DNA of 56,917 nucleotides from a virus. Below, piece by piece: positions 1 through 56,917 of the stretch (its first letter is position 1; each line of letters begins with the position of its first letter). Below the pieces are notes generated by a model. The model saw only the letters and a program-made list of their open reading frames with translations. It made no database searches and was not told the DNA's origin. The position numbers were made by a program, and so were the translations under genes. The stretch lies in the IMG/VR virus record IMGVR_UViG_3300035660_000009, positions 1-56,917 of that record; one strand, given 5' to 3'.

Positions 1-60
1 CCGCGGTTCCTGCTCGCCCAACAACTTGTCCACCGCTCTCTTGATCTCGTCGTGTGACAT
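1..60 (-). CDS. Partial small protein, paralogue of the 1971-2237 gene (3' end outside window)
   Basis: Only the first 20 codons are in the window. An ATG at 60 is preceded by AAGGAG (68-73) at 7 nt spacing. The visible N-terminus, MSHDEIKRAVDKLLGEQ, matches MARNEIQRVVDKLVGEQ of the gene at 1971-2237 almost residue for residue, so the two are paralogues. No function is recognised. The reading frame is open to the window edge. Confidence 0.75.
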   Translation of the reverse strand, partial: MSHDEIKRAVDKLLGEQEPR

Positions 61-128
61 TGCATCGCTCCTTTAACATATGTAACCCACCGTAGAACGG
101 GTAAAGGGTTGTCTCACAATAGGTTCTC

Positions 129-353
129 TCAACCCGTACCCTTTTTCTTACTCACTAACCCCTCGGTTGAGGGTAACAAACCACCTACCTCGAGAGCCTT
201 CCTCACACCGAGGGCGAGGACGAGTGAGGGGAAGGTCCAAGCGAAGCGGATCATCTTGTCCCTCGCGTTCCTTAACGCCCACCTTGAGAGTTTACCACCA
301 TTGGGTGACAGATGTGTGGCAACTTCCTTCACCAGTGGACCACCAACCATCAC
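129..353 (-). CDS. Hypothetical protein, 74 aa
   Basis: No family is recognised. A GTG start at 353 has AAGGAG (361-366) 7 nt upstream; an in-frame ATG at 350 is the alternative. The start overlaps the stop of the gene at 350-652 in a GTGA junction, which suggests translational coupling. The protein is basic, with a C-terminal run of lysines and a moderately hydrophobic centre too short to call a membrane segment. Its place between coupled small genes supports expression, but nothing indicates its role. Confidence 0.6.
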   Translation of the reverse strand: MMVGGPLVKEVATHLSPNGGKLSRWALRNARDKMIRFAWTFPSLVLALGVRKALEVGGLLPSTEGLVSKKKGTG

Positions 354-652
354 GTTACCGCTCCTTTACCACACACGACGGGAACCAATACGTGAACTAG
401 GTACATCCCAGCGAGGTCGCACTCGTTGAGTTCGCCATTTCCGTGGGTTATGACTGAACAGATCGCCCTGGAGAAACCCATCTCACCCAACAGATGGACC
501 AACCTATGGTACATCACCATAGTAGGTGGGAGGACGTTCGGGAGGTCCCGGGAAGCGATCGCTTGGAGGAGTGCCTCGCGGTCCGTACCACAGAACCGAG
601 AAAGTGCGAAGTCGTCCGGGACCTCGTAGACAAGTTCCCTTACAGTTGCCAT
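350..652 (-). CDS. Hypothetical protein, 100 aa
   Basis: The ATG at 652 lies only 11 nt past the stop of the homing endonuclease gene at 664 and has no recognisable Shine-Dalgarno sequence. The endonuclease insertion may have displaced the original ribosome-binding site. The protein starts MATVRELVYEVPDDFAL and contains four cysteines but no known motif. Its stop overlaps the next gene's start. I do not recognise a family. Confidence 0.6.
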   Translation of the reverse strand: MATVRELVYEVPDDFALSRFCGTDREALLQAIASRDLPNVLPPTMVMYHRLVHLLGEMGFSRAICSVITHGNGELNECDLAGMYLVHVLVPVVCGKGAVT

Positions 653-663
653 AGCGGTTAATT

Positions 664-1350
664 CTATGCCGACACCAGCATCAGCACCGAAGTGGAGCGG
701 AGCGTACCGGTAGTTGGAGAGAGCCTACCGACTCCGCTCCACTGGTCGTCCACCTTACCCTTCAGTCTTCTGCCCTCTAGTCGCATGTGGCATGGTGTGC
801 ACAACGAAACCAGATTCTCGGGTCGGTTGTCGTGCTTGTCACCGTTGGTGTGGTGCACCTCGAGGACCTTCTTGTACCCCCAACCGCTACCCGTTCTACG
901 TTGCGGGTTGTGGCAAGCAACACACAAGTGACCATCACGTTCACGGATCGCTGCACGTAGTTCCTCAGTCCACTCGGGACCATAGTCACTTACCACACCA
1001 CCCCGCCAACTAGGGTTGTCCTCACCCCAAAGGCACTTCCTTCTATGACACTCGTGGTTGACGGGATTAGCATGCCATAGGGAGATAGCGCATGCGATCC
1101 GTGCTTTGGTGAGGTCTGTGTGCTGTCCACCTCGGAAACCTGGACTGAGTTTGAAGATCTGGTTGCCCACCATAACACGAGACAGGTGTTGACGGTGCTC
1201 CTTGGTGTGGTGGAAGTGCTCGTGCATCCACTGTCTGCTCCGCTCGACGGTTTCGGGTGAGTGGCGGTGCCCCGTGAAACCAGAACTGTTGACCCAGTTA
1301 CGGTTGCCCTTCAGTTTCTCGGCAATCCGCTTCCGAGCCTCATCGGACAT
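664..1350 (-). CDS. HNH homing endonuclease with NUMOD3 motifs
   Basis: The N-terminus has NUMOD3-type DNA-binding repeats (SDEARKRIAEKLKGN, then SPETVERSRQW and later segments). The C-terminal third has a full HNH nuclease core: RDGHLCVAC, then LEVHHTNGDKHDN, then PENLVSLCTPCH, with two CxxC pairs for the structural zinc. Such proteins are free-standing or intron-encoded homing nucleases that cut a phage target and spread by repair. The ATG at 1350 follows AAGGG; GTG codons up to 1377 are alternatives. It has no visible intron around it and sits between small genes, so it is probably free-standing. Confidence 0.88.
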   Translation of the reverse strand: MSDEARKRIAEKLKGNRNWVNSSGFTGHRHSPETVERSRQWMHEHFHHTKEHRQHLSRVMVGNQIFKLSPGFRGGQHTDLTKARIACAISLWHANPVNHECHRRKCLWGEDNPSWRGGVVSDYGPEWTEELRAAIRERDGHLCVACHNPQRRTGSGWGYKKVLEVHHTNGDKHDNRPENLVSLCTPCHMRLEGRRLKGKVDDQWSGVGRLSPTTGTLRSTSVLMLVSA

Positions 1351-1404
1351 CCGTTCACCCTTACGTGGCACCACCACTCTCCCTTTGTTTACGACGAAAG
1401 GCTG

Positions 1405-1854
1405 CTAGCCTTGCGTCTCACTTCCCGTTTCACAATCCATTTCGCACCAGGTGGCACAGTGCAACGGTGGCCACTGGTAGTCGGGGTTCGCCTGCGACTC
1501 GGGTGCGAGAAGGATGGTCCGGATACTGCCCCGTCCGTGACTGAACGCCAGGAGTCTGAACCTGGCCTGGACGTGGTGGGTGTCGATGGACAACCTGCCA
1601 CCGGGGACGAGTGTCGCGGGGTGCTTGTACCTCTGGGTCCAGGTGACACCATCGGGAGAGTCCTGCACCTGGAACTCCGTCACCGCGGTGTTAGCGGAGT
1701 CCGCCATCAACTCCACATGGAGGTGGTGGTAGTAGTCCCGGACGGTACGGACACCGGGTGCCTCAACGCCTTCCTGGTCTTGTATGACCACAACCCAAGC
1801 GTTGGGGTTGAGTGCGGTCTGGAACGGCTGCCGTGATGTGTTCGGTTCGTTCAT
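1405..1854 (-). CDS. Putative virion-associated protein, 149 aa
   Basis: The central part (DYYHHLHVELMADSAN, QVQDSPDGVTWTQRY, then RARFRLLAF-like strands) has the alternating pattern of a small beta-sandwich, with the 'SPDGVTW' turn often seen in phage structural and carbohydrate-binding domains. That is resemblance only. The ATG at 1854 has a weak, distant AAAGG. The C-terminus is Cys-containing and acidic. The position in the presumed late region, downstream of portal and terminase, fits a structural role. Confidence 0.5.
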   Translation of the reverse strand: MNEPNTSRQPFQTALNPNAWVVVIQDQEGVEAPGVRTVRDYYHHLHVELMADSANTAVTEFQVQDSPDGVTWTQRYKHPATLVPGGRLSIDTHHVQARFRLLAFSHGRGSIRTILLAPESQANPDYQWPPLHCATWCEMDCETGSETQG

Positions 1855-1970
1855 GGTCTAAGGCCTACCTTTCGGTCCAACAGTACCTGTGACAAAAGAC
1901 CACACGGTGCGACCCACCCGTAGGGCGAATCGCGTCAGAGTGCAATCAAAACGGTCGACCCCCTTTCAAC
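1855..1970. other. Short intergenic gap, nothing identified
   Basis: No open frame with a ribosome-binding site, no copy of the promoter element and no hairpin with a T-tract was found here. It separates the 1405-1854 and 1971-2237 genes. Confidence 0.5.
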
Positions 1971-2237
1971 TCAGTCACCACCGAAAATGTCCACCTTCTG
2001 ACCGATCAGGATGTCCACACGGTCGGGTGTGTAACCAGGTTCGGATCGGACAACTCGGTTAATCCCAAACAGGTCGGCCGTTTCGGTGTTATAGACGATA
2101 ACTGGAAGGTTGGTGGGAAAGCCGTTCAGCACCTCAAGGAGGTCCGCAACGGTTAGAGTTTTCGGTCTACCCCTCGAGGGTGGACTCTGCTCACCCACCA
2201 ACTTGTCGACCACTCTCTGGATCTCGTTCCGTGCCAT
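1971..2237 (-). CDS. Hypothetical protein, paralogue of the left-edge gene
   Basis: The ATG at 2237 (or GTG at 2240) follows AGGAGG at good spacing. Residues 1-17 match the truncated gene at 1-60. The remainder (SRGRPKTLTVADLLEVLNG, then PVIVYNTETADLFG) looks like a small folded domain resembling phage proteins of the 'tVadLi..L...p.d.pViv' type, whose function is unknown. The stop of the KTSC gene overlaps its start. Duplication of this gene within 2 kb is notable. Confidence 0.75.
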   Translation of the reverse strand: MARNEIQRVVDKLVGEQSPPSRGRPKTLTVADLLEVLNGFPTNLPVIVYNTETADLFGINRVVRSEPGYTPDRVDILIGQKVDIFGGD

Positions 2238-2446
2238 CACCTAACCCTCCTAAAAGGTCGTCCCGAGATGGTCTCCCGGATGTAGCGACCGATGGACTGC
2301 TGCTTCGGAAGGTCGTTGAACACCTCGAGAGGGATGTTGTCGTATTCGTAGATGCTACCACCGAGGAACTCCACCTGGAGAACCCTCCGCTCCTTGTCAT
2401 ACCCAACCGCTGCCACGTTTGAGGATCTGACGTGGACCCACTTCAT
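2237..2446 (-). CDS. KTSC domain protein
   Basis: This 69-aa protein matches the KTSC fold pattern end to end: VRSSNVAAVGYDKERRVLQV, F-x-G-x-x-Y-x-Y, then an IPLEVFNDL helix and a final S-x-G-x-YI segment. KTSC domains occur as stand-alone small proteins in bacteria and phages; their biochemical role is not settled, with RNA or nucleic-acid-linked functions proposed. The ATG at 2446 is preceded by GGTGGG. It overlaps the next gene by a GTGATG junction. Confidence 0.8.
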   Translation of the reverse strand: MKWVHVRSSNVAAVGYDKERRVLQVEFLGGSIYEYDNIPLEVFNDLPKQQSIGRYIRETISGRPFRRVR

Positions 2447-2497
2447 TTCCCACCGTTAACGTCTTACTATTGAACCAAGGGTCGAACCGGTGGAGAA

Positions 2498-2989
2498 CTA
2501 ACGTCCCGTTCGGTCCCCAGTCAAATCTAACCTATTCGAAACGTCAACCGAAACAACTAGGCATCCCCGGGGGCACAAAATCTGGAGGACCCCACCAGGA
2601 GCAACCTTCAGACCACACTCGGAGACCTCGAACCTGCAACCACACTGGCGACAGAGTGCGACCCACGTGGGTGTTGCACCATACTGGTCCAACCTCGAGG
2701 ACACACGAAGGGGTCTAGCGGAGGCGGACCAGTGACCGTCCACCAAGTCGCTCCAGTAGTCGACGTAGAACGCGGAACCGAACCGCCTGACACCGACCCC
2801 CTTGAGTGCGGTCAACGCACCGATCATCTCGTGTGGTTGCAGTTCCCCTACGTGGTCTCTCAACACAACGGTGGGGATAGGTGAGCAGTTAGGCATGGAA
2901 CGACTGATGACCACGAAGGGTTCACCCACCTGATCCCTATACACCCTGTTACGCTCTCTCACGTTTTCACAATGTGGACACAGAGTCAT
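2498..2989 (-). CDS. Cys-rich zinc-ribbon-like protein, 163 aa
   Basis: The protein begins MTLCPHCENVRERNR, a CxxC knuckle, and has further Cys pairs near residues 113-140 (CRQCGCRFEVSEC, then CPRGC). This pattern suggests one or two zinc-binding ribbons. No catalytic motif is visible. The ATG at 2989 overlaps the upstream gene's TGA (ATGA). Function unknown; a nucleic-acid or protein-interaction role is only a guess. Confidence 0.6.
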   Translation of the reverse strand: MTLCPHCENVRERNRVYRDQVGEPFVVISRSMPNCSPIPTVVLRDHVGELQPHEMIGALTALKGVGVRRFGSAFYVDYWSDLVDGHWSASARPLRVSSRLDQYGATPTWVALCRQCGCRFEVSECGLKVAPGGVLQILCPRGCLVVSVDVSNRLDLTGDRTGR

Positions 2990-3336
2990 CGCTGGGGTAG
3001 ACTCCTAACCAACGTGTCTAACCTCGAGATCGCGTTCACGAGTTCCCTACCCACCTCCTGGTTACTCCTACCCACACCTTGGGTACTCCTGTCGACCTGC
3101 TCCAGCGCGGAGAGGATCCTGTCGAGTTTATACCAGAGGACACCCAACAGGACACCCAACTGGGACCAATCTTGGTCCCCCAACGCTTCGGTGAGTCTCC
3201 TTAACACGCGAGAAAGGAGAGGAGGGAAACCCGCATGCTCGGCAAGAACACCAACACGTTGGGTCAGGTCGACCACCAGACCCCCATCGACCAACTCACT
3301 AGCTACACAAGCAGAGGTGTGAGGGGACCACACCAC
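2986..3336 (-). CDS. Hypothetical protein with C-terminal coiled coil
   Basis: I chose the GTG at 3336 because GGAGGT precedes it at 7 nt; the longer frame to 3354 has no ribosome-binding site. The second half (LDRILSALEQVDRSTQ to the end) is heptad-like and probably forms a coiled coil. The rest is hydrophobic and helical. No family is recognised. An AT-rich TATAAT lies upstream at 3373-3378, but without other promoter features. Confidence 0.55.
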   Translation of the reverse strand: MVWSPHTSACVASELVDGGLVVDLTQRVGVLAEHAGFPPLLSRVLRRLTEALGDQDWSQLGVLLGVLWYKLDRILSALEQVDRSTQGVGRSNQEVGRELVNAISRLDTLVRSLPQR

Positions 3337-3408
3337 TGGGGTACCTCCGAACACAACGTACCGTGTTGAGAGATTATACTAGGTATGGGAGTAGAGGTGC
3401 CACAGTGG

Positions 3409-3789
3409 TCACGGTGGGGGTTTTTGTGCTGTAAGACCACAAAAGACACCACGAAAGTCGAACAACCACCCCAGAGCACAACCCCCACCCAATGTGACCA
3501 ACAGAGTCACACCACCATCCCTCTGCCTAGCCACCACAAGGTTGCACCCCGAACCGTTGTACCTCCCAGCCTTGACCAGGCACACCTCACGGTCGGAGTA
3601 CGTGTGCGCCAACCCAGCGAGTGCGTTCTGGAGTTGACCCTTCAAGCGGATCACCCCAGTGGGGTCGCTGGTATCGGTCTCGTGTGGTTCGGGGTCGGGA
3701 ACGTCAACCTCAGAGACGAACCTCCTCACCAACTCCAGGGTCTCGGCAACACCCAACTCGTATCCGGGGTTCTCACGTTTGGGTGCCAA
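3409..3789 (-). CDS. Hypothetical protein, 126 aa
   Basis: A TTG at 3789 follows GGAGGAGG at ideal spacing and overlaps the upstream gene by 17 nt. The middle carries a predicted beta-rich stretch (REVCLVKAGRYNGSGCNLVV). The last 30 residues are hydrophobic (VTLLVTLGGGCALGWLFDF). No known motif is visible. Confidence 0.55.
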   Translation of the reverse strand: MAPKRENPGYELGVAETLELVRRFVSEVDVPDPEPHETDTSDPTGVIRLKGQLQNALAGLAHTYSDREVCLVKAGRYNGSGCNLVVARQRDGGVTLLVTLGGGCALGWLFDFRGVFCGLTAQKPPP

Positions 3790-4153
3790 CCAGCACCTCC
3801 TCCTTCACGATGGGTGAACTCCCCCGAACCCTCCCCTGGATGACTGGTGTCCTAACCAAGGGGTCCTCACGTTGGGTGAGATAAATGGTAACGGGGTGAG
3901 CGGCTAACCCGTGGGACTTGAAGTGCTCCTCCGCGACAGACCCCGCGTAGAGCTTCATGGGTACAACCACATGGATCCTGCACAGAACAGTCACCTTCCA
4001 CTCGGAGAGGAGGGTACTCACAGGACGTGCGGGTCCCACATTCAGGTAGTCAACATGGGGTGCCCACTGTTCCCGAATCCGTTCGATCGCGTCCACCGCC
4101 GTGGGTGCACAAATGTGTGGGAACCCGATCGAGATGACCCTGTAGACTGGCAT
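3773..4153 (-). CDS. Hypothetical protein, 126 aa, first gene after a phage promoter element
   Basis: The ATG at 4153 follows AAGGAGG and lies 23 nt below promoter element 1 (4175-4190). The protein starts MPVYRVISIGFPHICAPTAV and is mixed alpha/beta without a recognised motif. As the first gene of a promoter-led run it is probably expressed as an early or middle gene together with the small genes downstream. Confidence 0.65.
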   Translation of the reverse strand: MPVYRVISIGFPHICAPTAVDAIERIREQWAPHVDYLNVGPARPVSTLLSEWKVTVLCRIHVVVPMKLYAGSVAEEHFKSHGLAAHPVTIYLTQREDPLVRTPVIQGRVRGSSPIVKEEVLVGTQT

Positions 4154-4174
4154 GGTGTCCTCCTTGCCGCCACT

Positions 4175-4190
4175 ATATTATATGGCGACC
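4175..4190 (-). promoter_or_regulatory. Phage promoter element, copy 1
   Basis: In minus-strand sense this reads GGTCGCCATATAATAT, one of 14 copies of the GGTTGnCATATAAT family. It lies in the gap between 4196-4387 and the start at 4153. No -35 box is seen about 17 nt upstream of TATAAT. Confidence 0.75.
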
Positions 4191-4195
4191 CCGGG

Positions 4196-4387
4196 TCACT
4201 CCATCAGCAGGGGGCGTCCGTCTTTCACGGTCTCCTTGACCGGAGGGTCGAGGTCCTTCGTAGCGTTGCACTTGGGACACATAACCACACGACCCCCTTT
4301 CGGACTCACCGCTCCCACCACGTTAGTCCACTCGTGGACACAACTCCGCTGCTCGGGTGTGGTGAGACTCTCACCTGTGGGTGGCAT
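4196..4387 (-). CDS. Small zinc-knuckle protein, 63 aa
   Basis: The ATG at 4387 has AAGGAGG upstream, within the last codons of the portal gene. The sequence has a C-terminal CPKC pair (VVMCPKCNATKDL) and an N-terminal Cys-His (SCVHEW), together enough for one zinc site. Such short 'C-x-H-x-W...C-P-K-C' proteins are common in phages without assigned function. Confidence 0.6.
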   Translation of the reverse strand: MPPTGESLTTPEQRSCVHEWTNVVGAVSPKGGRVVMCPKCNATKDLDPPVKETVKDGRPLLME

Positions 4388-4390
4388 ACC

Positions 4391-6037
4391 TTAATCCTCC
4401 TTCTTTCCCTTATGCACCTTGATGGCCTCCACCAAGGTGCTAGGTGTTGTGATAACGTGCTCCACACCACCAGACTGGAGACACAACCTAACCCGGCAAC
4501 CCCTACTCGACACACCGGGGTTGGCGGACACACGCACGTGGTACATCAGGTTGGCGGCTAAGGATTCGGTGAGGGCTTCCTTGTCCTTCTTCGTCCATTC
4601 CCCCTCGTGGGACTTGAACAACTCACCGGAGACCGTGAGGGAGAGAACTTCCTCGGGGAACCCACTCAATGTTGCCACGTACTCCAACCACTTCTGTTGA
4701 TTCACTCCCAGCTCTTTCCCAACGGTCAGGAGGTTCGTGACGATGTCCGACCGTGTCTTCGCTGTCTCCGCCTGCTGGAGTTCGTCGAGGTAGCTTACAG
4801 GGTGTGCACGTACTGTGAACTCGTTCTCCTCCCGCACAACATCAATACCACGCATAAGGAGGTCGATCTGGATCAACCACGAGACACCCACCATGAGACC
4901 GTTCTGAACCCGCTTCACACCTCTCGAGTACCGAATGTCTTGGTTCGCAAGGGGTGTGTTCGCACTCAGCGTCCCACTCGTGTCAGCAAACCCCATGTAG
5001 TCTGGTGGGACTCTTACACACCCACTCAACTTCTTCCTCATGTACTCGATGTCGAGGACGTTCCCCGTTTGGGTCGACCCGTGGAGAACGTCCACGTCAG
5101 TCAGCAACCCGTCCGCTGCGGGGATAAACACATCCTCGTCAAGGGACATGGGATTCATCTCAGACCTGATCTCCCCAGTCGTGGTGTCAACCAACATGTT
5201 CTTCCGCAACGCCTGGCGGAAGTACTGGACGATCTCGTTCGCCTCATCCGGGGGTGCGTCACCCACATCGACCTTCCACTTGAGTCTGTCGGGGTGGCGC
5301 CTAACCCGGTACAGCACGAGGCACTCCTCCATCAACCTGAGATACTTAAACGTCCTCCTCGCCGCTGCCAGAAGGGACGACCCATGGTTGGGGTCCTCCA
5401 CTGACCTCCCACCGAGGAACCAGTGGATGTAGTCCCAAGGTGCGGACAACCCCGGAGCGGTAGGGTCGGGTGAGACTTGGAGACCACCGACGTCACCCAC
5501 ATAGAACCCTGCCACTCTCCCGAACTTGTCCATCACCTTCGAGATCTGGTACGGGTTCTGCGTTCTAAGCGCACCCACACCCGCGGGTTGGCCTCCCTCG
5601 CCCACCTTCTGCTGAACAGCTTCAAAGTGGTCACCATACTTGGCCATCCCACGAGCAATCGTGAACGCCTTCGACTCCATCCCGACCTGGTCCAATAGGT
5701 CGTTCGCCAGTTTCTCTATGTCGGGGTTCCTGGAAACAACCCACAGGACCCTCCCCGTCGCGGTGTCGGGTTGAACCGCATCCTCACTGTACATATCGAG
5801 GACACTCGATAAGATATCCTCGTCGTCCATCATGTCGTACTCTCGGTACCGCCCGACCCTGTCGGAGGCGATACGGGTGACGTCCTGGAACCACTTGAAT
5901 ACGGGAGAGTCCTCCCCGAGGGGACCCCACTTGGTGGGGTCTAACATCTTCCCCCTGAAGGAGACCCTAGGTGGGACACCTTGGGAGTACCCGAAGAATG
6001 TCAACAGCGCACGGAGGGGATGGACATCAAGTGCCAT
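4391..6037 (-). CDS. Portal protein
   Basis: The portal forms the dodecameric channel at one capsid vertex through which the terminase pumps DNA. The 548-aa length, position 3 nt after the large terminase, and the segment RYREYDMMDDEDILSSVLDM ('yR.YD.Md.d..i..ALdiyaee', typical of gp20-type portals) support the call. Further sections (DIRYSRGVKRVQNGLM, EEVLSLT) also fit. The ATG at 6037 has AAGGAAGG upstream. The last 40 residues look like a short appended beta-domain (VRLCLQSGGVEHVITT). It belongs to the terS-like/terL/portal packaging block. Confidence 0.85.
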   Translation of the reverse strand: MALDVHPLRALLTFFGYSQGVPPRVSFRGKMLDPTKWGPLGEDSPVFKWFQDVTRIASDRVGRYREYDMMDDEDILSSVLDMYSEDAVQPDTATGRVLWVVSRNPDIEKLANDLLDQVGMESKAFTIARGMAKYGDHFEAVQQKVGEGGQPAGVGALRTQNPYQISKVMDKFGRVAGFYVGDVGGLQVSPDPTAPGLSAPWDYIHWFLGGRSVEDPNHGSSLLAAARRTFKYLRLMEECLVLYRVRRHPDRLKWKVDVGDAPPDEANEIVQYFRQALRKNMLVDTTTGEIRSEMNPMSLDEDVFIPAADGLLTDVDVLHGSTQTGNVLDIEYMRKKLSGCVRVPPDYMGFADTSGTLSANTPLANQDIRYSRGVKRVQNGLMVGVSWLIQIDLLMRGIDVVREENEFTVRAHPVSYLDELQQAETAKTRSDIVTNLLTVGKELGVNQQKWLEYVATLSGFPEEVLSLTVSGELFKSHEGEWTKKDKEALTESLAANLMYHVRVSANPGVSSRGCRVRLCLQSGGVEHVITTPSTLVEAIKVHKGKKED

Positions 6038-6040
6038 GCA

Positions 6041-7876
6041 TCACCAACCTTCCTTTACAAACCTAACCTCACGACCCACAACGGGGACAACCACACCGCG
6101 TTGCCGCGATGTGTCACGCGGTCGACGTTGAGTGCGCAGGATTGTCAAGTTCCCCACAACACCCGCGACGGCTTGGGCAATGTCATCCGTCCCCTTTTCG
6201 GGGTGCTCGGGTGTGGAAAGCCCATCCAGCGGTTTCCTCAACTGCACCAACTCCTCCACCAGAGGGGGATACCAATAGTAGTTACACGCGGTGGGACCTG
6301 CGTAGACCTTGCTCCTGAGATCCTTGTACTCCTTCAACGTGATGCTCAACTTATCCGCCTCGAAACCCACTTTCCCGAGCAACTGGATAGAGTGCTTGGA
6401 TTGGAATTGGTCATAGGTAACGCGGGCAAACCTGAACCCTCGCCCACGAAGGTACTGGAAGAACTCCACGATGGAGGACAGGTCAACTTCTCCGATGGTG
6501 GGAGGGACGATCCGGAGGACTAGGTCGAAGTACACACCACCCAAATCTGTTTCGTGGCCCACCGCCAGGCCAAGAGGGTCACCAGTGAGACCAATATCAA
6601 CATGACCAACCCTCAACGCGTGAGGATCCTTAATTGGGACCGACCGGGACCTCTCTGTGTGGAACAACAACTCGGGACGGAGGAACGGGATGAGACTCGC
6701 GTCGGGATCCTTCGAGCTCAACAACGAGACAACCTCACAAGTGAAGGGGTGAACTCTGGAGTGGTCCACACACGAGTGGACACACTCCGTCCGCGTGAAG
6801 AAGTGCCCGTAAGCCGCAACAGACCTCCCTGCGAGGTCGCGGATTGCCTCGTCGGTGTCCTCCAAGAACACACCAAGGTGCTCCACGGGAACATCCAACA
6901 CCTCAAAACCACTGGGAGGGACCTCGTCGTCATCAAGCACCCTACTCGGTACACCCTCCCGTCCCACCAACACCTGGAACTTCTTCCTCGACGGGTAGTC
7001 CGACACAGGTTTGACATCCCAGAGGGCAAAACGGGTTACACGGATCGAGGGGTCTGGTCCTGCACTTCCACCTTTCGCAACGCCCTCACGCTCCTCAAGG
7101 AACTCGGTCTCGGTTCTCTCAGAACCCAATAGGCACGTGAGACCAGGTACCCTACCGAACCGCATGAACCGGGACTGTTGCCGCCTCTTCGCCTGCTTGT
7201 AAATCTGGTGCGCTCTCGTCCTATCGGAGGGACGGACAACCTTCCCGGGAACCTTCCGAAAAAAGTTTGCTTCATCTAGACAGTAACCAAACACATTCTC
7301 ACCCAACACATGCTCGGCAAGACTCCCGACGAGGATCGTGATGTTCTTACTCGGGATATGGATAGGGTCGTCAGGGCGCCTCCTCCTCGGAGCGTGGTCA
7401 CGGAACCAGGGGATTGCATCCAACCAACTCTTCAACTCGTCGTATCCGACGTCCGCTTTGTCAAGGGTAACACTGAAGAAGGCGAACACAATCTCCGAAC
7501 CGGGCAGGTGCCCGTAGTACGCGGAGGGGTCCCGGATACAACAAAGTTCGTAGATTTTGTAAAGTTGCGCGAGGGTGGACACGGTTGTCTTCCCAGTACC
7601 CACGGCTCCCTTTATAACCCACTCCGTTACTCCATTCGAGGGGTCCAACACGTAACACAACTCGGTGAGCCACTTTGGGTGGAGTCCACTTGTAAGGCCA
7701 CCCATATAGTATTCACAGGTGAAGAACACCTCAGGGGAGACAGGGACAAACTCGTAGTCCTCCCCCCAGAGTGCACCCAGCAAGGGGGACGTACCCTGTT
7801 GGTCCAACTCCTTGAGCACCTCAGACAGAACGAGATGGCCCACCGGAGACAACTCACTTTGGGAGTTGCTACTCAC
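6041..7876 (-). CDS. terL: Terminase large subunit
   Basis: This is the ATP-driven packaging motor and genome-cutting nuclease. A Walker A motif, GAVGTGKTT, lies near residues 90-98, and a Walker B-like segment, FGYCLDEANF, follows about 110 residues later. The C-terminal nuclease half begins near HVDIGLTGDPLGLAVGHE, the first acidic site of the RNase H-like fold. The 611-aa length suits the family. A GTG start at 7876 follows AAGGGG and overlaps the upstream zinc-finger gene by 8 nt. The portal follows immediately. Confidence 0.93.
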   Translation of the reverse strand: MSSNSQSELSPVGHLVLSEVLKELDQQGTSPLLGALWGEDYEFVPVSPEVFFTCEYYMGGLTSGLHPKWLTELCYVLDPSNGVTEWVIKGAVGTGKTTVSTLAQLYKIYELCCIRDPSAYYGHLPGSEIVFAFFSVTLDKADVGYDELKSWLDAIPWFRDHAPRRRRPDDPIHIPSKNITILVGSLAEHVLGENVFGYCLDEANFFRKVPGKVVRPSDRTRAHQIYKQAKRRQQSRFMRFGRVPGLTCLLGSERTETEFLEEREGVAKGGSAGPDPSIRVTRFALWDVKPVSDYPSRKKFQVLVGREGVPSRVLDDDEVPPSGFEVLDVPVEHLGVFLEDTDEAIRDLAGRSVAAYGHFFTRTECVHSCVDHSRVHPFTCEVVSLLSSKDPDASLIPFLRPELLFHTERSRSVPIKDPHALRVGHVDIGLTGDPLGLAVGHETDLGGVYFDLVLRIVPPTIGEVDLSSIVEFFQYLRGRGFRFARVTYDQFQSKHSIQLLGKVGFEADKLSITLKEYKDLRSKVYAGPTACNYYWYPPLVEELVQLRKPLDGLSTPEHPEKGTDDIAQAVAGVVGNLTILRTQRRPRDTSRQRGVVVPVVGREVRFVKEGW

Positions 7877-8546
7877 CTAACGAAACCCCTTCACCACCCT
7901 GCTTCAAGAGTCTCCTCAAAACCTCCCTGTCCAACCCGGTCAACTTCCCAATCAAGAGAGTCCTCTCCTGCACCTTTTCGCCGACTGCGACGAGTCCCTT
8001 CGCACCCGACATCGCACCCTTCAGGATGTTGACCAGTTGGACGAAGAATTCAGACGAACCAGTGCTCCTCAGACTAAGTATACGTTCGAGGAACTCGGAC
8101 TCCCTAGTCAGGGTCTCGGCGAGGTGCTTCTGTAAGTCCACCAACTGCTCACTAGTGAAACCCCTAACCGAGGTGGGGTCGAGTTTTCCCACCAACGCTG
8201 CGTCGAGGTTCGCCAGCGCGGGTCCGAGTTGTGCAATCCTCATAACCTTATCGAGGGCAACCGAGATGAGTGTCAACCTGAGTTTCACCTCTTGCTCGGT
8301 CATCGCGTCCGCGAGGGTCGAGACGGCTTGGGTCCTCTCGGGTGAACCCAGTTTGTCGACCAACGCGAGGAGGCCCCTAAGGGTACCCATCGCGAGGGTG
8401 ACACTCTCTGGTGGTCCCCTCTGGGTAGGATGTTTGTAGCGAGTGTGGCGACCCAGTGCTTGGGTCCCGTGGCATGTGTAACCACACCCCTCAACGGGGC
8501 ACTTCACCAGTGGTCTTGTTGCCTTCTGTTGCAATCCGTTCACCAC
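7869..8546 (-). CDS. Zinc-finger DNA-binding protein, candidate small terminase subunit
   Basis: The N-terminus holds one C2H2 finger: CPVEGCGYTCHGTQALGRHTRYKH region, residues about 16-39. The rest is strongly helical (residues 50-225), including an extended amphipathic section that could oligomerise. Its position directly before terL, with overlapping ends, is where small terminases usually sit, and DNA recognition by such a finger would suit that role. There is no sequence match to a known TerS family, so this is positional inference. It could instead be a regulator. The GTG start at 8546 has only a weak Shine-Dalgarno. Confidence 0.5.
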   Translation of the reverse strand: MVNGLQQKATRPLVKCPVEGCGYTCHGTQALGRHTRYKHPTQRGPPESVTLAMGTLRGLLALVDKLGSPERTQAVSTLADAMTEQEVKLRLTLISVALDKVMRIAQLGPALANLDAALVGKLDPTSVRGFTSEQLVDLQKHLAETLTRESEFLERILSLRSTGSSEFFVQLVNILKGAMSGAKGLVAVGEKVQERTLLIGKLTGLDREVLRRLLKQGGEGVSLGE

Positions 8547-8611
8547 AACCTAGACGCACTTGTCTGTACCGCACCGATACACGTCACACTCAGAAATCCT
8601 TCTTCGCCACC

Positions 8612-9337
8612 TTATTTGCATCGGCGGCGACGGAACGCCAATAGTCCGCCCAAGGTCAGCAGCGCGAGCGTTGCCGGTTCAGGAACAACCAAGATGGTTG
8701 CCTTGTATTCGTCCCTGGATTCGTTCACGTGAATATTCACTGCACACGGCGTACCGTCCATCCACTCACCAGTGAGGAGGCCTGTACCCAAGACACGATT
8801 CCCATCCCACCAAAGACCACCGCGCACATCGAAGTTCCTTCCGTGGAAAGTAACAACACTGCCGGGGTAGGCACAGAGGGTGTACACCGAACCACCAAAG
8901 ACATCTACAACGCCAGAGGTAAAGAGACCGTCTACCCATCCACCATAGATGTTCGCAGTACCATTATCGGCAAGGACGTCGAGGTGGTCCACCGAGCCGC
9001 CCGAGATGTTCACGACGCTGCCGCTGCCCCAGGTATAGAGGTAGTACACCGAACCACTCAAAATGTTCAGGGTACTAGCGTTATAGGCAATGAGAGTACC
9101 TGCTGATCCTCCACAGATATTCACAGTACTACAATCGCGGGCGTAGAGACCGGTTACGTACCCACCCGGGACAATAAATGCTCGGCTCGTATCATAGAGA
9201 GAGCCTTCAGAATGGGTTGTGTTGACTGTCATTTGCTGTCCATCCCAGAGAATAAAGTTGCCCCGACTCTCTCCAGTCAGCACACCGACCAGCACCAGAC
9301 CCACCCCGACTGTCAGTATAAGCGCTGTCCGTTTCAT
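8612..9337 (-). CDS. Secreted repeat protein with a PEP-CTERM sorting signal
   Basis: The first 26 residues are a classical signal peptide (MKRTALILTVGVGLVLVGVL). Residues 218-241 carry VPEP, a hydrophobic helix ATLALLTLGGLLAF and an RRRR tail, the three parts of a PEP-CTERM exosortase signal. Between them are about six irregular repeats of the form 'S-x-V-N-I-x-G-G-S-V-x-x-L' (for example SVVNISGGSVDHLDVL), expected to form a beta-helix. The ATG at 9337 has AAAGGAG, which lies inside the last codons of the upstream nuclease gene, so the gene is integrated into the phage operon. Function unknown; surface display in the infected host is the obvious hypothesis. Confidence 0.85.
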   Translation of the reverse strand: MKRTALILTVGVGLVLVGVLTGESRGNFILWDGQQMTVNTTHSEGSLYDTSRAFIVPGGYVTGLYARDCSTVNICGGSAGTLIAYNASTLNILSGSVYYLYTWGSGSVVNISGGSVDHLDVLADNGTANIYGGWVDGLFTSGVVDVFGGSVYTLCAYPGSVVTFHGRNFDVRGGLWWDGNRVLGTGLLTGEWMDGTPCAVNIHVNESRDEYKATILVVPEPATLALLTLGGLLAFRRRRCK

Positions 9338-9339
9338 GG

Positions 9340-10044
9340 CTACTTCTCCTTTCCGGCGACCTTGTCACCTTCTGTTGCAACCCCAATCCCCTCTTTCCCG
9401 GGAGACCAGACACAAGCGACAAACAACTGGATGGGAAGAATGGCGATAGGTGAGGGTGTGTCGTTGACAAGAACGTGTGTGTAAAAACACCCCACCAACC
9501 CAACCCCCACCACTTGAGGGTTCACCATAACCAGGTCGTAACCCAACCCGTTACGGGAAAAGACAAGAAGGGGAAGCACACGTTTCGGGCGTGCCGTGGT
9601 CACAGCGACAGATTCTTTCACAGCACCCTGCCACCACTGGACAATAACGGGGTTGGCAATCCTTGGGTTGACCAGATCGCTGAGAGACCATTCCTGCTGA
9701 TTCTTGCACTCAACCAAAAAAGGGAACCCAGAGTCGGGTGGGATGTAGAGGTCGCCGTACGCATACACCTCGCCGTCGTGCTGGTGCTTGTCCCATCCAC
9801 CACTACAGGGTGTACGCCTGAAGGGTTTACCCTGCCACCACTCACCAAGTATCTTCCCCACGTGTGACTCGTACGAGGAACCCTTCGTCTTACCCCGGTG
9901 GGGGTTGAATGGAGGTTTCGCCAACTCCCTAACCCTAGACAACATATCCGGGGGCAGGGTGGTAGCGGAGAGAGCGGAGGACACGAGACTCTGGATCTTC
10001 TCCAGTCGTGCCCTAACCCGCTGCTGGTAGATTACCTTCTCCAT
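9340..10044 (-). CDS. PD-(D/E)XK nuclease, Holliday-junction-resolvase-like
   Basis: The catalytic core is visible: SSYESHVGKIL (helix with the first Glu), then GDLYIPPDSGFPFLVECKNQ, i.e. G-D-(x)n-E-x-K, followed by W-S-L-S-D-L. This arrangement is that of Hjc-type and related resolvases and of phage recombination nucleases. The 234-aa length and the position just downstream of the SbcC/SbcD pair support a role in resolving or trimming recombination intermediates. The ATG at 10044 (AAGGAG upstream) is preferred over longer frames. A transposase-like or restriction-like role cannot be excluded. Confidence 0.7.
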   Translation of the reverse strand: MEKVIYQQRVRARLEKIQSLVSSALSATTLPPDMLSRVRELAKPPFNPHRGKTKGSSYESHVGKILGEWWQGKPFRRTPCSGGWDKHQHDGEVYAYGDLYIPPDSGFPFLVECKNQQEWSLSDLVNPRIANPVIVQWWQGAVKESVAVTTARPKRVLPLLVFSRNGLGYDLVMVNPQVVGVGLVGCFYTHVLVNDTPSPIAILPIQLFVACVWSPGKEGIGVATEGDKVAGKEK

Positions 10045-10169
10045 CCCTCTCTCCTTGCGTACACGTCCAACCAGGAGATGAACTTCCCGAAGAGCCACAC
10101 ACAGAGGAGACCGAACACCCACCAAGAGACATCAATCTCCTGGACAACCCTTGTTACCTCACCGAGCAT
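10032..10169 (-). CDS. Small membrane protein, 45 aa
   Basis: An ATG at 10167-10169 is preceded by GGAGG at 8 nt, just after the SbcC-like stop at 10190. The frame gives a 45-residue protein with one transmembrane segment, roughly WWVFGLLCVWLFGKFISW, and a basic tail (YARREGWRR). It overlaps the nuclease start at 10044 by 13 nt, the coupled arrangement seen across this genome. No function is recognised. Confidence 0.65.
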   Translation of the reverse strand: MLGEVTRVVQEIDVSWWVFGLLCVWLFGKFISWLDVYARREGWRR

Positions 10170-10189
10170 CGGAAAGCCCTCCAACAGGG

Positions 10190-12133
10190 TTAGAACGTTG
10201 TGCCAGCTTGTTCAGCCAACGAGTGCGGTTCGCCTATCTTGTCACCCCCACGTTCAATCCGTGCCACACCCCCTTCGTTCACAACCCTAACCTTCGAGGG
10301 GAAGAGGTCCTGCATCTTCGCGGAGTGTGTGACGAACCACACCGACCTCCCCCTCCGAGTGAGTTCCGTCAAGAGGGACACCACCCGTTCGGAACCCTCA
10401 CCATCGACGTTTGCTGTCGCTTCATCACATATGAACAACGAGACACCCGCACCGGTCCTGCTCCTGATCAAGTCCTGGAGCGCGAGAGAGACGCAGAAGT
10501 CGACCCTCTGACGCTCGCCAACGGAGTTCCCCTTGTACACCTCCGCACCTTGCTTGTTGTACGCCTGGACGTTAAAGTCCTCCACAACCCTCCCGTCGGT
10601 GAGCTTCTTTTGGGTGCTGAACACGACCTCGATCCCACCGTCAGTAAGGAACTGGGAGTACTCCGCAGCACGTGAGTTTAGGAACCCCGCAACATCGTCC
10701 AACAGGTAACTCTGAATTCCCTTCTTCCCGAATCCCGTAACCCAGAAGTTCACGTACTGGGTGTCCTTCGAGATCCTGTCCAGATGGTCACCCTCCCGCA
10801 CCTGTTCTTGCCTCAACTCAGTGAGTCGTTTGTCGAGGCGGTCGAGTTGGGACGTCCAGGGGTTGACCCTCTTGGTAGTCCCCTCGATTCTCTGGTCGAG
10901 TTGGGCGAGTGTGGCTTGGGAGGATCTCACGCACGCGAGTTGCGCCTCGAGTGTAGCACACTTGCGTTCCAGGTCACGAACCCTGCACTCTAGGTCGTTG
11001 GACTCCCTCATCAAGAGGTCCAGACGTTGGTTCTTCTCCTGTGTGTCCTTTGTGAGTCGACCCAGTTCCGCGATGAGGGTCAGGTGCTTCTGGGTTGTGT
11101 CCCGGAGCTTCTCTTCCAAAACCTTTCTCGCGGAGAGGACGCTTTCGGAGTCGAAGGGACGCTTGCAGGTGGGACACGCCTCACGGATCGAGTGAAGTTC
11201 ACGTTGTTGGTCCAAAACAGTGTCCCACAGTGCCTCTTTCCTCCCCTTCACCTCAACCTCCAAACGGGTAGCTGCATCCACCTCACGCTTGAGGTCCTCC
11301 AACACCTTTCCCTTCGCGAAGACAACCTTTGGGTTGCAAAGCTCACGAAGTTGGGACGAGACGAACCCGAGAGAGGTTGACAGATCGTCCGCACACTTGG
11401 TCTTCTCGAGGACCTCCTCCCTCTGGGTACGTAATGAGGTGAGTTCACCCTCTAGGGTCTTCGAGAACTCCACCTCGCTCTGACTCGCGATCCTGGTGTC
11501 GTCCTTGACCCTTCCCTCCTCCACGTTGAGACGGGTTAGGGTAGCCTCGTGTTTTGCCCTCTCCTGTTGTAGTTCCCCAATCCTGTCCTTCGCACAGGTC
11601 ACGTACTCCTCGAACTCACCTATCCCCGTAACACGTTCGAGGATCCTCTTCTTCTCCGCGTCGGTCGAACCAGCGAACACGGGTGAGTCCTGCCCGATGA
11701 CCACACACTGGGCGAACAACCTGAAGTCCACACCCAACAAGTTCTCCACGTATCGCTGGGTCTCCAACTTGTCCTTCAACTTAACTTCCTCTCCGTCCAC
11801 CTCCACAACCAGTCTATTACCCATCCGAGGGTCGTCTTGGTAGCGGGTAACCGTACAGGGTGTACCGTCTTTGGTGAACCGAACCATTACCTCACACCCA
11901 CTGGTGCTTCCCCTCCGGACGACGTCTCTAGAGGCAAGACCTCTCAAGGTCTCGTTAAATAAACACCAGACCACTGACTCTAAAAGAGATGACTTCCCTG
12001 CCCCATTCGAGTCAGCAAACCCCTTGTCGAGGTTCAACCCAGTCACGAGAGTGGGACCACCGAGGGTGAGGTCGAGTTCCTCCTCGGCGAACGGCATAAA
12101 GTTCCTGAGGTGAACTTTCTGGAACCCAATCAT
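10190..12133 (-). CDS. SbcC/Rad50-like recombination ATPase (T4 gp46 type)
   Basis: This is the ABC ATPase half of the phage recombination nuclease complex that resects DNA ends. The N-terminus has the Walker A SNGAGKSSLLE. Two long coiled-coil stretches flank a zinc hook CPTC (REACPTCKRPF) near the centre. The C-terminus has the ABC signature NSVGERQRVDFC and a Walker B FICDEATANVD. The 647-aa length is typical of compact phage versions. The ATG at 12133 follows GGAG. The SbcD-like partner is immediately upstream. It should act with RecA and the ssDNA-binding protein in recombination-dependent replication. Confidence 0.92.
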   Translation of the reverse strand: MIGFQKVHLRNFMPFAEEELDLTLGGPTLVTGLNLDKGFADSNGAGKSSLLESVVWCLFNETLRGLASRDVVRRGSTSGCEVMVRFTKDGTPCTVTRYQDDPRMGNRLVVEVDGEEVKLKDKLETQRYVENLLGVDFRLFAQCVVIGQDSPVFAGSTDAEKKRILERVTGIGEFEEYVTCAKDRIGELQQERAKHEATLTRLNVEEGRVKDDTRIASQSEVEFSKTLEGELTSLRTQREEVLEKTKCADDLSTSLGFVSSQLRELCNPKVVFAKGKVLEDLKREVDAATRLEVEVKGRKEALWDTVLDQQRELHSIREACPTCKRPFDSESVLSARKVLEEKLRDTTQKHLTLIAELGRLTKDTQEKNQRLDLLMRESNDLECRVRDLERKCATLEAQLACVRSSQATLAQLDQRIEGTTKRVNPWTSQLDRLDKRLTELRQEQVREGDHLDRISKDTQYVNFWVTGFGKKGIQSYLLDDVAGFLNSRAAEYSQFLTDGGIEVVFSTQKKLTDGRVVEDFNVQAYNKQGAEVYKGNSVGERQRVDFCVSLALQDLIRSRTGAGVSLFICDEATANVDGEGSERVVSLLTELTRRGRSVWFVTHSAKMQDLFPSKVRVVNEGGVARIERGGDKIGEPHSLAEQAGTTF

Positions 12134-12172
12134 GGGAGACTCCAACGGCACCTAAACCTACCGTCATCGTAC

Positions 12173-13261
12173 TCAGGTGGACGCATGACTCACCTTGCCA
12201 TGTACCCGCTTGACTATATCGTTTCCCACCTCAACCAACTTCGTGGGGTCGAAACCCTCCCCGTTCTTCTCCACGTAAACCCTTATGTAGTCGTTCAAGG
12301 AGGGTGGGGGAGAACCCTCGGGTGTGGCAACTCTCACCTCCACCTTCCGAGTACTCTTCTTGTTGAAGACCACCAGAGTGGCACCCATCGTGGTCAAGAC
12401 TTGTGTGACCTTTCCCTCGTCCACCTCACCGGAGTAGTCTACCCTGACCACCTGTTGGTTGAACCTCTCAGGGAGGACGTCACAAAGGGGTGTAGCATCG
12501 AGGTCGAGGATCACGAACCCGGTCGACCTCACCCGAATGTGCTCGATCGTAACCCCATCCGGACCGGGACCGATGGTAACAGCGAGGAACCCCTTCGGTT
12601 CCTCCGCCTCGGAGAAGTCTCTCGCGACCAGCGACCCGACGTACATCACTCCCTCACCCACCGCCTGCATCTTGTGGTAGTGGCCGAAGAAGGAGTGGGT
12701 AGCGTGACGGAAGAGTCTCGGACTACACCCCTCGGGGGGTCTATACTCGTGCTGACCCACCACAGCACCCTCCAACGCGAGATGGCCCACCACGATGTGG
12801 GGTGCCGCGTTGTCGTACAACACGAACTCGGCTAGGGTTTGGGGGAGGTCCGCGTAGTGGGTTGTGTAGGGGACGAAGAGAACGTGGCAATCGGGGTAGG
12901 TCTTCATCCGGGGTTCACCCAATACGATCTCGTCCACGTCATTCCGTAACCCGAACAGGATGGACTCACCGAGGTTTCCCACATCGTGGTTCCCACCGAC
13001 GAGCACGGTCTTCACCCGGTCCTTCCACCGCTCGAAAAACCTCGAGACGGTGTTGAAGACCTCGGTTTGGACCCTCTCACCTGAGTGGAAGAGATCGCCA
13101 GCGCAAAAAACATCAGTGATCCCGTTCTCGACACACCAAGAGTACATCCGCTCCATTGCACTCAGGGTCTCCATCACCCTCGAGTTCATCCCGGACGAGT
13201 GCACGGAGGAGAACATCGAGAAGGGGTGGATATGAGTGTCTGAAAAAATCGCTACTCTCAT
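12173..13261 (-). CDS. SbcD/Mre11-like nuclease (T4 gp47 type)
   Basis: All calcineurin-like phosphoesterase motifs are present: FSDTHIH (motif I), AGDLFHSGE (II), VGGNHD (III), VVGHLALEG (IV) and FFGHYHKMQ (V). It is the metal-dependent nuclease partner of the SbcC-like ATPase. The ATG at 13261 begins MRVAIFSDTH, has GGGAG upstream, and overlaps the TGA of homing endonuclease 1 as ATGA. The longer frame to 13318 lies wholly inside the homing endonuclease and is rejected. Confidence 0.92.
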   Translation of the reverse strand: MRVAIFSDTHIHPFSMFSSVHSSGMNSRVMETLSAMERMYSWCVENGITDVFCAGDLFHSGERVQTEVFNTVSRFFERWKDRVKTVLVGGNHDVGNLGESILFGLRNDVDEIVLGEPRMKTYPDCHVLFVPYTTHYADLPQTLAEFVLYDNAAPHIVVGHLALEGAVVGQHEYRPPEGCSPRLFRHATHSFFGHYHKMQAVGEGVMYVGSLVARDFSEAEEPKGFLAVTIGPGPDGVTIEHIRVRSTGFVILDLDATPLCDVLPERFNQQVVRVDYSGEVDEGKVTQVLTTMGATLVVFNKKSTRKVEVRVATPEGSPPPSLNDYIRVYVEKNGEGFDPTKLVEVGNDIVKRVHGKVSHAST

Positions 13262-13971
13262 TGGTGTAACTCCCTCTCCGTCCAGACGACGAACGTCATC
13301 CCGTGCTCTGTGCACCAACGGCGTCCGGCTTCGAACCTCGACTCCTTCACCTCAAGTTGCCACTCTGCAACCACCTCAACCAACTCTTGTTTCCCGGAAC
13401 GGTACGTGACGAGGATGTCCGGGATGTACCTATGGGGTGAACCATCTTCTCGGAAGTATGGAATCGAGAATGGTTCCGGAACGAAGGAGACAACCTCCGA
13501 TAACTGCTCCAAGAGTTTGTATGCCAGCAACTCGTAGGACGACCGGTAGTGTAGCCTCTTTCCGTTCTTCGCCGAGTCGAAGTAGCCACCACGTCCTTGC
13601 CGTTCCGGGTGGAATTTTCCCTCGAGGATAAGCCGAGACATAGTTGAGGACTTCTTCGCACGTACCTCTGGTCGCTTGCACGGGTGCTTGTCACCCCTAA
13701 CCTTCTCAAGAACGATCGGGTTCCTCATTGGATTTCGGTCGCCAAGCATTCGTTGCCTAGAGGCCTCTTTCTGCGACTCCGTGACGGTATGACCCAACCC
13801 GAACCGGTTGCCCAACCTAGCCAACCGGATCTTCTCCCTCACTTCAAGTCGCTTACTAGGGTTCTTATCGCCACGCACCGACAAGTGTGGACCCACGGCA
13901 TTCCTACTACCAAGCATTGACAGACGAATCCTCTCTTTCGCCTTCGAGGTGTGCAGTTGCCCCACTCTCAT
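13258..13971 (-). CDS. Homing endonuclease 1: NUMOD3 repeats plus PD-(D/E)XK-like domain
   Basis: The first 130 residues carry about six NUMOD3-like repeats built around GDKNP-(S/M)KR and 'MLGSRNAVG' units with basic helices. The C-terminal 100 residues form a nuclease-like domain: RSSYELLAYKLLEQ, EPFSIPYF, YIPDILVTYRSGKQELVEVV, then CTEHGMTFVVWTE. The P-D...E-x-V line resembles a PD-(D/E)XK active site but lacks the usual final lysine. Two paralogues lie at 32547-33191 and 52643-53362. It sits between the ribbon-helix-helix gene and the SbcD-like gene, a typical homing-gene position. SD GGAGG precedes the ATG. Confidence 0.8.
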   Translation of the reverse strand: MRVGQLHTSKAKERIRLSMLGSRNAVGPHLSVRGDKNPSKRLEVREKIRLARLGNRFGLGHTVTESQKEASRQRMLGDRNPMRNPIVLEKVRGDKHPCKRPEVRAKKSSTMSRLILEGKFHPERQGRGGYFDSAKNGKRLHYRSSYELLAYKLLEQLSEVVSFVPEPFSIPYFREDGSPHRYIPDILVTYRSGKQELVEVVAEWQLEVKESRFEAGRRWCTEHGMTFVVWTERELHQ

Positions 13972-13973
13972 AG

Positions 13974-14162
13974 CTACGAACCCTCCTCCAGGTCAGCAAG
14001 GTCGTGCTTCTGCAGGAGGTCAGTGATGGCCCCGCGGATGAGTTCAGCCTTGCTCTTCTTCAACTTCCGAGACAGTTCCCGCAACCGAGCGAGGTCACGT
14101 GGGTCGGCGGAATAGGAGTCACCCACCAACCTGACTTCCTCCACGTTTGGCATGTTTGGCAC
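13974..14162 (-). CDS. Ribbon-helix-helix DNA-binding protein
   Basis: A 62-aa protein with an N-terminal strand (VEEVRLVG) followed by two helices, DLARLRELSRKLKKSKAE and LIRGAITDLLQKH, matching CopG/Arc-type ribbon-helix-helix repressors. These bind operator DNA as dimers. The GTG at 14162 has AGGAGG at 8 nt spacing; earlier GTGs are too close to it. It lies between recA and homing endonuclease 1. The target is unknown; it might regulate this recombination block. Confidence 0.7.
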   Translation of the reverse strand: MPNMPNVEEVRLVGDSYSADPRDLARLRELSRKLKKSKAELIRGAITDLLQKHDLADLEEGS

Positions 14163-14174
14163 GCTCACCACCTC

Positions 14175-15227
14175 CTACTTCAACCTTCCGGAGCAGTAAC
14201 CGAATAGCTCCCGCCGTAAGGTGGGAAAGGTGTCCAGGATCAACTTCCAGTTCTTCTTCCTGAACCTCAAGACCCCATCCGCGATCGTTCCCACCACACT
14301 TACATCGACCCCAGGAGGAAGTACCTGCGAATCCAATCCGTAGTAACCACCACCGGTAGTCTTGACCAAACCATGCTCAATTGCGACCTCCAACAAGGAA
14401 GTGCACTCGTCGATACCACCCTCGTTCATGATCCTCACCTTGCACTCGCCGAACGGGGGACCAATTTGGCTCTTCGTGCACCGAACCTTAACCTCGATCC
14501 CGTCCTTCTCCTCCAAGATGGACCTCCCCAGAACCTGGAGGATCAGGGAGGAGTGGAAGTTTATCGGTCTCTCCGCGATATAGGTCTCGGGTACGGGACC
14601 GAACCCTTGACCAGCACCGATGTTCTCCTTCGGTTGGCACACAAAGATGAGTGCCATCCGCGACTTCTCGATCATCCCGTCACCCACCAACCGACGGAGG
14701 TTAAATGATGTAATCCTCGCTGAACTCGCCACCTCACCACGGTCGGCGTCGAACTCAGCATCGACCTCGTTCTTTGTGGGTGTTCCCGAGTGAGAGTCGA
14801 CCACAAAAAGGATGGGTTGTGGTGCACCGGTACCGATCGCAACGTCAGCAACCCTGTGGACCAACGCGAACACCTGCTCGAGGTAGAGTTGTTGGTAGAG
14901 GAGTACGTTGTTCAGGTCAACACCCATCTCCGCGACTCTGTTAGGCGCGAGTTTACCCTCGGTGTCGCACGCTATCACAAGTGCACCCATCCTCTGCGCG
15001 TTCGCCATCAGGTGGATAGTCAGAGTGGTCTTCCCGAATCCTGGCTTCCCCACGATCGCGGTCAACCTACCCACGGGAACTCCAGGTCTACCGATCACCC
15101 CGTCGATGAGAGTTGACCCGGTGGATACCCACTCCTTCACCCCACAAGGTGGGAGTTCGGACAGTCTCCGGGTCGCGATCTTGTCCTTCTCTTGGACACA
15201 CTGTGCGATGTCGTCTGCAAGACTCAC
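14175..15227 (-). CDS. RecA/UvsX-family recombinase
   Basis: RecA-type strand-exchange ATPase. Walker A is GKPGFGKTT at residues 60-68; Walker B is ILFVVDSHSG; the L1/L2 region follows (SARITSFNLRRL, MALIFVCQPKENIGAGQGFG). The 350-aa length fits phage RecA. The GTG at 15227 follows AAGGTG. It lies between the ssDNA-binding protein and the SbcCD-like genes, the standard recombination set, and should drive strand invasion for repair and replication restart. Confidence 0.9.
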   Translation of the reverse strand: MSLADDIAQCVQEKDKIATRRLSELPPCGVKEWVSTGSTLIDGVIGRPGVPVGRLTAIVGKPGFGKTTLTIHLMANAQRMGALVIACDTEGKLAPNRVAEMGVDLNNVLLYQQLYLEQVFALVHRVADVAIGTGAPQPILFVVDSHSGTPTKNEVDAEFDADRGEVASSARITSFNLRRLVGDGMIEKSRMALIFVCQPKENIGAGQGFGPVPETYIAERPINFHSSLILQVLGRSILEEKDGIEVKVRCTKSQIGPPFGECKVRIMNEGGIDECTSLLEVAIEHGLVKTTGGGYYGLDSQVLPPGVDVSVVGTIADGVLRFRKKNWKLILDTFPTLRRELFGYCSGRLK

Positions 15228-15235
15228 TGGTCACC

Positions 15236-16207
15236 TTACGCGGGCCACCCGCACTGCACCTTGAACTCACACTTGAGACACTCGGGTGACTTCTGGTCGT
15301 ACATCCGCCTGAAGCACCTGGGTGTCGGTTGAGTGGTAACGGGTTGCGCTTGAGGTGTGGGGTTGCACGCCACCTTGCAGTGCACACCGAACGCACACGC
15401 AGCGCACATCGGGTCGGTCGCGGCGAACTCCTTTCCGAAGCAACGCGGTTGACGCCCACTGATAAGTATGGGAAGCGTCTGCGGTTCCACTGAAGTGGGT
15501 GCGGGTTGTGCCTGAGCAGCGGGTTGTGCCTGAACCTGCCCTCGCGCCTTCTCCTGGGTGAACCGGGACAGGACATCCTCCCCTTTGAGGATCGCTTGCT
15601 GCTCCTCGTAGGTGAATATGACGAAGGCCCGACTGAGGTCGGGGAGGTTCACCAACCAGTCCTGGTTCGCGAGTGGTGAGGGGTTCCTAGCGGCGTTCAG
15701 GGTGTATAGGGGTTGGGCACCCTTCGGTCCTCGCGAGATGGTGATGTCGAACCCTCTCGCGGGGTCGGTGATGTCACCGTAGTCGGGGTGGACGTCGAAC
15801 TTCATCAACTCTCGCATGATCTGGATCCCGGACCTGTAGGACTGGGCACCCACGTCCGGGTGGAGGAGGTCGACGAGGTTGAAGGCTGCACCCCACTGTG
15901 CAGGGGTGATGTCCGAGTCGCCCAACTTCGCACCCTGTTGCTGGAACCTGTCCACCTCCTCACACGCGGCACACCTTGTGCCACCGTGCTTGAGGAGACA
16001 CGGTACGACCACCCGCTTGGGACCCACGTTCCAGTGGAGAGTCCACTCGTACCACCACTGTTTGATGTTGAGTGCCCAAGGGGGCATGACCCTGACCCGG
16101 TTCATCCCATCCTTGGGTTGCCACCTGTCCCCAGCCATGAGTCGCTCGTAGAACTTCTGAGCCTCGGTGGGGTCCGCCTTACCGAAAGACGTCGGTACTT
16201 GGGTCAT
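15236..16207 (-). CDS. Single-stranded DNA-binding protein, gp32-like, with two Cys motifs
   Basis: The first 200 residues resemble phage gp32-type ssDNA-binding proteins (FWALNIKQWWYEW-like segment, VVVPCLLKHGGTRCAAC, then the D-I-T/F-D-I strands). The C-terminal part has a Gln/Ala/Pro-rich linker followed by two copies of P-R-C-F-x(10)-C-x2-C-x(5)-C (PRCFGKEFAATDPMC and PRCFRRMYDQKSPEC). The acidic tail typical of SSBs is absent and the Cys motifs end the protein. A related motif starts the protein at 40994-41455. Promoter element 2 lies 48 nt upstream. The role is to coat ssDNA and organise recA and the replisome. Confidence 0.8.
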   Translation of the reverse strand: MTQVPTSFGKADPTEAQKFYERLMAGDRWQPKDGMNRVRVMPPWALNIKQWWYEWTLHWNVGPKRVVVPCLLKHGGTRCAACEEVDRFQQQGAKLGDSDITPAQWGAAFNLVDLLHPDVGAQSYRSGIQIMRELMKFDVHPDYGDITDPARGFDITISRGPKGAQPLYTLNAARNPSPLANQDWLVNLPDLSRAFVIFTYEEQQAILKGEDVLSRFTQEKARGQVQAQPAAQAQPAPTSVEPQTLPILISGRQPRCFGKEFAATDPMCAACAFGVHCKVACNPTPQAQPVTTQPTPRCFRRMYDQKSPECLKCEFKVQCGWPA

Positions 16208-16254
16208 CTTGTCTCTCCTAACCCTTGTGTCCGTTAACGTGGTTTCTTCACATC

Positions 16255-16270
16255 ATATTATATGGCAACC
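16255..16270 (-). promoter_or_regulatory. Phage promoter element, copy 2
   Basis: Minus-strand sense GGTTGCCATATAATAT, an exact match to the family consensus. It precedes the ssDNA-binding protein gene (start 16207). The leader between is about 45 nt and also marks the left edge of the foreign-looking island. Confidence 0.8.
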
Positions 16271-16304
16271 ACCCACGAGGTCCCACACAATTTCAACCAC
16301 TCCT

Positions 16305-16724
16305 TTACCCTTTCGCGGCTTCGGCGGTCCCGCCCAGCAGGGCTACCAGGGTTCTGCGCAATCCGGCGATGTCGGCCATGCCTATACCAGACCATTCATC
16401 TACATTTGCAATCCCACCTGGCGCATGAGGGGATAGTTCGTCTATCAAACGTTGGATGCCTGCCCGTAGCGCCTTGATTTCACGCGCCTGCGACTTCACA
16501 ATCGCTTCGGCGTAGGCCGTCCAAGTACTTCCGCAGATTTCCCATTTGTCTCGCTGTTCCTCTTTCGGAGCAAGCAAGGCTGCCTCAATGTATGCGCGTT
16601 CGCGCTTGACGGCTTCTTGCCGCAACCGCTCGACCTCGTCTAGCAGTGCAAGGACCTCCGACCCCTGAATGCAACCCGTCTCCTCGTATTCGGCCCGAAT
16701 GTCGGCGAATCTCTTGTCGGTCAT
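16305..16724 (-). CDS. Hypothetical coiled-coil protein, 139 aa
   Basis: The ATG at 16724 follows AAGGGG. The N-terminus (MTDKRFADIRAEYEETGCIQ, then GSEVLALLDEVERLRQEAVK) resembles small phage proteins with a short helical repeat of unknown function; residues 20-55 form a coiled coil. Codon texture (GCG, CGG and GAG repeats) differs from surrounding genes. It is the last gene of the 16.3-18.6 kb island. Confidence 0.6.
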   Translation of the reverse strand: MTDKRFADIRAEYEETGCIQGSEVLALLDEVERLRQEAVKRERAYIEAALLAPKEEQRDKWEICGSTWTAYAEAIVKSQAREIKALRAGIQRLIDELSPHAPGGIANVDEWSGIGMADIAGLRRTLVALLGGTAEAAKG

Positions 16725-16771
16725 GGCTTCCCCTTCGCGGCTTCGGCGGCCGGGTCAGGCGGCCCAAATTC

Positions 16772-17704
16772 TTAAATGTGTGCCCCCCACAATTCCAACT
16801 TATGCATTGTCTTTTCGGCTCGTTGCCGCCACTGGTGAAGTTTTACTGGCAGTAAGTCATCTGGCATCTTAGAGAGCATGTGTCGCATCTCCCAAAGGCG
16901 CGCGTGAGCGGATGTTGCAACGGACTTCAGTTTGTCGTACTGGCATGGCGTCTCCTTCTCGGTGCGCGATTCTGAAACCTCCAGCGCTGCGAGCATCGCA
17001 ATCATGCTCCCGCATTCCTTCTTCCATAGGCAGCAGGCGAACCACGTGCCGTTCATAGGCTGCATCGACGTGGCGACCGAGAACGCGCCGCACTGAGTCT
17101 TGAGCAAGGAGATTTGCCGATGCAACTGGCGGATCTCGGTGCGCTGATTCTTTGCATGGGCCTCGGCCTGCTCCGCGCGGAAGAACGCCTGGTCGGCGAC
17201 CCCCCGCTGCTGGCTCGCGTTTTCTTCTGCCGCGATGGCCCCTGCCTCGGCCTTCTCGCGCCCAGCCTTCTCGGCGTCCCGCTCCGCCGTGCGCTGGGCG
17301 AGTCGCACTTCCGCACAGCGTCGGCCGGAGTGGAATATGCCGCCAAGTTCCCACCAACCAGTTGTTTGCCAGCGCCCAGACTCAACAAACTCCACGTCCT
17401 TACCGCACTTCGGGCACTTCTTCGGTTCGCTCATCGCTCGTCCTCCTTCTGCCCCGACCTCGACGCTAGTCATCGTCGTCGCTCCTTCCCGCCGCGCGAC
17501 ATCAGCCGCCTCTTTGCTGTGGTATATCAAAGTGTCGCATTCGCCAGACGGGTCCGGCCCGGCGTAGCCAGGAAAGCATCTGTCAAAAGATTCGCCGCAA
17601 GGCGCAAGGTCGTCTAGGCCGCACCCGCACTCGCCGGTATCGGACACCAACCCATCGTAGCCCTTCTCCTTAAGACAGGCTTTTAGAAACTCTAGTGCGT
17701 TCAT
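16772..17704 (-). CDS. Hypothetical protein, apparent in-frame fusion of small phage genes
   Basis: The ATG at 17704 has AAGGAG. Two further in-frame ATGs have strong ribosome-binding sites inside the coding region: MTSVEV (near 17473) and MSEPKKCPKCG (near 17434). The N-terminal part is Cys-rich (GECGCGLDDLAPCGESFDRC), the middle begins with a CPKC knuckle, and residues 135-215 form an Ala/Glu/Arg coiled coil. This looks like two or three small genes joined without stops, or a gene translated from several starts. The Shine-Dalgarno cassette read as codons (VARREGAT) is the same one found before 18120 and 18366. Confidence 0.55.
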   Translation of the reverse strand: MNALEFLKACLKEKGYDGLVSDTGECGCGLDDLAPCGESFDRCFPGYAGPDPSGECDTLIYHSKEAADVARREGATTMTSVEVGAEGGRAMSEPKKCPKCGKDVEFVESGRWQTTGWWELGGIFHSGRRCAEVRLAQRTAERDAEKAGREKAEAGAIAAEENASQQRGVADQAFFRAEQAEAHAKNQRTEIRQLHRQISLLKTQCGAFSVATSMQPMNGTWFACCLWKKECGSMIAMLAALEVSESRTEKETPCQYDKLKSVATSAHARLWEMRHMLSKMPDDLLPVKLHQWRQRAEKTMHKLELWGAHI

Positions 17705-18120
17705 GGCTTGCTCTCCTTCTGGCACGCCTCGACCGCGGCAACTGCGGCGTCGAGATACGTCTTAAAGCGACTTGGCAATCGCGCGGGCAGCCAACGCCGC
17801 CAACCCTCGCACGTCAATATCTCACACTTGTAATCCGGTCCGCGCAGATGCCGCTCCACAAACCACCAGCCGTCCGCGTGCAGCAGAATATAGGCTTTCT
17901 TCTCCACCAACCGCTCCCTCAGCCACTTCTCGCAGATGGCGTGGACCTCGTACTCTGTCCTCTCAATCGCGTCATCGCTGTAACAATGCTCGTGCTTGTA
18001 TTTGCTCCCGGTTCTCCACCCACCCCACGGGTCACGCCACAAGACCTGAAGGGCGGGACTATACCACTCCGGCCAGGGCTTGCTGAATACGGACGCCAGA
18101 CGCTTGTTCAGGTCAGGCAT
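17701..18120 (-). CDS. Hypothetical protein, possibly ABA-sandwich-like
   Basis: The ATG at 18120 follows the island's GGCGGGAAGGAG cassette. The protein starts MPDLNKRLASVF and has a YSDDAIERTEYEV helix followed by strands around WWFVERHLRG, reminiscent of the small phage 'ABA sandwich' proteins. The similarity is weak. Function unknown. It overlaps the next gene by 4 nt. Confidence 0.55.
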   Translation of the reverse strand: MPDLNKRLASVFSKPWPEWYSPALQVLWRDPWGGWRTGSKYKHEHCYSDDAIERTEYEVHAICEKWLRERLVEKKAYILLHADGWWFVERHLRGPDYKCEILTCEGWRRWLPARLPSRFKTYLDAAVAAVEACQKESKP

Positions 18121-18144
18121 CGTCGCTCCTTCCCGCCGCGTGGG

Positions 18145-18366
18145 TCATGGTTCTCTCAGTTTGGCCAATACGCGACCAATTAACCAGCAATCACTCCGGT
18201 TAACCTGTAAATCAAATATCTCCGTGGGCAACTTAAAGCAGATTCGGTGCGTGTTGAAGTCCTCCTCGTGTTGCACGGGTGCTGGAAGCCGCCCACCGCA
18301 TATCAGTTGCCAACCCGCCAAGAAACCACAATCAGTGTGCGGACACCATTCGGGTTTTGCATTCAT
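18145..18366 (-). CDS. Small Cys/His-rich phage protein, 73 aa
   Basis: MNAKPEWCPHTDCGFLAGWQ, then a spaced Cys and H-x(5)-HRIC give a clear metal-binding pattern (C-x2-H-x2-C ... C ... H ... H-x2-C). I recognise this as a widespread small phage type ('PdWCPH.dC.fl...C.G.L..P..H'), function unknown. The ATG at 18366 follows GGAAGGAG. Part of the island. Confidence 0.65.
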   Translation of the reverse strand: MNAKPEWCPHTDCGFLAGWQLICGGRLPAPVQHEEDFNTHRICFKLPTEIFDLQVNRSDCWLIGRVLAKLREP

Positions 18367-18419
18367 GGATGCGACTCCTTCCCGCCGGGCGGGTCATTCT
18401 CCCGCACCCGTCTCACGGC

Positions 18420-18605
18420 TTACCGCGACTTGGTTGACGAACCCAGATTGGGTTGCTTGGTTGACGAACCCAGGTCGGGTTGCTCGATAGGAGCGTACCG
18501 AGCACGTCCGCATTTGGGGCAAACGTGCTCGACGGTCCCGTACATCGTCTGTCGAGACTTCGACCTGCGCATCGGGATCTTGCACACCGAACATGTGGGT
18601 CGCAT
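18420..18605 (-). CDS. Zinc-ribbon protein with a 9-residue tandem repeat
   Basis: Two CxxC pairs (CSVCKIP and CPKCGRARY, 18 residues apart) form a zinc ribbon like that of small transcription- or repair-linked proteins. The tail is a duplicated QPDLGSSTK/QPNLGSSTK unit encoded by a 27-bp direct repeat (18430-18456 and 18457-18483). The ATG at 18605 has AAGGAGG. The repeat gives a charged flexible tail. Confidence 0.6.
   Translation of the reverse strand: MRPTCSVCKIPMRRSKSRQTMYGTVEHVCPKCGRARYAPIEQPDLGSSTKQPNLGSSTKSR
18430..18483. repeat. Direct tandem repeat, 2 x 27 bp
   Basis: Two adjacent copies differ at two bases. They begin with TTGGTTGACGAACCCAG on the plus strand and encode the duplicated tail of the 18420-18605 protein. 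Adjacent position and near identity suggest recent slippage duplication. Confidence 0.85.
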
Positions 18606-18623
18606 CACTTCCTCCTTAACGGT

Positions 18624-18995
18624 CTAGGTTCCGGGAGTGGGTGGGTCGGGAGCGGGTACGCACCACCTCTTGCGCCACCCCTCGAGCCAGTCCGGGTGGT
18701 CGGTCTTGTGGCGCAAAGCCAACCAAGCACCCACCAACTCCAGGTCACCGTAGGTTTGGAGGTGCCCCCAAGGTGTCTCCACCCACTTGGGGCACTCGTT
18801 GTACAACAAGGAGCAGATGGAGAACAACGTTGTCCGGTTCTCCTCGTCAGCCCGTCCCATGGCTTCCATAAGGTCGTTGGACAGGACCGCTCGCAGGAAG
18901 CCTCCGGGAGGGACGAAGTCGGTGAAGTACGCACGAAGAGCCTCTCGCGTCCGCTGGGGCACATGTGCGTACTCGGCTTGGTCAAAGTTTAGCAT
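18624..18995 (-). CDS. Conserved phage hypothetical protein, 123 aa
   Basis: The ATG at 18995 follows AAGGAGG. The core 'PQRTREALRAYFTDF-PPGGFLRAVLSNDLMEAMGRAD' then 'FSICSLLYNECP' matches a pattern I know from many phage and metagenome proteins ('tr..L..Yv..g..PGgFL.AVL.NDL..A...AD'), about 70-120 aa and functionally unassigned. It is the first gene right of the island. Confidence 0.65.
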   Translation of the reverse strand: MLNFDQAEYAHVPQRTREALRAYFTDFVPPGGFLRAVLSNDLMEAMGRADEENRTTLFSICSLLYNECPKWVETPWGHLQTYGDLELVGAWLALRHKTDHPDWLEGWRKRWCVPAPDPPTPGT

Positions 18996-19164
18996 CACCC
19001 ACCTCCTTCTTTGTGTCCTCAACACCATCAACACGAGTCCTCACCCCGTCTTCGTGGTCCAGAAGGTAGTCGTTGTACGAGACTCGTACCCAACAGCCGG
19101 GGTCGTCACACCGAGATTGTACCAACACCTCGTACACCTTCGACTCTACCTTCCGCCTTGCCAT
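18982..19164 (-). CDS. Small hypothetical protein, 60 aa
   Basis: The ATG at 19164 follows AAGAGG. The start lies 59 nt inside the upstream Cys-rich gene. The protein has one CDDPGC pair and a strand-rich centre (KVYEVLVQSRCDDPGCWVRV). No family is recognised. The ribosome-binding site and the tight overlap with 18624-18995 support it. Confidence 0.5.
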   Translation of the reverse strand: MARRKVESKVYEVLVQSRCDDPGCWVRVSYNDYLLDHEDGVRTRVDGVEDTKKEVGDAKL

Positions 19165-19459
19165 CGTCAACCTCTTTCTTCACATTCCTTGCCAAAGCGA
19201 GTTGGTACACACCCATCCGACATTTGTCCCTCGGTGACCGTTCGATCTGGCCGTGGTGAGCACAAGGCGTATTCTTGTACCACCGCTTGTTGTGGATCGC
19301 GCAACGATACTTACCGGGTTCACTGCCCCTCTGGTGCTTACAAGATTTGCCACCACCCTCGTGGAACACGAGGTTTCCTTCAACTGGTCCCTTAGCAGGG
19401 CCGTCAACAATGACGACCGATAGCCACTTGCAACAGTAGCCACACCGCAAGCAGATCAC
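19106..19459 (-). CDS. YkgJ-like Cys-cluster protein
   Basis: The sequence opens with MICLRCGYCCKWLSVVIVDG and continues CKHQRG, then Y-x-C-x-IHNKRWYKNTPC, then CRMGVY. This is the eight-cysteine pattern of the YkgJ/UPF0153 zinc- or iron-chelating family in its short phage form. The function of that family is unknown; metal binding is likely. The start is a GTG at 19459 with a weak GGGG-type site. Confidence 0.75.
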   Translation of the reverse strand: MICLRCGYCCKWLSVVIVDGPAKGPVEGNLVFHEGGGKSCKHQRGSEPGKYRCAIHNKRWYKNTPCAHHGQIERSPRDKCRMGVYQLALARNVKKEVDDGKAEGRVEGVRGVGTISV

Positions 19460-19468
19460 AATTGCACC

Positions 19469-19672
19469 CTACCCCAGAAGTTCGGTGAGTGTTGCCACCG
19501 CTTCCTCTTTGGTCGCGTAACCGTGGCAACCGGACAGACCGTACAACTCAGCCCAATCCTGTGCCTCACGTTTACCCATCCGCAGCAAGATCGAACGTGT
19601 CGCAAGGTCCCTCGTCAACCACTCGGCGAGGGTGTCGATGAACTTCTGTTTGCGAGTCGACCTGTCGGACAT
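19469..19672 (-). CDS. Small hypothetical protein, 67 aa
   Basis: The ATG at 19672 follows GAGGAGG. The protein is helical and ends with GYATKEEAVATLTELLG. No motif is recognised. Tight packing with its neighbours supports expression. Confidence 0.55.
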   Translation of the reverse strand: MSDRSTRKQKFIDTLAEWLTRDLATRSILLRMGKREAQDWAELYGLSGCHGYATKEEAVATLTELLG

Positions 19673-19683
19673 GGTACACCTCC

Positions 19684-19893
19684 TCATGTACGGGGCACAA
19701 ACGAGACGACCGAATCGATGTCCGCGTCAGCGTAGATGTCAGAGCCGATGAACTCCAGTGCGACCTTGCGAGCTTCCATACGGGAGAGTTTCCTCTCCAT
19801 CCAGAAGTCGAAGGTCGAACCGAGCGCGATAACCCTGTACCAGTAACCCTGGACAAGGCCACCCGTCAGGTTGTGGCTCAGTGGTCCTCTCAT
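19684..19893 (-). CDS. Small hypothetical protein, 69 aa
   Basis: The ATG at 19893 follows AAGGGG. The protein is neutral and mixed alpha/beta (YWYRVIALGSTFDFW, then SRMEARKVALEFI). No family is recognised. Confidence 0.5.
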   Translation of the reverse strand: MRGPLSHNLTGGLVQGYWYRVIALGSTFDFWMERKLSRMEARKVALEFIGSDIYADADIDSVVSFVPRT

Positions 19894-19902
19894 TGTCTCC
19901 CC

Positions 19903-20310
19903 TTACCTTGCACACGCAAGACCTCTGTGCCGACCCACACGCATGTGGAGTTGCCAGAGGGTGTCGTTCGGGGTCATAGACTCCCGACCTGTGTGTCGTC
20001 TGAACGACCTGTTGGAGTGGAACTCACAGAGGTTCCTCCCGTACCACTGAGTGTACCCTCTCTCGAGGGCAAACCCCCATGCCTCCTCCTCTGAGGGGAA
20101 CACCCGACCGAAGTGGTCACCCTTCTGCATGGGTTTCGAGATGTGGTGACCGAGAGGGAACTTGTACACGTCCAACCGCACACCAGGGTTGCCACCCCCC
20201 GTTCGGTGTGCAGTGCTCCAATCCCCGTCCGTAACGACGGTGGTGCCTCCCGTCTGACACGACACACACCAATCCCCGTTCGTGACGGTGGTGTTCTTGC
20301 GAGGGTCCAT
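19903..20310 (-). CDS. Hypothetical protein, 135 aa, first gene after promoter element 3
   Basis: I chose the ATG at 20310, 7 nt past AGGAGG; the leader TAGGAGGCATGGTAATG is shared exactly with the gene at 34200-34529. Residues 5-40 contain an imperfect duplication (TVTNGDWCVSCQTGG and TVVTDGDWSTAHRTGG). The C-terminal half has FPSEEEAWGFALERG, a common small helical unit. Function unknown. Confidence 0.55.
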   Translation of the reverse strand: MDPRKNTTVTNGDWCVSCQTGGTTVVTDGDWSTAHRTGGGNPGVRLDVYKFPLGHHISKPMQKGDHFGRVFPSEEEAWGFALERGYTQWYGRNLCEFHSNRSFRRHTGRESMTPNDTLWQLHMRVGRHRGLACAR

Positions 20311-20337
20311 TACCATGCCTCCTATTGTGGGCTCGTT

Positions 20338-20353
20338 ATATTATATGGCGACA
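20338..20353 (-). promoter_or_regulatory. Phage promoter element, copy 3
   Basis: Minus-strand sense TGTCGCCATATAATAT, 28 nt before the start at 20310 and immediately after the ribonucleotide reductase stop at 20356. Confidence 0.75.
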
Positions 20354-20355
20354 CG

Positions 20356-22329
20356 TCACCCACATCTCGACCACCCACAACCCAAACATTGCTTACACCC
20401 ACCAGCCCTCGCGAGTGGTTCACCACAGTCGGGACAGGTGTCATCCTCCAGTCCGACAATCGCTTCGATCTCCTTGTTGGTAAGACCAACCCCGACTGGT
20501 TCGCCTTTCAGCTCGTTCAGTAGCACTCGAGCAATCGCGTCGGGACACGAGAGGACCTTTGCACCCGTCTTGATGCACGAGTGACACTTGATCCCACGCA
20601 GGTCCTCAGCCACAGTGCGGAGTGAGGTCTTCCCCTGAGCGATGTCACTGAGAAGGATACCCAATGCAGAGGATTGTGAAGGGCACCCCCCTTCCTTCCC
20701 GACTTGTGCGAACACCTCCCTAACTTCCCCGTCCCACTTGTTGACGTGGAGGAATAGGGACCCACACCCGATCTGTTGCTCAACCGTCTTACCCACACGA
20801 CACGGGGGTCGCCTCCCCGTTCCCGCAACCTTGAGGACCTGTCCCTCCCTACACCCGTCCCGGTAGACTGTGATGCCCTTACAACCCAAAGCGTGTGCGA
20901 GGAGGATCGCCTTCCCGATGTCTTCCTTGGTCGCGTCGTGTGGCAGATTTATGGTCTTACTAACACCACCCCCCACGTGCTCCTGAAACGCCGCCTGGAT
21001 CTTGATGTGTTGTTCCCAGGGGACCTCATGCGCAGTTACGAAGTAGTCGGGTACCTTCTCCTTATCCCGAAGCGACCCGTACAGGGGGTGAACCACCTCA
21101 AACTCCTTCTCCAACGATTTCTGTGTGTAGACCCAAGAGAAGTTAGGCTCAATCCCGGAGGAGGTTCCCGCGATGCGAGAGATCGACCCGGTGGGTGCGA
21201 TTGCCAGCAACAGAGCGTTACGTCTCCCCTTGGAACCGTTACCGTGGAGCGGATACGGTCCTCTCTCCTCACCAAGGTGGAGGGACTCGTCTTCAGCGAC
21301 TCGCTGTAGGTTGGTTGACAACTGTTCCGCAAACTTCACAGCGTCTTCGCTATTGTAGGAGACCCGCATCTTTAGGAGAGCGTCAGCAAACCCCATCACA
21401 CCAAGACCGATTGCGCGTGTCTTCGCCGCCGCCTCGGCGAGTTCGGGGAACGGATAGTTTCCCCTATCCACCACCCTATCGAGGAACAGCACGGCCAACC
21501 TAATCACACGTGCGAGGTCGTCCCAGTCCACCTCTCCGTCCTTCACGAACTTCGCCACGTCGATGCTCCCGAGATTACACACAGATGGTGAGGGAAGTGG
21601 AATCTCCCCACACGGATTCGTCGCAACGATCGGACCTAGCGACGGAACGGGGTTGTCCCTGTTGATCCTGTCGTAAAAAAGAACACCGGGTTCACCCGTC
21701 ATCCACGCGCTCTCAACAATCTTATCGAAGAGCTTGCGTGCCTCGAACGCATCGTCTGGGGGTTGTGCCGAGAAGAACTTGTCGGGTATCATCACGGAGA
21801 GGTTGAAGTTCTGGAGTTGGGAGGTGTCCCTCTTCGCAGTGATGAACTCCTCCACATCGGGGTGACTGATGTCCATCACACCCATGTTCGCACCCCGCCT
21901 ACGCCCACCCTGTTTGATTGCTACGGTAGTCGCATCAAACATCTTCAGGAACGCGAGGGGACCGGACGCCTCACCCCCACTACCGACCTTCGACCCGCGA
22001 GGACGCAGTGAGGAGAACGAGAATCCAGTTCCGCCGCCTTGAGAATGGATCTTCGCCATCTTGTACTGCGCAGTAAGGATGGACTCCATCGAGTCTTCCA
22101 GTCGCACCACGAAACACGCGCTGAGACAACCATTCGTCGCACCCGCGTTCATCAGGGTGGGTGAGTTGGGAAGGAACCTGAGTTTCTTCATCTCCTCGAG
22201 GACATCAGACCGAACGTGCTCGGGTTCGTCCTGTAGGACGTAGTCCACCACCCTCTGGAACATCCCCTCAACGGTTTCGTCACCGTGGAGGTACACGGTA
22301 CGGAGTAGATTCTCAGTTAGTGGATCCAC
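20356..22329 (-). CDS. nrdJ: Adenosylcobalamin-dependent (class II) ribonucleotide reductase
   Basis: Reduces ribonucleotides to deoxyribonucleotides with a B12-generated radical. Characteristic segments are LPNSPTLMNAG, GCLSACFVV, GGGTGFSFSSLRPRG, TNPCGEIPLPSPSVCNLGSID (the last with the active-site cysteines), and APTGSISRIAGTSSGIEP. The C-terminal tail CPDCGEPLARAGGCKQCLGC supplies the redox cysteines. I place the start at the GTG at 22329 (AAGGAG upstream), because the longer 732-aa frame has an unrelated low-complexity N-terminus. At 657 aa it is a compact NrdJ. It should supply dNTPs for phage replication if the host provides cobalamin. Confidence 0.92.
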   Translation of the reverse strand: MDPLTENLLRTVYLHGDETVEGMFQRVVDYVLQDEPEHVRSDVLEEMKKLRFLPNSPTLMNAGATNGCLSACFVVRLEDSMESILTAQYKMAKIHSQGGGTGFSFSSLRPRGSKVGSGGEASGPLAFLKMFDATTVAIKQGGRRRGANMGVMDISHPDVEEFITAKRDTSQLQNFNLSVMIPDKFFSAQPPDDAFEARKLFDKIVESAWMTGEPGVLFYDRINRDNPVPSLGPIVATNPCGEIPLPSPSVCNLGSIDVAKFVKDGEVDWDDLARVIRLAVLFLDRVVDRGNYPFPELAEAAAKTRAIGLGVMGFADALLKMRVSYNSEDAVKFAEQLSTNLQRVAEDESLHLGEERGPYPLHGNGSKGRRNALLLAIAPTGSISRIAGTSSGIEPNFSWVYTQKSLEKEFEVVHPLYGSLRDKEKVPDYFVTAHEVPWEQHIKIQAAFQEHVGGGVSKTINLPHDATKEDIGKAILLAHALGCKGITVYRDGCREGQVLKVAGTGRRPPCRVGKTVEQQIGCGSLFLHVNKWDGEVREVFAQVGKEGGCPSQSSALGILLSDIAQGKTSLRTVAEDLRGIKCHSCIKTGAKVLSCPDAIARVLLNELKGEPVGVGLTNKEIEAIVGLEDDTCPDCGEPLARAGGCKQCLGCGWSRCG

Positions 22330-22573
22330 TTCCCTCTCCTTGCCTACACCTCTTGCAGTGGAACCTCTTGTACGTACGCCACCTCTTAGGATCCTCACAG
22401 CACATGCGCACCCGAGTTGCACACCCGTGCTCGACCCCCTCCACAGCAAACCGGGCGTCCCGCCACCAAACGATGTCTCCCACCTCGGGTGCTCTACCGA
22501 GGAGCCTCTCAACGAGGTTCGCGATCGTTGTGCAGCTACCGCACACCCTACCAATACGACGCGTGGTTCTCAC
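22313..22573 (-). CDS. Small Cys-rich protein, 86 aa
   Basis: The GTG at 22573 follows AAGGGAG. The protein has seven cysteines (CGSC, C near 58, CC, then C-x2-C near the end: HCKRCRQ), suggesting two zinc sites. It overlaps the reductase start by 17 nt, the spacing of coupled translation. Function unknown. Confidence 0.5.
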   Translation of the reverse strand: MRTTRRIGRVCGSCTTIANLVERLLGRAPEVGDIVWWRDARFAVEGVEHGCATRVRMCCEDPKRWRTYKRFHCKRCRQGEGSGSTN

Positions 22574-22574
22574 G

Positions 22575-23333
22575 CTACGCTCCCTTCGAGAGGACCTTTA
22601 CCACTTCCTTCTTCGACGCGACATTCATTGCAACGAAGCCACCACCAGCCAACTGCATCTTCAAATCAGGTGGCAGACCTGAGAGCAGTGTCTCCGGTGA
22701 GAGGGCTCGCCAGACACCGAGAACGTGCCCGAGACCAATAGTCATCAAGGCCAGTCCCTGGTCTCCCATCGCCGCACCCATCTCCAGATAGTTGTGTTCA
22801 CGGTGGTCAAACCATCCGGGGAACTCGCTCCGTGCCAAGCGCTCGAAGACTTCAGCACTCGCACCCGGCTTACTCGCAACCTTGAAGAACGTCAGGTCAA
22901 CCGTGTGACCCGCGGGTTGTAGGTCCTTAGCATCAGCGGGTGCATCGATGCACCTCCCACAGGTGCACGGACCACGAATCGCAAAGGCCATAACGTAATC
23001 AGCTAGCTTTCCCATGGCCATCCCCTTACCAGAAGATGTCTCCCTATCGAAACAAACCAAGTTCGCACCACCCGCGTGGTGGAACGACAAACGCGCGTCA
23101 TGTCTCCTGGCGGCTATGTTGAGGTGGCCACGGAACGACAAGTACTCGTCAACGGGTCGCGCAAAGGAACCAACAGATGCGATTTGCAGTATTGCGAGTT
23201 CAGATCTAGTGGGTACATCCTCCAGGTAGGCGTGGTGCAGCACATCCCAGTCAAACCAGACTTCAGACTTACCCGTGCCACGGAGTGTCACGTCGATGAA
23301 CTCGTGAAGCCTTCGTTGGGTGAAGTCACTCAT
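22575..23333 (-). CDS. Conserved phage hypothetical protein, 252 aa
   Basis: The ATG at 23333 begins MSDFTQRRLHEFIDVTLRG. Recognisable conserved-looking blocks are SLGSFARP-like VGSFARPVDEYLSF, HLNIAARRHD, GPCTCGRCIDAPAD, HTVDLTFFKV and YLEMGAAMGDQGLALMTIGL. I associate this architecture with an unassigned family in phages and environmental bacteria. The CTCGRC cluster may bind metal. The gene overlaps the acetyltransferase by 8 nt. Confidence 0.6.
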   Translation of the reverse strand: MSDFTQRRLHEFIDVTLRGTGKSEVWFDWDVLHHAYLEDVPTRSELAILQIASVGSFARPVDEYLSFRGHLNIAARRHDARLSFHHAGGANLVCFDRETSSGKGMAMGKLADYVMAFAIRGPCTCGRCIDAPADAKDLQPAGHTVDLTFFKVASKPGASAEVFERLARSEFPGWFDHREHNYLEMGAAMGDQGLALMTIGLGHVLGVWRALSPETLLSGLPPDLKMQLAGGGFVAMNVASKKEVVKVLSKGA

Positions 23334-23928
23334 GCTTTCCCACCCACTCGCTAACAAACCCGTCCTTCCACACGTACTCCTCACCACACACCGCACACCT
23401 CGCGATGGACTTGTCCAGTGGGAAACTCAACCCCGCAGCACACTTGCACACCCAACCGCGTGGACGGGCGGGCACACCTATTACCTTGGTGAAGTCGAGT
23501 ACGTCCTCCACCACGACCGCACCAGCCGCGACGAACGCATAGCGACCAATGTTGTGACCACAGACGATCGTGGCGTTCGCACCAATAGTCGCACCCCTCT
23601 TGACGATCGTCGTTCGAAACTCGCTCTTGCACTCGATGAACGCCCTAGGGTTGTACACGTTAGTGAACACGACGTGGGGTCCGATGAACACGTCGGGGTC
23701 GAGAGTAACACCCTCGAAGACCTGCGCGCCGTTCTGGATCTTACACCCGTCACCGACTACGACACCCTTTCCGATGAAGACGTTCTCCCCGATGATGCAG
23801 TTCTTGCCAATCACCACACCCTCCATCACGTGGGAGTTACGCCAGATCTTCGTCCCCCGCTCAAGGTGGACGGAGTCGTCAACGAGAGCGGTGGGGTCGA
23901 TGTAGACGTTACTCTGTTTTTGGTCCAC
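23326..23928 (-). CDS. Left-handed beta-helix sugar N-acetyltransferase, WbpD/WlbB-like
   Basis: About ten hexapeptide turns are visible (NVYIDPTALVDDSV, VVIGKNCIIGENVFIGKGVVVG), followed by the conserved catalytic-region block VVFTNVYNPRA and IGANATIVCGHNIGRYAFVAAGAVV. The C-terminus GVPARPRGWVCKC then CAVC is the zinc ribbon typical of UDP-2-acetamido-3-amino-2,3-dideoxyglucuronate N-acetyltransferases. Such enzymes make 2,3-diacetamido sugars for O-antigen. Here it stands alone in a phage operon, perhaps altering host or virion glycans. GTG start at 23928, GAAGGG upstream. Confidence 0.8.
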   Translation of the reverse strand: MDQKQSNVYIDPTALVDDSVHLERGTKIWRNSHVMEGVVIGKNCIIGENVFIGKGVVVGDGCKIQNGAQVFEGVTLDPDVFIGPHVVFTNVYNPRAFIECKSEFRTTIVKRGATIGANATIVCGHNIGRYAFVAAGAVVVEDVLDFTKVIGVPARPRGWVCKCAAGLSFPLDKSIARCAVCGEEYVWKDGFVSEWVGKHE

Positions 23929-24232
23929 GGGATTGGCCCTTCAGGTCGGGGAACAACTCGCTAACGAGTCTCTCCACTGAGGGGAGTGCTTCCATGAAAG
24001 CCTCGTTCGAAACCTCGTCACCCGCACGGGTGAAAGCACTCACCCCCTCACTCTCGAGAGTCTCACGCACCACCCGGAGGGCGGCACTCCGACTTTTTGG
24101 TAAACGGTCAACACCGAAGACTGCAGCATGGTACCCAAGCAACGAAACCACGTCGTTGAAAGTCAGGTGGGAGGTGATGTGTGCCTGGACGGTTACCCGA
24201 ACCGACCCGTCACGTCGTGGGGTTGCTCTCAC
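23909..24232 (-). CDS. Hypothetical protein, 107 aa
   Basis: I take the GTG at 24232 because GGGAGG precedes it by 7 nt and it forms a GTGA overlap with the upstream stop; the ATG at 24256 has no ribosome-binding site. The protein starts VRATPRRDGSVRVTVQAHIT. No family is recognised. Confidence 0.55.
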   Translation of the reverse strand: MRATPRRDGSVRVTVQAHITSHLTFNDVVSLLGYHAAVFGVDRLPKSRSAALRVVRETLESEGVSAFTRAGDEVSNEAFMEALPSVERLVSELFPDLKGQSRGPKTE

Positions 24233-24534
24233 GTCACTCCCTCCCAGGGTTTGCATATGGTGCAGACCATGTACATCCTCTCCCTACTACGACCGAACTC
24301 CCGGCAGTCCGTCTTGAGTACGAGATTTCCACACCAGGAACACCTCACCTGACCGACCCGAGTACGGAGGGCGCCAATAGCGGTCAGGGCCACCTGGAGG
24401 GGGGTCGATCTGTACTTGATCGCGGACAAGAGGCTGTCGTCGCTGAGTGACCTCAACAAGATATCCGCGGTCTCAGGGCTGTGCCCTTCCTTCAGACACG
24501 CCTCACGGATATCCCGTTTGTAGTTTTTGAACAC
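24229..24534 (-). CDS. Hypothetical zinc-knuckle protein, 101 aa
   Basis: The GTG at 24534 follows GGAAGGA. The first 60 residues are helical; the C-terminus carries CSWCG and CTIC 28 residues apart, a single zinc ribbon. It joins upstream and downstream genes by overlapping ends. Function unknown. Confidence 0.55.
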   Translation of the reverse strand: MFKNYKRDIREACLKEGHSPETADILLRSLSDDSLLSAIKYRSTPLQVALTAIGALRTRVGQVRCSWCGNLVLKTDCREFGRSRERMYMVCTICKPWEGVT

Positions 24535-24536
24535 CG

Positions 24537-24821
24537 CTAGGTCCTTCCGGAGCACGCGAGGCAATAGCCGCTACTGGTTTGGAGTGACTTCGGGAGGGGT
24601 TGGTGGCAACCGGGACAAACGAACGCCTCGACCTCATGCATCGACATCACATGTGCTCCGTCGAGTGTGCGGAGGGACTCTCCGGTCTGGACCAACGTGT
24701 GACCGAGACTCCTAAGAGTACGGAGACGCTCACCCCTCTCCTCCGGTAGGTGTGACACGAGAGTAACCCACCCACCGATCTGGATCGCTAGTGCCTTCGT
24801 ATCCAGGTCCTCGAGTTTCAC
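24537..24821 (-). CDS. Small protein with C-terminal zinc ribbon, 94 aa
   Basis: AAGGAGG lies 8 nt before a GTG at 24821. Residues 65-94 hold CPGCHQ and CLAC, 19 residues apart, a zinc ribbon on a helical N-terminal domain. It is the first gene under promoter element 4. Function unknown. Confidence 0.55.
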   Translation of the reverse strand: MKLEDLDTKALAIQIGGWVTLVSHLPEERGERLRTLRSLGHTLVQTGESLRTLDGAHVMSMHEVEAFVCPGCHQPLPKSLQTSSGYCLACSGRT

Positions 24822-24839
24822 CTTCACACCCTCCTTGTT

Positions 24840-24855
24840 ATATTATATGGCGACC
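24840..24855 (-). promoter_or_regulatory. Phage promoter element, copy 4
   Basis: Minus-strand sense GGTCGCCATATAATAT, about 18 nt before the start at 24821 and 12 nt after the stop of the lysozyme-like gene. Confidence 0.75.
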
Positions 24856-24867
24856 CGAGAGGTGGAC

Positions 24868-25308
24868 TCACCCACGTTCGAGTTCCTTCCTCACCTTCGC
24901 CCAGTAGTCATCCGTAGTTTGCTTTCGCCAGCCATCCGGTCCTCCGTTCCAGATCCGAGCAAGTACCTCGAAGGGTACGCGACCAACCTTGTACCGCTTA
25001 CAATACCGTGCACCGTAGAACCCAAGGTATACACCAAACATCTCGCAACTCTTCTCCACGGAGAGACGGTCATCGAGCGTCCACCGCCTCACGTCACCCG
25101 CTAGTTTCGCTATCCGGTTGCAGTCAATAACAGTCTTCACACGGATCTGCACGATCCCACGCGAGTCGCGATCGTTTGTCTTCGGGTTCAGGTCTCCGTG
25201 AGACTCGACCTGGACAACCGCGTTCCACAGTGTGTCGAGTGGGTTCCCGGGGGTCGACAGACACGGTACGAGCAAGGCGAGATGGGCGAGTTGTAGTGTG
25301 TTCGTCAC
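24868..25308 (-). CDS. Lytic-transglycosylase/lysozyme-fold protein, candidate endolysin
   Basis: The core is SLT-like: LWNAVVQVESHGDLNP contains the catalytic-type Glu in V-x-V-E-S, followed by DSRGIVQI ('S.G..Qi') and ARIWNGGPDGWRK ('a.yN.G...w'). About 25 hydrophobic residues precede it (LQLAHLALLVPCLSTP), possibly a signal or anchor. GTG at 25308 directly follows the upstream TAA; no strong Shine-Dalgarno. It would cleave peptidoglycan in lysis or entry. The 36-aa membrane protein nearby supports a lysis function. Confidence 0.65.
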   Translation of the reverse strand: MTNTLQLAHLALLVPCLSTPGNPLDTLWNAVVQVESHGDLNPKTNDRDSRGIVQIRVKTVIDCNRIAKLAGDVRRWTLDDRLSVEKSCEMFGVYLGFYGARYCKRYKVGRVPFEVLARIWNGGPDGWRKQTTDDYWAKVRKELERG

Positions 25309-25309
25309 G

Positions 25310-25651
25310 TTACCCCAACCAGTGGGAAACCTCTTCCCTCGTGGTGGGTGCCCACTTCGGGTCGAGGGGTATCTCCCCATCCCAATCGAAGGTAACCACA
25401 CTGTACTCACCTTCAGAGTCGATTTCGACCCACCGAATGTTTCTCGGTATAACGTCCAGAAGCCTCACCCGCAGAGCACTGATTGCCTGCTGGACGTAAC
25501 ACTCGATCCCGTTCGTCATCGACATCACGGGTGCGTTGGGGTCGGCCAAGGCAAGGACCACCGTCCATCCCAACCCGTCAGGGTTCCCATATTGCAGAGT
25601 AACCGCGGCAGGTCTCCCATGGGAGTCTCTGAACACGTACCCGAGTTGCAT
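25310..25651 (-). CDS. Hypothetical protein, 113 aa
   Basis: The ATG at 25651 begins MQLGYVFRDSHGRPAAVTLQ and follows AGGAGG. The protein is beta-rich with no known motif. The long N-terminal extension of the open frame (to 25849) overlaps the 36-aa membrane gene and is rejected. Confidence 0.55.
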   Translation of the reverse strand: MQLGYVFRDSHGRPAAVTLQYGNPDGLGWTVVLALADPNAPVMSMTNGIECYVQQAISALRVRLLDVIPRNIRWVEIDSEGEYSVVTFDWDGEIPLDPKWAPTTREEVSHWLG

Positions 25652-25665
25652 CACAATCAACCCTC

Positions 25666-25776
25666 CTACCAGAGAAGTGCAAAGAGAACGACCAGGGAGA
25701 GGAAAATGAACGCAACCACGAGGCGGAGGACCAGCGTGGGTACCTCCTTCCACACAACTCGTAGAAGCCAACCCAT
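25666..25776 (-). CDS. Single-span membrane protein, 36 aa (holin-like candidate)
   Basis: ATG at 25776, AAAGGA upstream. The product starts MGWLLRVVWKEVPTLVLRL and continues as a hydrophobic helix VVAFIFLSLVVLFALLW to the end. A basic N-terminus followed by one transmembrane helix fits a tiny holin or spanin-like helper, and a lysozyme-fold gene lies 360 nt downstream. The assignment is by position and topology only. Confidence 0.5.
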   Translation of the reverse strand: MGWLLRVVWKEVPTLVLRLVVAFIFLSLVVLFALLW

Positions 25777-25787
25777 CGTGCGTTCCT

Positions 25788-26408
25788 TTACGAGAACATC
25801 CCCGGAAACTCGACACCCTCTGCCTCACCAGCAGCACCCTCCAGTTCATCCGCGAACGCGTTGAGGTCGTTGATAGACTCGTTCAGTTCGTCATCTTCCT
25901 CCAACTTCGCCACTTGTTCCTCGACTGCTCTCTTCGCCGCATTGAGCATAGCGCATGCTTCCTCACAGCGCGCGGACCGACTGCCAAGACCCTGACCCGG
26001 GCGGAAGAATACGGTCAACCCCTCGGCAACCTGTGGTATGTCGGACCGGTTCAGACCACCGAGCATCCCACTCGCTTCCTCCAGTGCTTGCCCCTTATCA
26101 CCTTGCTGAAACTGCTCGGGAAGGTTGCTGTACCAGTCGTCCATCTCACCCTGGAGAGTCTCGAACTCACAGAAGGCGTCCTCGACGAGGGCACCGACGG
26201 TAGTGGTGTACATCGTGCGCTCCATCTCAGCGAACTGTTCGCCAGTTGGGAGGTCGACCAGGAGGCGGAACTTCTGCCACTGCTTCCTCTCACGTGGTAG
26301 AACCTCCAAGATGGCCAGGTGGGAGAGAACGGGTACCGCGTCTCGACCGCCGAACAACTTCTTGAGTGCGGCAGCTGTGACCACGTCACCCTTCTTCGGT
26401 GTTGACAC
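25788..26408 (-). CDS. Hypothetical acidic helical protein, 206 aa
   Basis: GTG at 26408 follows AAGGGG. Segments MDDWYSNLPEQFQQGDKGQALEE and SDIPQVAEGL suggest a small folded core; the C-terminal 60 residues (VEEQVAKLEEDDELNESIND) are a very acidic coiled coil. The 'W...LPe.fq.gd.g..L..a' line recalls an unassigned phage family. No function can be stated. Confidence 0.55.
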   Translation of the reverse strand: MSTPKKGDVVTAAALKKLFGGRDAVPVLSHLAILEVLPRERKQWQKFRLLVDLPTGEQFAEMERTMYTTTVGALVEDAFCEFETLQGEMDDWYSNLPEQFQQGDKGQALEEASGMLGGLNRSDIPQVAEGLTVFFRPGQGLGSRSARCEEACAMLNAAKRAVEEQVAKLEEDDELNESINDLNAFADELEGAAGEAEGVEFPGMFS

Positions 26409-26418
26409 GCGAATCCCC

Positions 26419-26871
26419 TTACACCCTCAGTTCCCACACGAAGTTGAACTGCTTCGACCGGACCAAGCCGTGCGACAGGAACACGTCCTCCAACTTGGGA
26501 ATGTTCCCACCCATCGCGTTGAGTTGGCACGTGAACACCGCACCGACGGGACGTTCACCACGTTCGTTGGGCTTGTCGTCGACGAGTGGGAGGTTGTGTT
26601 TCCTGAGAAACATCCTCACAAAGGTGAGCAACGTATCGAGGTGGTCGGGGTCCCAGCTGAACCGGATCCCCTCCTCGTAGTCGTACGCGAGTTCCCCATG
26701 AGGGAACTGGAGAAGCACCTGCCAGTCGGCGTCACGCTCGAGGTGGTCGGGAACCTGGTGGCCAAACTGCTTCCTCAACTCCGACCGAACCCAGGTCGCT
26801 CTGAGGCACAGGTTCGCGTGAACCCTCAGCGTTACCGGGTTGCCACCGATGGTCGCTATCACCCGTTCCAT
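26419..26871 (-). CDS. Hypothetical protein, 150 aa
   Basis: ATG at 26871 with AAAGGAG at 8 nt. The protein begins MERVIATIGGNPVTLRVHAN and is mixed alpha/beta, with no recognised motif. It overlaps the upstream zinc gene by 13 nt. Confidence 0.55.
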   Translation of the reverse strand: MERVIATIGGNPVTLRVHANLCLRATWVRSELRKQFGHQVPDHLERDADWQVLLQFPHGELAYDYEEGIRFSWDPDHLDTLLTFVRMFLRKHNLPLVDDKPNERGERPVGAVFTCQLNAMGGNIPKLEDVFLSHGLVRSKQFNFVWELRV

Positions 26872-27059
26872 CGCCATGTCTCCTTTCTCATCTCCGCTCG
26901 AACCTCGGTACACGATTTACCTGTGCGAAGGCACCTGTACCCGATCCCGTTGAGGTCGCCAATGGAGCACTCAAAGTGGTCAGGTGATGAGAGCGACCTA
27001 ACATGCTCTCGCACCTGTCTAGCGGAACTGAACCTTTCGCCACACCAACAGTGCTTCAC
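26859..27059 (-). CDS. Small zinc-finger-like protein, 66 aa
   Basis: GTG at 27059 follows GAGGAGG. The N-terminus KHCWCGERFSSARQVREHVRSL resembles a C2H2 finger (C-x-C ... H) and a second Cys pair follows (C near 31, YRC). A DNA- or protein-binding role is likely but unproven. First gene under promoter element 5. Confidence 0.55.
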   Translation of the reverse strand: MKHCWCGERFSSARQVREHVRSLSSPDHFECSIGDLNGIGYRCLRTGKSCTEVRAEMRKETWRWNG

Positions 27060-27085
27060 CGGAGTGCCTCCTCTTACACCTCGTT

Positions 27086-27101
27086 ATATTATATGGCGAC
27101 C
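27086..27101 (-). promoter_or_regulatory. Phage promoter element, copy 5
   Basis: Minus-strand sense GGTCGCCATATAATAT, 26 nt before the start at 27059 and 25 nt after the DUF488 stop at 27126. Confidence 0.75.
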
Positions 27102-27125
27102 GGAGGGTGGAAAACGTACTTGTCC

Positions 27126-27464
27126 CTACCCCAACTCACTCACATCATGACCCAACTTCCGCAACCAGTCCGCTAACAGATGCCGGTGGCAGTGCTTGTC
27201 AGGTCCCTCCCAACAAAGGAGCACCATACCATCCCTTAGTAGACCCTCCACCCGACCAACCCCGAGGTGGTCGAGTTGAGTTACGTACTGCTTAGCGTAG
27301 TCCTCCCAACTAAGACCGTGGTACTTGTAATCCGCCACCAGGTCCCATGGTGGGGTAAGTTCCGGGATCGCTGGAAGGTTCGGAAGCCACCAGTTACGTC
27401 CCCCGATGGAGACAGCGTTCGGGTGCTTACCGTGCTTCGCGAAGTAACTGGTGCAGAGTTTCAC
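27126..27464 (-). CDS. DUF488-family protein
   Basis: The frame from GTG 27464 gives 112 residues with the DUF488 pattern: a conserved N-terminal strand, then ...LLRDGMVLLCWEGPDKHCHRHLLADWLRKLGHDV, i.e. 'lLC.E....CHR..la..l...G..V'. The Cys and His are the conserved pair. The family is widespread in bacteria and phages and of unknown function. The GTG overlaps the polymerase TGA (GTGA) with GAAGGG upstream. Confidence 0.75.
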   Translation of the reverse strand: MKLCTSYFAKHGKHPNAVSIGGRNWWLPNLPAIPELTPPWDLVADYKYHGLSWEDYAKQYVTQLDHLGVGRVEGLLRDGMVLLCWEGPDKHCHRHLLADWLRKLGHDVSELG

Positions 27465-29968
27465 GTGATTCCCTTCACCTTTATGCTGTCGTCGCCCCAA
27501 CACCGACCGATGGTAGCCTCGGTAGGGATGACCTGGCCACCCAACTCGGGAATGGGTTTCTCGAGTTCCTCCTTCACGATCTCCGCAGTGTCCACAAGCT
27601 CGTCCTCGGGGCACTCACCGTGCCACGCGTCGTGGTGGCTTATCAACAAGCGACCCTTTAGCTTATACTTCCTCAACCTCTCCGCGATCCGAATGGCACC
27701 CAATCCGAGGGCGTCGTTGGCAGGCGACTGGATAGTAACGTTTACCGCCATGCGATACATTTCGTTCAGCGCCCTTCGAAAGTCCCCGAGAACCTCCTTC
27801 GAGTGCCTCCGTTCCTCGAGTGCCTTCTTGAGCATTGGTGCAGCGTAGAGTCTCCGCTTTCTCCCGAACGGAGAGACGATTATCCCCCCGGAGTCCACTA
27901 TCGCTCTAGTCTTGGCAAAGTGAGCAGCCACACCCTTGAAGAGGCTGAAGTAGGAGTCGATGTACTTTTGCGCCTCCCCCTCGGAACACCCCAAGTCCTC
28001 CGCCAACCCGTACGCCGTCTCGCCATAGTTCAACCCGAAGACCACAAACTTCGCGAAGTACCGTTGCTCCTTGGTAACCAACTCTGGAGGGATGCCATAC
28101 TTCTGCCCAGCAACACGCATGTGGACGTCTATCTTGACAACCTTCCCGTCAGGGAGTTGGACCTCTGGTGGGTGGAGCAACATATCGAGGAGTGTGTCAT
28201 CCGGTGCGACCTTCGCCTCCACGTAGAGTTCCGCCTGCTGGTAGTCGAAACTCAGGAACACCCACTCCTCGGTCGCGGCGAAGATCCTCCTGAAGGTTGC
28301 CTGTTCGGGGTCATCAGTGTCCCTCTTGATGTTCTGTATCGCTGGGTCCTCACTCGACAAGCGGCCCGTGACGGCACCGTGAAGCTTCCACCTTGGGTGG
28401 ACTCTCCCATCCGACCGGACGTGTTTGAGGATTCCTTCATTTCCGTTCATCCCCCTCAAATAGGTCCCGATGTCGTGTGCAATCTGTGTGGCTTTGATGA
28501 GTTCCCCCGCAACCGGGTGGACCTTCTTCAACTCGGTCAACGCGGCGGCATCCGTGGTGGGGTTTCCCTTCGGGTTGGACACACAAGGAGGGTTTCGTCT
28601 CACGATGGGGAGCTTCAACTTGTTGAACAACACGTCCACCCTCTGCTGGGGTGACCGAATGTCGAACTCACACCCCGCTGCTTCGTACACCTTCTTGACC
28701 TGGTCACTGTAGCGAGCCATGTAGAGTTCGTGGTACTCGTTCAGGGTGTCCATGTTGATCCTGATCCCGTACCACTCCGCGTCGGCCATGACCCTCGCGT
28801 ATGGGAGGGTGATCCGGTTGTGGACCTTCAGGACGTCCTCGGTAACTGCGTCCCTGAGGACCGCACGAGAAACCCTGTAACCCACGTCCGCGTCCTTTGA
28901 TGAATATTCCCAAAGTTTGTCGTCGGGAACGTTGCTCGCACCACCCTTCTTCCTCATCTCGGGAACGTCTTTGTACTCCCCACTCACGTCGGTGTACCAA
29001 CCAGAGAGGAAGTCGAGTCCATGGGGGAGGTTCTCGTCCACCAGGTGGTGTAACAACATGGAGTCCACCACGAGACCTTCCATCTCGATCCCAAAGGACC
29101 CCCGGAACATGAGTCTGTCGAACTGCTGACCATTCTGCATCGCTTTCGGTGTATCACCCTCGAGGAACCTCTTCAGAGCACCAACCACGCGAACCTTGTC
29201 GTCGGGAGACCAGACCTCCCTACCTTGGTACCCCACAATAGGTACCGCCCACCCCGTACCCTCCCTATTGGAGAAGCTCACGCAGACCACTTTGTCGGAC
29301 AAACAGTCGAACCCGGTGGTCTCGGAGTCGACCTCACAGAAGTCTATTGTGGAGTCCGAGAGTCTCCTCAACACCCACTCGACCTCCTCGGGTGTCCGAC
29401 AGACGGAGTACTTGGTCTCGATCTGGTGGTACCCCTCACGACAGATCCTAAGAGCAAGGGAGAGGTCCCTACGAAGGGGCAACTCATCCTGCCACCTACG
29501 GAGGGCACTCGCGGGGTGGAGTGTGGGGATGAAGTAGACACCGGGGAACTCGTCTGACGTCCTCACACTCCCCCTAACCTTTGTGATCCCCGACCTCCCA
29601 ACCCTAAGGACGGAGTGAGCAGCGAAGTTTCCCATCAGGACGACCACCTTGGGGTTCAACCGTCTGATGTCGTCCACCAGGTGGGGTCGGCATGCATCAA
29701 TCTCCTCATCGGTGGGGTCTCTGTTACTAGGAGGACGACACCGTAGAATGTTTGCGACGGGAACGTCTTCCCTCCTGATACTAACCCACCCGAGGACCCT
29801 GTTCAACAACACACCCGCGTCGCCAGCAAAGTTCCGCCCAGTCCTGTCCTCCTCCCAACCGGGAGCCTCCCCGACCAACATCAGACCTAACCGGCACTCG
29901 TCACCGTCACACGGGATACAGTTCCTCTGTGCTTTGTCGAAGAGTTGGCACTTGGTGCAAATGGGCAT
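27461..29968 (-). CDS. Uracil-DNA glycosylase-DNA polymerase I fusion
   Basis: Residues 1-180 are a family 4/5-type uracil-DNA glycosylase: CxxC and Cys pair (CTKCQLFDKAQRNCIPC) for an iron-sulfur cluster, GEAPGWEEDRTG, and the HPASAL motif near 151. From about 205 a DnaQ-like 3'-5' exonuclease begins (CEVDSETTGFD). The C-terminal family A polymerase has motif A (SFDYQQAELYVEA), motif B (RYFAKFVVFGLNYGETAYG) and motif C, where the usual HDE reads HHDAWH. The start MPICTKC has GGAGG upstream at 10 nt; the tRNA gene occupies the DNA just before it. This is the replicative or repair polymerase. Confidence 0.93.
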   Translation of the reverse strand: MPICTKCQLFDKAQRNCIPCDGDECRLGLMLVGEAPGWEEDRTGRNFAGDAGVLLNRVLGWVSIRREDVPVANILRCRPPSNRDPTDEEIDACRPHLVDDIRRLNPKVVVLMGNFAAHSVLRVGRSGITKVRGSVRTSDEFPGVYFIPTLHPASALRRWQDELPLRRDLSLALRICREGYHQIETKYSVCRTPEEVEWVLRRLSDSTIDFCEVDSETTGFDCLSDKVVCVSFSNREGTGWAVPIVGYQGREVWSPDDKVRVVGALKRFLEGDTPKAMQNGQQFDRLMFRGSFGIEMEGLVVDSMLLHHLVDENLPHGLDFLSGWYTDVSGEYKDVPEMRKKGGASNVPDDKLWEYSSKDADVGYRVSRAVLRDAVTEDVLKVHNRITLPYARVMADAEWYGIRINMDTLNEYHELYMARYSDQVKKVYEAAGCEFDIRSPQQRVDVLFNKLKLPIVRRNPPCVSNPKGNPTTDAAALTELKKVHPVAGELIKATQIAHDIGTYLRGMNGNEGILKHVRSDGRVHPRWKLHGAVTGRLSSEDPAIQNIKRDTDDPEQATFRRIFAATEEWVFLSFDYQQAELYVEAKVAPDDTLLDMLLHPPEVQLPDGKVVKIDVHMRVAGQKYGIPPELVTKEQRYFAKFVVFGLNYGETAYGLAEDLGCSEGEAQKYIDSYFSLFKGVAAHFAKTRAIVDSGGIIVSPFGRKRRLYAAPMLKKALEERRHSKEVLGDFRRALNEMYRMAVNVTIQSPANDALGLGAIRIAERLRKYKLKGRLLISHHDAWHGECPEDELVDTAEIVKEELEKPIPELGGQVIPTEATIGRCWGDDSIKVKGIT

Positions 29969-29994
29969 CGGGGTCAACCCTCCCCATCTTGGGG

Positions 29995-30081
29995 TGGACC
30001 GGTGGGTGGGATTTGAACCCACATCCCACGGTTGCTCGTGCACTCATTACCGTGTGCGTTAACCAATTTCGCCACCACCGG
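29995..30081 (-). tRNA. tRNA-like gene with an 18-nt anticodon loop; CCA encoded
   Basis: The minus strand folds into a cloverleaf. The acceptor stem CCGGTGG/CCACCGG is perfect, followed by discriminator U and an encoded CCA. The D arm is GCG/CGC with a TTGG loop. The T arm GTGGG/CCCAC has loop TTCAAAT. The anticodon stem CACGG/CCGTG is perfect, but its loop is 18 nt (TAATGAGTGCACGAGCAA) instead of 7, and no simple 11-nt deletion restores U33, so the anticodon cannot be assigned. A class II fold with a long variable arm does not pair. The 5' 23 nt overlap the 3' end of the methyltransferase gene. Confidence 0.7.
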
Positions 30082-30820
30082 GATCCAACCTACCTCGAAT
30101 GATCGCAGCACGGGTGGGGTCCTTTTCAACCACAACACAAGACCTCTCACCCACGTTCTTCACCGCAACAGCGAACGACCCAACTCCACCGAATGCCTCG
30201 AGGAGTCGGGAACCGGGTCTGGTAAACCCACGCGCGATCCACTCCATCAATGCGGAGGGTTTCTGCGCTCGACAGATCATCTTCCCGTCAACCCTCACCC
30301 TCTCGCTCTCGGAGGTCATCGGGAAGGACACGACATCCCGACACTGCTTGCCACCATTCCAACTCTTCAACCAGTGGTAGTCCATATACCAACCACCACC
30401 CTTAGAGAACCAGAGGAGGTACTCGTGTGTGTGCATCAACAACTTGGCGGACATGTTGGGGATTGCGTTCGTCTTGAGCCACACGATGTTGTGTAGGTGC
30501 TTCAACCCACACCCCTTCAGTTCCGACAAGAGTGTGTCAAGGTGGTGATGTGTGGTACTCACCACCACACTCCCACCCGGGGACAGACATGAGGCAACCC
30601 ACCTCACCCACTTGCAGGTGAAACGGGTGTAGTCCTCCTCACTGGCGAAAGTGTCGTATGAGGTATCAGGTGGCACTTGGTAGACACCCATCTTCCCGAA
30701 ATCGATGGGTCGTGACAAGTGACTGATCCCGTAAGGGGGGTCCGCGTAGATGAAGTCGAACACCCCCAGTGTCGGGAGGACGGTCAGAAGGTCACCCTCG
30801 ACAACTTGGTGTTCCGCCAC
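30059..30820 (-). CDS. DNA methyltransferase, DPPY type (probably N6-adenine)
   Basis: A 253-aa beta-type site-specific methyltransferase: catalytic motif IV is ADPPYGIS near residue 26 and AdoMet motif I is LEAFGGVGSF near the C-terminus, with a central target-recognition region. DPPY is typical of adenine N6 methylation, though N4-cytosine is possible. No restriction partner is present, so it probably protects or regulates phage DNA. The GTG at 30820 lies only about 10 nt from the TATAAT of promoter element 6, giving an almost leaderless mRNA. The C-terminus RLDPGGGEIG is encoded within the tRNA 5' part. Confidence 0.88.
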   Translation of the reverse strand: MAEHQVVEGDLLTVLPTLGVFDFIYADPPYGISHLSRPIDFGKMGVYQVPPDTSYDTFASEEDYTRFTCKWVRWVASCLSPGGSVVVSTTHHHLDTLLSELKGCGLKHLHNIVWLKTNAIPNMSAKLLMHTHEYLLWFSKGGGWYMDYHWLKSWNGGKQCRDVVSFPMTSESERVRVDGKMICRAQKPSALMEWIARGFTRPGSRLLEAFGGVGSFAVAVKNVGERSCVVVEKDPTRAAIIRGRLDPGGGEIG

Positions 30821-30828
30821 ACGTCACC

Positions 30829-30843
30829 CTATTATATGGCAAA
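30829..30843 (-). promoter_or_regulatory. Phage promoter element, copy 6
   Basis: Minus-strand sense ATTTGCCATATAATAG, a slightly diverged copy. TATAAT ends at 30831, 11 nt before the GTG at 30820, so the leader would be only a few nucleotides. Confidence 0.65.
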
Positions 30844-30848
30844 TGGGG

Positions 30849-31142
30849 TCAACAGGTCCCAGGGGGTGGTTGCAGAGTCCGCACCTCATCAAACAACTTA
30901 CCCACCGCCAGGAGCAAATCAGCAACCTTCACCAAGACCTTGTGACCGAAATGGAGGCGACCACCAATGTCGATGGTAAACTCCCCACCAGAGTGGGTGA
31001 AGAGTTCCACCAGGAACTCGGGTGTCACTTCGTACTCGATGGGGTAGCCGAGGGAGAGGATCAACTTTCCCCCATCATTCGTGTAGAAATGGAGAAACTT
31101 CGGGAATTCCCTCCCGGATTCGTCACGTGCGATGATCTTCAT
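30849..31142 (-). CDS. Hypothetical protein, 97 aa
   Basis: ATG at 31142 begins MKIIARDESGREF and has GAGGTGG upstream. It is a beta-rich small protein (GKLILSLGYPIEYEV, GEFTIDIGGRLHFG). No family is recognised. It overlaps the upstream gene by 20 nt. Confidence 0.5.
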   Translation of the reverse strand: MKIIARDESGREFPKFLHFYTNDGGKLILSLGYPIEYEVTPEFLVELFTHSGGEFTIDIGGRLHFGHKVLVKVADLLLAVGKLFDEVRTLQPPPGTC

Positions 31143-31572
31143 CCACCACCTCGTCGAACACGAACTGGTGCGTCTCATCCCAGTCCTTGAACGGGAAACT
31201 CAGTGAACCGCAGAACCCACGTGTCTCCCCCTCACCAGAGAACACCCGAACCTCCACGTGGTCTCCTTCCTTCCGCACCACCGCCACCAACTCCGGATGA
31301 GGCGCGCTCAGTTGCCTCTCCTCTTCCTCGAGTTGTGCTCTCCTCTCACCAACAGTGAAAACCTCGTCCTCGGTCTCGATACCGTGCTCGTTGAGGAACT
31401 TCACCGCAAGTGAGTAGAGCAACGTGGAGACGAAACCATCCTTCTCCCAGTGCACGAGGAGAGACCCACTTGGCTCATCTGGTGTACGGATGCACATGTC
31501 CCTAAGAGTGTTGAGTCCCGTTACCAGGGTGATGACAACGTCCTCCGGTTTCGCAGGGGTTGGGTTTCCCAT
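31123..31572 (-). CDS. Hypothetical protein, 149 aa
   Basis: ATG at 31572, AAGGA upstream. The product has a helical N-terminal half with an acidic coiled-coil linker (VGERRAQLEEEERQLSAP) and a beta-rich C-terminus. No motif is recognised. It lies between exonuclease and methyltransferase genes. Confidence 0.5.
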   Translation of the reverse strand: MGNPTPAKPEDVVITLVTGLNTLRDMCIRTPDEPSGSLLVHWEKDGFVSTLLYSLAVKFLNEHGIETEDEVFTVGERRAQLEEEERQLSAPHPELVAVVRKEGDHVEVRVFSGEGETRGFCGSLSFPFKDWDETHQFVFDEVVDEDHRT

Positions 31573-31587
31573 CACACTCCATCCTTA

Positions 31588-32490
31588 TCACGAGTGGGGC
31601 AGAGACTGGTAGACCAGCACCAGCTCACCCAACAAACTGTCGAACCCCAACTGGAGGAACAACTTCCGCAGGTAGCCGAAACTGGTCTCGGACATCGTGA
31701 GGGGAGTTACGGGAACCTCGATCGGGAGGTTGTCCACCAGTGTCACGAGCGGAAGAGCGATGTCGAACACCTGCTGCTTGTACCTCTCCAAGTTCTCCCT
31801 CAAAGGGGGAGTAAGTTCGTTGAGGTGGCTGTAGAGAGTGGTCAAGTCCCCGTACTTAGCTAACAACTTCGCGGCGGTCTTGTCACCTATACCGGGGACA
31901 CCGGGGACGTTATCGCCATCGTCACCAGTTAACGCCTGGACGTCACGAGACACCTCGGGTGGGAACCCCTTCCACCTTATCACACCCTCCCGGTCGAGGT
32001 AAACCCGCTTGGTCGGATTGTAGAGGAGAACTCTGTCATTGACACACTGCGCGAAGTCCTTGTCCAACCCAACTATCACGACCTCGGTGTCACGTGACGC
32101 CTTCTTCGCGATAGTCGCGATCACGTCGTCCGCCTCGTACCCGTGGTACTGGACAATCGAGATACCCACCAGGGTGAGGATCTCGAGAATCCGCTTGAGT
32201 TGGGGCTCGAAGTCGGGTCCGGTTGTCACGTCGTCCTTGAGCGGTCTCACCTTGTAGAGGGGGTAGATCTGCCTCCTGGACAATATGTGAGTGGGGGAGT
32301 CGAGGGCGAAGACGAAGTGTCTCGGTCTGAAGTCCCTGAGACCGGAGAACAACATCCGGGTGAAGATATAGGTGGCCTTAGTCGGTTCACCGGAGGGACT
32401 TGTCATGTCCATGTCGACAGCCACGTGGTACGCTCTCCGCACCATCGACGATCCGTCTACGATAAACAAGGCATTCATGCGAGAACACAC
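31588..32490 (-). CDS. 5'-3' exonuclease (flap/RNase H-like, PIN fold)
   Basis: The product matches the 5'-3' exonuclease domain of DNA polymerase I and T4 RNase H: FIVDGSSMVRRAYH, FVFALDSP, GYEADDVIATIAKKA, EVVIVGLDKDFAQCV and the helix-hairpin-helix VPGVPGIGDKTAAKLLAKYG. It should remove RNA primers and flaps. The separate UDG-polymerase lacks this domain, so the two complement each other. I chose GTG 32490 (GGAGG at 7 nt); the first conserved Met is at 32478. Promoter element 7 lies 28 nt upstream. Confidence 0.92.
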   Translation of the reverse strand: MCSRMNALFIVDGSSMVRRAYHVAVDMDMTSPSGEPTKATYIFTRMLFSGLRDFRPRHFVFALDSPTHILSRRQIYPLYKVRPLKDDVTTGPDFEPQLKRILEILTLVGISIVQYHGYEADDVIATIAKKASRDTEVVIVGLDKDFAQCVNDRVLLYNPTKRVYLDREGVIRWKGFPPEVSRDVQALTGDDGDNVPGVPGIGDKTAAKLLAKYGDLTTLYSHLNELTPPLRENLERYKQQVFDIALPLVTLVDNLPIEVPVTPLTMSETSFGYLRKLFLQLGFDSLLGELVLVYQSLPHS

Positions 32491-32517
32491 TAATCCACCT
32501 CCGTACAAGTTCACGCT

Positions 32518-32532
32518 ATATTATATGCCAAT
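32518..32532 (-). promoter_or_regulatory. Phage promoter element, copy 7
   Basis: Minus-strand sense ATTGGCATATAATAT; it precedes the 5'-3' exonuclease and follows the stop of homing endonuclease 2 at 32547. Confidence 0.75.
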
Positions 32533-32546
32533 CTTCTCGCCTCACC

Positions 32547-33191
32547 TCACGATCGGGTAACAACTTCCTCCTCCGACCAGACAACGAACGTTACTCCATT
32601 CTGCCTACACCACAGTTTTCCAGCGTGAAGTTTCAGATGCTTCCGCTCAAGTTCCCATCCCGCTGACACCTCGATCAACTCACGTCTCCCGGAAAGGTAC
32701 GTGACGAGAATGTCGGGAATGTATCTATGGTGAGAACCATCATCTCGGGTGTACGGGATCGAGAACGGTTCAGGTGTAAAGGAGGAAACGGTCTCGTCAG
32801 TTTCCAACCTTTGGTACGCGAGCAACTCATAGGACGATCGATAGTGGAAACACTTTCCGTTCTTCACGGAATCGAAGTAGCCACTCTTACCTCTGTGTTC
32901 AGGGTGGAGTTTGCCTGCAAGGATAAGTCGAACCTTTGCCTCAGACACACGCGCACGTGCGCATAATTGAGACATCGGATTCCTACCACCCCGAATCTTC
33001 GCCTTCACCTCCTCACGCTTCATTGGATTCTTATCACCACACACCGATGGGCGTGGTTTTCCCTTTTGCGTCTCACCACTCTTCCGAGAGACGTCGGATC
33101 GCTTCATTGGGTTGTTGTTGCCACGGATCGATGGACGAGGACCTACAGCGTTCTTGTTGCCACGCATCGACAGGCGTCGCTTCTCATTCAT
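32547..33191 (-). CDS. Homing endonuclease 2: NUMOD3 repeats plus PD-(D/E)XK-like domain
   Basis: Paralogue of the 13258-13971 gene: repeats of RGNKNAVGPRPS and GDKNPMKREEV, then RSSYELLAYQRLE, EPFSIPYTRDDGS, YIPDILVTYLSGRRELIEVS and QNGVTFVVWSEEE. The expected catalytic K is again replaced (EVS). ATG at 33191 (MNEKRRLSMRGNK) is my start; no good Shine-Dalgarno is visible, unlike for neighbours. It interrupts the space between the 67-aa gene and the exonuclease, with promoter element 7 left on its downstream side. Confidence 0.78.
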   Translation of the reverse strand: MNEKRRLSMRGNKNAVGPRPSIRGNNNPMKRSDVSRKSGETQKGKPRPSVCGDKNPMKREEVKAKIRGGRNPMSQLCARARVSEAKVRLILAGKLHPEHRGKSGYFDSVKNGKCFHYRSSYELLAYQRLETDETVSSFTPEPFSIPYTRDDGSHHRYIPDILVTYLSGRRELIEVSAGWELERKHLKLHAGKLWCRQNGVTFVVWSEEEVVTRS

Positions 33192-33234
33192 ACTAGCACA
33201 CCACGAACAGTGCGTCAGGAGAAGGCATAGTCGT

Positions 33235-33438
33235 TCACCAACCCATCGCTTTTGACTCGCGAACGTGCTCTTCCTGACCACCGGGTTGAGCACGCAACTC
33301 TTTCATCCGTTGCAGCCAATAGGCACCCGTCTCACCCTGGAATATCGGATCACCCACAGGTACGAAGCGAACATGGTGAAGCAAATCCGCGTAAGGCAAC
33401 GAATCAATGTACTGCTTCTTCGCTGGCGTGAGATCCAT
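33235..33438 (-). CDS. Conserved small phage protein, 67 aa
   Basis: ATG at 33438, GGAGGTGG upstream. The sequence 'LTPAKKQYIDSLPYADLLHHVRFVPVGDPIFQGETGAYWLQRM' matches a short phage protein type I recognise ('Lt...k.yId.lsy..LL...RfaPvGDpmFqGe.G.Yw...m'), without assigned function. The homing endonuclease inserted just downstream. Confidence 0.65.
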   Translation of the reverse strand: MDLTPAKKQYIDSLPYADLLHHVRFVPVGDPIFQGETGAYWLQRMKELRAQPGGQEEHVRESKAMGW

Positions 33439-33505
33439 CTGCCACCTCCACGGGTGTGGGAAGAGTCACGACATGCCGCTCACCGCGCTCACGACGAACA
33501 GTGGG

Positions 33506-34105
33506 TTAAGTGGTGAGTTCCCCATGGTCAACCCGAGCGTTACCGAAGACCAGAGCGTTACCGAAGACCAGAGCGTTACCGGAGACCTGAGCGTTACCGT
33601 GAACCAGAGCGTTACCGGAGACCAGAGCGTTACCGTAAACCTGAGCGTCACCGGAGACCTGAGCGTCACCGGAGACCAGAGCGTTACCGGAGACCTGAGC
33701 GTCACCGGAGACCAGAGCGTTACCGTAAACCTGAGCGTCACCGGAGACCTGAGCGTCACCGAAGACCCGAGCGTCACCGAAGACCCAAGCGTTACCGTAA
33801 ACCTGAGCGTCACCGGAGACCTGAGCGTTACCGTAAACCTGAGCGTCACCGGAGACCTGAGCGTCACCGTAGACCAGAGCGTTACCGTAGACCTGAGCGT
33901 TACCGTAGACCTGAGCGTCACCGTAGACCCGAGCGTTCACACCGACGAAGGCAGTTTCGGCGACCTTCGCGGTCTCCGCGATCCAACCGCCACCGTTCGG
34001 GTGGTGGTGGTACACAACACCGTCGACCGCCTGGGTTTGGTCCCACCAGGAGTCGGGTACGGACACACCCGTATCGCTCACCCACCTAGCTACTATCCGA
34101 GACAT
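33506..34105 (-). CDS. Hexapeptide-repeat beta-helix protein
   Basis: After a 60-residue N-terminus (MSRIVARWVSDTGVSV... VVYHHHPNGGGWIAETA), about 22 hexapeptides of the form G-(D/N)-A-x-V-(Y/S/F) follow (GDAQVYGNAQVYGNALVY). These predict a left-handed beta-helix like that of the hexapeptide transferases and of repetitive phage proteins, but no acetyltransferase catalytic residues are seen. The repeat is almost uniform at the DNA level. ATG 34105 follows AAGGAGG; ATG 34141, also with a GGGAG site, is an alternative. A structural or adhesive role is a guess. Confidence 0.7.
   Translation of the reverse strand: MSRIVARWVSDTGVSVPDSWWDQTQAVDGVVYHHHPNGGGWIAETAKVAETAFVGVNARVYGDAQVYGNAQVYGNALVYGDAQVSGDAQVYGNAQVSGDAQVYGNAWVFGDARVFGDAQVSGDAQVYGNALVSGDAQVSGNALVSGDAQVSGDAQVYGNALVSGNALVHGNAQVSGNALVFGNALVFGNARVDHGELTT
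33536..33936. repeat. Tandem 18-bp repeat array, about 22 units
   Basis: Plus-strand units read GAGCGTTACCGGAGACCA with small changes (C/T at position 7, GAAGACC or GTAAACC variants). Each unit encodes one hexapeptide of the minus-strand protein. Unit length 18 and the absence of variable spacers exclude CRISPR. Slippage in such an array should produce length variation. Confidence 0.9.
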
Positions 34106-34144
34106 GACTTTCTCCTCCTTGGTGAGATCCGGATATCGCATCCG

Positions 34145-34198
34145 TCACTCCCTCAAACGAGCGACCATCATCTCGAGCATCTCCCGGTTGTAACCCAA
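34145..34198 (-). CDS. Possible 17-aa minigene
   Basis: A TTG at 34198 starts 2 nt after the upstream stop and gives LGYNREMLEMMVARLRE. The end overlaps the region before the beta-helix gene's alternative start. The amphipathic helix pattern resembles the end of larger phage proteins. Evidence is weak; the 90-nt gap holds nothing else. Confidence 0.25.
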   Translation of the reverse strand: MGYNREMLEMMVARLRE

Positions 34199-34199
34199 C

Positions 34200-34529
34200 C
34201 TATATCATCCTCTCGAGCTTCTCGCGCATCTTCTCCCACGACTTGGTCTCCTGTAGTGGGTACTTTCCTAACATAGCAACACAGAGGTCGAACCCCATAC
34301 TCGCACCCTCCATACCACGGGTGAAACCGTGGGGGTTGCGGTCGTTGCCGACTGTCCCCTTGATGTAACCGAAGAGCGACTGGCACAACGACAGTGCCTC
34401 AACCAGTTGCGCCACCTGCACACGATACTTACACTTGTGCTCCTTGGTGGTCGGCTCAAGCACCTCTTCCATCTTCGTTCCGGGTCGCACCAACTCGGGG
34501 GAGAGACCTTTTACCACCTGGTCGGTCAT
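34200..34529 (-). CDS. Hypothetical protein, 109 aa
   Basis: ATG at 34529 begins MTDQVVKGLSPELVRPG; its leader TAGGAGGCATGGTAATG is identical to that of the gene at 19903-20310. The middle has Cys residues (HKCKYRV, SLCQSLF) and the rest is helical. No family is recognised. First gene after promoter element 8. Confidence 0.55.
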   Translation of the reverse strand: MTDQVVKGLSPELVRPGTKMEEVLEPTTKEHKCKYRVQVAQLVEALSLCQSLFGYIKGTVGNDRNPHGFTRGMEGASMGFDLCVAMLGKYPLQETKSWEKMREKLERMI

Positions 34530-34555
34530 TACCATGCCTCCTACCTCTTCACGTC

Positions 34556-34571
34556 ATATTATATGGCAATG
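34556..34571 (-). promoter_or_regulatory. Phage promoter element, copy 8
   Basis: Minus-strand sense CATTGCCATATAATAT, 26 nt before the start at 34529 and 15 nt after the queC stop. Confidence 0.75.
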
Positions 34572-34585
34572 GTGGGGGTGGGTCG

Positions 34586-35260
34586 CTATTTCTTCGTGAC
34601 CAGTGGGTCGGGCGCACCCACAACAGCGAACGCGTTCGCCCTGTACACGCAACTCTCACACTTCCCGCAGGGTCGGTCACCGTTCAAATAGCAAGACCAA
34701 GTGAGTTGGAAAGGAACACCCAACTCGAGACCCACCTTGACGATGTCCCTCTTGGGGACACCGCTCCACGGGAGGACGAGGTCGGGTGGGGTAGCGCTCG
34801 CACCAGTTCCCACCCTAACGGTCTCAGTGAGGGACCGGTAGAACTCAGGGGTGCAGTCCGGGAACCCTTTACAGTCGTCCTGGTGTGCACCGATGACGAC
34901 CACACTCACACCCAAACTCTCCGCGAACGCACACGCGACGGACATGAACACGAGGTTCCTCAGCGGGACGATGTAGTACGAGGGTCCCTCCCTGTCGTTC
35001 TCCTCCACCTTCACGGTATCCTTCCCCCGGGTGAGGGGTGAGACGAACACCCGCTTGAGGACGTTCAGGTCGAGGACCGTATGGGAGATCACACCCAGAG
35101 CCTCTCCCACTTTCAGGGCACACTTCACCTCCCGCCGTGCCCTCTGCCCGTACAGGATGGAGAGTCCAACCACGTCATACCCCTTCGACTTCATCCAGTA
35201 AGCTACTGTGGAGGAGTCCACTCCCCCACTCATCAGAACCACCGCTTGCGGGTTCGTCAT
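34586..35260 (-). CDS. queC: 7-cyano-7-deazaguanine synthase QueC
   Basis: Converts 7-carboxy-7-deazaguanine to preQ0 with ATP and ammonia. It has the N-type ATP pyrophosphatase P-loop SGGVDSSTVAYW near residues 11-22, the mid-domain IVPLRNLVFMSVA and IGAHQDD, and a C-terminal zinc site C-x(9)-C-x2-C-x2-C (CYLNGDRPCGKCESC). 224 aa is standard length. ATG at 35260. It is the last gene of the deazaguanine cluster, 4 nt after the D12-like gene. Confidence 0.93.
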   Translation of the reverse strand: MTNPQAVVLMSGGVDSSTVAYWMKSKGYDVVGLSILYGQRARREVKCALKVGEALGVISHTVLDLNVLKRVFVSPLTRGKDTVKVEENDREGPSYYIVPLRNLVFMSVACAFAESLGVSVVVIGAHQDDCKGFPDCTPEFYRSLTETVRVGTGASATPPDLVLPWSGVPKRDIVKVGLELGVPFQLTWSCYLNGDRPCGKCESCVYRANAFAVVGAPDPLVTKK

Positions 35261-35264
35261 TGGG

Positions 35265-36371
35265 TTACCTTTCCACTACGTACACGAGTTCCCTGAACGG
35301 TTTCGAGTTCACACTCGAGACCACGTCGTAGAACGTGTGGTACTTACACCGAGGACCGAACTCCGAGAGGAGAACCTCCTCCAACTGGTCACCAGGTGGG
35401 TAGTTGGTCGACTGGGTAGAGAGAATGAGCCTGTTGTAGTGCCCGAGCGCCTTCTTCCAGATCGCGAGGATCTTCGGGACGATGTCCTCCTTCGTGGTGA
35501 ACTGGTGCTTCTCCAGTGGCTTCTGGAGGAGGACACTCGAGATGTCCCTGCTGAAGAAGTCGTAGGTGTCAACGGGAGCACCGGTTGTCCACGGCCAAGC
35601 GAAGTCCATGTAGAGGGTGTCGTGTTCACCCGGGAGGGACACAAAGTCCTCCGCATCCAGGTTGAACGCCTCACCCTCAGGTTGGTCGCGAAGGATTGCC
35701 GCTTGGAGGAGACCACGCCTTTTGAGGAGTCGGTTGTGGAACACCACGAGAGTGGCCTCTCTGCACCAGTTCTTGTCGTAACACATCCCCCTGTAGGTGT
35801 AACCCGACACAAGCGTCCCCGCCAGTGCGGCGAGCGTCAGAGGGTCGTCGTGTGCGAGCGCAAGGGTGGCGACACCGTCGATGTAGGTGGCCACGTCGTA
35901 GGGGAACAACTCGAGGGACTTGACGAACCCGGGCACGGGTACGACCCGTTCGGGATCGATGGAGACCATGTTGGGGGGTTCGTGGTTCGCAACCACTACC
36001 GCACGGGAGACGAAATAGCTCATGTGGCACCAATCGTTGGTCCTAACACGGAGACCCATCCTCTTGGCCAGGTACATCGGTGCGTTGCTACCGGAGGTCG
36101 CATCGCTGATGGCATGCATGTCAGGGTGGCGATGAACCAGGAGTTTCAGCAGTGGTTCGATGTACCTCCCCTGGGACCCGAAGTAGGGTGACGGGAGGGG
36201 GGAGTGGGTCCGGGCGTAACACATGTAGGACCAGTGGTCGGGTCCCACTATCGCGTCGTGTTCCTGGATAAGCCTCTTCCGCGTGGCACCGTCAGTGGAG
36301 GTGAGGAACTCGTGGTGCAACCTATCATGTTCCTCCTGTCGGTGGGTCAACATCAACTCGCGCTCGAACAT
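35265..36371 (-). CDS. D12 class DNA-adenine-methylase-like protein with altered catalytic motif
   Basis: The fold pattern of D12 (Dam-type) methylases is visible: YFGSQGRYIEPLLKLL (residues 63-78, like 'Y.GsK.r.ip.I'), DATSGSNAPMYLAKR (90-104, like motif I 'F.GSG'), VRTNDWCHMSYFVSRA (109-124, 'v..ND.n..sy'), and LYMDFAWPW (253-261) where DPPY is expected. The Asp stays, but PPY has become FAW. ILSTQSTNYPP follows as in the family. ATG 36371 has AAGGAG; the longer frame is rejected. Placed between queC and dpdA, it may act on or recognise 7-deazaguanine DNA. This is inference; a catalytically dead or re-tasked methylase is also possible. Confidence 0.55.
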   Translation of the reverse strand: MFERELMLTHRQEEHDRLHHEFLTSTDGATRKRLIQEHDAIVGPDHWSYMCYARTHSPLPSPYFGSQGRYIEPLLKLLVHRHPDMHAISDATSGSNAPMYLAKRMGLRVRTNDWCHMSYFVSRAVVVANHEPPNMVSIDPERVVPVPGFVKSLELFPYDVATYIDGVATLALAHDDPLTLAALAGTLVSGYTYRGMCYDKNWCREATLVVFHNRLLKRRGLLQAAILRDQPEGEAFNLDAEDFVSLPGEHDTLYMDFAWPWTTGAPVDTYDFFSRDISSVLLQKPLEKHQFTTKEDIVPKILAIWKKALGHYNRLILSTQSTNYPPGDQLEEVLLSEFGPRCKYHTFYDVVSSVNSKPFRELVYVVER

Positions 36372-36708
36372 CAGGTGACTCCTTACCAAAGGACTCCTCA
36401 TAGATCGCCAACGTGCTCGCGGCGACACCAACAAGTAAACGAGTGGCCTCGATAGGATCCCCACGACCCACAACACCCAACGCGAGAGCACACTCCACAA
36501 ACCTTCCCACCTGCCCATCCAACATGCAGCACCAACCCGCAAGGGTGAGGACTGGTACACACTCCTTAACCCGACGTTGCCTCTCCCGGAGGACGAGCTC
36601 GAGAAAGGCTGCCCGAGGAGGGGGTGGTAGGAGGGAGGCCCAGTGGTTACCCGCAACCTTGGTCAACTCCTCAAGGTGGGTTGCACGGTCAACTCTCTCT
36701 GGAGCCAT
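36325..36708 (-). CDS. Hypothetical helical protein, 127 aa, within the deazaguanine cluster
   Basis: ATG at 36708 begins MAPERVDRATHLEELTKVAG with GGAG upstream. It overlaps dpdA by 46 nt and the D12-like gene by 47 nt. All-helical pattern (AFLELVLRERQRRVKECVPV, ALALGVVGRGDPIEATRLLV), no known motif. Its position between two modification genes suggests a connected role, unproven. Confidence 0.55.
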   Translation of the reverse strand: MAPERVDRATHLEELTKVAGNHWASLLPPPPRAAFLELVLRERQRRVKECVPVLTLAGWCCMLDGQVGRFVECALALGVVGRGDPIEATRLLVGVAASTLAIYEESFGKESPDVRARVDVDPPTGGT

Positions 36709-38447
36709 TGGATATTCTCCACCGCGAGTCTCACCACCTGTGGTGTCATCATGACACCGTAGTCCAACTTCCCCTTCGGTTTCGGCGAGAGGCGCGACAT
36801 CTGCTTGTACACCAACGCGGTCGCGATTGGGAAGGATGTGTCAATACTCCTAATGAACGGGTACATCGCGTACCACCTCAACGCTCTCGGGTCGCTAAGG
36901 CCCAACAGGTGGTGGGGTATACCCCTCTTCAGGTACCCAGTACCCACGAGGTGATGGATCGACCTTAGACGTGCTGCCTCCATCGGGTTCATCGGACCGA
37001 AGAAGTCCCACGGCATGGGATCCTCAAGGGTCCAGATGTAGGAGAGCCCTATACAGGAGACCCCAGGGAGTTCGCTCAACTCCCTGTAACAATCCACCCA
37101 CTCGGAGAACGTACTACCCTGAGGGCAAACCTGCACCACAATGTTCCCACCCAACCGGTTCAAGCACGCCTTCGACCCGATAACGGTCGCCTTTGAGTCG
37201 CCGATCACGTCGGGAAGAACGACCTCGTGTGGCTTCAGTTCCTCCACGAGGCGGACCAAATCCTCAACGGAGAACAGGTCGCCCTCGAACGCGCCGTTAT
37301 CTAAGACGCAATTGTGCGTGAAAACACCAGAAGACAGTGCAAAATTGTGGTGTTTCTGCACCACTAGGCAATAGACTTCCTCCCGTTCGTTGAGATGCCG
37401 AATGGAGACAACTGTGTGGTTCCAATTGTGGCTACCTTTCGCAAGTTGGTTTCCCAACATCCTCACTCTACACTTTTCGCGAAACGCAGCAGACCGGACC
37501 CCGAGTGCTCTACCCAGGAGAGCCTTCTGAACAAGTAACCCCATCTTTTTCCGCTCCCTCAGATCGGTGTAGAACTGGCACATAAACCTCGAATGCGCCT
37601 CTCGCCTTTCCCGAGTCCAAGAACGGGAGTGTGCTTCCCGTGTACACTTCGTGGCCTTGCGACCCAGCATCCGCTGCCTACACACCTCACAAAATTCGGT
37701 TGTGCGCTTCCGTCCACGGTTCGCTCTACCAACCTTGCGCGACCTCTCACGTGCCTCGGGTAGTTGCATGTGTATTCTTGTATGCTCCTCCACTAAAGTC
37801 CACACAAGGTTCTCAGGGTCGTCGTTCAGGGGGTTGAAGTCTTTGTGGTGACGGATCGCCTTCACACCTTTCAGGTTATCGGGTTTCCGTCCCGCGGCAA
37901 CAGCGAAGAAGGGGAACCACTTACCCGTGTGGAGGGACTGGACAAATCGGTGGATTTTGTCCCCCATTGGTCCGTGACCAACCTTCCGGTACAGTGGCAT
38001 CAGGGACGTGCCAGGAGCGAGGTCCTTTGCCTCCCTATAGCTGCCGTCACGAAGCATCCATGGGTGGTCTGGGGTACAGCGGACCTTCTCTCCGTTGTCC
38101 AGAGTGACCTCGACCAGTTCAGCGTTCCCCCGAGTTTTTCGAGCAGTCGCACGACCGGGGACGATCTTCCCGGTCTCGTGGTCGTAGGAGTAGACCCAGA
38201 ACGGGTCCCTTCCTACGAGGTCCTTGATGGGAACCTCGGTTCCGTTGACGAGGGAGACCTTGGTACCCCCAGTGAGACAATACTTCTCCAGAGAGACCTG
38301 CTCCTTATAGAAACCCGCGTACTCAGGGTTCGCCCTGTAAACCCCGGGGATCACGAAATTGTAGTCGGTGAAGGTCGCGAGGATATGCTGGTAGTGGACA
38401 GGTAACTCAGTCGCGACTGCTACCCGGTTAAGTCGGGGGAACTTCAT
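36663..38447 (-). CDS. dpdA: DpdA-like DNA 7-deazaguanine transglycosylase, interrupted by an intein
   Basis: The exteins (residues 1-56 and 380-594, together 271 aa) resemble tRNA-guanine transglycosylase relatives that act on DNA: LDNGAFEGDLFSVEDL, EVVLPDVIGDSKAT (catalytic-type Asp), GLSYIWTLEDP and HLLGLSDP. DpdA swaps guanine in DNA for preQ0. An in-frame 323-aa intein (residues 57-379) splits it just before C-VLDNGAFEG. The ATG at 38447 has GGAGG upstream. folE, queE, queD and queC nearby supply preQ0. The extein size and missing zinc site are like the short phage DpdA forms rather than Tgt. Confidence 0.85.
   Translation of the reverse strand: MKFPRLNRVAVATELPVHYQHILATFTDYNFVIPGVYRANPEYAGFYKEQVSLEKYCLTGGTKVSLVNGTEVPIKDLVGRDPFWVYSYDHETGKIVPGRATARKTRGNAELVEVTLDNGEKVRCTPDHPWMLRDGSYREAKDLAPGTSLMPLYRKVGHGPMGDKIHRFVQSLHTGKWFPFFAVAAGRKPDNLKGVKAIRHHKDFNPLNDDPENLVWTLVEEHTRIHMQLPEARERSRKVGRANRGRKRTTEFCEVCRQRMLGRKATKCTREAHSRSWTRERREAHSRFMCQFYTDLRERKKMGLLVQKALLGRALGVRSAAFREKCRVRMLGNQLAKGSHNWNHTVVSIRHLNEREEVYCLVVQKHHNFALSSGVFTHNCVLDNGAFEGDLFSVEDLVRLVEELKPHEVVLPDVIGDSKATVIGSKACLNRLGGNIVVQVCPQGSTFSEWVDCYRELSELPGVSCIGLSYIWTLEDPMPWDFFGPMNPMEAARLRSIHHLVGTGYLKRGIPHHLLGLSDPRALRWYAMYPFIRSIDTSFPIATALVYKQMSRLSPKPKGKLDYGVMMTPQVVRLAVENIQWLQRELTVQPTLRS
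37311..38279 (-). mobile_element. HNH intein in dpdA, 323 aa
   Basis: Starts at Cys1 (CLTGGTKVSLVNG) after LEKY and ends in VFTHN before extein Cys380. Splicing blocks are complete: block A (Cys1), block B with T-x-x-H (VRCTPDHPWML), block F (VYCLVVQKHHNFALSSG) and block G (THN/C). Between them is an HNH homing nuclease (GVKAIRHHKDFNP, PENLVWTLVEEHTRIH), rather than the usual LAGLIDADG, followed by NUMOD-like basic repeats with CEVC and MLGRKAT. It should self-excise and the exteins join as ...EKY-CVLDNGA. Confidence 0.93.
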
Positions 38448-38793
38448 GCGTGAGACCCTCCTCCGACAGGTACTTGTGGTGGACCAACCAGATAGCCAAC
38501 AGTGCGGCATACCCCGCGATGTCCATGACAGAGTCCGCAAGGTCTGCTTTCACCCTCGTCATGTTGGTGTCACCGCTAACGGGGAGGTTGGCCCTGAGAT
38601 CGTAACCACGATTGCCGATCGTAGCCTTAATCCTCGCACACTTGTCCCTGATGAACGCGATGAAGTCCTCCAGTTCCATGTCGAGGTACGCGTCACCCCT
38701 CGACACATCCCTCTCAACGAGCACCTTCACGACGGTGGCGAAGAACTCACCCGACTTCCGACCGAGTTCGTCGGTCGTGATCCTCGTAGCCAT
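38428..38793 (-). CDS. Hypothetical protein, DUF1599/MazG-like helical fold
   Basis: ATG at 38793 with AAGGAG. The sequence 'RGDAYLDMELEDFIAFIRDKCARIKA...' then 'VKADLADSVMDIAGYAALLAIWL' recalls DUF1599, an all-helical family with nucleotide-modification and MazG-like neighbours: a Lys-rich helix, then 'E...DsllDlaGYa'. The match is modest. It is the first gene under promoter element 9 and precedes dpdA by a 20-nt overlap, so a role tied to modified nucleotides is plausible. Confidence 0.5.
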   Translation of the reverse strand: MATRITTDELGRKSGEFFATVVKVLVERDVSRGDAYLDMELEDFIAFIRDKCARIKATIGNRGYDLRANLPVSGDTNMTRVKADLADSVMDIAGYAALLAIWLVHHKYLSEEGLTHEVPPT

Positions 38794-38823
38794 TGGGGTT
38801 CTCCTTCTGGTGTGGGTCCACGG

Positions 38824-38840
38824 ATATTATATAGCCAACC
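38824..38840 (-). promoter_or_regulatory. Phage promoter element, copy 9
   Basis: Minus-strand sense GGTTGGCTATATAATAT, with one extra base between GGTTGGC and TATAAT compared with the other copies. It starts directly after the folE stop and precedes the 38428-38793/dpdA/D12-like/queC run. Confidence 0.7.
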
Positions 38841-39430
38841 TACTCAACACGTAACTTGAGGAGGTCCAGAAACTCACTTTTAGCACTGGGGTCCTTGAGA
38901 AACACACCCTTGACCGCGGACGTGACGAACGACGAACCCGGCTTCCTCGCCCCCCTGCACGAAATACATACGTGCTCCGCAACCAGGACTACCATCACCC
39001 CCATAGGTTTGAGCGAGGACATCAAGTGGGATGCGACCAACTCCGTCAGTCGCTCCTGAGTCTGGGGCATAGAGGCAAAGTAGTCAACAACACGTGCGGG
39101 TTTGCTGATGCCCACCACCCTCCCTTTCGGGATGTACCCAATGTGCGCCCTCCCGCGGAAGGGAATCATGTGGTGTGAACACAAACTGACGAATGGGATG
39201 TCCCTCAACATGAGGAGCTGTTCATGGGAGCTCTTGAACGCTGAGATGTGTGGAGGAGTTGACCTCACCCCACGGGTCAACTCCAACCACATCCTGACGA
39301 CCCTCCTCGGGGTGTGCACAAGGTCGAGTTCGTCGTCGGGTAGGTCTTTCTCGGAGAGGCCGAGCGCACAGAGCGCCTTCGCAACGTAACTCCGTGCCAA
39401 GACCTCATTGGATTCCTTCCGCCTTTCCAT
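38840..39430 (-). CDS. folE: GTP cyclohydrolase I
   Basis: First step of 7-deazaguanine synthesis, GTP to dihydroneopterin triphosphate. The conserved metal site FVSLCSHHMIPFRGRAHIGYIP carries Cys and two His; EHVCISCRGARKPGS carries the third ligand; PARVVDYFASMPQTQERLT matches the family. 196 aa is normal. ATG 39430 with GGGAG upstream inside the end of queE. Confidence 0.94.
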   Translation of the reverse strand: MERRKESNEVLARSYVAKALCALGLSEKDLPDDELDLVHTPRRVVRMWLELTRGVRSTPPHISAFKSSHEQLLMLRDIPFVSLCSHHMIPFRGRAHIGYIPKGRVVGISKPARVVDYFASMPQTQERLTELVASHLMSSLKPMGVMVVLVAEHVCISCRGARKPGSSFVTSAVKGVFLKDPSAKSEFLDLLKLRVE

Positions 39431-39432
39431 CA

Positions 39433-40131
39433 CTATCTCCCTCTCTCGCTCCCCCAGATGAGTTTATGCAACTGGACACCAAACCGCAGGTCGAACCTCC
39501 GGGTGAGGCCATGTTCGTCACCCAAAAGGAACTCGCTCAACCACCGTGCGGGTTTGCCTCCCACCACGTGAAAGTACACAGTGGGTCTACACGTGTGGAC
39601 CCCCAGAAGGGACCTCAACATGCTCACGGACGCAAGCACGTCGTCCTCGTTCCTACACACAAACTTGAGTGTGTCGGTCGGTTGGAGGTCCCTATAGTTT
39701 CCCCCGATCATGTGCTCATTCATCCCTGACGAGGGGACCTTGTAGTCTACCACCAGGTCGATCCTCCAGGAGTTCTTCTTCCTCGCGTCGAGGACCCAGT
39801 CCACGGGGCACGCACCGTTAGTCTCGATCGAGACAGTGGGATGGGAGGGGAAACCCATTAACGAAGAGAACAACTGGAGGAGTTCTTCGCGGGGTTGCAG
39901 CAAAGGCTCTCCACCGGTCAAGCAACAATGACGAGGGTAGGGGTCCAGTCTTCCCACCCTATCCATGATCGCGGAGACCGTCATAGCAGCACTCTCAGCG
40001 TGGGACCGTGCGTATACCGCGTCACAATAATCACAGCAAAGATTACACCCGGAGAACCGTATGAAGGTCGTTACTGCTCCCACGGTCTGGCACTCACCCT
40101 GGAGGCTTCGGAAGATCTCGCAGACCCTCAT
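39433..40131 (-). CDS. queE: 7-carboxy-7-deazaguanine synthase QueE
   Basis: Radical SAM enzyme making 7-carboxy-7-deazaguanine. The N-terminus EIFRSLQGECQTVGAVTTFI then RFSGCNLCCDYCDAVYA has the CxxxCxxC cluster site. CLTGGEPLLQ and VSIETNGA also fit QueE. 232 aa. ATG overlaps the queD TGA (ATGA) with GGAG upstream. Confidence 0.94.
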   Translation of the reverse strand: MRVCEIFRSLQGECQTVGAVTTFIRFSGCNLCCDYCDAVYARSHAESAAMTVSAIMDRVGRLDPYPRHCCLTGGEPLLQPREELLQLFSSLMGFPSHPTVSIETNGACPVDWVLDARKKNSWRIDLVVDYKVPSSGMNEHMIGGNYRDLQPTDTLKFVCRNEDDVLASVSMLRSLLGVHTCRPTVYFHVVGGKPARWLSEFLLGDEHGLTRRFDLRFGVQLHKLIWGSERGR

Positions 40132-40658
40132 TTGAAGTACTCCGCGTAGGACTCGGTGGGATGAAGCTGCTCGTATACACGAATGTAGTCGACCTTCAAC
40201 CCTCTCTTCTCCCCCACCTCGAGGGGTTGTATCTCGAAGTCTGCCCTGTCAAAGCACCACTTTGCAAGGTTCTCCGCAGTTGGGTTGGACATGTTGTGGA
40301 GTGTTACCACACCCAACTCCATAACACTACCAAGAGGTGTGAGTAAACCCAACGCTTCGCCCAAAACCTTCACACACTTGCCACACCCCGACGTGGGGTC
40401 GAGGTCAGCAATCTTGTTGATACCGTCCCTATCGGGTTGGCCGAGAACCAGGGTGTGGTCAAAACCCTTCTCGATCTGGTGGAGGATCCTCTCCTTAAGC
40501 CAACCGAAGTCCACCACCATACCGAGAGCGTTAAGGGTCTCACACGAAACGCTCACGTCAATCCGGCAAGTGTGACCGTGAAGGAATCTGCACTTACCCT
40601 CGTGACCACGGATCCGGTGTGCCATGTCGATGTAGCAAGCCTTGACAATACGGTACAT
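40128..40658 (-). CDS. queD: 6-carboxy-tetrahydropterin synthase QueD
   Basis: Makes 6-carboxy-tetrahydropterin. Zinc ligands are in AHRIRGHEGKCRFLHGHTCR; VVDFGWLKERI and GFDHTLVL continue the family pattern, and catalytic residues lie near NPTAENLAKW. At 176 aa it is slightly longer than most, with an insertion near PDRDGINKIADLDPTSGCGKC. ATG at 40658 with GAGGAGG very close upstream. First gene of the deazaguanine run. Confidence 0.94.
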   Translation of the reverse strand: MYRIVKACYIDMAHRIRGHEGKCRFLHGHTCRIDVSVSCETLNALGMVVDFGWLKERILHQIEKGFDHTLVLGQPDRDGINKIADLDPTSGCGKCVKVLGEALGLLTPLGSVMELGVVTLHNMSNPTAENLAKWCFDRADFEIQPLEVGEKRGLKVDYIRVYEQLHPTESYAEYFK

Positions 40659-40708
40659 ACCTCCTCACTTTCTTGGTTGTGGTTTCGACAGGATCTTGCG
40701 TACAGGTA

Positions 40709-40897
40709 TCACCAGTCCAGCGTCACGTGGGTTGGAAACATCGGGAGCAAGCACACCCAGATGTCGAGGGCGTCATGGCCAAAATAGCGAGGACGCTCCA
40801 CTGAACCACGCACTCCCAGAGTCCAACGCCAGAACACACCAACCCAAAGGTCGGCGAGTTTGAACTCGAGACGGACTCGGATATGAGGGAACCGCAT
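40709..40897 (-). CDS. Small conserved phage protein, 62 aa
   Basis: ATG 40897 begins MRFPHIRVRLEFKLADLWVGVFW and ends DIWVCLLPMFPTHVT. This matches a short phage and prophage type ('..vrv.....DLWVG.fw.r......vyvClLP..') with unknown function. GGGGGT upstream. Confidence 0.6.
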   Translation of the reverse strand: MRFPHIRVRLEFKLADLWVGVFWRWTLGVRGSVERPRYFGHDALDIWVCLLPMFPTHVTLDW

Positions 40898-40993
40898 CAC
40901 CGACCCCCACGTTTCCTGCACAACACCACAAGGAAGGCGGGAACGATCCGTGTGTCGTAGGTGGAGGGGTACCCCACCGGAACCGAAAGCGGG

Positions 40994-41455
40994 CTAGCTC
41001 TTTGCGTGGTACTCGACCACCTTGCCCACCCGGCGGGTTTCGAGAACCCCGTCAGACTTGAGCTTCGTGAGGACGTCCAGTGCGGTGGTCCCCTTCCCAC
41101 CACCCGCAACCTTCTGCGCCTCAGTGATGAGCAGTGCGGCGGTGAACCAACCCGCGGCAAGCAACTCCTTGACCGCCTGCCTCGGAGGGGTCCACTGAAA
41201 CCCCTTCGGCCTCTTCTCTCCGGGAGGAGGCACGGTACCCGCGGGTACCTCAGGAGGGGGCACAGCACCAGTTGGTGTGGTCGACATGGCTTCACTCCTT
41301 GTCGCAGCGGGAACGGAGGCTGGAATCCCACGTTCCCTGGTCTTCTCGGCACAGGAGACGTTCAGGTCACACTGTGCGCACTCCGGTACCGAGGGATCGT
41401 ACAGTTGCCCGAAACACTTCGGTCCCTGTTTGATGCTTTCCGTGGTCGTGGTCAT
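40994..41455 (-). CDS. Cys-motif plus winged-helix-like protein, 153 aa
   Basis: The N-terminus carries PKCFGQLYDPSVPECAQCDLNVSCAEK, cut here as P-K-C-F-x(9)-P-E-C-A-Q-C-x(5)-C; this is the motif found twice in the ssDNA-binding protein. A Pro-rich linker follows (VPPPEVPAGTVPPPG), and the last 65 residues (VKELLAAGWFTAALLITEAQ, TTALDVLTKLKSDGVLETRR) read like a small helix-turn-helix. ATG 41455, GAAAGGG upstream, promoter element 10 above it. Probably a nucleic-acid-binding protein. Confidence 0.6.
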   Translation of the reverse strand: MTTTTESIKQGPKCFGQLYDPSVPECAQCDLNVSCAEKTRERGIPASVPAATRSEAMSTTPTGAVPPPEVPAGTVPPPGEKRPKGFQWTPPRQAVKELLAAGWFTAALLITEAQKVAGGGKGTTALDVLTKLKSDGVLETRRVGKVVEYHAKS

Positions 41456-41482
41456 CGTAAACCCTTTCCTCTCACCATCGAG

Positions 41483-41497
41483 AAATTATATGTCCAC
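41483..41497 (-). promoter_or_regulatory. Phage promoter element, copy 10
   Basis: Minus-strand sense TGTGGACATATAATTTC, one of the more diverged copies (TGGACA adjacent to TATAAT). It lies 28 nt before the start at 41455 and just below the sigma-like gene. Confidence 0.6.
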
Positions 41498-41503
41498 ACG
41501 TGG

Positions 41504-42034
41504 CTACAAAAACCTCACCACCGCCTCACGAATCTCCCTCCTTAGGAGGTTCACACTCTGAGTGGACAACCCAAGTTCCACAGCGAGTACGGTGTCCGGG
41601 ACGCGCTTCGGTTGTGAGGCGAGGACTACAGTGAGTGTCCTCCACGCGAGAGGCGACAACACCCGGGAGAGCAACTTGAGGGAGTCTCGACAGGAGATGT
41701 TGTCGTTTGGAGGACCATACACACCCACTGAGGGTGTACCCAAAACCTCAATCCTCTCCTTCACCCTAACCTCGTCGTTGACAAACGTGATGAGGTCGTT
41801 CCTGACCACACCCACCACCCACGTGGCCAAACTAGCACTCTTCTTCAGGTCATGAGTGGAGAGTGCACGGGGGAGTGCTCTCAACACGACCGCGAAGAGT
41901 TCACTCAACTCGATCCACCCGTAGTGGCCATGGAACCTGGACACCAAGTGTGACACCTTATCCACAACCTTGTCGTCACACCCGAGGGAAAGTGCGTCCC
42001 GGCGGAACATCTCGTAGTCACTGGGCAAAGTCAC
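41504..42034 (-). CDS. Sigma-factor-like protein (ECF/gp55-like candidate)
   Basis: Two regions recall small sigma factors: SLATWVVGVVRNDLITFVND (region 2-like 'l..Wl..i.rN...d..r') and the C-terminal VPDTVLAVELGLSTQSVNLLRREIREAV (region 4-like helix-turn-helix). 176 aa is the ECF size. GTG 42034 has GGGAGG at 7 nt and overlaps the helicase stop. Similarity is pattern-level only; it could be another HTH regulator. If real, it is a candidate reader of the repeated promoter element. Confidence 0.5.
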   Translation of the reverse strand: MTLPSDYEMFRRDALSLGCDDKVVDKVSHLVSRFHGHYGWIELSELFAVVLRALPRALSTHDLKKSASLATWVVGVVRNDLITFVNDEVRVKERIEVLGTPSVGVYGPPNDNISCRDSLKLLSRVLSPLAWRTLTVVLASQPKRVPDTVLAVELGLSTQSVNLLRREIREAVVRFL

Positions 42035-43734
42035 CCCATCGCCTCCCGGAACTGCATCGTCGAGTCATCGAAGTACAACACCGCACTTCCCCCACCACTA
42101 AACCTACTCGCGGTCACCCTAACGAGCGTCCTCGCCTCATAGGTGGGTATACTGTTGTCGGTGTAGTCCGCCTCGGACACCTTGTCGGTACCCATCGGCT
42201 TCCTGTACAACGTGATCAGCACGTCCGCGTCACCCGGGATCTCCCCACTCTGTCGAGCGGCGTAGAGTCCGGGCATCTGGTTCGGGTCCATCTTGGTGGG
42301 GTGAGCGATGACGATCCCCGGAACCTGGAGCTCCGTGAACAACAACTTGAAGTCCCTCATCACCTTCCCGGTCTCAGCCACGGAGTGTTCCAGACTCCTG
42401 CACAAGAAGTGGATGTGGTCGAAGACTACCAGTCGGACACCGAACCGCTTGGTCGCATACCTGATGGTCTCGAACACACGCTTTACGTTCAATTCACCCT
42501 CGGTAGCACGACCGAGGTAGAGGGGGAGTCGGTACAGTGTGGGTTTCGCCATCGTGATGTCCACGTCGGTGAGGTTAGCGACGGGGACACACCTAACCCG
42601 AGAGACCACCCTCTCGAGAAGGTCTCTCGGCGGCATCTCCAAACAGAATAGGAGTGAGGGAATACCACGTTGGCTGAGATCGTGACACAGGTTCAGGGCG
42701 AACGTGGTCTTCCCGATCTTGGGTATCGCCTGAAGCACGATCACCCACCCCGACCTAAGTGGACCCACCACCCTATCCACGTTCCTCCACCCGAACCGGA
42801 TAGGTTCCTCCCCCAACCTCTCCGACCTCAACGCGTCGAGTTCGTCAAACGCCTGCCCGAGAGACAAGACTGAGGGTCGTCCAGCGGTCTTAGCCACCTC
42901 GAGGACGCTCTCGAAGTCTGCCTTGGTGAACTTGAGGAAGAAGTCGTTCGGGTCCTTCGTGGGAAGCAAAGGAAGATAGCACCTCTCAGGACCCAACCGT
43001 TGTGCCACATTGAGCGCACCCCTCCTGCCTTCCCCGTCCATGTCGTAACACAGGTAGACCTTCCCACACACCACCAACGGGTCGAAGTGTTCGGCACCAA
43101 ACGTTCCCGCACCGAGAGGGACGCTCACTGTGTTCTCGTACCTTTGTTGGACCATCATCATGGTATCGAACTCACCCTCGGTGACAAACACGGGTTTCTT
43201 TTGGTCCAACCTGTCAACATTGAAGAGGGGTGTTTCGTGGTCGGGGAGGACTCTAAACGTCTTTTGGTTTGGTGGGAGGGCTCTGAACTTGATGTTCACC
43301 ACCTTCCCACCCTTCACGTACGGGATGGTCAACCAGTGGGCCATCCCCTCCTTCAGCAACCCAAGGCGGAACTTCCGGATGGTCCCACGCGTGAGACCCC
43401 GAGCGAACAACCAGTCCAACGCGCTACGGTCACCACCGAGGGTTGCCTCGTAGAGGTTCACCTGTTCCTCGGGAACGGTTGTCCCAGTGGGCATCTCGAG
43501 GGACAAGAGTTTTGTGAGAGGTTCCACCTGGTCGACCGGGTCAAGCTTCCGACGGAAGGTCCAGAGCGACCCCGAAGTTCCACATTTCTTACACGAAAAA
43601 AGTCCAGTCTCAATATGCATGTACAGGTGCCACTTCTCGTCTCCGCAGAAAACGCACGTACGCAGAACAAACTGGTCACTCCCAGAGGGTTTGTACTCCA
43701 CTCCACGTTGTTCAAGAAACTCACCCGGTTGCAC
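42031..43734 (-). CDS. Primase-helicase (T7 gp4-like)
   Basis: Single-chain primase and DnaB-type helicase for the replication fork. Zinc-finger Cys residues are at 27, 30, 48 and 51. The TOPRIM section has VFVTEGEFDTMM and YLCYDMDGEGRRGALN. The helicase C-terminal half has Walker A QAIPKIGKTTFALNL, CLEMPPRDL, Walker B VVFDHIHFL and IVIAHPTKM. 567 aa matches the T7 type. The GTG start lies 16 nt from a 9-bp hairpin (43751-43778). Confidence 0.93.
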   Translation of the reverse strand: MQPGEFLEQRGVEYKPSGSDQFVLRTCVFCGDEKWHLYMHIETGLFSCKKCGTSGSLWTFRRKLDPVDQVEPLTKLLSLEMPTGTTVPEEQVNLYEATLGGDRSALDWLFARGLTRGTIRKFRLGLLKEGMAHWLTIPYVKGGKVVNIKFRALPPNQKTFRVLPDHETPLFNVDRLDQKKPVFVTEGEFDTMMMVQQRYENTVSVPLGAGTFGAEHFDPLVVCGKVYLCYDMDGEGRRGALNVAQRLGPERCYLPLLPTKDPNDFFLKFTKADFESVLEVAKTAGRPSVLSLGQAFDELDALRSERLGEEPIRFGWRNVDRVVGPLRSGWVIVLQAIPKIGKTTFALNLCHDLSQRGIPSLLFCLEMPPRDLLERVVSRVRCVPVANLTDVDITMAKPTLYRLPLYLGRATEGELNVKRVFETIRYATKRFGVRLVVFDHIHFLCRSLEHSVAETGKVMRDFKLLFTELQVPGIVIAHPTKMDPNQMPGLYAARQSGEIPGDADVLITLYRKPMGTDKVSEADYTDNSIPTYEARTLVRVTASRFSGGGSAVLYFDDSTMQFREAMG

Positions 43735-43750
43735 TGGTCACCCCACCACG

Positions 43751-43778
43751 GTGAAAAAGAAAACCACCACTTTTTCAC
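43751..43778 (-). promoter_or_regulatory. Perfect 9-bp hairpin before primase-helicase
   Basis: GTGAAAAAG and CTTTTTCAC pair exactly around a 10-nt loop (43760-43769). In minus-strand RNA the hairpin would sit 17 nt above the primase start, near its ribosome-binding site. It is A/T-rich, without GC clamp or following T-run, so not a classic terminator. A translational operator or an origin-linked element are possible. Confidence 0.6.
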
Positions 43779-43865
43779 CAGGTATTACACTTAGTCTGTA
43801 GGTCCTATAGTATATCTTCTTCAGAAGGTTGGAGGAATTCTCGGCATTCTTCCCGTAGCAGTGTG

Positions 43866-44603
43866 TCAAAGGTTCTTCCCTACCTCTTTGTCCAACACAC
43901 TTGCATCCACAGGACGAGTCGCGACCAAGAGATCGAACCCACACCCGAACCTTTCCCTCGATAGTTGATCTAGTTGATGGTCCCTCTGGAGGACCCTCTC
44001 CCTCTCGCGAGAGGACCGTTTGGTGAGAGGACCCCTCGAGGGGTCCTCCGTAACGGGAACGGTTTGGGTGTTCGCCTTCTCCCTCGCCGCACCCCTCACG
44101 ATTCCCAATGCGTAAGGTTCACCGATCCCCCTCTCCGCGTAGTCACCCCTCAAGTAGATACCCAATCCCTCGTGAACCGCGTCGATAGGGTACCCGTCGT
44201 AGGAGACCAACTGTTGGAGCAACACATTGGGAGAGACTACACCACATTTTCTCGTTGTAGCGAACAACCTAAAAACCCTCTCGATCAACAACTGGGTTGC
44301 TTCAGAGTACCTACCTAAGTACAGGACCATCTCGGGGGTGAACACGTCGGACCTCATAACCTGGGACTCCTCGGCGTACCTCTTCTCCGACACGTCCCAC
44401 ACACCGAGTACGACCACCCTCCTCCTCCCGACCTGGCGAAGGCACACGAGACCACGGCGGACGAGGTCGGCCACAATAGTTGCGTGCCCATTGAGGTTCC
44501 CTGGGTAGACCACCAGACGCTCACCATCAACCTCGATAAACCGTCGGTGGTGCTCCAACATGGAATACAGTTCCGAGGACTCCTTCGTTAGGGGGAGAAC
44601 CAT
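43866..44603 (-). CDS. HTH protein, candidate replication initiator or helicase loader
   Basis: ATG 44603, GGAGGTT upstream. Two helical regions could be winged helices: ATIVADLVRRGLVCLRQVGR and SPNVLLQQLVSYDGYPIDAVHEGL. A basic, disordered section with ERERVLQRDHQLDQ ends it. The protein lies between UvsW-like helicase and primase-helicase, where phage origin-binding or loader proteins are found. No direct family match. Confidence 0.5.
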   Translation of the reverse strand: MVLPLTKESSELYSMLEHHRRFIEVDGERLVVYPGNLNGHATIVADLVRRGLVCLRQVGRRRVVVLGVWDVSEKRYAEESQVMRSDVFTPEMVLYLGRYSEATQLLIERVFRLFATTRKCGVVSPNVLLQQLVSYDGYPIDAVHEGLGIYLRGDYAERGIGEPYALGIVRGAAREKANTQTVPVTEDPSRGPLTKRSSRERERVLQRDHQLDQLSRERFGCGFDLLVATRPVDASVLDKEVGKNL

Positions 44604-44628
44604 GGGTAACCTCCAATACCCCGGACAC

Positions 44629-44838
44629 TTACAGGGACGGGGTTTTCAATCGAAAAACGCGCACGTCAGTTGGTCCAACCTCGTGCCGGACGATCTTGTC
44701 CCATGTTACCGCAACCAACCCCCCACCACCATACACAAACCATGGACCCAACCCTGAGTCAGCCCACACGGTACGGAAGGAACCGTCAGCGAGGGGACCA
44801 ACCGTGGTACAACCCTCAAGTACCTGTAACACAAGCAC
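44629..44838 (-). CDS. Possible small protein, 69 aa
   Basis: A frame from GTG 44838 gives VLVLQVLEGCTTVGPLADGS... PWFVYGGGGLVAVTWDKI. No convincing ribosome-binding site is visible and the frame can be extended to 44916. The strand-rich composition and placement between two coding genes favour a real small gene, but support is limited. Confidence 0.4.
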   Translation of the reverse strand: MLVLQVLEGCTTVGPLADGSFRTVWADSGLGPWFVYGGGGLVAVTWDKIVRHEVGPTDVRVFRLKTPSL

Positions 44839-44873
44839 CCGCTCGGTGGGTGGGGAGTCCGTTGAGCACACTC

Positions 44874-46388
44874 CTAAACAACAGTGAAGTCGAGTGGACT
44901 GTAAGTCTTCTTCCACGTGGGTGGGGTGGTGAAGACCCTCTGAACCTCCACCTGGGAGACACCCATCCGTTTGTACACCCTCATCCGTTTCCTGCTGTGA
45001 CGGAGGAGGATGGGGTGGAACCTGTCCAAGAAGTCATATACTTGGAGAGAGCCTCCCTCCTTCCGCCTCATCCCACGACCAGCACGTTGGATCGCCTTGA
45101 TGGTCGAGTTGCCACCCGAAGCGATCACCACTGTGTCAACCTCAGGGATGTCCGCACCCTCGTCGAAGATACTCGACGCGATAACCACTCTGTAGATACC
45201 TGACCTGAACGCCTTCACCGCCTCCTGTCTCGCCTCATCCGAGGTCTCACCCCAGACAAACTTGACGTGTGGTCCACCCTCGAACCACGCACGGAGGAGG
45301 TTGTAGAGGGTCTTTCCGTGCTGGATCCGCTTGATGAGGACCAGCACCCGCCTGTCCTCCGACACCTTGAGTTTGCACAACTCGACCACCGCGGCGTTCC
45401 TCTTCTCATTGAAGACCAACCCGTGGTCCTCCAGGTAGGACCAACCCAGGTCGCTCACGGAACCCGTCGAAGTGTCGTACCCCGTCGGGTCGTAGTCGAT
45501 GAAGGTCACGTGGGGGACCTCCAAGATACCCAACTCCTGAGCCTCCTGGAGGGTCAACTCGTGAACAATGTCACCTATTGAACCAACCAGCAAAAGGTCA
45601 GTCCCATCCCCTCTATCTAGAGGAGTAGCTGAACAACCCCAGCGGAAAGGTGCAGAACACGACATCAGAACCTTGTACCACGTGTCGCTAGACGCGCGGT
45701 GTGCCTCATCGGAGATGACCACCTGAACGTGGGACAACAGGTTCGCAACCCTCTTACGGTGTGCCTTGTGCGAGAGGGTTTGGACCATCGCGACAGTGAC
45801 GTCACCCACATCCCAGTTATTCCCCTGAACGAGACCCACCTTCACACTCGACATACCGTCCAACCTAACCCGGAACCTGTCGTAGGTCTGCTGGAGTAAG
45901 TGCCTTGTGTGGGTCAACCACAAGACAGGATACAAACCAAGTGTCACCACGAGGGAGATCATCGTCTCAGTTTTTCCCACTCCGGGTGGCGCACGGAACA
46001 GACCCCGTTTCGCGAGGAGGAGAGCCGACACGGCCTTCCTCTGGTCTTCCCTCAACGTGATCCCCTCCAGGTTGGCCACTTGAGTTGTCCCGAGGGGTGG
46101 GTATGTTCGGGAGTCGACAACCTCACAGGGGAATCCCGCGTTCCGGATGGTCTCTGCAACCAACGTGGCCAACCCACTCGGGAACTCCAACTTCTTCTTG
46201 GTCATTAGGTGGTGTTGACCATCCCAGTGGCCCTTCTGGAATGCATTGGAGTAGTACGCACCCACGTCTGTCCAGGAGGTGGCTTTGTCAGCGAGTCCCA
46301 CCACCTGAGACTCGATTGCGGGATCGGGGGCAAGGAACGACCACGCGTGACCCACCACGATACGGGTTGGACATGCAACCTCGTTCAC
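44874..46388 (-). CDS. SF2 DNA helicase, UvsW-like
   Basis: DEAD/DEAH-type helicase that remodels recombination and fork structures. Motif I is FRAPPGVGKTETM, motif II VVISDEAHRASS, motif III GCSATPLDRGDG, motif V region VVIASSIFDEGADIPEVD and motif VI IQRAGRGMRRKEG. The N-terminal 110 residues contain an accessory domain with HWDGQHHLM, matching the UvsW-type N-domain. 504 aa fits. GTG 46388; weak ribosome-binding site. Confidence 0.92.
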   Translation of the reverse strand: MNEVACPTRIVVGHAWSFLAPDPAIESQVVGLADKATSWTDVGAYYSNAFQKGHWDGQHHLMTKKKLEFPSGLATLVAETIRNAGFPCEVVDSRTYPPLGTTQVANLEGITLREDQRKAVSALLLAKRGLFRAPPGVGKTETMISLVVTLGLYPVLWLTHTRHLLQQTYDRFRVRLDGMSSVKVGLVQGNNWDVGDVTVAMVQTLSHKAHRKRVANLLSHVQVVISDEAHRASSDTWYKVLMSCSAPFRWGCSATPLDRGDGTDLLLVGSIGDIVHELTLQEAQELGILEVPHVTFIDYDPTGYDTSTGSVSDLGWSYLEDHGLVFNEKRNAAVVELCKLKVSEDRRVLVLIKRIQHGKTLYNLLRAWFEGGPHVKFVWGETSDEARQEAVKAFRSGIYRVVIASSIFDEGADIPEVDTVVIASGGNSTIKAIQRAGRGMRRKEGGSLQVYDFLDRFHPILLRHSRKRMRVYKRMGVSQVEVQRVFTTPPTWKKTYSPLDFTVV

Positions 46389-46451
46389 GGTTCGTCTCTC
46401 ATCACTGTGGTCTAGCAGATCGACATATGAGAATATGAAAGAGATTTATTG

Positions 46452-46823
46452 TTAAGCTTTCCCTTCCCCTGGCACCGTGTCGGGTGTGAGACCACGCATC
46501 TCCGGGGGAAGGGCGGAGAAGACCTCTGGGTGCTCCTCCGCGAAGTGTGCTACCATCTCACCCGACGACAGGGGTGCCTTCCAGGCACCACCACCCTCCT
46601 CCCTCACCCTAAAGTGGGTGATGAAACACTGGTGACACATCCCACACGCAAGCTTGGTCCACCCCCCATATCTCCACGTGTGGAGTGAGTGACCCGCGGG
46701 ACATACTATCTGGGTGAGTTCACGTGTGAGGGGGATGTTGTAGTGTCTCCCACAGGTGTGACAGAAGAGAGGGAACGATATGACGGGGTCCCTGTTAGGG
46801 TCGCAATGGAGTTCGTTCGACAT
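46452..46823 (-). CDS. Cys-rich hypothetical protein, 123 aa
   Basis: ATG 46823 begins MSNELHCDPNRDPVISFPLF. Three CxxC/CxxH-type sites are visible (FCHTCGRHYN, IVCPAGHSLH, ACGMCHQC), enough for two zinc ribbons, the second like a Gly-His knuckle. No good Shine-Dalgarno before this start; an N-terminal extension to 46868 would add another CGTC. Function unknown. Confidence 0.5.
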   Translation of the reverse strand: MSNELHCDPNRDPVISFPLFCHTCGRHYNIPLTRELTQIVCPAGHSLHTWRYGGWTKLACGMCHQCFITHFRVREEGGGAWKAPLSSGEMVAHFAEEHPEVFSALPPEMRGLTPDTVPGEGKA

Positions 46824-46828
46824 GGTGG

Positions 46829-47023
46829 TCACACACGTACCACACCAGTTCTGAGGAACCCAAGCCACACCTTACGTGTCATGGGTGCATGGTACTGAAC
46901 ACTTCCAGGTCGCGCGACGTGCCACAACTTGGAACCATCAAGAGCGGGACTCACCATTGCGCGACCTTTGGCGAGGCGGTTCGCCTTTCGGATCGACAGT
47001 GGTTTCGTTTGTGTTGCCGGCAT
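46829..47023 (-). CDS. Small basic protein, 64 aa
   Basis: ATG 47023, GGAGG upstream, promoter element 11 above it. MPATQTKPLSIRKANRLAKG begins a basic, possibly DNA-binding protein of a type common in phages. The C-terminus is APMTRKVWLGFLRTGVV. No function stated. Confidence 0.5.
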   Translation of the reverse strand: MPATQTKPLSIRKANRLAKGRAMVSPALDGSKLWHVARPGSVQYHAPMTRKVWLGFLRTGVVRV

Positions 47024-47047
47024 GGTTTGCCTCCAACCGGGCGTGAT

Positions 47048-47063
47048 ATATTATATGGCAACC
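47048..47063 (-). promoter_or_regulatory. Phage promoter element, copy 11
   Basis: Minus-strand sense GGTTGCCATATAATAT, a consensus copy, 25 nt before the start at 47023. Confidence 0.8.
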
Positions 47064-47153
47064 GGGGGTGACCATGTTGCCGTGCACGATCACCGAGGGT
47101 GACGACGTACTGGGGGAAAGCACGTTGTACACCCCACCCGGTTGCCAAACATC

Positions 47154-47429
47154 CTACTTGCGGAGTGCCCGCTTGAGGAGGTCGATCGTAGTCTCCGCAA
47201 CCAACCCCTCACTCGACAACTTGTCTAGGGGAGACAATTTGGAGAACCACACCTCCAGGTGGCCCAGTGCTTGTCTCACGAGAGTGGGGTTACAAGTCAG
47301 GTGCTTCCTCAACTCCTTCCCGAGGTAAGCCTCAAGGTAGTCCCAGTCAATGGGTGCGTTGCTGAGGTCGCCAAAATTGCCCTCTCTGAGAGACTCAACG
47401 ATCGACTGTGCGAGAGTAGCGGGGTTCAT
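47154..47429 (-). CDS. Hypothetical protein, 91 aa
   Basis: ATG 47429 with GGAG at 8 nt. MNPATLAQSIVESLREGNFG starts a helical protein; no motif is recognised. A 30-codon frame ending in ATGA coupling lies just before it (47426-47518) but lacks its own ribosome-binding site. Confidence 0.5.
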   Translation of the reverse strand: MNPATLAQSIVESLREGNFGDLSNAPIDWDYLEAYLGKELRKHLTCNPTLVRQALGHLEVWFSKLSPLDKLSSEGLVAETTIDLLKRALRK

Positions 47430-47679
47430 TCGGGTAACTCCGCTAAGGGACCCAACTGTATGAGTTCGGAGTTTCTTACCTCCACAGGAGAGACCGTACC
47501 TTCAATATGATTCATCATGCACAAACTAGTGGGTTGGGTCAAAAGGGTGCCAACGGGTAGGGGGGTCCTGTGACGTCGCCCGTACGTCCCGGACCAGGAC
47601 TCTCGCGCACGGAGGTGATGCGGCGAGAATCTTGTGTGGTTGAGAGTACCACACGCCACCTACCACGTTGGCAAGAGGT

Positions 47680-47734
47680 GTGGGGTAGGTCGGTATCCGT
47701 ACGGGGGGACATACAGACCCTAAACCTACCCCAC
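47680..47734. ncRNA. Long imperfect hairpin, possible structured RNA
   Basis: Arms GTGGGGTAGGT (47680-47690) and ACCTACCCCAC (47724-47734) are perfectly complementary. In minus-strand sense the interior also pairs: GGT/ACC and CTGTATG with CGTACGG (with G-U pairs) around a TCCCCC loop. The whole makes a stem of about 21 pairs with one internal loop. It could be folded RNA from either strand, or a cruciform. No rfam-type class is recognised. Confidence 0.45.
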
Positions 47735-47979
47735 TTGTACTTGATCGGGTCCCGTGTGGGTTGCAGGACTGGTACTCACCCATGCGTCGCTCATCACGCG
47801 AACTCACAGAACCCGGTCGACGGAGACTCCAGTGGGCAAACAGAGTTCTGGGAGGTAACCCTACGATGCCCGCTCGGGTTTCCTTTTCCCGTCGTCTGTG
47901 CAATCTGGTGTCCCCGTCGACTGTTCAAATAGGTTTGGTGTGTGGTAGACCGGATTACCCCGGCAACGCATACGGAGCG

Positions 47980-48001
47980 TCATCGACCCGTCGGTCGATG
48001 A
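47980..48001. repeat. Perfect 9-bp inverted repeat with 4-nt loop
   Basis: TCATCGACC and GGTCGATGA flank CGTC. The GC-containing stem with a 4-nt loop would form a stable hairpin. There is no T-tract on either side, so a simple terminator is unlikely; a protein-binding site or part of the structured region is more plausible. Confidence 0.6.
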
Positions 48002-48130
48002 GCAAGGGTCGGGAAAGTGAGTTGCAATCCCACACGCCCAACTTGGCTTGTTTCGTGGTGAGCACACATGTCCTCTGCCACGCTCTTCCCACACACCAAA
48101 CGGTTGTCAAAGATCGTTACGACATCACAC

Positions 48131-48358
48131 CTAACGAGACACGACAAACCTTACCCACGTCCAACGGGAGCAAGTGCAGTGACTACGGAGACACGGCCCG
48201 GCACCGTGACGCCGTACCCCACCCACAAAAACAAGGTCCGCGTGGTCCGTTATGCTGTGTCCACACTTACAAATCTCGTCGACAATCATCTTGCCCTGGG
48301 GGGTGATGTTGCCGATCGAGCCGTACCCCACACCGAACCCTGTCTTTTGCCTTGTCAT
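48131..48358 (-). CDS. Small zinc-binding protein, 75 aa
   Basis: ATG 48358, AAAGG upstream. The core CKCGHSITDHAD ... GAGPCLRSHCTCSRW is the pattern of a common short bacterial and phage type ('C.CGH....H......gC....C.C..f'), a single zinc fold of unknown function. It starts the leftward run before the non-coding stretch. Confidence 0.6.
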   Translation of the reverse strand: MTRQKTGFGVGYGSIGNITPQGKMIVDEICKCGHSITDHADLVFVGGVRRHGAGPCLRSHCTCSRWTWVRFVVSR

Positions 48359-48400
48359 GGTTACACCTTTCCACCCACCGTCGACAATTGCTAAAGTTCG

Positions 48401-49381
48401 TTACGACCGACGGAGACGTGAACTGCAGTGGGAGCACCGATGGGCGTTTGTCGCCATCACGGTGGTCGCTTCACCGAGGAGTGTCGTCACCCTCTCCCGA
48501 CTCGCGGTGGGAAGGTCCCTCGCGGACATGGTCGCGAGGTTCATCACGTCGTACATCGAGGGGGAGTTCGGCAACTCGGGCAACATCTCCACGACGCCCT
48601 GGACGAAGGGTCTCGGGAGAGCGAACTCCTGACCCAACCGGATGATGGTCTGCTCGTTGTTCTCCACGCGGACGTCGTCGAGGGCGAACAGGTGGCCGAC
48701 CAACGTGGTCGCCCGAACCTTCTGTGCCTGGCACACGTTCCGCACCTCCTGGGCGACGAGGTCGGTGTGGTTGACCTTGCGGAGACGTTCGTAGCACCGC
48801 TGCACCCCGTTCGTGCACGCCAACCTCCAGCAATACGGACCGAGTTCCACCTGGCCGTTCATCCTGACGACGATCCCGGTGTGGATGAGGTCACCCTTCT
48901 CCTTCGGGCGGTCTGTCGCCTGCTGGCTGACGAACCACATCCGAAGGGTGTGACCGTGCTCCTCGATCTGGACGTTCTTGACCGGGATCTCCTCGGCGAT
49001 GACGTCGAAGACGGTCGCGGGTGGAACAACACAACCACCCTTGGGTGTCGTAACCGAGGACACCCTACTCACCGTCCCCGTGAACCTCGCCAACACGTCC
49101 TTCCGTTTGGCGATGCTGTGGGAGATCATCCGAGCGACCAGCTCGGGGTCACTCTCGAACTCCCTCAGTCCTCCGGACGAGATCCCCGCTTGGGCGAGCA
49201 ACCCGATGGTGTCCGTAACGGGAAGGACCATGTCCCCCCGACGGAGACCGATTCGCGTTCCCTCGACCTCCGGGATCAACACCAACCCGGTCTTCGAGAG
49301 TTCCGTGTCCAGAGCCCAGTGACCCATCTGCTGGACCCTGCTACGGCCTTCCTCCAGCGTGAGCATTGCCGGTTGGACCAT
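48401..49381 (-). CDS. DUF932-like phage protein
   Basis: ATG 49381, AGGAGAG upstream, 39 nt below promoter element 12. The order 'GLVLIPEVEG...VLPVTDTIGLLAQAGI', an alpha/beta middle (WFVSQQATDRP, HTGIVVRMNG) and CTNGVQRC fits the DUF932 / phage-plasmid-like family only loosely. Those proteins are often expressed early and their role is unclear. Ends with HRCSHCSSRLRRS, a possible zinc pair. Call is tentative. Confidence 0.4.
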   Translation of the reverse strand: MVQPAMLTLEEGRSRVQQMGHWALDTELSKTGLVLIPEVEGTRIGLRRGDMVLPVTDTIGLLAQAGISSGGLREFESDPELVARMISHSIAKRKDVLARFTGTVSRVSSVTTPKGGCVVPPATVFDVIAEEIPVKNVQIEEHGHTLRMWFVSQQATDRPKEKGDLIHTGIVVRMNGQVELGPYCWRLACTNGVQRCYERLRKVNHTDLVAQEVRNVCQAQKVRATTLVGHLFALDDVRVENNEQTIIRLGQEFALPRPFVQGVVEMLPELPNSPSMYDVMNLATMSARDLPTASRERVTTLLGEATTVMATNAHRCSHCSSRLRRS

Positions 49382-49419
49382 GTGTGGCTCTCCTATCCCT
49401 GTCCCTTACCCCTCACCCT

Positions 49420-49435
49420 ATATTATATGCCAACC
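49420..49435 (-). promoter_or_regulatory. Phage promoter element, copy 12
   Basis: Minus-strand sense GGTTGGCATATAATAT, 38 nt before the start at 49381 and directly after the stop at 49437. Confidence 0.78.
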
Positions 49436-49436
49436 C

Positions 49437-49871
49437 TTACGGGAGGGCTGTTAGGGTCCATGTGAATTTGAACTGGTAGTCGGACGTCTTGAGGTGTGGG
49501 GCGAAGACCGCACGGGCGATGAGTTCGCCGTTAGCCGCGACCAGACCCGCCTCAGAGATGGGGAACCCGTTCGCCTCGCCCACGAGGAGGTAGACAACAA
49601 GTTGTGCGGTGTCGTCAGTGGGATAGGTGCGCGAGGCGATGTCCTTAATAGGGGTTATGGGGGTCTGGAGTAGGGTGTCCGTCACGAGGGGTGAGTCCGT
49701 TCCCGTTCCGAACTGCATCTTCGCGACCTGTTGGTTCGCCGCATCGTCACCCGCGAGGAGTTTCGCAAGGTGGGTGTACCCCTGGTTGAGGAACAGGTTG
49801 TGCGTCTCAGCGACCCGTACGACCTCACCCGTTACGGGGTTTACCTTGTCCACAACGAGTTCGCCTCTCAT
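49437..49871 (-). CDS. Tail-associated structural protein A
   Basis: ATG 49871 with AGGAG. The pattern HNLFLNQGYTHLAKLLAG, KMQFGTGTDSPLVTDTLL, SEAGLVAANGELIARAVF and FTWTLTALP is that of small phage tail/baseplate proteins ('N.it..G.d.la..l....y..lG.g....d..L', then a final strand with W). It shares the layout with 50374-50847. The presence of two such genes in a non-structural region is unusual. Confidence 0.6.
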   Translation of the reverse strand: MRGELVVDKVNPVTGEVVRVAETHNLFLNQGYTHLAKLLAGDDAANQQVAKMQFGTGTDSPLVTDTLLQTPITPIKDIASRTYPTDDTAQLVVYLLVGEANGFPISEAGLVAANGELIARAVFAPHLKTSDYQFKFTWTLTALP

Positions 49872-50157
49872 AGTTGCCCACTCCTAAAAGGGTGGCCACA
49901 TCACGTGACCTCAGGAACCTCACCAGTTCACCGAACTTGATCTCCACCGCACCCAACCTAACGGCCAACGCTCTCTTGCCCTTTGTCAAGTCGTAATGTG
50001 GGAGGCGTTTGTCCTGAAACCACTCCCTCTTCAACCCCAACCGTGTGGCGAAAGAGTGGAGTTCCTCGAGAGAGTCGGCCACAAGGTGGCAAGACTCGGT
50101 GTACCTCCACCTCGCATTCGGTACGCAAAAACCCAAACTGTCAACGTATACACTCAT
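49825..50157 (-). CDS. DUF4031 family protein
   Basis: The product reads MSVYVDSLGFCVPNARWRYTESCHLVADSLEELHSFATRLGL..., then W-F-Q, LPHYDLTKGKRALAVRLGAVEI. This is the DUF4031 pattern ('v.vD.......w.hm.aD..eELh.FA..lGl...wfq....hYdl...kR..Ai..GA'). Function is unknown in this family. ATG 50157 with a weak GGTG site. Confidence 0.75.
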   Translation of the reverse strand: MSVYVDSLGFCVPNARWRYTESCHLVADSLEELHSFATRLGLKREWFQDKRLPHYDLTKGKRALAVRLGAVEIKFGELVRFLRSRDVATLLGVGNYERRTRCGQGKPRNG

Positions 50158-50366
50158 CACTCACCGGGTCGCGGTAACCGAGCAAACCTGCGGAGGAACC
50201 TCTCCGACGACCAACCCGTGCCGCCGAATGAGTTCGCCCACCTAAAACCCCGTCCGTCCCCTGAATTGTAGGTGGGTCCTCGAAGGGTGATGCGGTCTGA
50301 CCCACCCGCTGGTTGCTCAACAACCAACACCATTCCTACCCGCAACTGTGTGTGTCTCGGGATCAT
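50157..50366 (-). CDS. Hypothetical protein, 69 aa
   Basis: Start MIPRHTQLRVGMVLVVEQPAG at 50366 (GTG 50372 is an alternative directly after the upstream TAA). The sequence ends with RFLRRFARLPRPGE and has a small beta-barrel feel (GDGRGFRWANSFGG). No known family. Confidence 0.45.
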   Translation of the reverse strand: MIPRHTQLRVGMVLVVEQPAGGSDRITLRGPTYNSGDGRGFRWANSFGGTGWSSERFLRRFARLPRPGE

Positions 50367-50373
50367 GACCACG

Positions 50374-50847
50374 TTACACCCATGTGAGGGTCCACCTGAT
50401 AAGCCACTCAAAAGCACCACTTTTAGCCATCCCCGGGAAGGTTTTTCTTGCCGCCAACACGTGAGTGGAGAACAGGAGACCCGCCTCCTGGAAGACCACA
50501 CCGTTACCCAGACCCGCGGCGAGCGTGGCCTCGAACCTCACACTCTTCAGTGCGGGGTAGGAAAACGTCGTAACGGCGAACTCAACAGGGTTGGTTATCA
50601 CTGTGTCACCCGCGACCTCGGGTACACCACTCGTCCCGAGTTGGACGTACGCGACCTTGTAGTCCGCGGCGGGTCCACCTCCAACGATCCCTCTCACCTC
50701 CTGGGTGAGGAACCCAGCAACGATGACGTTCTCCTGGTCGACCAACCTCTCCCACTCCGCTTCACCGAACCCTCTTCTGAGGATCTCCAGCCGCCCTCGT
50801 ACCTGGGGGATCCTGTCAGAGCGGTTGCCAACTCGGGTGGTAGTCAC
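50374..50847 (-). CDS. Tail-associated structural protein B
   Basis: GTG 50847 with AAGGAG. Blocks VAYVQLGTSGVPEVAGDTVI, FQEAGLLFSTHVLAARKTF and FEWLIRWTLTWV parallel the tail-like protein A (QFGTGTDS..., ISEAGLVAANGELIARAVF, FTWTLTA). Both probably share a baseplate- or collar-type fold. RGRLEILRRGFGEAEWERLV is a helical N-terminus. Function by analogy only. Confidence 0.6.
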   Translation of the reverse strand: MTTTRVGNRSDRIPQVRGRLEILRRGFGEAEWERLVDQENVIVAGFLTQEVRGIVGGGPAADYKVAYVQLGTSGVPEVAGDTVITNPVEFAVTTFSYPALKSVRFEATLAAGLGNGVVFQEAGLLFSTHVLAARKTFPGMAKSGAFEWLIRWTLTWV

Positions 50848-50862
50848 AAGAGTCTCCTTTCC

Positions 50863-51048
50863 TCACTCACCATCCAGGTCTGCGGACAACCAATCCGCCC
50901 TCGTCCTTAGGTGTCTCTCGATCTGGTCCTTCAACTCTGGGTAGACCCACCCCTCACCCAACAACCAGTCCAGGTACGAGGTGGGAACGTCACTGATATG
51001 TTTCCCTTTGTGGCAACCGAATTGCAGGATCGGGTCGGGTTCAGGCAT
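50863..51048 (-). CDS. DUF3820-like protein, 61 aa
   Basis: The sequence MPEPDPILQFGCHKGKHISDVPTSYLDWLLGEGWV matches DUF3820 ('l.fGkhkGk...dvP.sYL.Wl'), followed by a helix. These small proteins occur with nucleases and helicases and may bind DNA. The start is ATG 51048; GTG 51060 is also possible. It overlaps the GT2 gene by 8 nt. Confidence 0.7.
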   Translation of the reverse strand: MPEPDPILQFGCHKGKHISDVPTSYLDWLLGEGWVYPELKDQIERHLRTRADWLSADLDGE

Positions 51049-51898
51049 GATGGGGTACACCCTTCTCCTTCAGGTACGCCTCTGCCGCAAGTTCACCACC
51101 AACACGCGAGGCAACTCGAGAGAACAGGACATGGTCGAACCCAGCAACCTCTAACTGGTGATCCTTCTCCGTGTAGTACCCTCTGACACACCAGAACGGT
51201 GCGTGCCCCTCGGAATGGATGACCGACCCTGTGGGACCCACACCGAGGTGTTGAACCTGATAGGGTGGTTTCGTTCGGGTACAATACGAGTAACCCGCAC
51301 TCTTAAGTGAGGCAAACTGTACGTCCGCGAACCCCTTCGGTTGGTCGCCGAAGTGGACACCCACTACGTCCAGTGCCCTACGGTCGAACACAACGTGTGC
51401 CTCACCCGTGTAACTCAGTTGTGCGAACATACTCGTACCAAACGAAAAGTGTTCACCCAGTGTCGCTAATCCGAAGAGGGTTAGCGCACCCACCTTGTGA
51501 CCCTCCTGGATCAACGCCTGCAGGTCGCCTACACACTCGTGGACCGTCGCGGAGGAGACGAGGACGTCGTCATCCTTGAGAAAGATATAGTCGTAGGGTG
51601 GGTCCACGCTGAGAGCGAGGGTCAACACGTCTCTCCTAGCGAGTCCACACCGTTGGTTTGCCACTGCAAGTGTAGGACGCCCGAGGTAACTCCGCTTCAG
51701 GGTACTCGCGTGAATCGCGACACCCTTGGAGAGCATCTCCTCGAGGTACGTGTGGACGTCCTTGTAGGTCGACCCGTCGTCGAAGATCCAGTAGGTAAAC
51801 TCGTCCCGCCTGTCCTTGAGGAGCCACCCCGTGGTCAACCTCAACAGGTTTGGCCTGTTGTAGGTGGTCGTGACGACGAGAACTTTAGGGTTGCTCAC
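51041..51898 (-). CDS. GT2-like glycosyltransferase
   Basis: GT-A-type fold: KVLVVTTTYNRPNLLRLTTG, FDDGSTYKDV, and the metal/donor motif DYIFLKDDDVLVS. The later AQLSYTGEAHVVFDRRALD and GFADVQFASLKSAG fit a GT2-like C-terminal part. GTG 51898 follows GGAGG. Together with the GT9-type and radical SAM genes it probably adds sugar to a virion, host or peptide substrate. Confidence 0.78.
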   Translation of the reverse strand: MSNPKVLVVTTTYNRPNLLRLTTGWLLKDRRDEFTYWIFDDGSTYKDVHTYLEEMLSKGVAIHASTLKRSYLGRPTLAVANQRCGLARRDVLTLALSVDPPYDYIFLKDDDVLVSSATVHECVGDLQALIQEGHKVGALTLFGLATLGEHFSFGTSMFAQLSYTGEAHVVFDRRALDVVGVHFGDQPKGFADVQFASLKSAGYSYCTRTKPPYQVQHLGVGPTGSVIHSEGHAPFWCVRGYYTEKDHQLEVAGFDHVLFSRVASRVGGELAAEAYLKEKGVPHHA

Positions 51899-52410
51899 TT
51901 AACGCAAACCTCCGTGGGTTGTCCGACACCCACCTCCGGAAGGTAGTCGCGGATGTGGGGGTTCCCTGGTGGCTTGTGGGAGAAGACCACCCACTTGACC
52001 CGCTTCGCTTTGAACCCTTCCTTCAGTTCCTCCCAAGACTGGTCGCCAGCGAACCTCCGGATAATCTGAAGCAGGTGGTTGCAAAAGACCCGACCGTGAG
52101 CGGGTGAGTTGCGACCAAGGCGGTGTTTGTACATCGCGACGTGGGTCAACTCGTGGAGGACCACAAAATCGTTCCACTTGGACTTAGGTAGCACGAGCGT
52201 GCCCATCCATCCCATGGACGCTCTCCACCAATCAGGACCGACGATGAACTTGAACTCGCGTCTCGCGAAGGGGTACTTGGTCTTCCACCACCGACTCCCA
52301 ACTACAGTGGAGATGAACTGTTTCACCTCGTCGAGCGACCCGAACTGCCGTCGGGTAGTGACGAAGCGCTCCGCGTCGTAGACCTTTTGCCTCTGCGAGT
52401 CGCGCTTCAT
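51895..52410 (-). CDS. Zinc metallohydrolase, TIGR04338-like
   Basis: HExxH zinc site in VVLHELTHVAMYKHRLGRNSPAHGRVFCNHLL, with a second His in the glutamate-region (H-G-x-x-F). The opening KRDSQRQKVYDAERFV is the signature of TIGR04338 putative metallohydrolases. ATG 52410, GGGAG upstream. Cellular role not known; it lies inside the glycosylation/radical SAM cluster. Confidence 0.75.
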   Translation of the reverse strand: MKRDSQRQKVYDAERFVTTRRQFGSLDEVKQFISTVVGSRWWKTKYPFARREFKFIVGPDWWRASMGWMGTLVLPKSKWNDFVVLHELTHVAMYKHRLGRNSPAHGRVFCNHLLQIIRRFAGDQSWEELKEGFKAKRVKWVVFSHKPPGNPHIRDYLPEVGVGQPTEVCVK

Positions 52411-52415
52411 TTGTG

Positions 52416-52616
52416 CTACTCCCAGTGCTCTCGAATGTGGTCCCTTATCTGCTCGAGTGTGAGCCACCCATAACCCTCGCGTAGAAGCATCGCTTGGATC
52501 TTCTTGAGCCCACTCTCGAACTGAGCCTTCACCCGGTCGGGTGTGGTCTCCACAACTCCCTGGTGTAACGCGTGTACGATCCGCTGCGCGCGTTTGTCAC
52601 TCATCAGGTCTGCCAC
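52416..52616 (-). CDS. Small hypothetical protein, 66 aa
   Basis: A GTG at 52616, 11 nt past GAGGAGG, or the ATG at 52604. The helical protein SDKRAQRIVHALHQG... then LREGYGWLTLEQIRDHIREHWE has no known motif. First gene below promoter element 13. Confidence 0.5.
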   Translation of the reverse strand: MADLMSDKRAQRIVHALHQGVVETTPDRVKAQFESGLKKIQAMLLREGYGWLTLEQIRDHIREHWE

Positions 52617-52639
52617 GGACGATCTACCCTCCTCTCGTT

Positions 52640-52655
52640 ATATTATATGGCAACC
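52640..52655 (-). promoter_or_regulatory. Phage promoter element, copy 13
   Basis: Minus-strand sense GGTTGCCATATAATAT, 23 nt before the start at 52616. The last codons of homing endonuclease 3 (RVAI-stop) are encoded by the element itself. Confidence 0.8.
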
Positions 52656-53362
52656 CGGTCACCACATTCCGCCGGCATCCGTTGGAACAACTCTTTCTCT
52701 GCCCATACCACGAATGTTGCACCGTTCTGTTGGCACCACAGTCTTCCAGCTTCGAACTTCAACCTCTTCGTCTCGCTCGTAACGTCCCACCCGACCTCGA
52801 TCAACTCCCGTCTTCCGTCTCGGTAGGTGACGAGGATGTCTGGGACATACAGTCGCTCCGTTCCCTTCGTATCGGTGTAAGGGATTGAGAAAGGTTCGTA
52901 CCTGTAGGAGACGACGGTCACGTCTTTCTCCAACCACTGGAATGCGAGTAACTCGTAGGACGACCGGTGGTAGAACCTCTTTCCATTCTTCGCAGACCAA
53001 AAGTGACCTACTCGACCCTGAAACCACTTTCCCTCAAGAATAAGTTGCACCACGGTCATAGACATTTTCGGGCGGGACCCCCGCAACTTCGCCCTGAACT
53101 CCTCCGAACGCGGAACCGCAGCGTACTTGTTGCCACGATGCCACGGGTGGGGTCCAGCAGCGTATCGGTTGCCGAGGTTTATCAGGCGAAGCTTCTCTCT
53201 CACCTCTTCACGGATCGGTGGTCGGGGCCTTCGTAACGCCTCCTGTACCTCTGGCCTCTTCGCGGGATTCTTGTCGCCACACATCGACGGTCGAGGAACC
53301 CCACGTCCGCCACCGTACTTGTTGCTAAGGTCCGCCAAACGAATCTTTTCCTCTCGTTCCAT
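52643..53362 (-). CDS. Homing endonuclease 3: NUMOD3 repeats plus PD-(D/E)XK-like domain
   Basis: Third paralogue of the 13258-13971 and 32547-33191 genes: GDKNPAKRPEVQ, IREEVREKLRLINLGNRYAAG, then RSSYELLAFQWLEKD, EPFSIPYTDTKG, YVPDILVTYRDGRRELIEVG and QNGATFVVWAEKEL. Again E-x-G replaces E-x-K. ATG 53362 has no clear ribosome-binding site. Inserted between the GT9-type gene and a promoter element, its 3' end reads through that element. Confidence 0.78.
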   Translation of the reverse strand: MEREEKIRLADLSNKYGGGRGVPRPSMCGDKNPAKRPEVQEALRRPRPPIREEVREKLRLINLGNRYAAGPHPWHRGNKYAAVPRSEEFRAKLRGSRPKMSMTVVQLILEGKWFQGRVGHFWSAKNGKRFYHRSSYELLAFQWLEKDVTVVSYRYEPFSIPYTDTKGTERLYVPDILVTYRDGRRELIEVGWDVTSETKRLKFEAGRLWCQQNGATFVVWAEKELFQRMPAECGDRVAI

Positions 53363-53363
53363 A

Positions 53364-54335
53364 TTACGTAGCAACCCGCGAGGTCTTTTCCACATGGTTG
53401 GCAATGGACTCCACGGAATGGCTCAACATCCTGTCACAACCCGTCTCACGGCACTCCTTCTTCCAGCCCTTGAGGGAGTTGTAGTTGCAAGGGAGACTAC
53501 ACCGGGTGCTCTCACCATCAAGGGGGGTGAGGGACGGGTAGGTCCGCGTGATGTTCCTCCCGTCTGTCGGACCGAAGACACCCACCGCGGGGGCACCGAG
53601 AGAAGCGCACAAGTGGACCATCAAGGAGTCCACTGTGAGGACCACCTTGCACTGCTTCACCACACCAGCGACGAGGGGAATGGGGAGACCCACACACAGT
53701 GTGGTACCGTCGGGGACCTCTATGGGGGGTACCACACAATCGAACCACACCACGTTACCGGACTTGGAGAGGCGTTCGGCAAGGGGCACCCACAAGTCTA
53801 CGGGAAGACTTCTTGCCCTACAGGTGCACCGTGGTTGGTACCCGATCAGAGGTCTACCGAGGTCGCACCTCTGAGTGACCCACTCTCGTGCGCACCTCAT
53901 CTCGTCTTCGGAAACACGCCACTGCGGACACGCGCGCGAAACGTCCTCCACACCCCCAGTCCGGGCGAACACCTGAGGACGGTTGAACAACAGTTCACCC
54001 ACACACGTTGCCTCGTACTGGAATGCTGGACAGTACTCGTCTACCACAGGGTAACCTCTGTCCAGGATCGACTTCAGGTATGGGTACTTGGTGGGGTCGA
54101 GGGGGTCGCACCTCCCCCTACGAGTCCTCCGAACGTCCTCCAGGAAACCGAGGCTCCACACCTCATCGACACCCACCAGGTGGCTCGCGGTGTCGACAAA
54201 CGGTTGAGGTGTGTATACGATCACACGCCAATGGGGGTGAGCGAGTTTGATCGCGAGAGCAGCAGCACCGAGGCAGATTACGTCACCGTACCCACCCGCC
54301 TCCCTCAACAAGATGACGCCCTCTTGGTCTCTCAC
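53364..54335 (-). CDS. GT9-like glycosyltransferase (heptosyltransferase family)
   Basis: GT-B pattern: N-terminal REAGGYGDVICLGAAALAIK ('G.iGDvl...p.l..l') and C-terminal VVLTVDSLMVHLCASLGAPAVGVFGPTD ('v..D.g..H.Aaa.g.p.v.lfGpt'), as in ADP-heptose:LPS transferases. GTG 54335 overlaps the radical SAM stop. It would transfer a sugar, perhaps with the GT2-like enzyme. Confidence 0.85.
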   Translation of the reverse strand: MRDQEGVILLREAGGYGDVICLGAAALAIKLAHPHWRVIVYTPQPFVDTASHLVGVDEVWSLGFLEDVRRTRRGRCDPLDPTKYPYLKSILDRGYPVVDEYCPAFQYEATCVGELLFNRPQVFARTGGVEDVSRACPQWRVSEDEMRCAREWVTQRCDLGRPLIGYQPRCTCRARSLPVDLWVPLAERLSKSGNVVWFDCVVPPIEVPDGTTLCVGLPIPLVAGVVKQCKVVLTVDSLMVHLCASLGAPAVGVFGPTDGRNITRTYPSLTPLDGESTRCSLPCNYNSLKGWKKECRETGCDRMLSHSVESIANHVEKTSRVAT

Positions 54336-55723
54336 TTCTGCTCACCCATTGGTTTACGCCCCTGAGGCGTCAACGCCCTTGGCTTCGGAACAATACGGGT
54401 TAGGTCAGTCGGAGGGAGGTTGGACATGATCCACGCGGCAGCCTTGAGCCAGATGAAACGGAGTGCGCACTGAGTGGCAACCGGGGCGGATATGTCACCG
54501 TGCACCCCGAGACTCTCCTCCCTGCAACCACCACCGCAAGAAAACCTCACGGGACACTGCATGCACCCCTTCCGTAAGTAGATCCTGTTGTCCAACCACT
54601 TCGCCCTGAGTTCCTCGTCGAGACCACCCCGGAACACGTTCCCAATCAACGAGGACTGCTCCCGGTGGCAGGCGAAAGTGTCCCCTTTGGAATTCACCGA
54701 CACGTATCCCACACCTGCCCCACATTCAGTTCCACTGTGGATACAATAGAGGAGTCTCTCGAGGGTCTTGGTGATGTTGTGGAACACGGGTTTCCGACCC
54801 AGTTGGATCTGCTCGACAAACCAATCCGCCACCTTTAGGTACTGGTCCTCCAACATCAGGAGGTCCTCCTGGGTAATGGTGACCTTGGAGGCATTGGGGT
54901 CGACGCACAGGGACTCCGTGAGGAAGGAGGGTTCGATGGACACGTGGTTCCCGAACCCATCCCAGACGAGTTGGTTCAAGAACTTCGCGACGTCGAGCAT
55001 CTCGCCAGCGGTGTCCTTGGTGTAGGTCGCTCTGAGGGTGATGGACCCCGTGAACTGTTCCTGCCTGAGGAGCCTCAATCCCTCGAGAACGTCCTTGAAG
55101 GAACCCCTCCCGTTCGCGTCCTTCCGGTGCCTGTCGTGGACGTGTTCGGGTCCGTCGAGGGACACGATGAAGGAGAACCTCCTACCCCTCAAGAACGCCA
55201 ACTTGTCCTTCGAGAACAACGTCCCGTTGGTGGTGATGTGGAAGTGTGGTTGAGCGGGGAAGGTCCTCCCCTCGAAGTACCTGACGACGTCCACGATCGT
55301 CCGCCAGTTCAAGAGTGGTTCACCACCGAAGAACCCGATACTCCCACCCTTAGCTGCCTCCACATTCGGGAAGAGGTAGTCGATCGCGGACCTCGCGGTG
55401 TCGAACGACATCATGTCCACACCAGGGTAATATGCCCGGACCAGGCAATAATCGCATCGAAGGTTACACGCGTGACAAGCCTCGATGACGAGATACCTGC
55501 ACGAGGAGAGCCTGTAACAGGGGAACACAGGTCGGTACTCCACCCCGAGGACGAGGTCGGGTGGGTGGTTTTTGGGGTTCTCACCAGGTTCGAGTTGTGC
55601 TAAGACCATCGAGTTGCAGTCGTACACGAACCTGCGGTCCCTAACAGTGAACTCGAACAGCTCGGGTTTCGCACCACCTGTGCACCTCACCTTAGGCGAG
55701 GTATCCGCGTTGAGAAGTTTCAT
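54332..55723 (-). CDS. Radical SAM/SPASM enzyme
   Basis: CxxxCxxC at C86-C93 (CNLRCDYCLVRAYYPG), GGEPLLNW, and TTNGTLFS mark the radical SAM core. The C-terminal SPASM-type part has CGAGVGYVSVNSKGDTFACH then CMQCPVRFSCGGGCREES with extra cluster cysteines. This build is that of peptide-modifying (RiPP) or sulfatase-maturase-type enzymes. ATG 55723, AGGAG, overlaps the Cys-rich gene's TGA. Substrate unknown; the adjoining Cys-rich protein is a candidate. Confidence 0.88.
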   Translation of the reverse strand: MKLLNADTSPKVRCTGGAKPELFEFTVRDRRFVYDCNSMVLAQLEPGENPKNHPPDLVLGVEYRPVFPCYRLSSCRYLVIEACHACNLRCDYCLVRAYYPGVDMMSFDTARSAIDYLFPNVEAAKGGSIGFFGGEPLLNWRTIVDVVRYFEGRTFPAQPHFHITTNGTLFSKDKLAFLRGRRFSFIVSLDGPEHVHDRHRKDANGRGSFKDVLEGLRLLRQEQFTGSITLRATYTKDTAGEMLDVAKFLNQLVWDGFGNHVSIEPSFLTESLCVDPNASKVTITQEDLLMLEDQYLKVADWFVEQIQLGRKPVFHNITKTLERLLYCIHSGTECGAGVGYVSVNSKGDTFACHREQSSLIGNVFRGGLDEELRAKWLDNRIYLRKGCMQCPVRFSCGGGCREESLGVHGDISAPVATQCALRFIWLKAAAWIMSNLPPTDLTRIVPKPRALTPQGRKPMGEQK

Positions 55724-55920
55724 CCTACTCTCCTAATGGGTGTGGAGGCGGTCCACTTTGGAACCCTCTCTCGGAGACCTAACAAGCACACAGCGAAAGG
55801 TTTGAGGAGGTAGGTCTGGAACCCTACACAGCACCGAGTGTAGAACTCACACCTCCGGTTCGCGTAGTGTGTGCATGCCTCACAGACAGCCAACCTAGTC
55901 TTTTTCACGTCCGGACTCAC
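55720..55920 (-). CDS. Small Cys-rich protein beside the radical SAM enzyme
   Basis: Start not firm: GTG 55920 or GTG 55908. The product has six cysteines (VCEACTHY, RRCEFYTRCCVGF, AVCLLGL). This resembles a common short phage zinc protein ('C..C.....C..c.C.v..K......CP.g.W'), but its position coupled to a SPASM enzyme also fits a maturation substrate. I cannot decide between the two. Confidence 0.55.
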   Translation of the reverse strand: MSPDVKKTRLAVCEACTHYANRRCEFYTRCCVGFQTYLLKPFAVCLLGLRERVPKWTASTPIRRVG

Positions 55921-56029
55921 TCACGGAACAGTAGTGCCCGTTTCGATGGTCCAGAACAACGACCACCCCATCCTCAAACCCCACCGACAGGATATAACCT
56001 TCCAGGTCAATTGTGATGTAGCGCACCAT
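55895..56029 (-). CDS. Small hypothetical protein, 44 aa
   Basis: ATG 56029 with AGGTG upstream gives MVRYITIDLEGYILSVGFED and ends in REKD. It overlaps the next gene's start by 26 nt. The strand-rich pattern is like the C-terminal fragment at the right edge (RVDARGHIIAVLMDDGVWYD). Function unknown. Confidence 0.45.
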   Translation of the reverse strand: MVRYITIDLEGYILSVGFEDGVVVVLDHRNGHYCSVSESGREKD

Positions 56030-56060
56030 CACCTATCCACCACCCACACTACATTCGGGT

Positions 56061-56423
56061 TCACCCGCGTAACCGCTCGACCTCGGACCGGAGACTAGAG
56101 ATGGTACCCAAGAGTTCCTTGTGTTGTCTCTCCCTCTCGTATCTCTCACGTTGTTCCTTGATCTGGTGCCTCGCGAGTGCCCATCCACCAACAGCACCCG
56201 CCACCACATACGGATTGGTGGGTTTTGGGTAGAGCGCCATATGGGGAACCCAGAACACGTCCACCAGTTGACCCACCCCGAGGAGACCCAAGGTGAACAA
56301 CCACAGGAAACCGGTAAAGGTCCTCCCGGTGTACAACCTGTGGAGACCACACAAACCGACTGCACACCCCAACCACAGGAGGTACGAGAGGAAGATGCTC
56401 TTCCCTTTAACCTTCGGGTACAT
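56061..56423 (-). CDS. TM2 domain membrane protein
   Basis: ATG 56423 with AAGGAGG. Two membrane helices (IFLSYLLWLGCAVGLCGLHR and GFLWLFTLGLLGVGQLVDVFW) joined by the GLHRLY-TGR turn are the TM2 pattern. The last 35 residues form a charged coiled coil. Small TM2 proteins occur in phages; role unknown. Confidence 0.75.
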   Translation of the reverse strand: MYPKVKGKSIFLSYLLWLGCAVGLCGLHRLYTGRTFTGFLWLFTLGLLGVGQLVDVFWVPHMALYPKPTNPYVVAGAVGGWALARHQIKEQRERYERERQHKELLGTISSLRSEVERLRG

Positions 56424-56482
56424 AGCTGACCTCCTTACGTTTGTGTGCCACACACCCAGGGCCAACTGATTACCCCATTAGG

Positions 56483-56755
56483 TTAAACACTAGGAGGAGT
56501 GGTTGCTTGGTGCGTAACCTTCCGCGACCCAATGCGGAAAGGCCAAAGCAGGACAAGCATGAACACGCACACGCACAGGACGAACAAGGAGGTGACAAGA
56601 CTTTTTTGTGCAACATCCAACGCCAACTGACAGGAACCAGCATTCATCCTCGGTAAACCAACGATAACCCTCACACACTGTGCTATCATAAGAAAGAGTG
56701 TGGGTACGGTGAGGGCAAAAAACACCCACACGACCAACTTGACTTTCGAGTACAT
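56483..56755 (-). CDS. Two-span membrane protein, 90 aa
   Basis: ATG 56755 with AAGGAGG begins MYSKVKLVVWVFFALTVPTL; the second helix is VTSLFVLCVCVFMLVLLWPF. The start resembles that of the TM2 gene (MYPKVKGKS / MYSKVKLVV). First gene after promoter element 14. Could be part of a lysis or exclusion function; unproven. Confidence 0.6.
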   Translation of the reverse strand: MYSKVKLVVWVFFALTVPTLFLMIAQCVRVIVGLPRMNAGSCQLALDVAQKSLVTSLFVLCVCVFMLVLLWPFRIGSRKVTHQATTPPSV

Positions 56756-56792
56756 TGCGAAACCTCCTTGTGCTTGTGCATCGTACACCTGG

Positions 56793-56806
56793 ATTATATG
56801 TCAACC
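56793..56806 (-). promoter_or_regulatory. Phage promoter element, copy 14
   Basis: Minus-strand sense GGTTGACATATAATCC, 38 nt before the start at 56755. In this copy the TTGACA hexamer directly abuts TATAAT. Confidence 0.75.
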
Positions 56807-56825
56807 TCCCCACACAACTCCGGAA

Positions 56826-56917
56826 TCACGCGGCCAAAGCCTTGCCATTCAGGTCGTACCAAACCCCATCGTCCATCAGAACTGCGATAATGTGCCCCCT
56901 AGCATCGACACGAAGGT
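56826..56917 (-). CDS. Partial gene at right edge (C-terminal end)
   Basis: About 30 codons are in the window, ending in VWYDLNGKALAA-stop at 56826. The sequence LRVDARGHIIAVLMDDG is strand-rich. The 5' part lies outside, so the gene cannot be identified. Confidence 0.5.
   Translation of the reverse strand, partial: LRVDARGHIIAVLMDDGVWYDLNGKALAA

Follow-up and report, generated by a model that had tools for sequence, protein, structure and literature searches.

A candidate exosortase substrate of planctomycete type encoded among the core genes of a phage

The 56,917-nucleotide viral record IMGVR_UViG_3300035660_000009, the whole of which was analysed and is termed the window here, encodes a 241-amino-acid protein that, judging from its sequence, belongs to a family of PEP-CTERM proteins of the Phycisphaerae. 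We consider it likely that this protein is a host-derived exosortase substrate, which was acquired by the phage and during infection reaches the cell envelope or matrix, where it is either displayed or shed. The phage would thus probably use the sorting machinery of its host to alter the infected-cell surface. Exosortase substrates are bacterial surface and matrix proteins. What we computed is the gene, its tail, a fold prediction, its family, the presence of exosortase in the genomes of its relatives and the absence of this enzyme from the phage record. The gene, its parts and its neighbours are as follows.

8612..9337, minus strand: gene of the PEP-CTERM, predicted beta-solenoid protein, 241 aa, ATG start (ORF, profiles, homologues, model)
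9260..9337, minus strand: codons 1-26, probable Sec signal peptide (MKRT, hydrophobic stretch, SRG/NF; from hydropathy and homologue alignment, with a putative cleavage site)
8687..9259, minus strand: codons 27-217, repeat body, predicted beta-solenoid (repeats; AlphaFold2 pLDDT mostly >90)
8615..8686, minus strand: codons 218-241, PEP-CTERM tail with VPEP, hydrophobic helix and RRRR (PF07589 and TIGR02595 above cut-off; model helix 221-240)
9346..9351, minus strand: ribosome-binding site AAGGAG, 8 nt 5' of the ATG, within the 3' end of the PDDEXK gene (sequence)
9340..10125, minus strand: PDDEXK endonuclease gene (PF24608; RusA-like phrog_244), upstream neighbour (profile matches)
7869..8546, minus strand: downstream neighbour, 225 aa, in the small-terminase position (putative function, from position and a weak homologue in the related phage L005; no family match)
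6041..7876, minus strand: terminase large subunit (tblastn to annotated phage terminases; weak phrog_2)
4391..6037, minus strand: T4-type portal, PF07230 (profile matches)
8515..8537, no strand: direct repeat flanking the PEP-CTERM gene, copy 1 (20/23 identity)
9361..9383, no strand: direct repeat flanking the PEP-CTERM gene, copy 2 (20/23 identity)

The tail of the protein (VVPEPATLALLTLGGLLAFRRRRCK) exceeds the curated cut-offs of both PEP-CTERM profiles, with 24.1 bits (E 3.5e-5) against the Pfam family PF07589, whose cut-off is 20.7 bits, and 27.2 bits (E 4.2e-6) against TIGR02595, whose cut-off is 16 bits. The window contains no other PEP-CTERM match, and the control genomes gave none at all (0/14). 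At the other end, MKRT is followed by a single hydrophobic stretch (residues 4-21), where the 17-residue Kyte-Doolittle mean rises to 2.57, and no membrane segment lies between this N-terminus and the tail, as the hydropathy mean does not exceed 1.24 over residues 21-216 and the body is all-beta in the model. The putative signal peptide is likely to be cleaved at SRG/NF, which aligns with RAD/RGD/RCD-F of the host homologues. The body consists of about six [ST]VNIxGGSVxxL units, seen in the DNA as a family of direct repeats. In the mature part, K+R amount to 3.7% (7/191) and Cys to 2.1% (4/191), as against about 0.4% Cys reported for PEP-CTERM proteins (PMC1569441).

AlphaFold2, run on 14 aligned sequences, gave a model with a mean pLDDT of 88.4, in which an N-terminal helix (3-20) is followed by an almost all-beta body (26-218) and by a C-terminal helix (221-240) that starts directly after VPEP. 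The repeat units and the predicted strands are consistent with a beta-solenoid. Foldseek searches of PDB and BFVD with this model gave no significant match; the weak top PDB matches include adhesins and pectate lyases. Elsewhere in the window, a second solenoid protein (33506-34141, minus strand) contains beta-solenoid repeats of the YdcK type (PF18836) and also matches bactofilin.

The gene sits among phage genes. On the minus strand, the order of transcription is an SbcC/Rad50-like gene, the PDDEXK nuclease gene, the gene of the 241-aa protein, the gene in the small-terminase position, the terminase large subunit and the T4-type portal, and SbcD-like and RecA genes are also found on the PDDEXK/SbcC side. 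The AAGGAG motif lies inside the last PDDEXK codons (ending in GKEK and the stop), and the PDDEXK stop precedes the ATG of the PEP-CTERM gene by 2 nt; promoter and terminator scans returned nothing dependable. The initial annotation had placed the gene between terminase and recombination genes, with a ribosome-binding site embedded in the upstream phage gene and with signal, repeat body and VPEP-helix-RRRR tail all intact. All of this was borne out, the N-terminal signal being a predicted one.

The affiliation of the protein is planctomycete. When two successive VNIxGG units were searched as a DNA pattern among 84,980 species genomes, the matches fell mainly in Planctomycetota, and many of the matched proteins end in PEP tails. 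In protein searches of whole genomes, homologues were found in 6/392 genomes across the Planctomycetota phylum (E < 1e-6), in 17/397 genomes of the class that contains a Phycisphaeraceae-named genome (E < 1e-10), and in 49/161 genomes of one planctomycete order. We assign this class to Phycisphaerae through the named locus L041, and it also takes in the best genomes of the homologue-rich order. Full-length homologues in Phycisphaerae are 42-55% identical to the phage protein, and the five that were compared gave 53, 55, 43, 46 and 43%. The closest are those of genomes G610 (locus L191, 53%) and G621 (L192, 55%, with more repeats), followed by G571, G450 and G578. The G621 homologue shares 25/34 residues of the N-terminal block and 52/76 residues of the C-terminal block, and the comparison of the two genes (pN 0.25, pS 0.56) indicates that the protein sequence is conserved. 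The gene tree, largely star-like and unresolved, says no more than that the phage copy lies among those of Phycisphaerae. The homology spans the whole length of the protein, body and tail, and this rules out a PEP motif arisen by chance. In one Phycisphaerae genome (L198:7074-11584), short solenoid-type genes alternate with secreted-looking genes of 144-146 aa.

At least one of these homologues has a mobile context itself. The G450 homologue (L196:15706-16593) lies within an 11.9-kb element (L196:6797-18741) bounded by an exact 45-bp repeat, one copy of which (6797-6841) is beside an integrase gene while the other (18697-18741) forms the 5' part of an intact tRNA-Arg. This element also encodes terminase-large-subunit-like and DnaB-like genes, and it resembles a prophage remnant or a phage satellite. 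The family thus travels on integrated elements at least once. The G571 homologue has type I restriction genes around it and a phage-type integrase close by, and at least one neighbour of the G610 homologue is chromosomal (ATP-citrate-lyase-like). A mobile-element context is therefore suggestive in 2 of the 5 homologue loci examined, a count that is not to be taken as a statistic.

How did the gene come to the phage? Its GC3 is 0.57, lower than in the other phage genes for which this value was obtained (0.63-0.77). In L005, the sole distant relative with a shared gene order (terminase 45% identical), no PEP-CTERM gene was found between the Rad50-like and terminase genes, and this interval is occupied by other genes. 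Based on its place between core phage genes, its low GC3 and its absence from the one available relative, the gene reads as an acquired moron, and it was almost certainly taken from a planctomycete bacterium. The imperfect 23-nt repeat that flanks it (20/23, where the best of 60 random pairs with the same spacing reached 17/23) may be an insertion scar, which we offer as a lead only. The same gene arrangement is found in a near-identical contig from another IMG/VR metagenome (3300032046_000161); over 13 kb the two differ at 4 positions, all of them outside the PEP-CTERM gene. Besides this contig, no other phage with this repeat body was found among the IMG/VR viral contigs, and no close relative of the protein was found in the sequenced phages of INPHARED or in plasmids.

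The window contains other genes of note. In an 860-aa ORF (27461-30043, minus strand, as are all those that follow), DNA polymerase I is fused to a uracil-DNA glycosylase of family 4, which passes the TIGR00758 cut-off. The genes at 34586-35260, 39433-40131 and 54332-55723 encode QueC and a pair of radical SAM proteins, one of them weakly similar to QueE, which suggests 7-deazaguanine chemistry, perhaps for DNA modification. A glycosyltransferase family 9 (heptosyltransferase) gene at 53364-54335 is another candidate host-surface modifier. Three related genes (13258-13971, 32547-33293 and 52643-53404), whose DNA is 68-72% identical over about 300-370 bp and the first of which has a TnsA-like N-terminal endonuclease, are possibly homing endonucleases. 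An intein splicing domain (PF14890) is found at 36663-38540, and a similar stretch lies within the portal ORF of the related phage (L005:11709-14636). Finally, the gene at 20356-22554 encodes NrdJ (above cut-off), a ribonucleotide reductase that requires adenosylcobalamin, which makes the phage dependent on B12 from its host.

PEP-CTERM genes are also found in other phages. A search for the pattern VPEPATLALL matched 32 viral contigs, and among the 31 whole viral records obtained from it, 30 pass the PF07589 cut-off, L005 being the exception. Most of these records carry one PEP-CTERM family (family A), which is unrelated to the 241-aa protein and occurs in uncultured phages of about 42 kb (its loci include L016, L029, L031, L037 and L108-L185). 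An alignment search found family A in 140 IMG/VR viral stretches, and a portal, capsid or terminase gene lies within the fetched flank in 34 of the 79 kept loci. Family A is under purifying selection, with a dN/dS of about 0.2-0.6 among eight members, dS being high in the distant pairs. A second family (family B) occurs in four records of about 42 kb (L007, L020, L028 and L032), each with a second, weaker PEP-like tail; in L007, the family B gene adjoins a phrog_67 DNA methyltransferase gene. Single pattern matches, such as those in L023, L027 and L033, may be host DNA. No exosortase was found in the seven PEP-CTERM-bearing viral records searched, and no relative of family A in INPHARED and plasmids. 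A tblastn search of INPHARED with the tail only gave no match, although so short and low-complexity a query may be filtered out. The initial annotation had called such a gene between terminase and recombination genes unusual: this stands for the sequenced phages of INPHARED, in which no homologue was found, but it does not for uncultured phages, which repeatedly carry PEP-CTERM genes. The open-access papers searched gave no description of phage-encoded PEP-CTERM proteins or exosortase substrates. As far as we have seen, the parts are known and their combination in a phage is undescribed.

No exosortase (PF09721) was found in the phage record. Among the homologue-bearing genomes, 15/16 have a PF09721 exosortase (9/10 and 6/6 in the two sets), the exception being G489, a 1.9-Mb genome. 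That the gene points to an exosortase-bearing host, as the initial annotation had it, is supported by the Phycisphaerae homologues and by the enzyme in nearly all of their genomes. The annotation's refuting case, a host devoid of exosortase, does not apply to this putative host group, which was itself identified through this same gene. Two of the host exosortases pass TIGR02602, and neither reaches a named subtype. One host exosortase is followed by a gene that looks, from its sequence, like a polysaccharide chain-length determinant, in keeping with the known link to exopolysaccharide loci (PMC1569441). The PEP-CTERM gene by itself hints at a host among the Phycisphaerae; no other host could be assigned to this phage. 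The terminase of the record was found in 0/161 genomes of the planctomycete order with most homologues. A 183-kb phage contig in a Phycisphaerae genome was considered as a host clue and set aside: its portal and terminase are only about 29% identical to those of the phage, its terminase is no closer than the best sequenced-phage terminases, and it thus says little about the host.

These elements lead us to the following scenario, in which the expression, export, cleavage and display of the protein are what we infer. It follows the scheme of Haft et al. (PMC1569441): during infection, Sec would export the protein, and its tail would anchor it in the inner membrane so that VPEP faces the periplasm. 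The host exosortase would then remove the tail, after which the solenoid would either be exposed on the cell envelope and the exopolysaccharide or be released into them. The likeliest gain for the phage would be a changed surface of the infected cell, through receptor masking, superinfection exclusion or an altered matrix; the initial annotation had likewise suggested surface remodelling or a block to superinfection. That the specific benefit is superinfection exclusion or receptor masking is a guess, to which we give somewhat less than an even chance. We rate it first among the possible gains, matrix or aggregation effects second, and the passenger and decoy alternatives after them.

The first alternative is that the gene is a passenger, a host gene caught by chance, useless to the phage and heading for decay. 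Its restriction to this phage and a near-identical twin, its absence from L005 and its foreign GC3 would agree with this, but all functional parts are intact, the ribosome-binding site is well placed and other phages keep PEP-CTERM genes; the excess of pS over pN against the closest host gene also speaks against decay, though constraint in the host lineage contributes to it. We hold this unlikely. A role in the matrix, in which the solenoid acts in the exopolysaccharide as the host's PEP-CTERM proteins do when flocs form and for example holds infected cells in aggregates, is somewhat less probable still: the gain is less obvious for a lytic phage, even though PEP-CTERM proteins have been linked both with exopolysaccharide loci (PMC1569441) and with floc formation (PMC9850573), and a host exosortase adjoins genes that read as exopolysaccharide-type. 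A decoy, that is, a bulk protein that occupies the host exosortase so that host surface proteins stay unprocessed and the matrix or receptor set is altered, would explain a substrate without exosortase in the phage record and would suit hosts in which numerous PEP-CTERM proteins share a small number of exosortases (74-143 matches in each of three planctomycete genomes). It would have no need for a conserved solenoid of 190 residues, and the conservation with host proteins runs through the entire body, which makes this reading improbable. Lastly, we reject an assembly artefact joining a host fragment to a phage contig, for which the foreign GC3 and the lack of PEP-CTERM matches in annotated phages with the queries used could be invoked, as the same junctions occur in two metagenome contigs (perhaps from one study) that differ at 4 positions in 13 kb, and phage genes flank the gene on both sides.

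The interpretation that we favor, an acquired moron encoding an exosortase substrate, is supported by the tail scores, the lone N-terminal hydrophobic stretch, the predicted solenoid with its terminal helices, the ribosome-binding site with its 2-nt spacing and the Phycisphaerae homologues. It is further supported by the exosortase in 15/16 genomes, the low GC3, the absence from L005, the second contig, the homologue in the tRNA-Arg element and the purifying selection on the PEP-CTERM genes of unrelated phages. Against it stand a host deduced from this gene alone, the failure to find the terminase in the homologue-rich order, a body present in no other IMG/VR phage and a Cys content of 2.1% vs about 0.4%. 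More tentatively, and with odds that we place a little under even, exosortase substrates could form a general class of phage cargo, by which unrelated uncultured phages and planctomycete integrated elements, devoid of exosortase, place chosen proteins on the surface of the infected or lysogenic cell via the host pathway, for example to keep other phages out. If phages do use the exosortase, this sorting pathway is a phage-host interface, and a small phage-borne substrate would be a handle on the surface function of PEP-CTERM proteins, a question open since 2006.

The closest known system is the PEP-CTERM/exosortase (EpsH) system itself (TIGR02595/PF07589 with TIGR02602/PF09721; PMC1569441), with which the 241-aa protein has in common the hydrophobic N-terminus with no further membrane segment, the C-terminal PEP motif followed by a hydrophobic helix and a basic cluster, and the few basic residues of the mature part. 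It differs in that it is phage-encoded and lies 2 nt behind another gene, whereas the bacterial genes stand alone behind a large intergenic region, in that the exosortase is absent from the same genome record, and in its higher Cys content. With the Phycisphaerae family (L191, L192, L193, L194 and L195), it shares an N-terminal block of the FILW-DGQQMTVNTTHS type, the repeats, the C-terminal block GTGLLxGEWxDGTP and the tail, but it has fewer repeats than the G621 relative and is sited in a phage genome. Families A and B are, like it, phage-encoded exosortase-type substrates with no exosortase in the records searched; their bodies, however, are unrelated to it, and the phages that carry them are of another type, with portal, capsid or terminase genes as neighbours of the PEP-CTERM gene. 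The Llp protein of T5 and the Cor proteins of phi80 and N15 are phage-encoded envelope proteins for superinfection exclusion, which block a known receptor at the outer membrane. Like them, the 241-aa protein is a phage-encoded and, as predicted here, exported protein that would take a host route to the envelope; they reach the outer membrane by other routes, whereas the route proposed here would be that of the exosortase.
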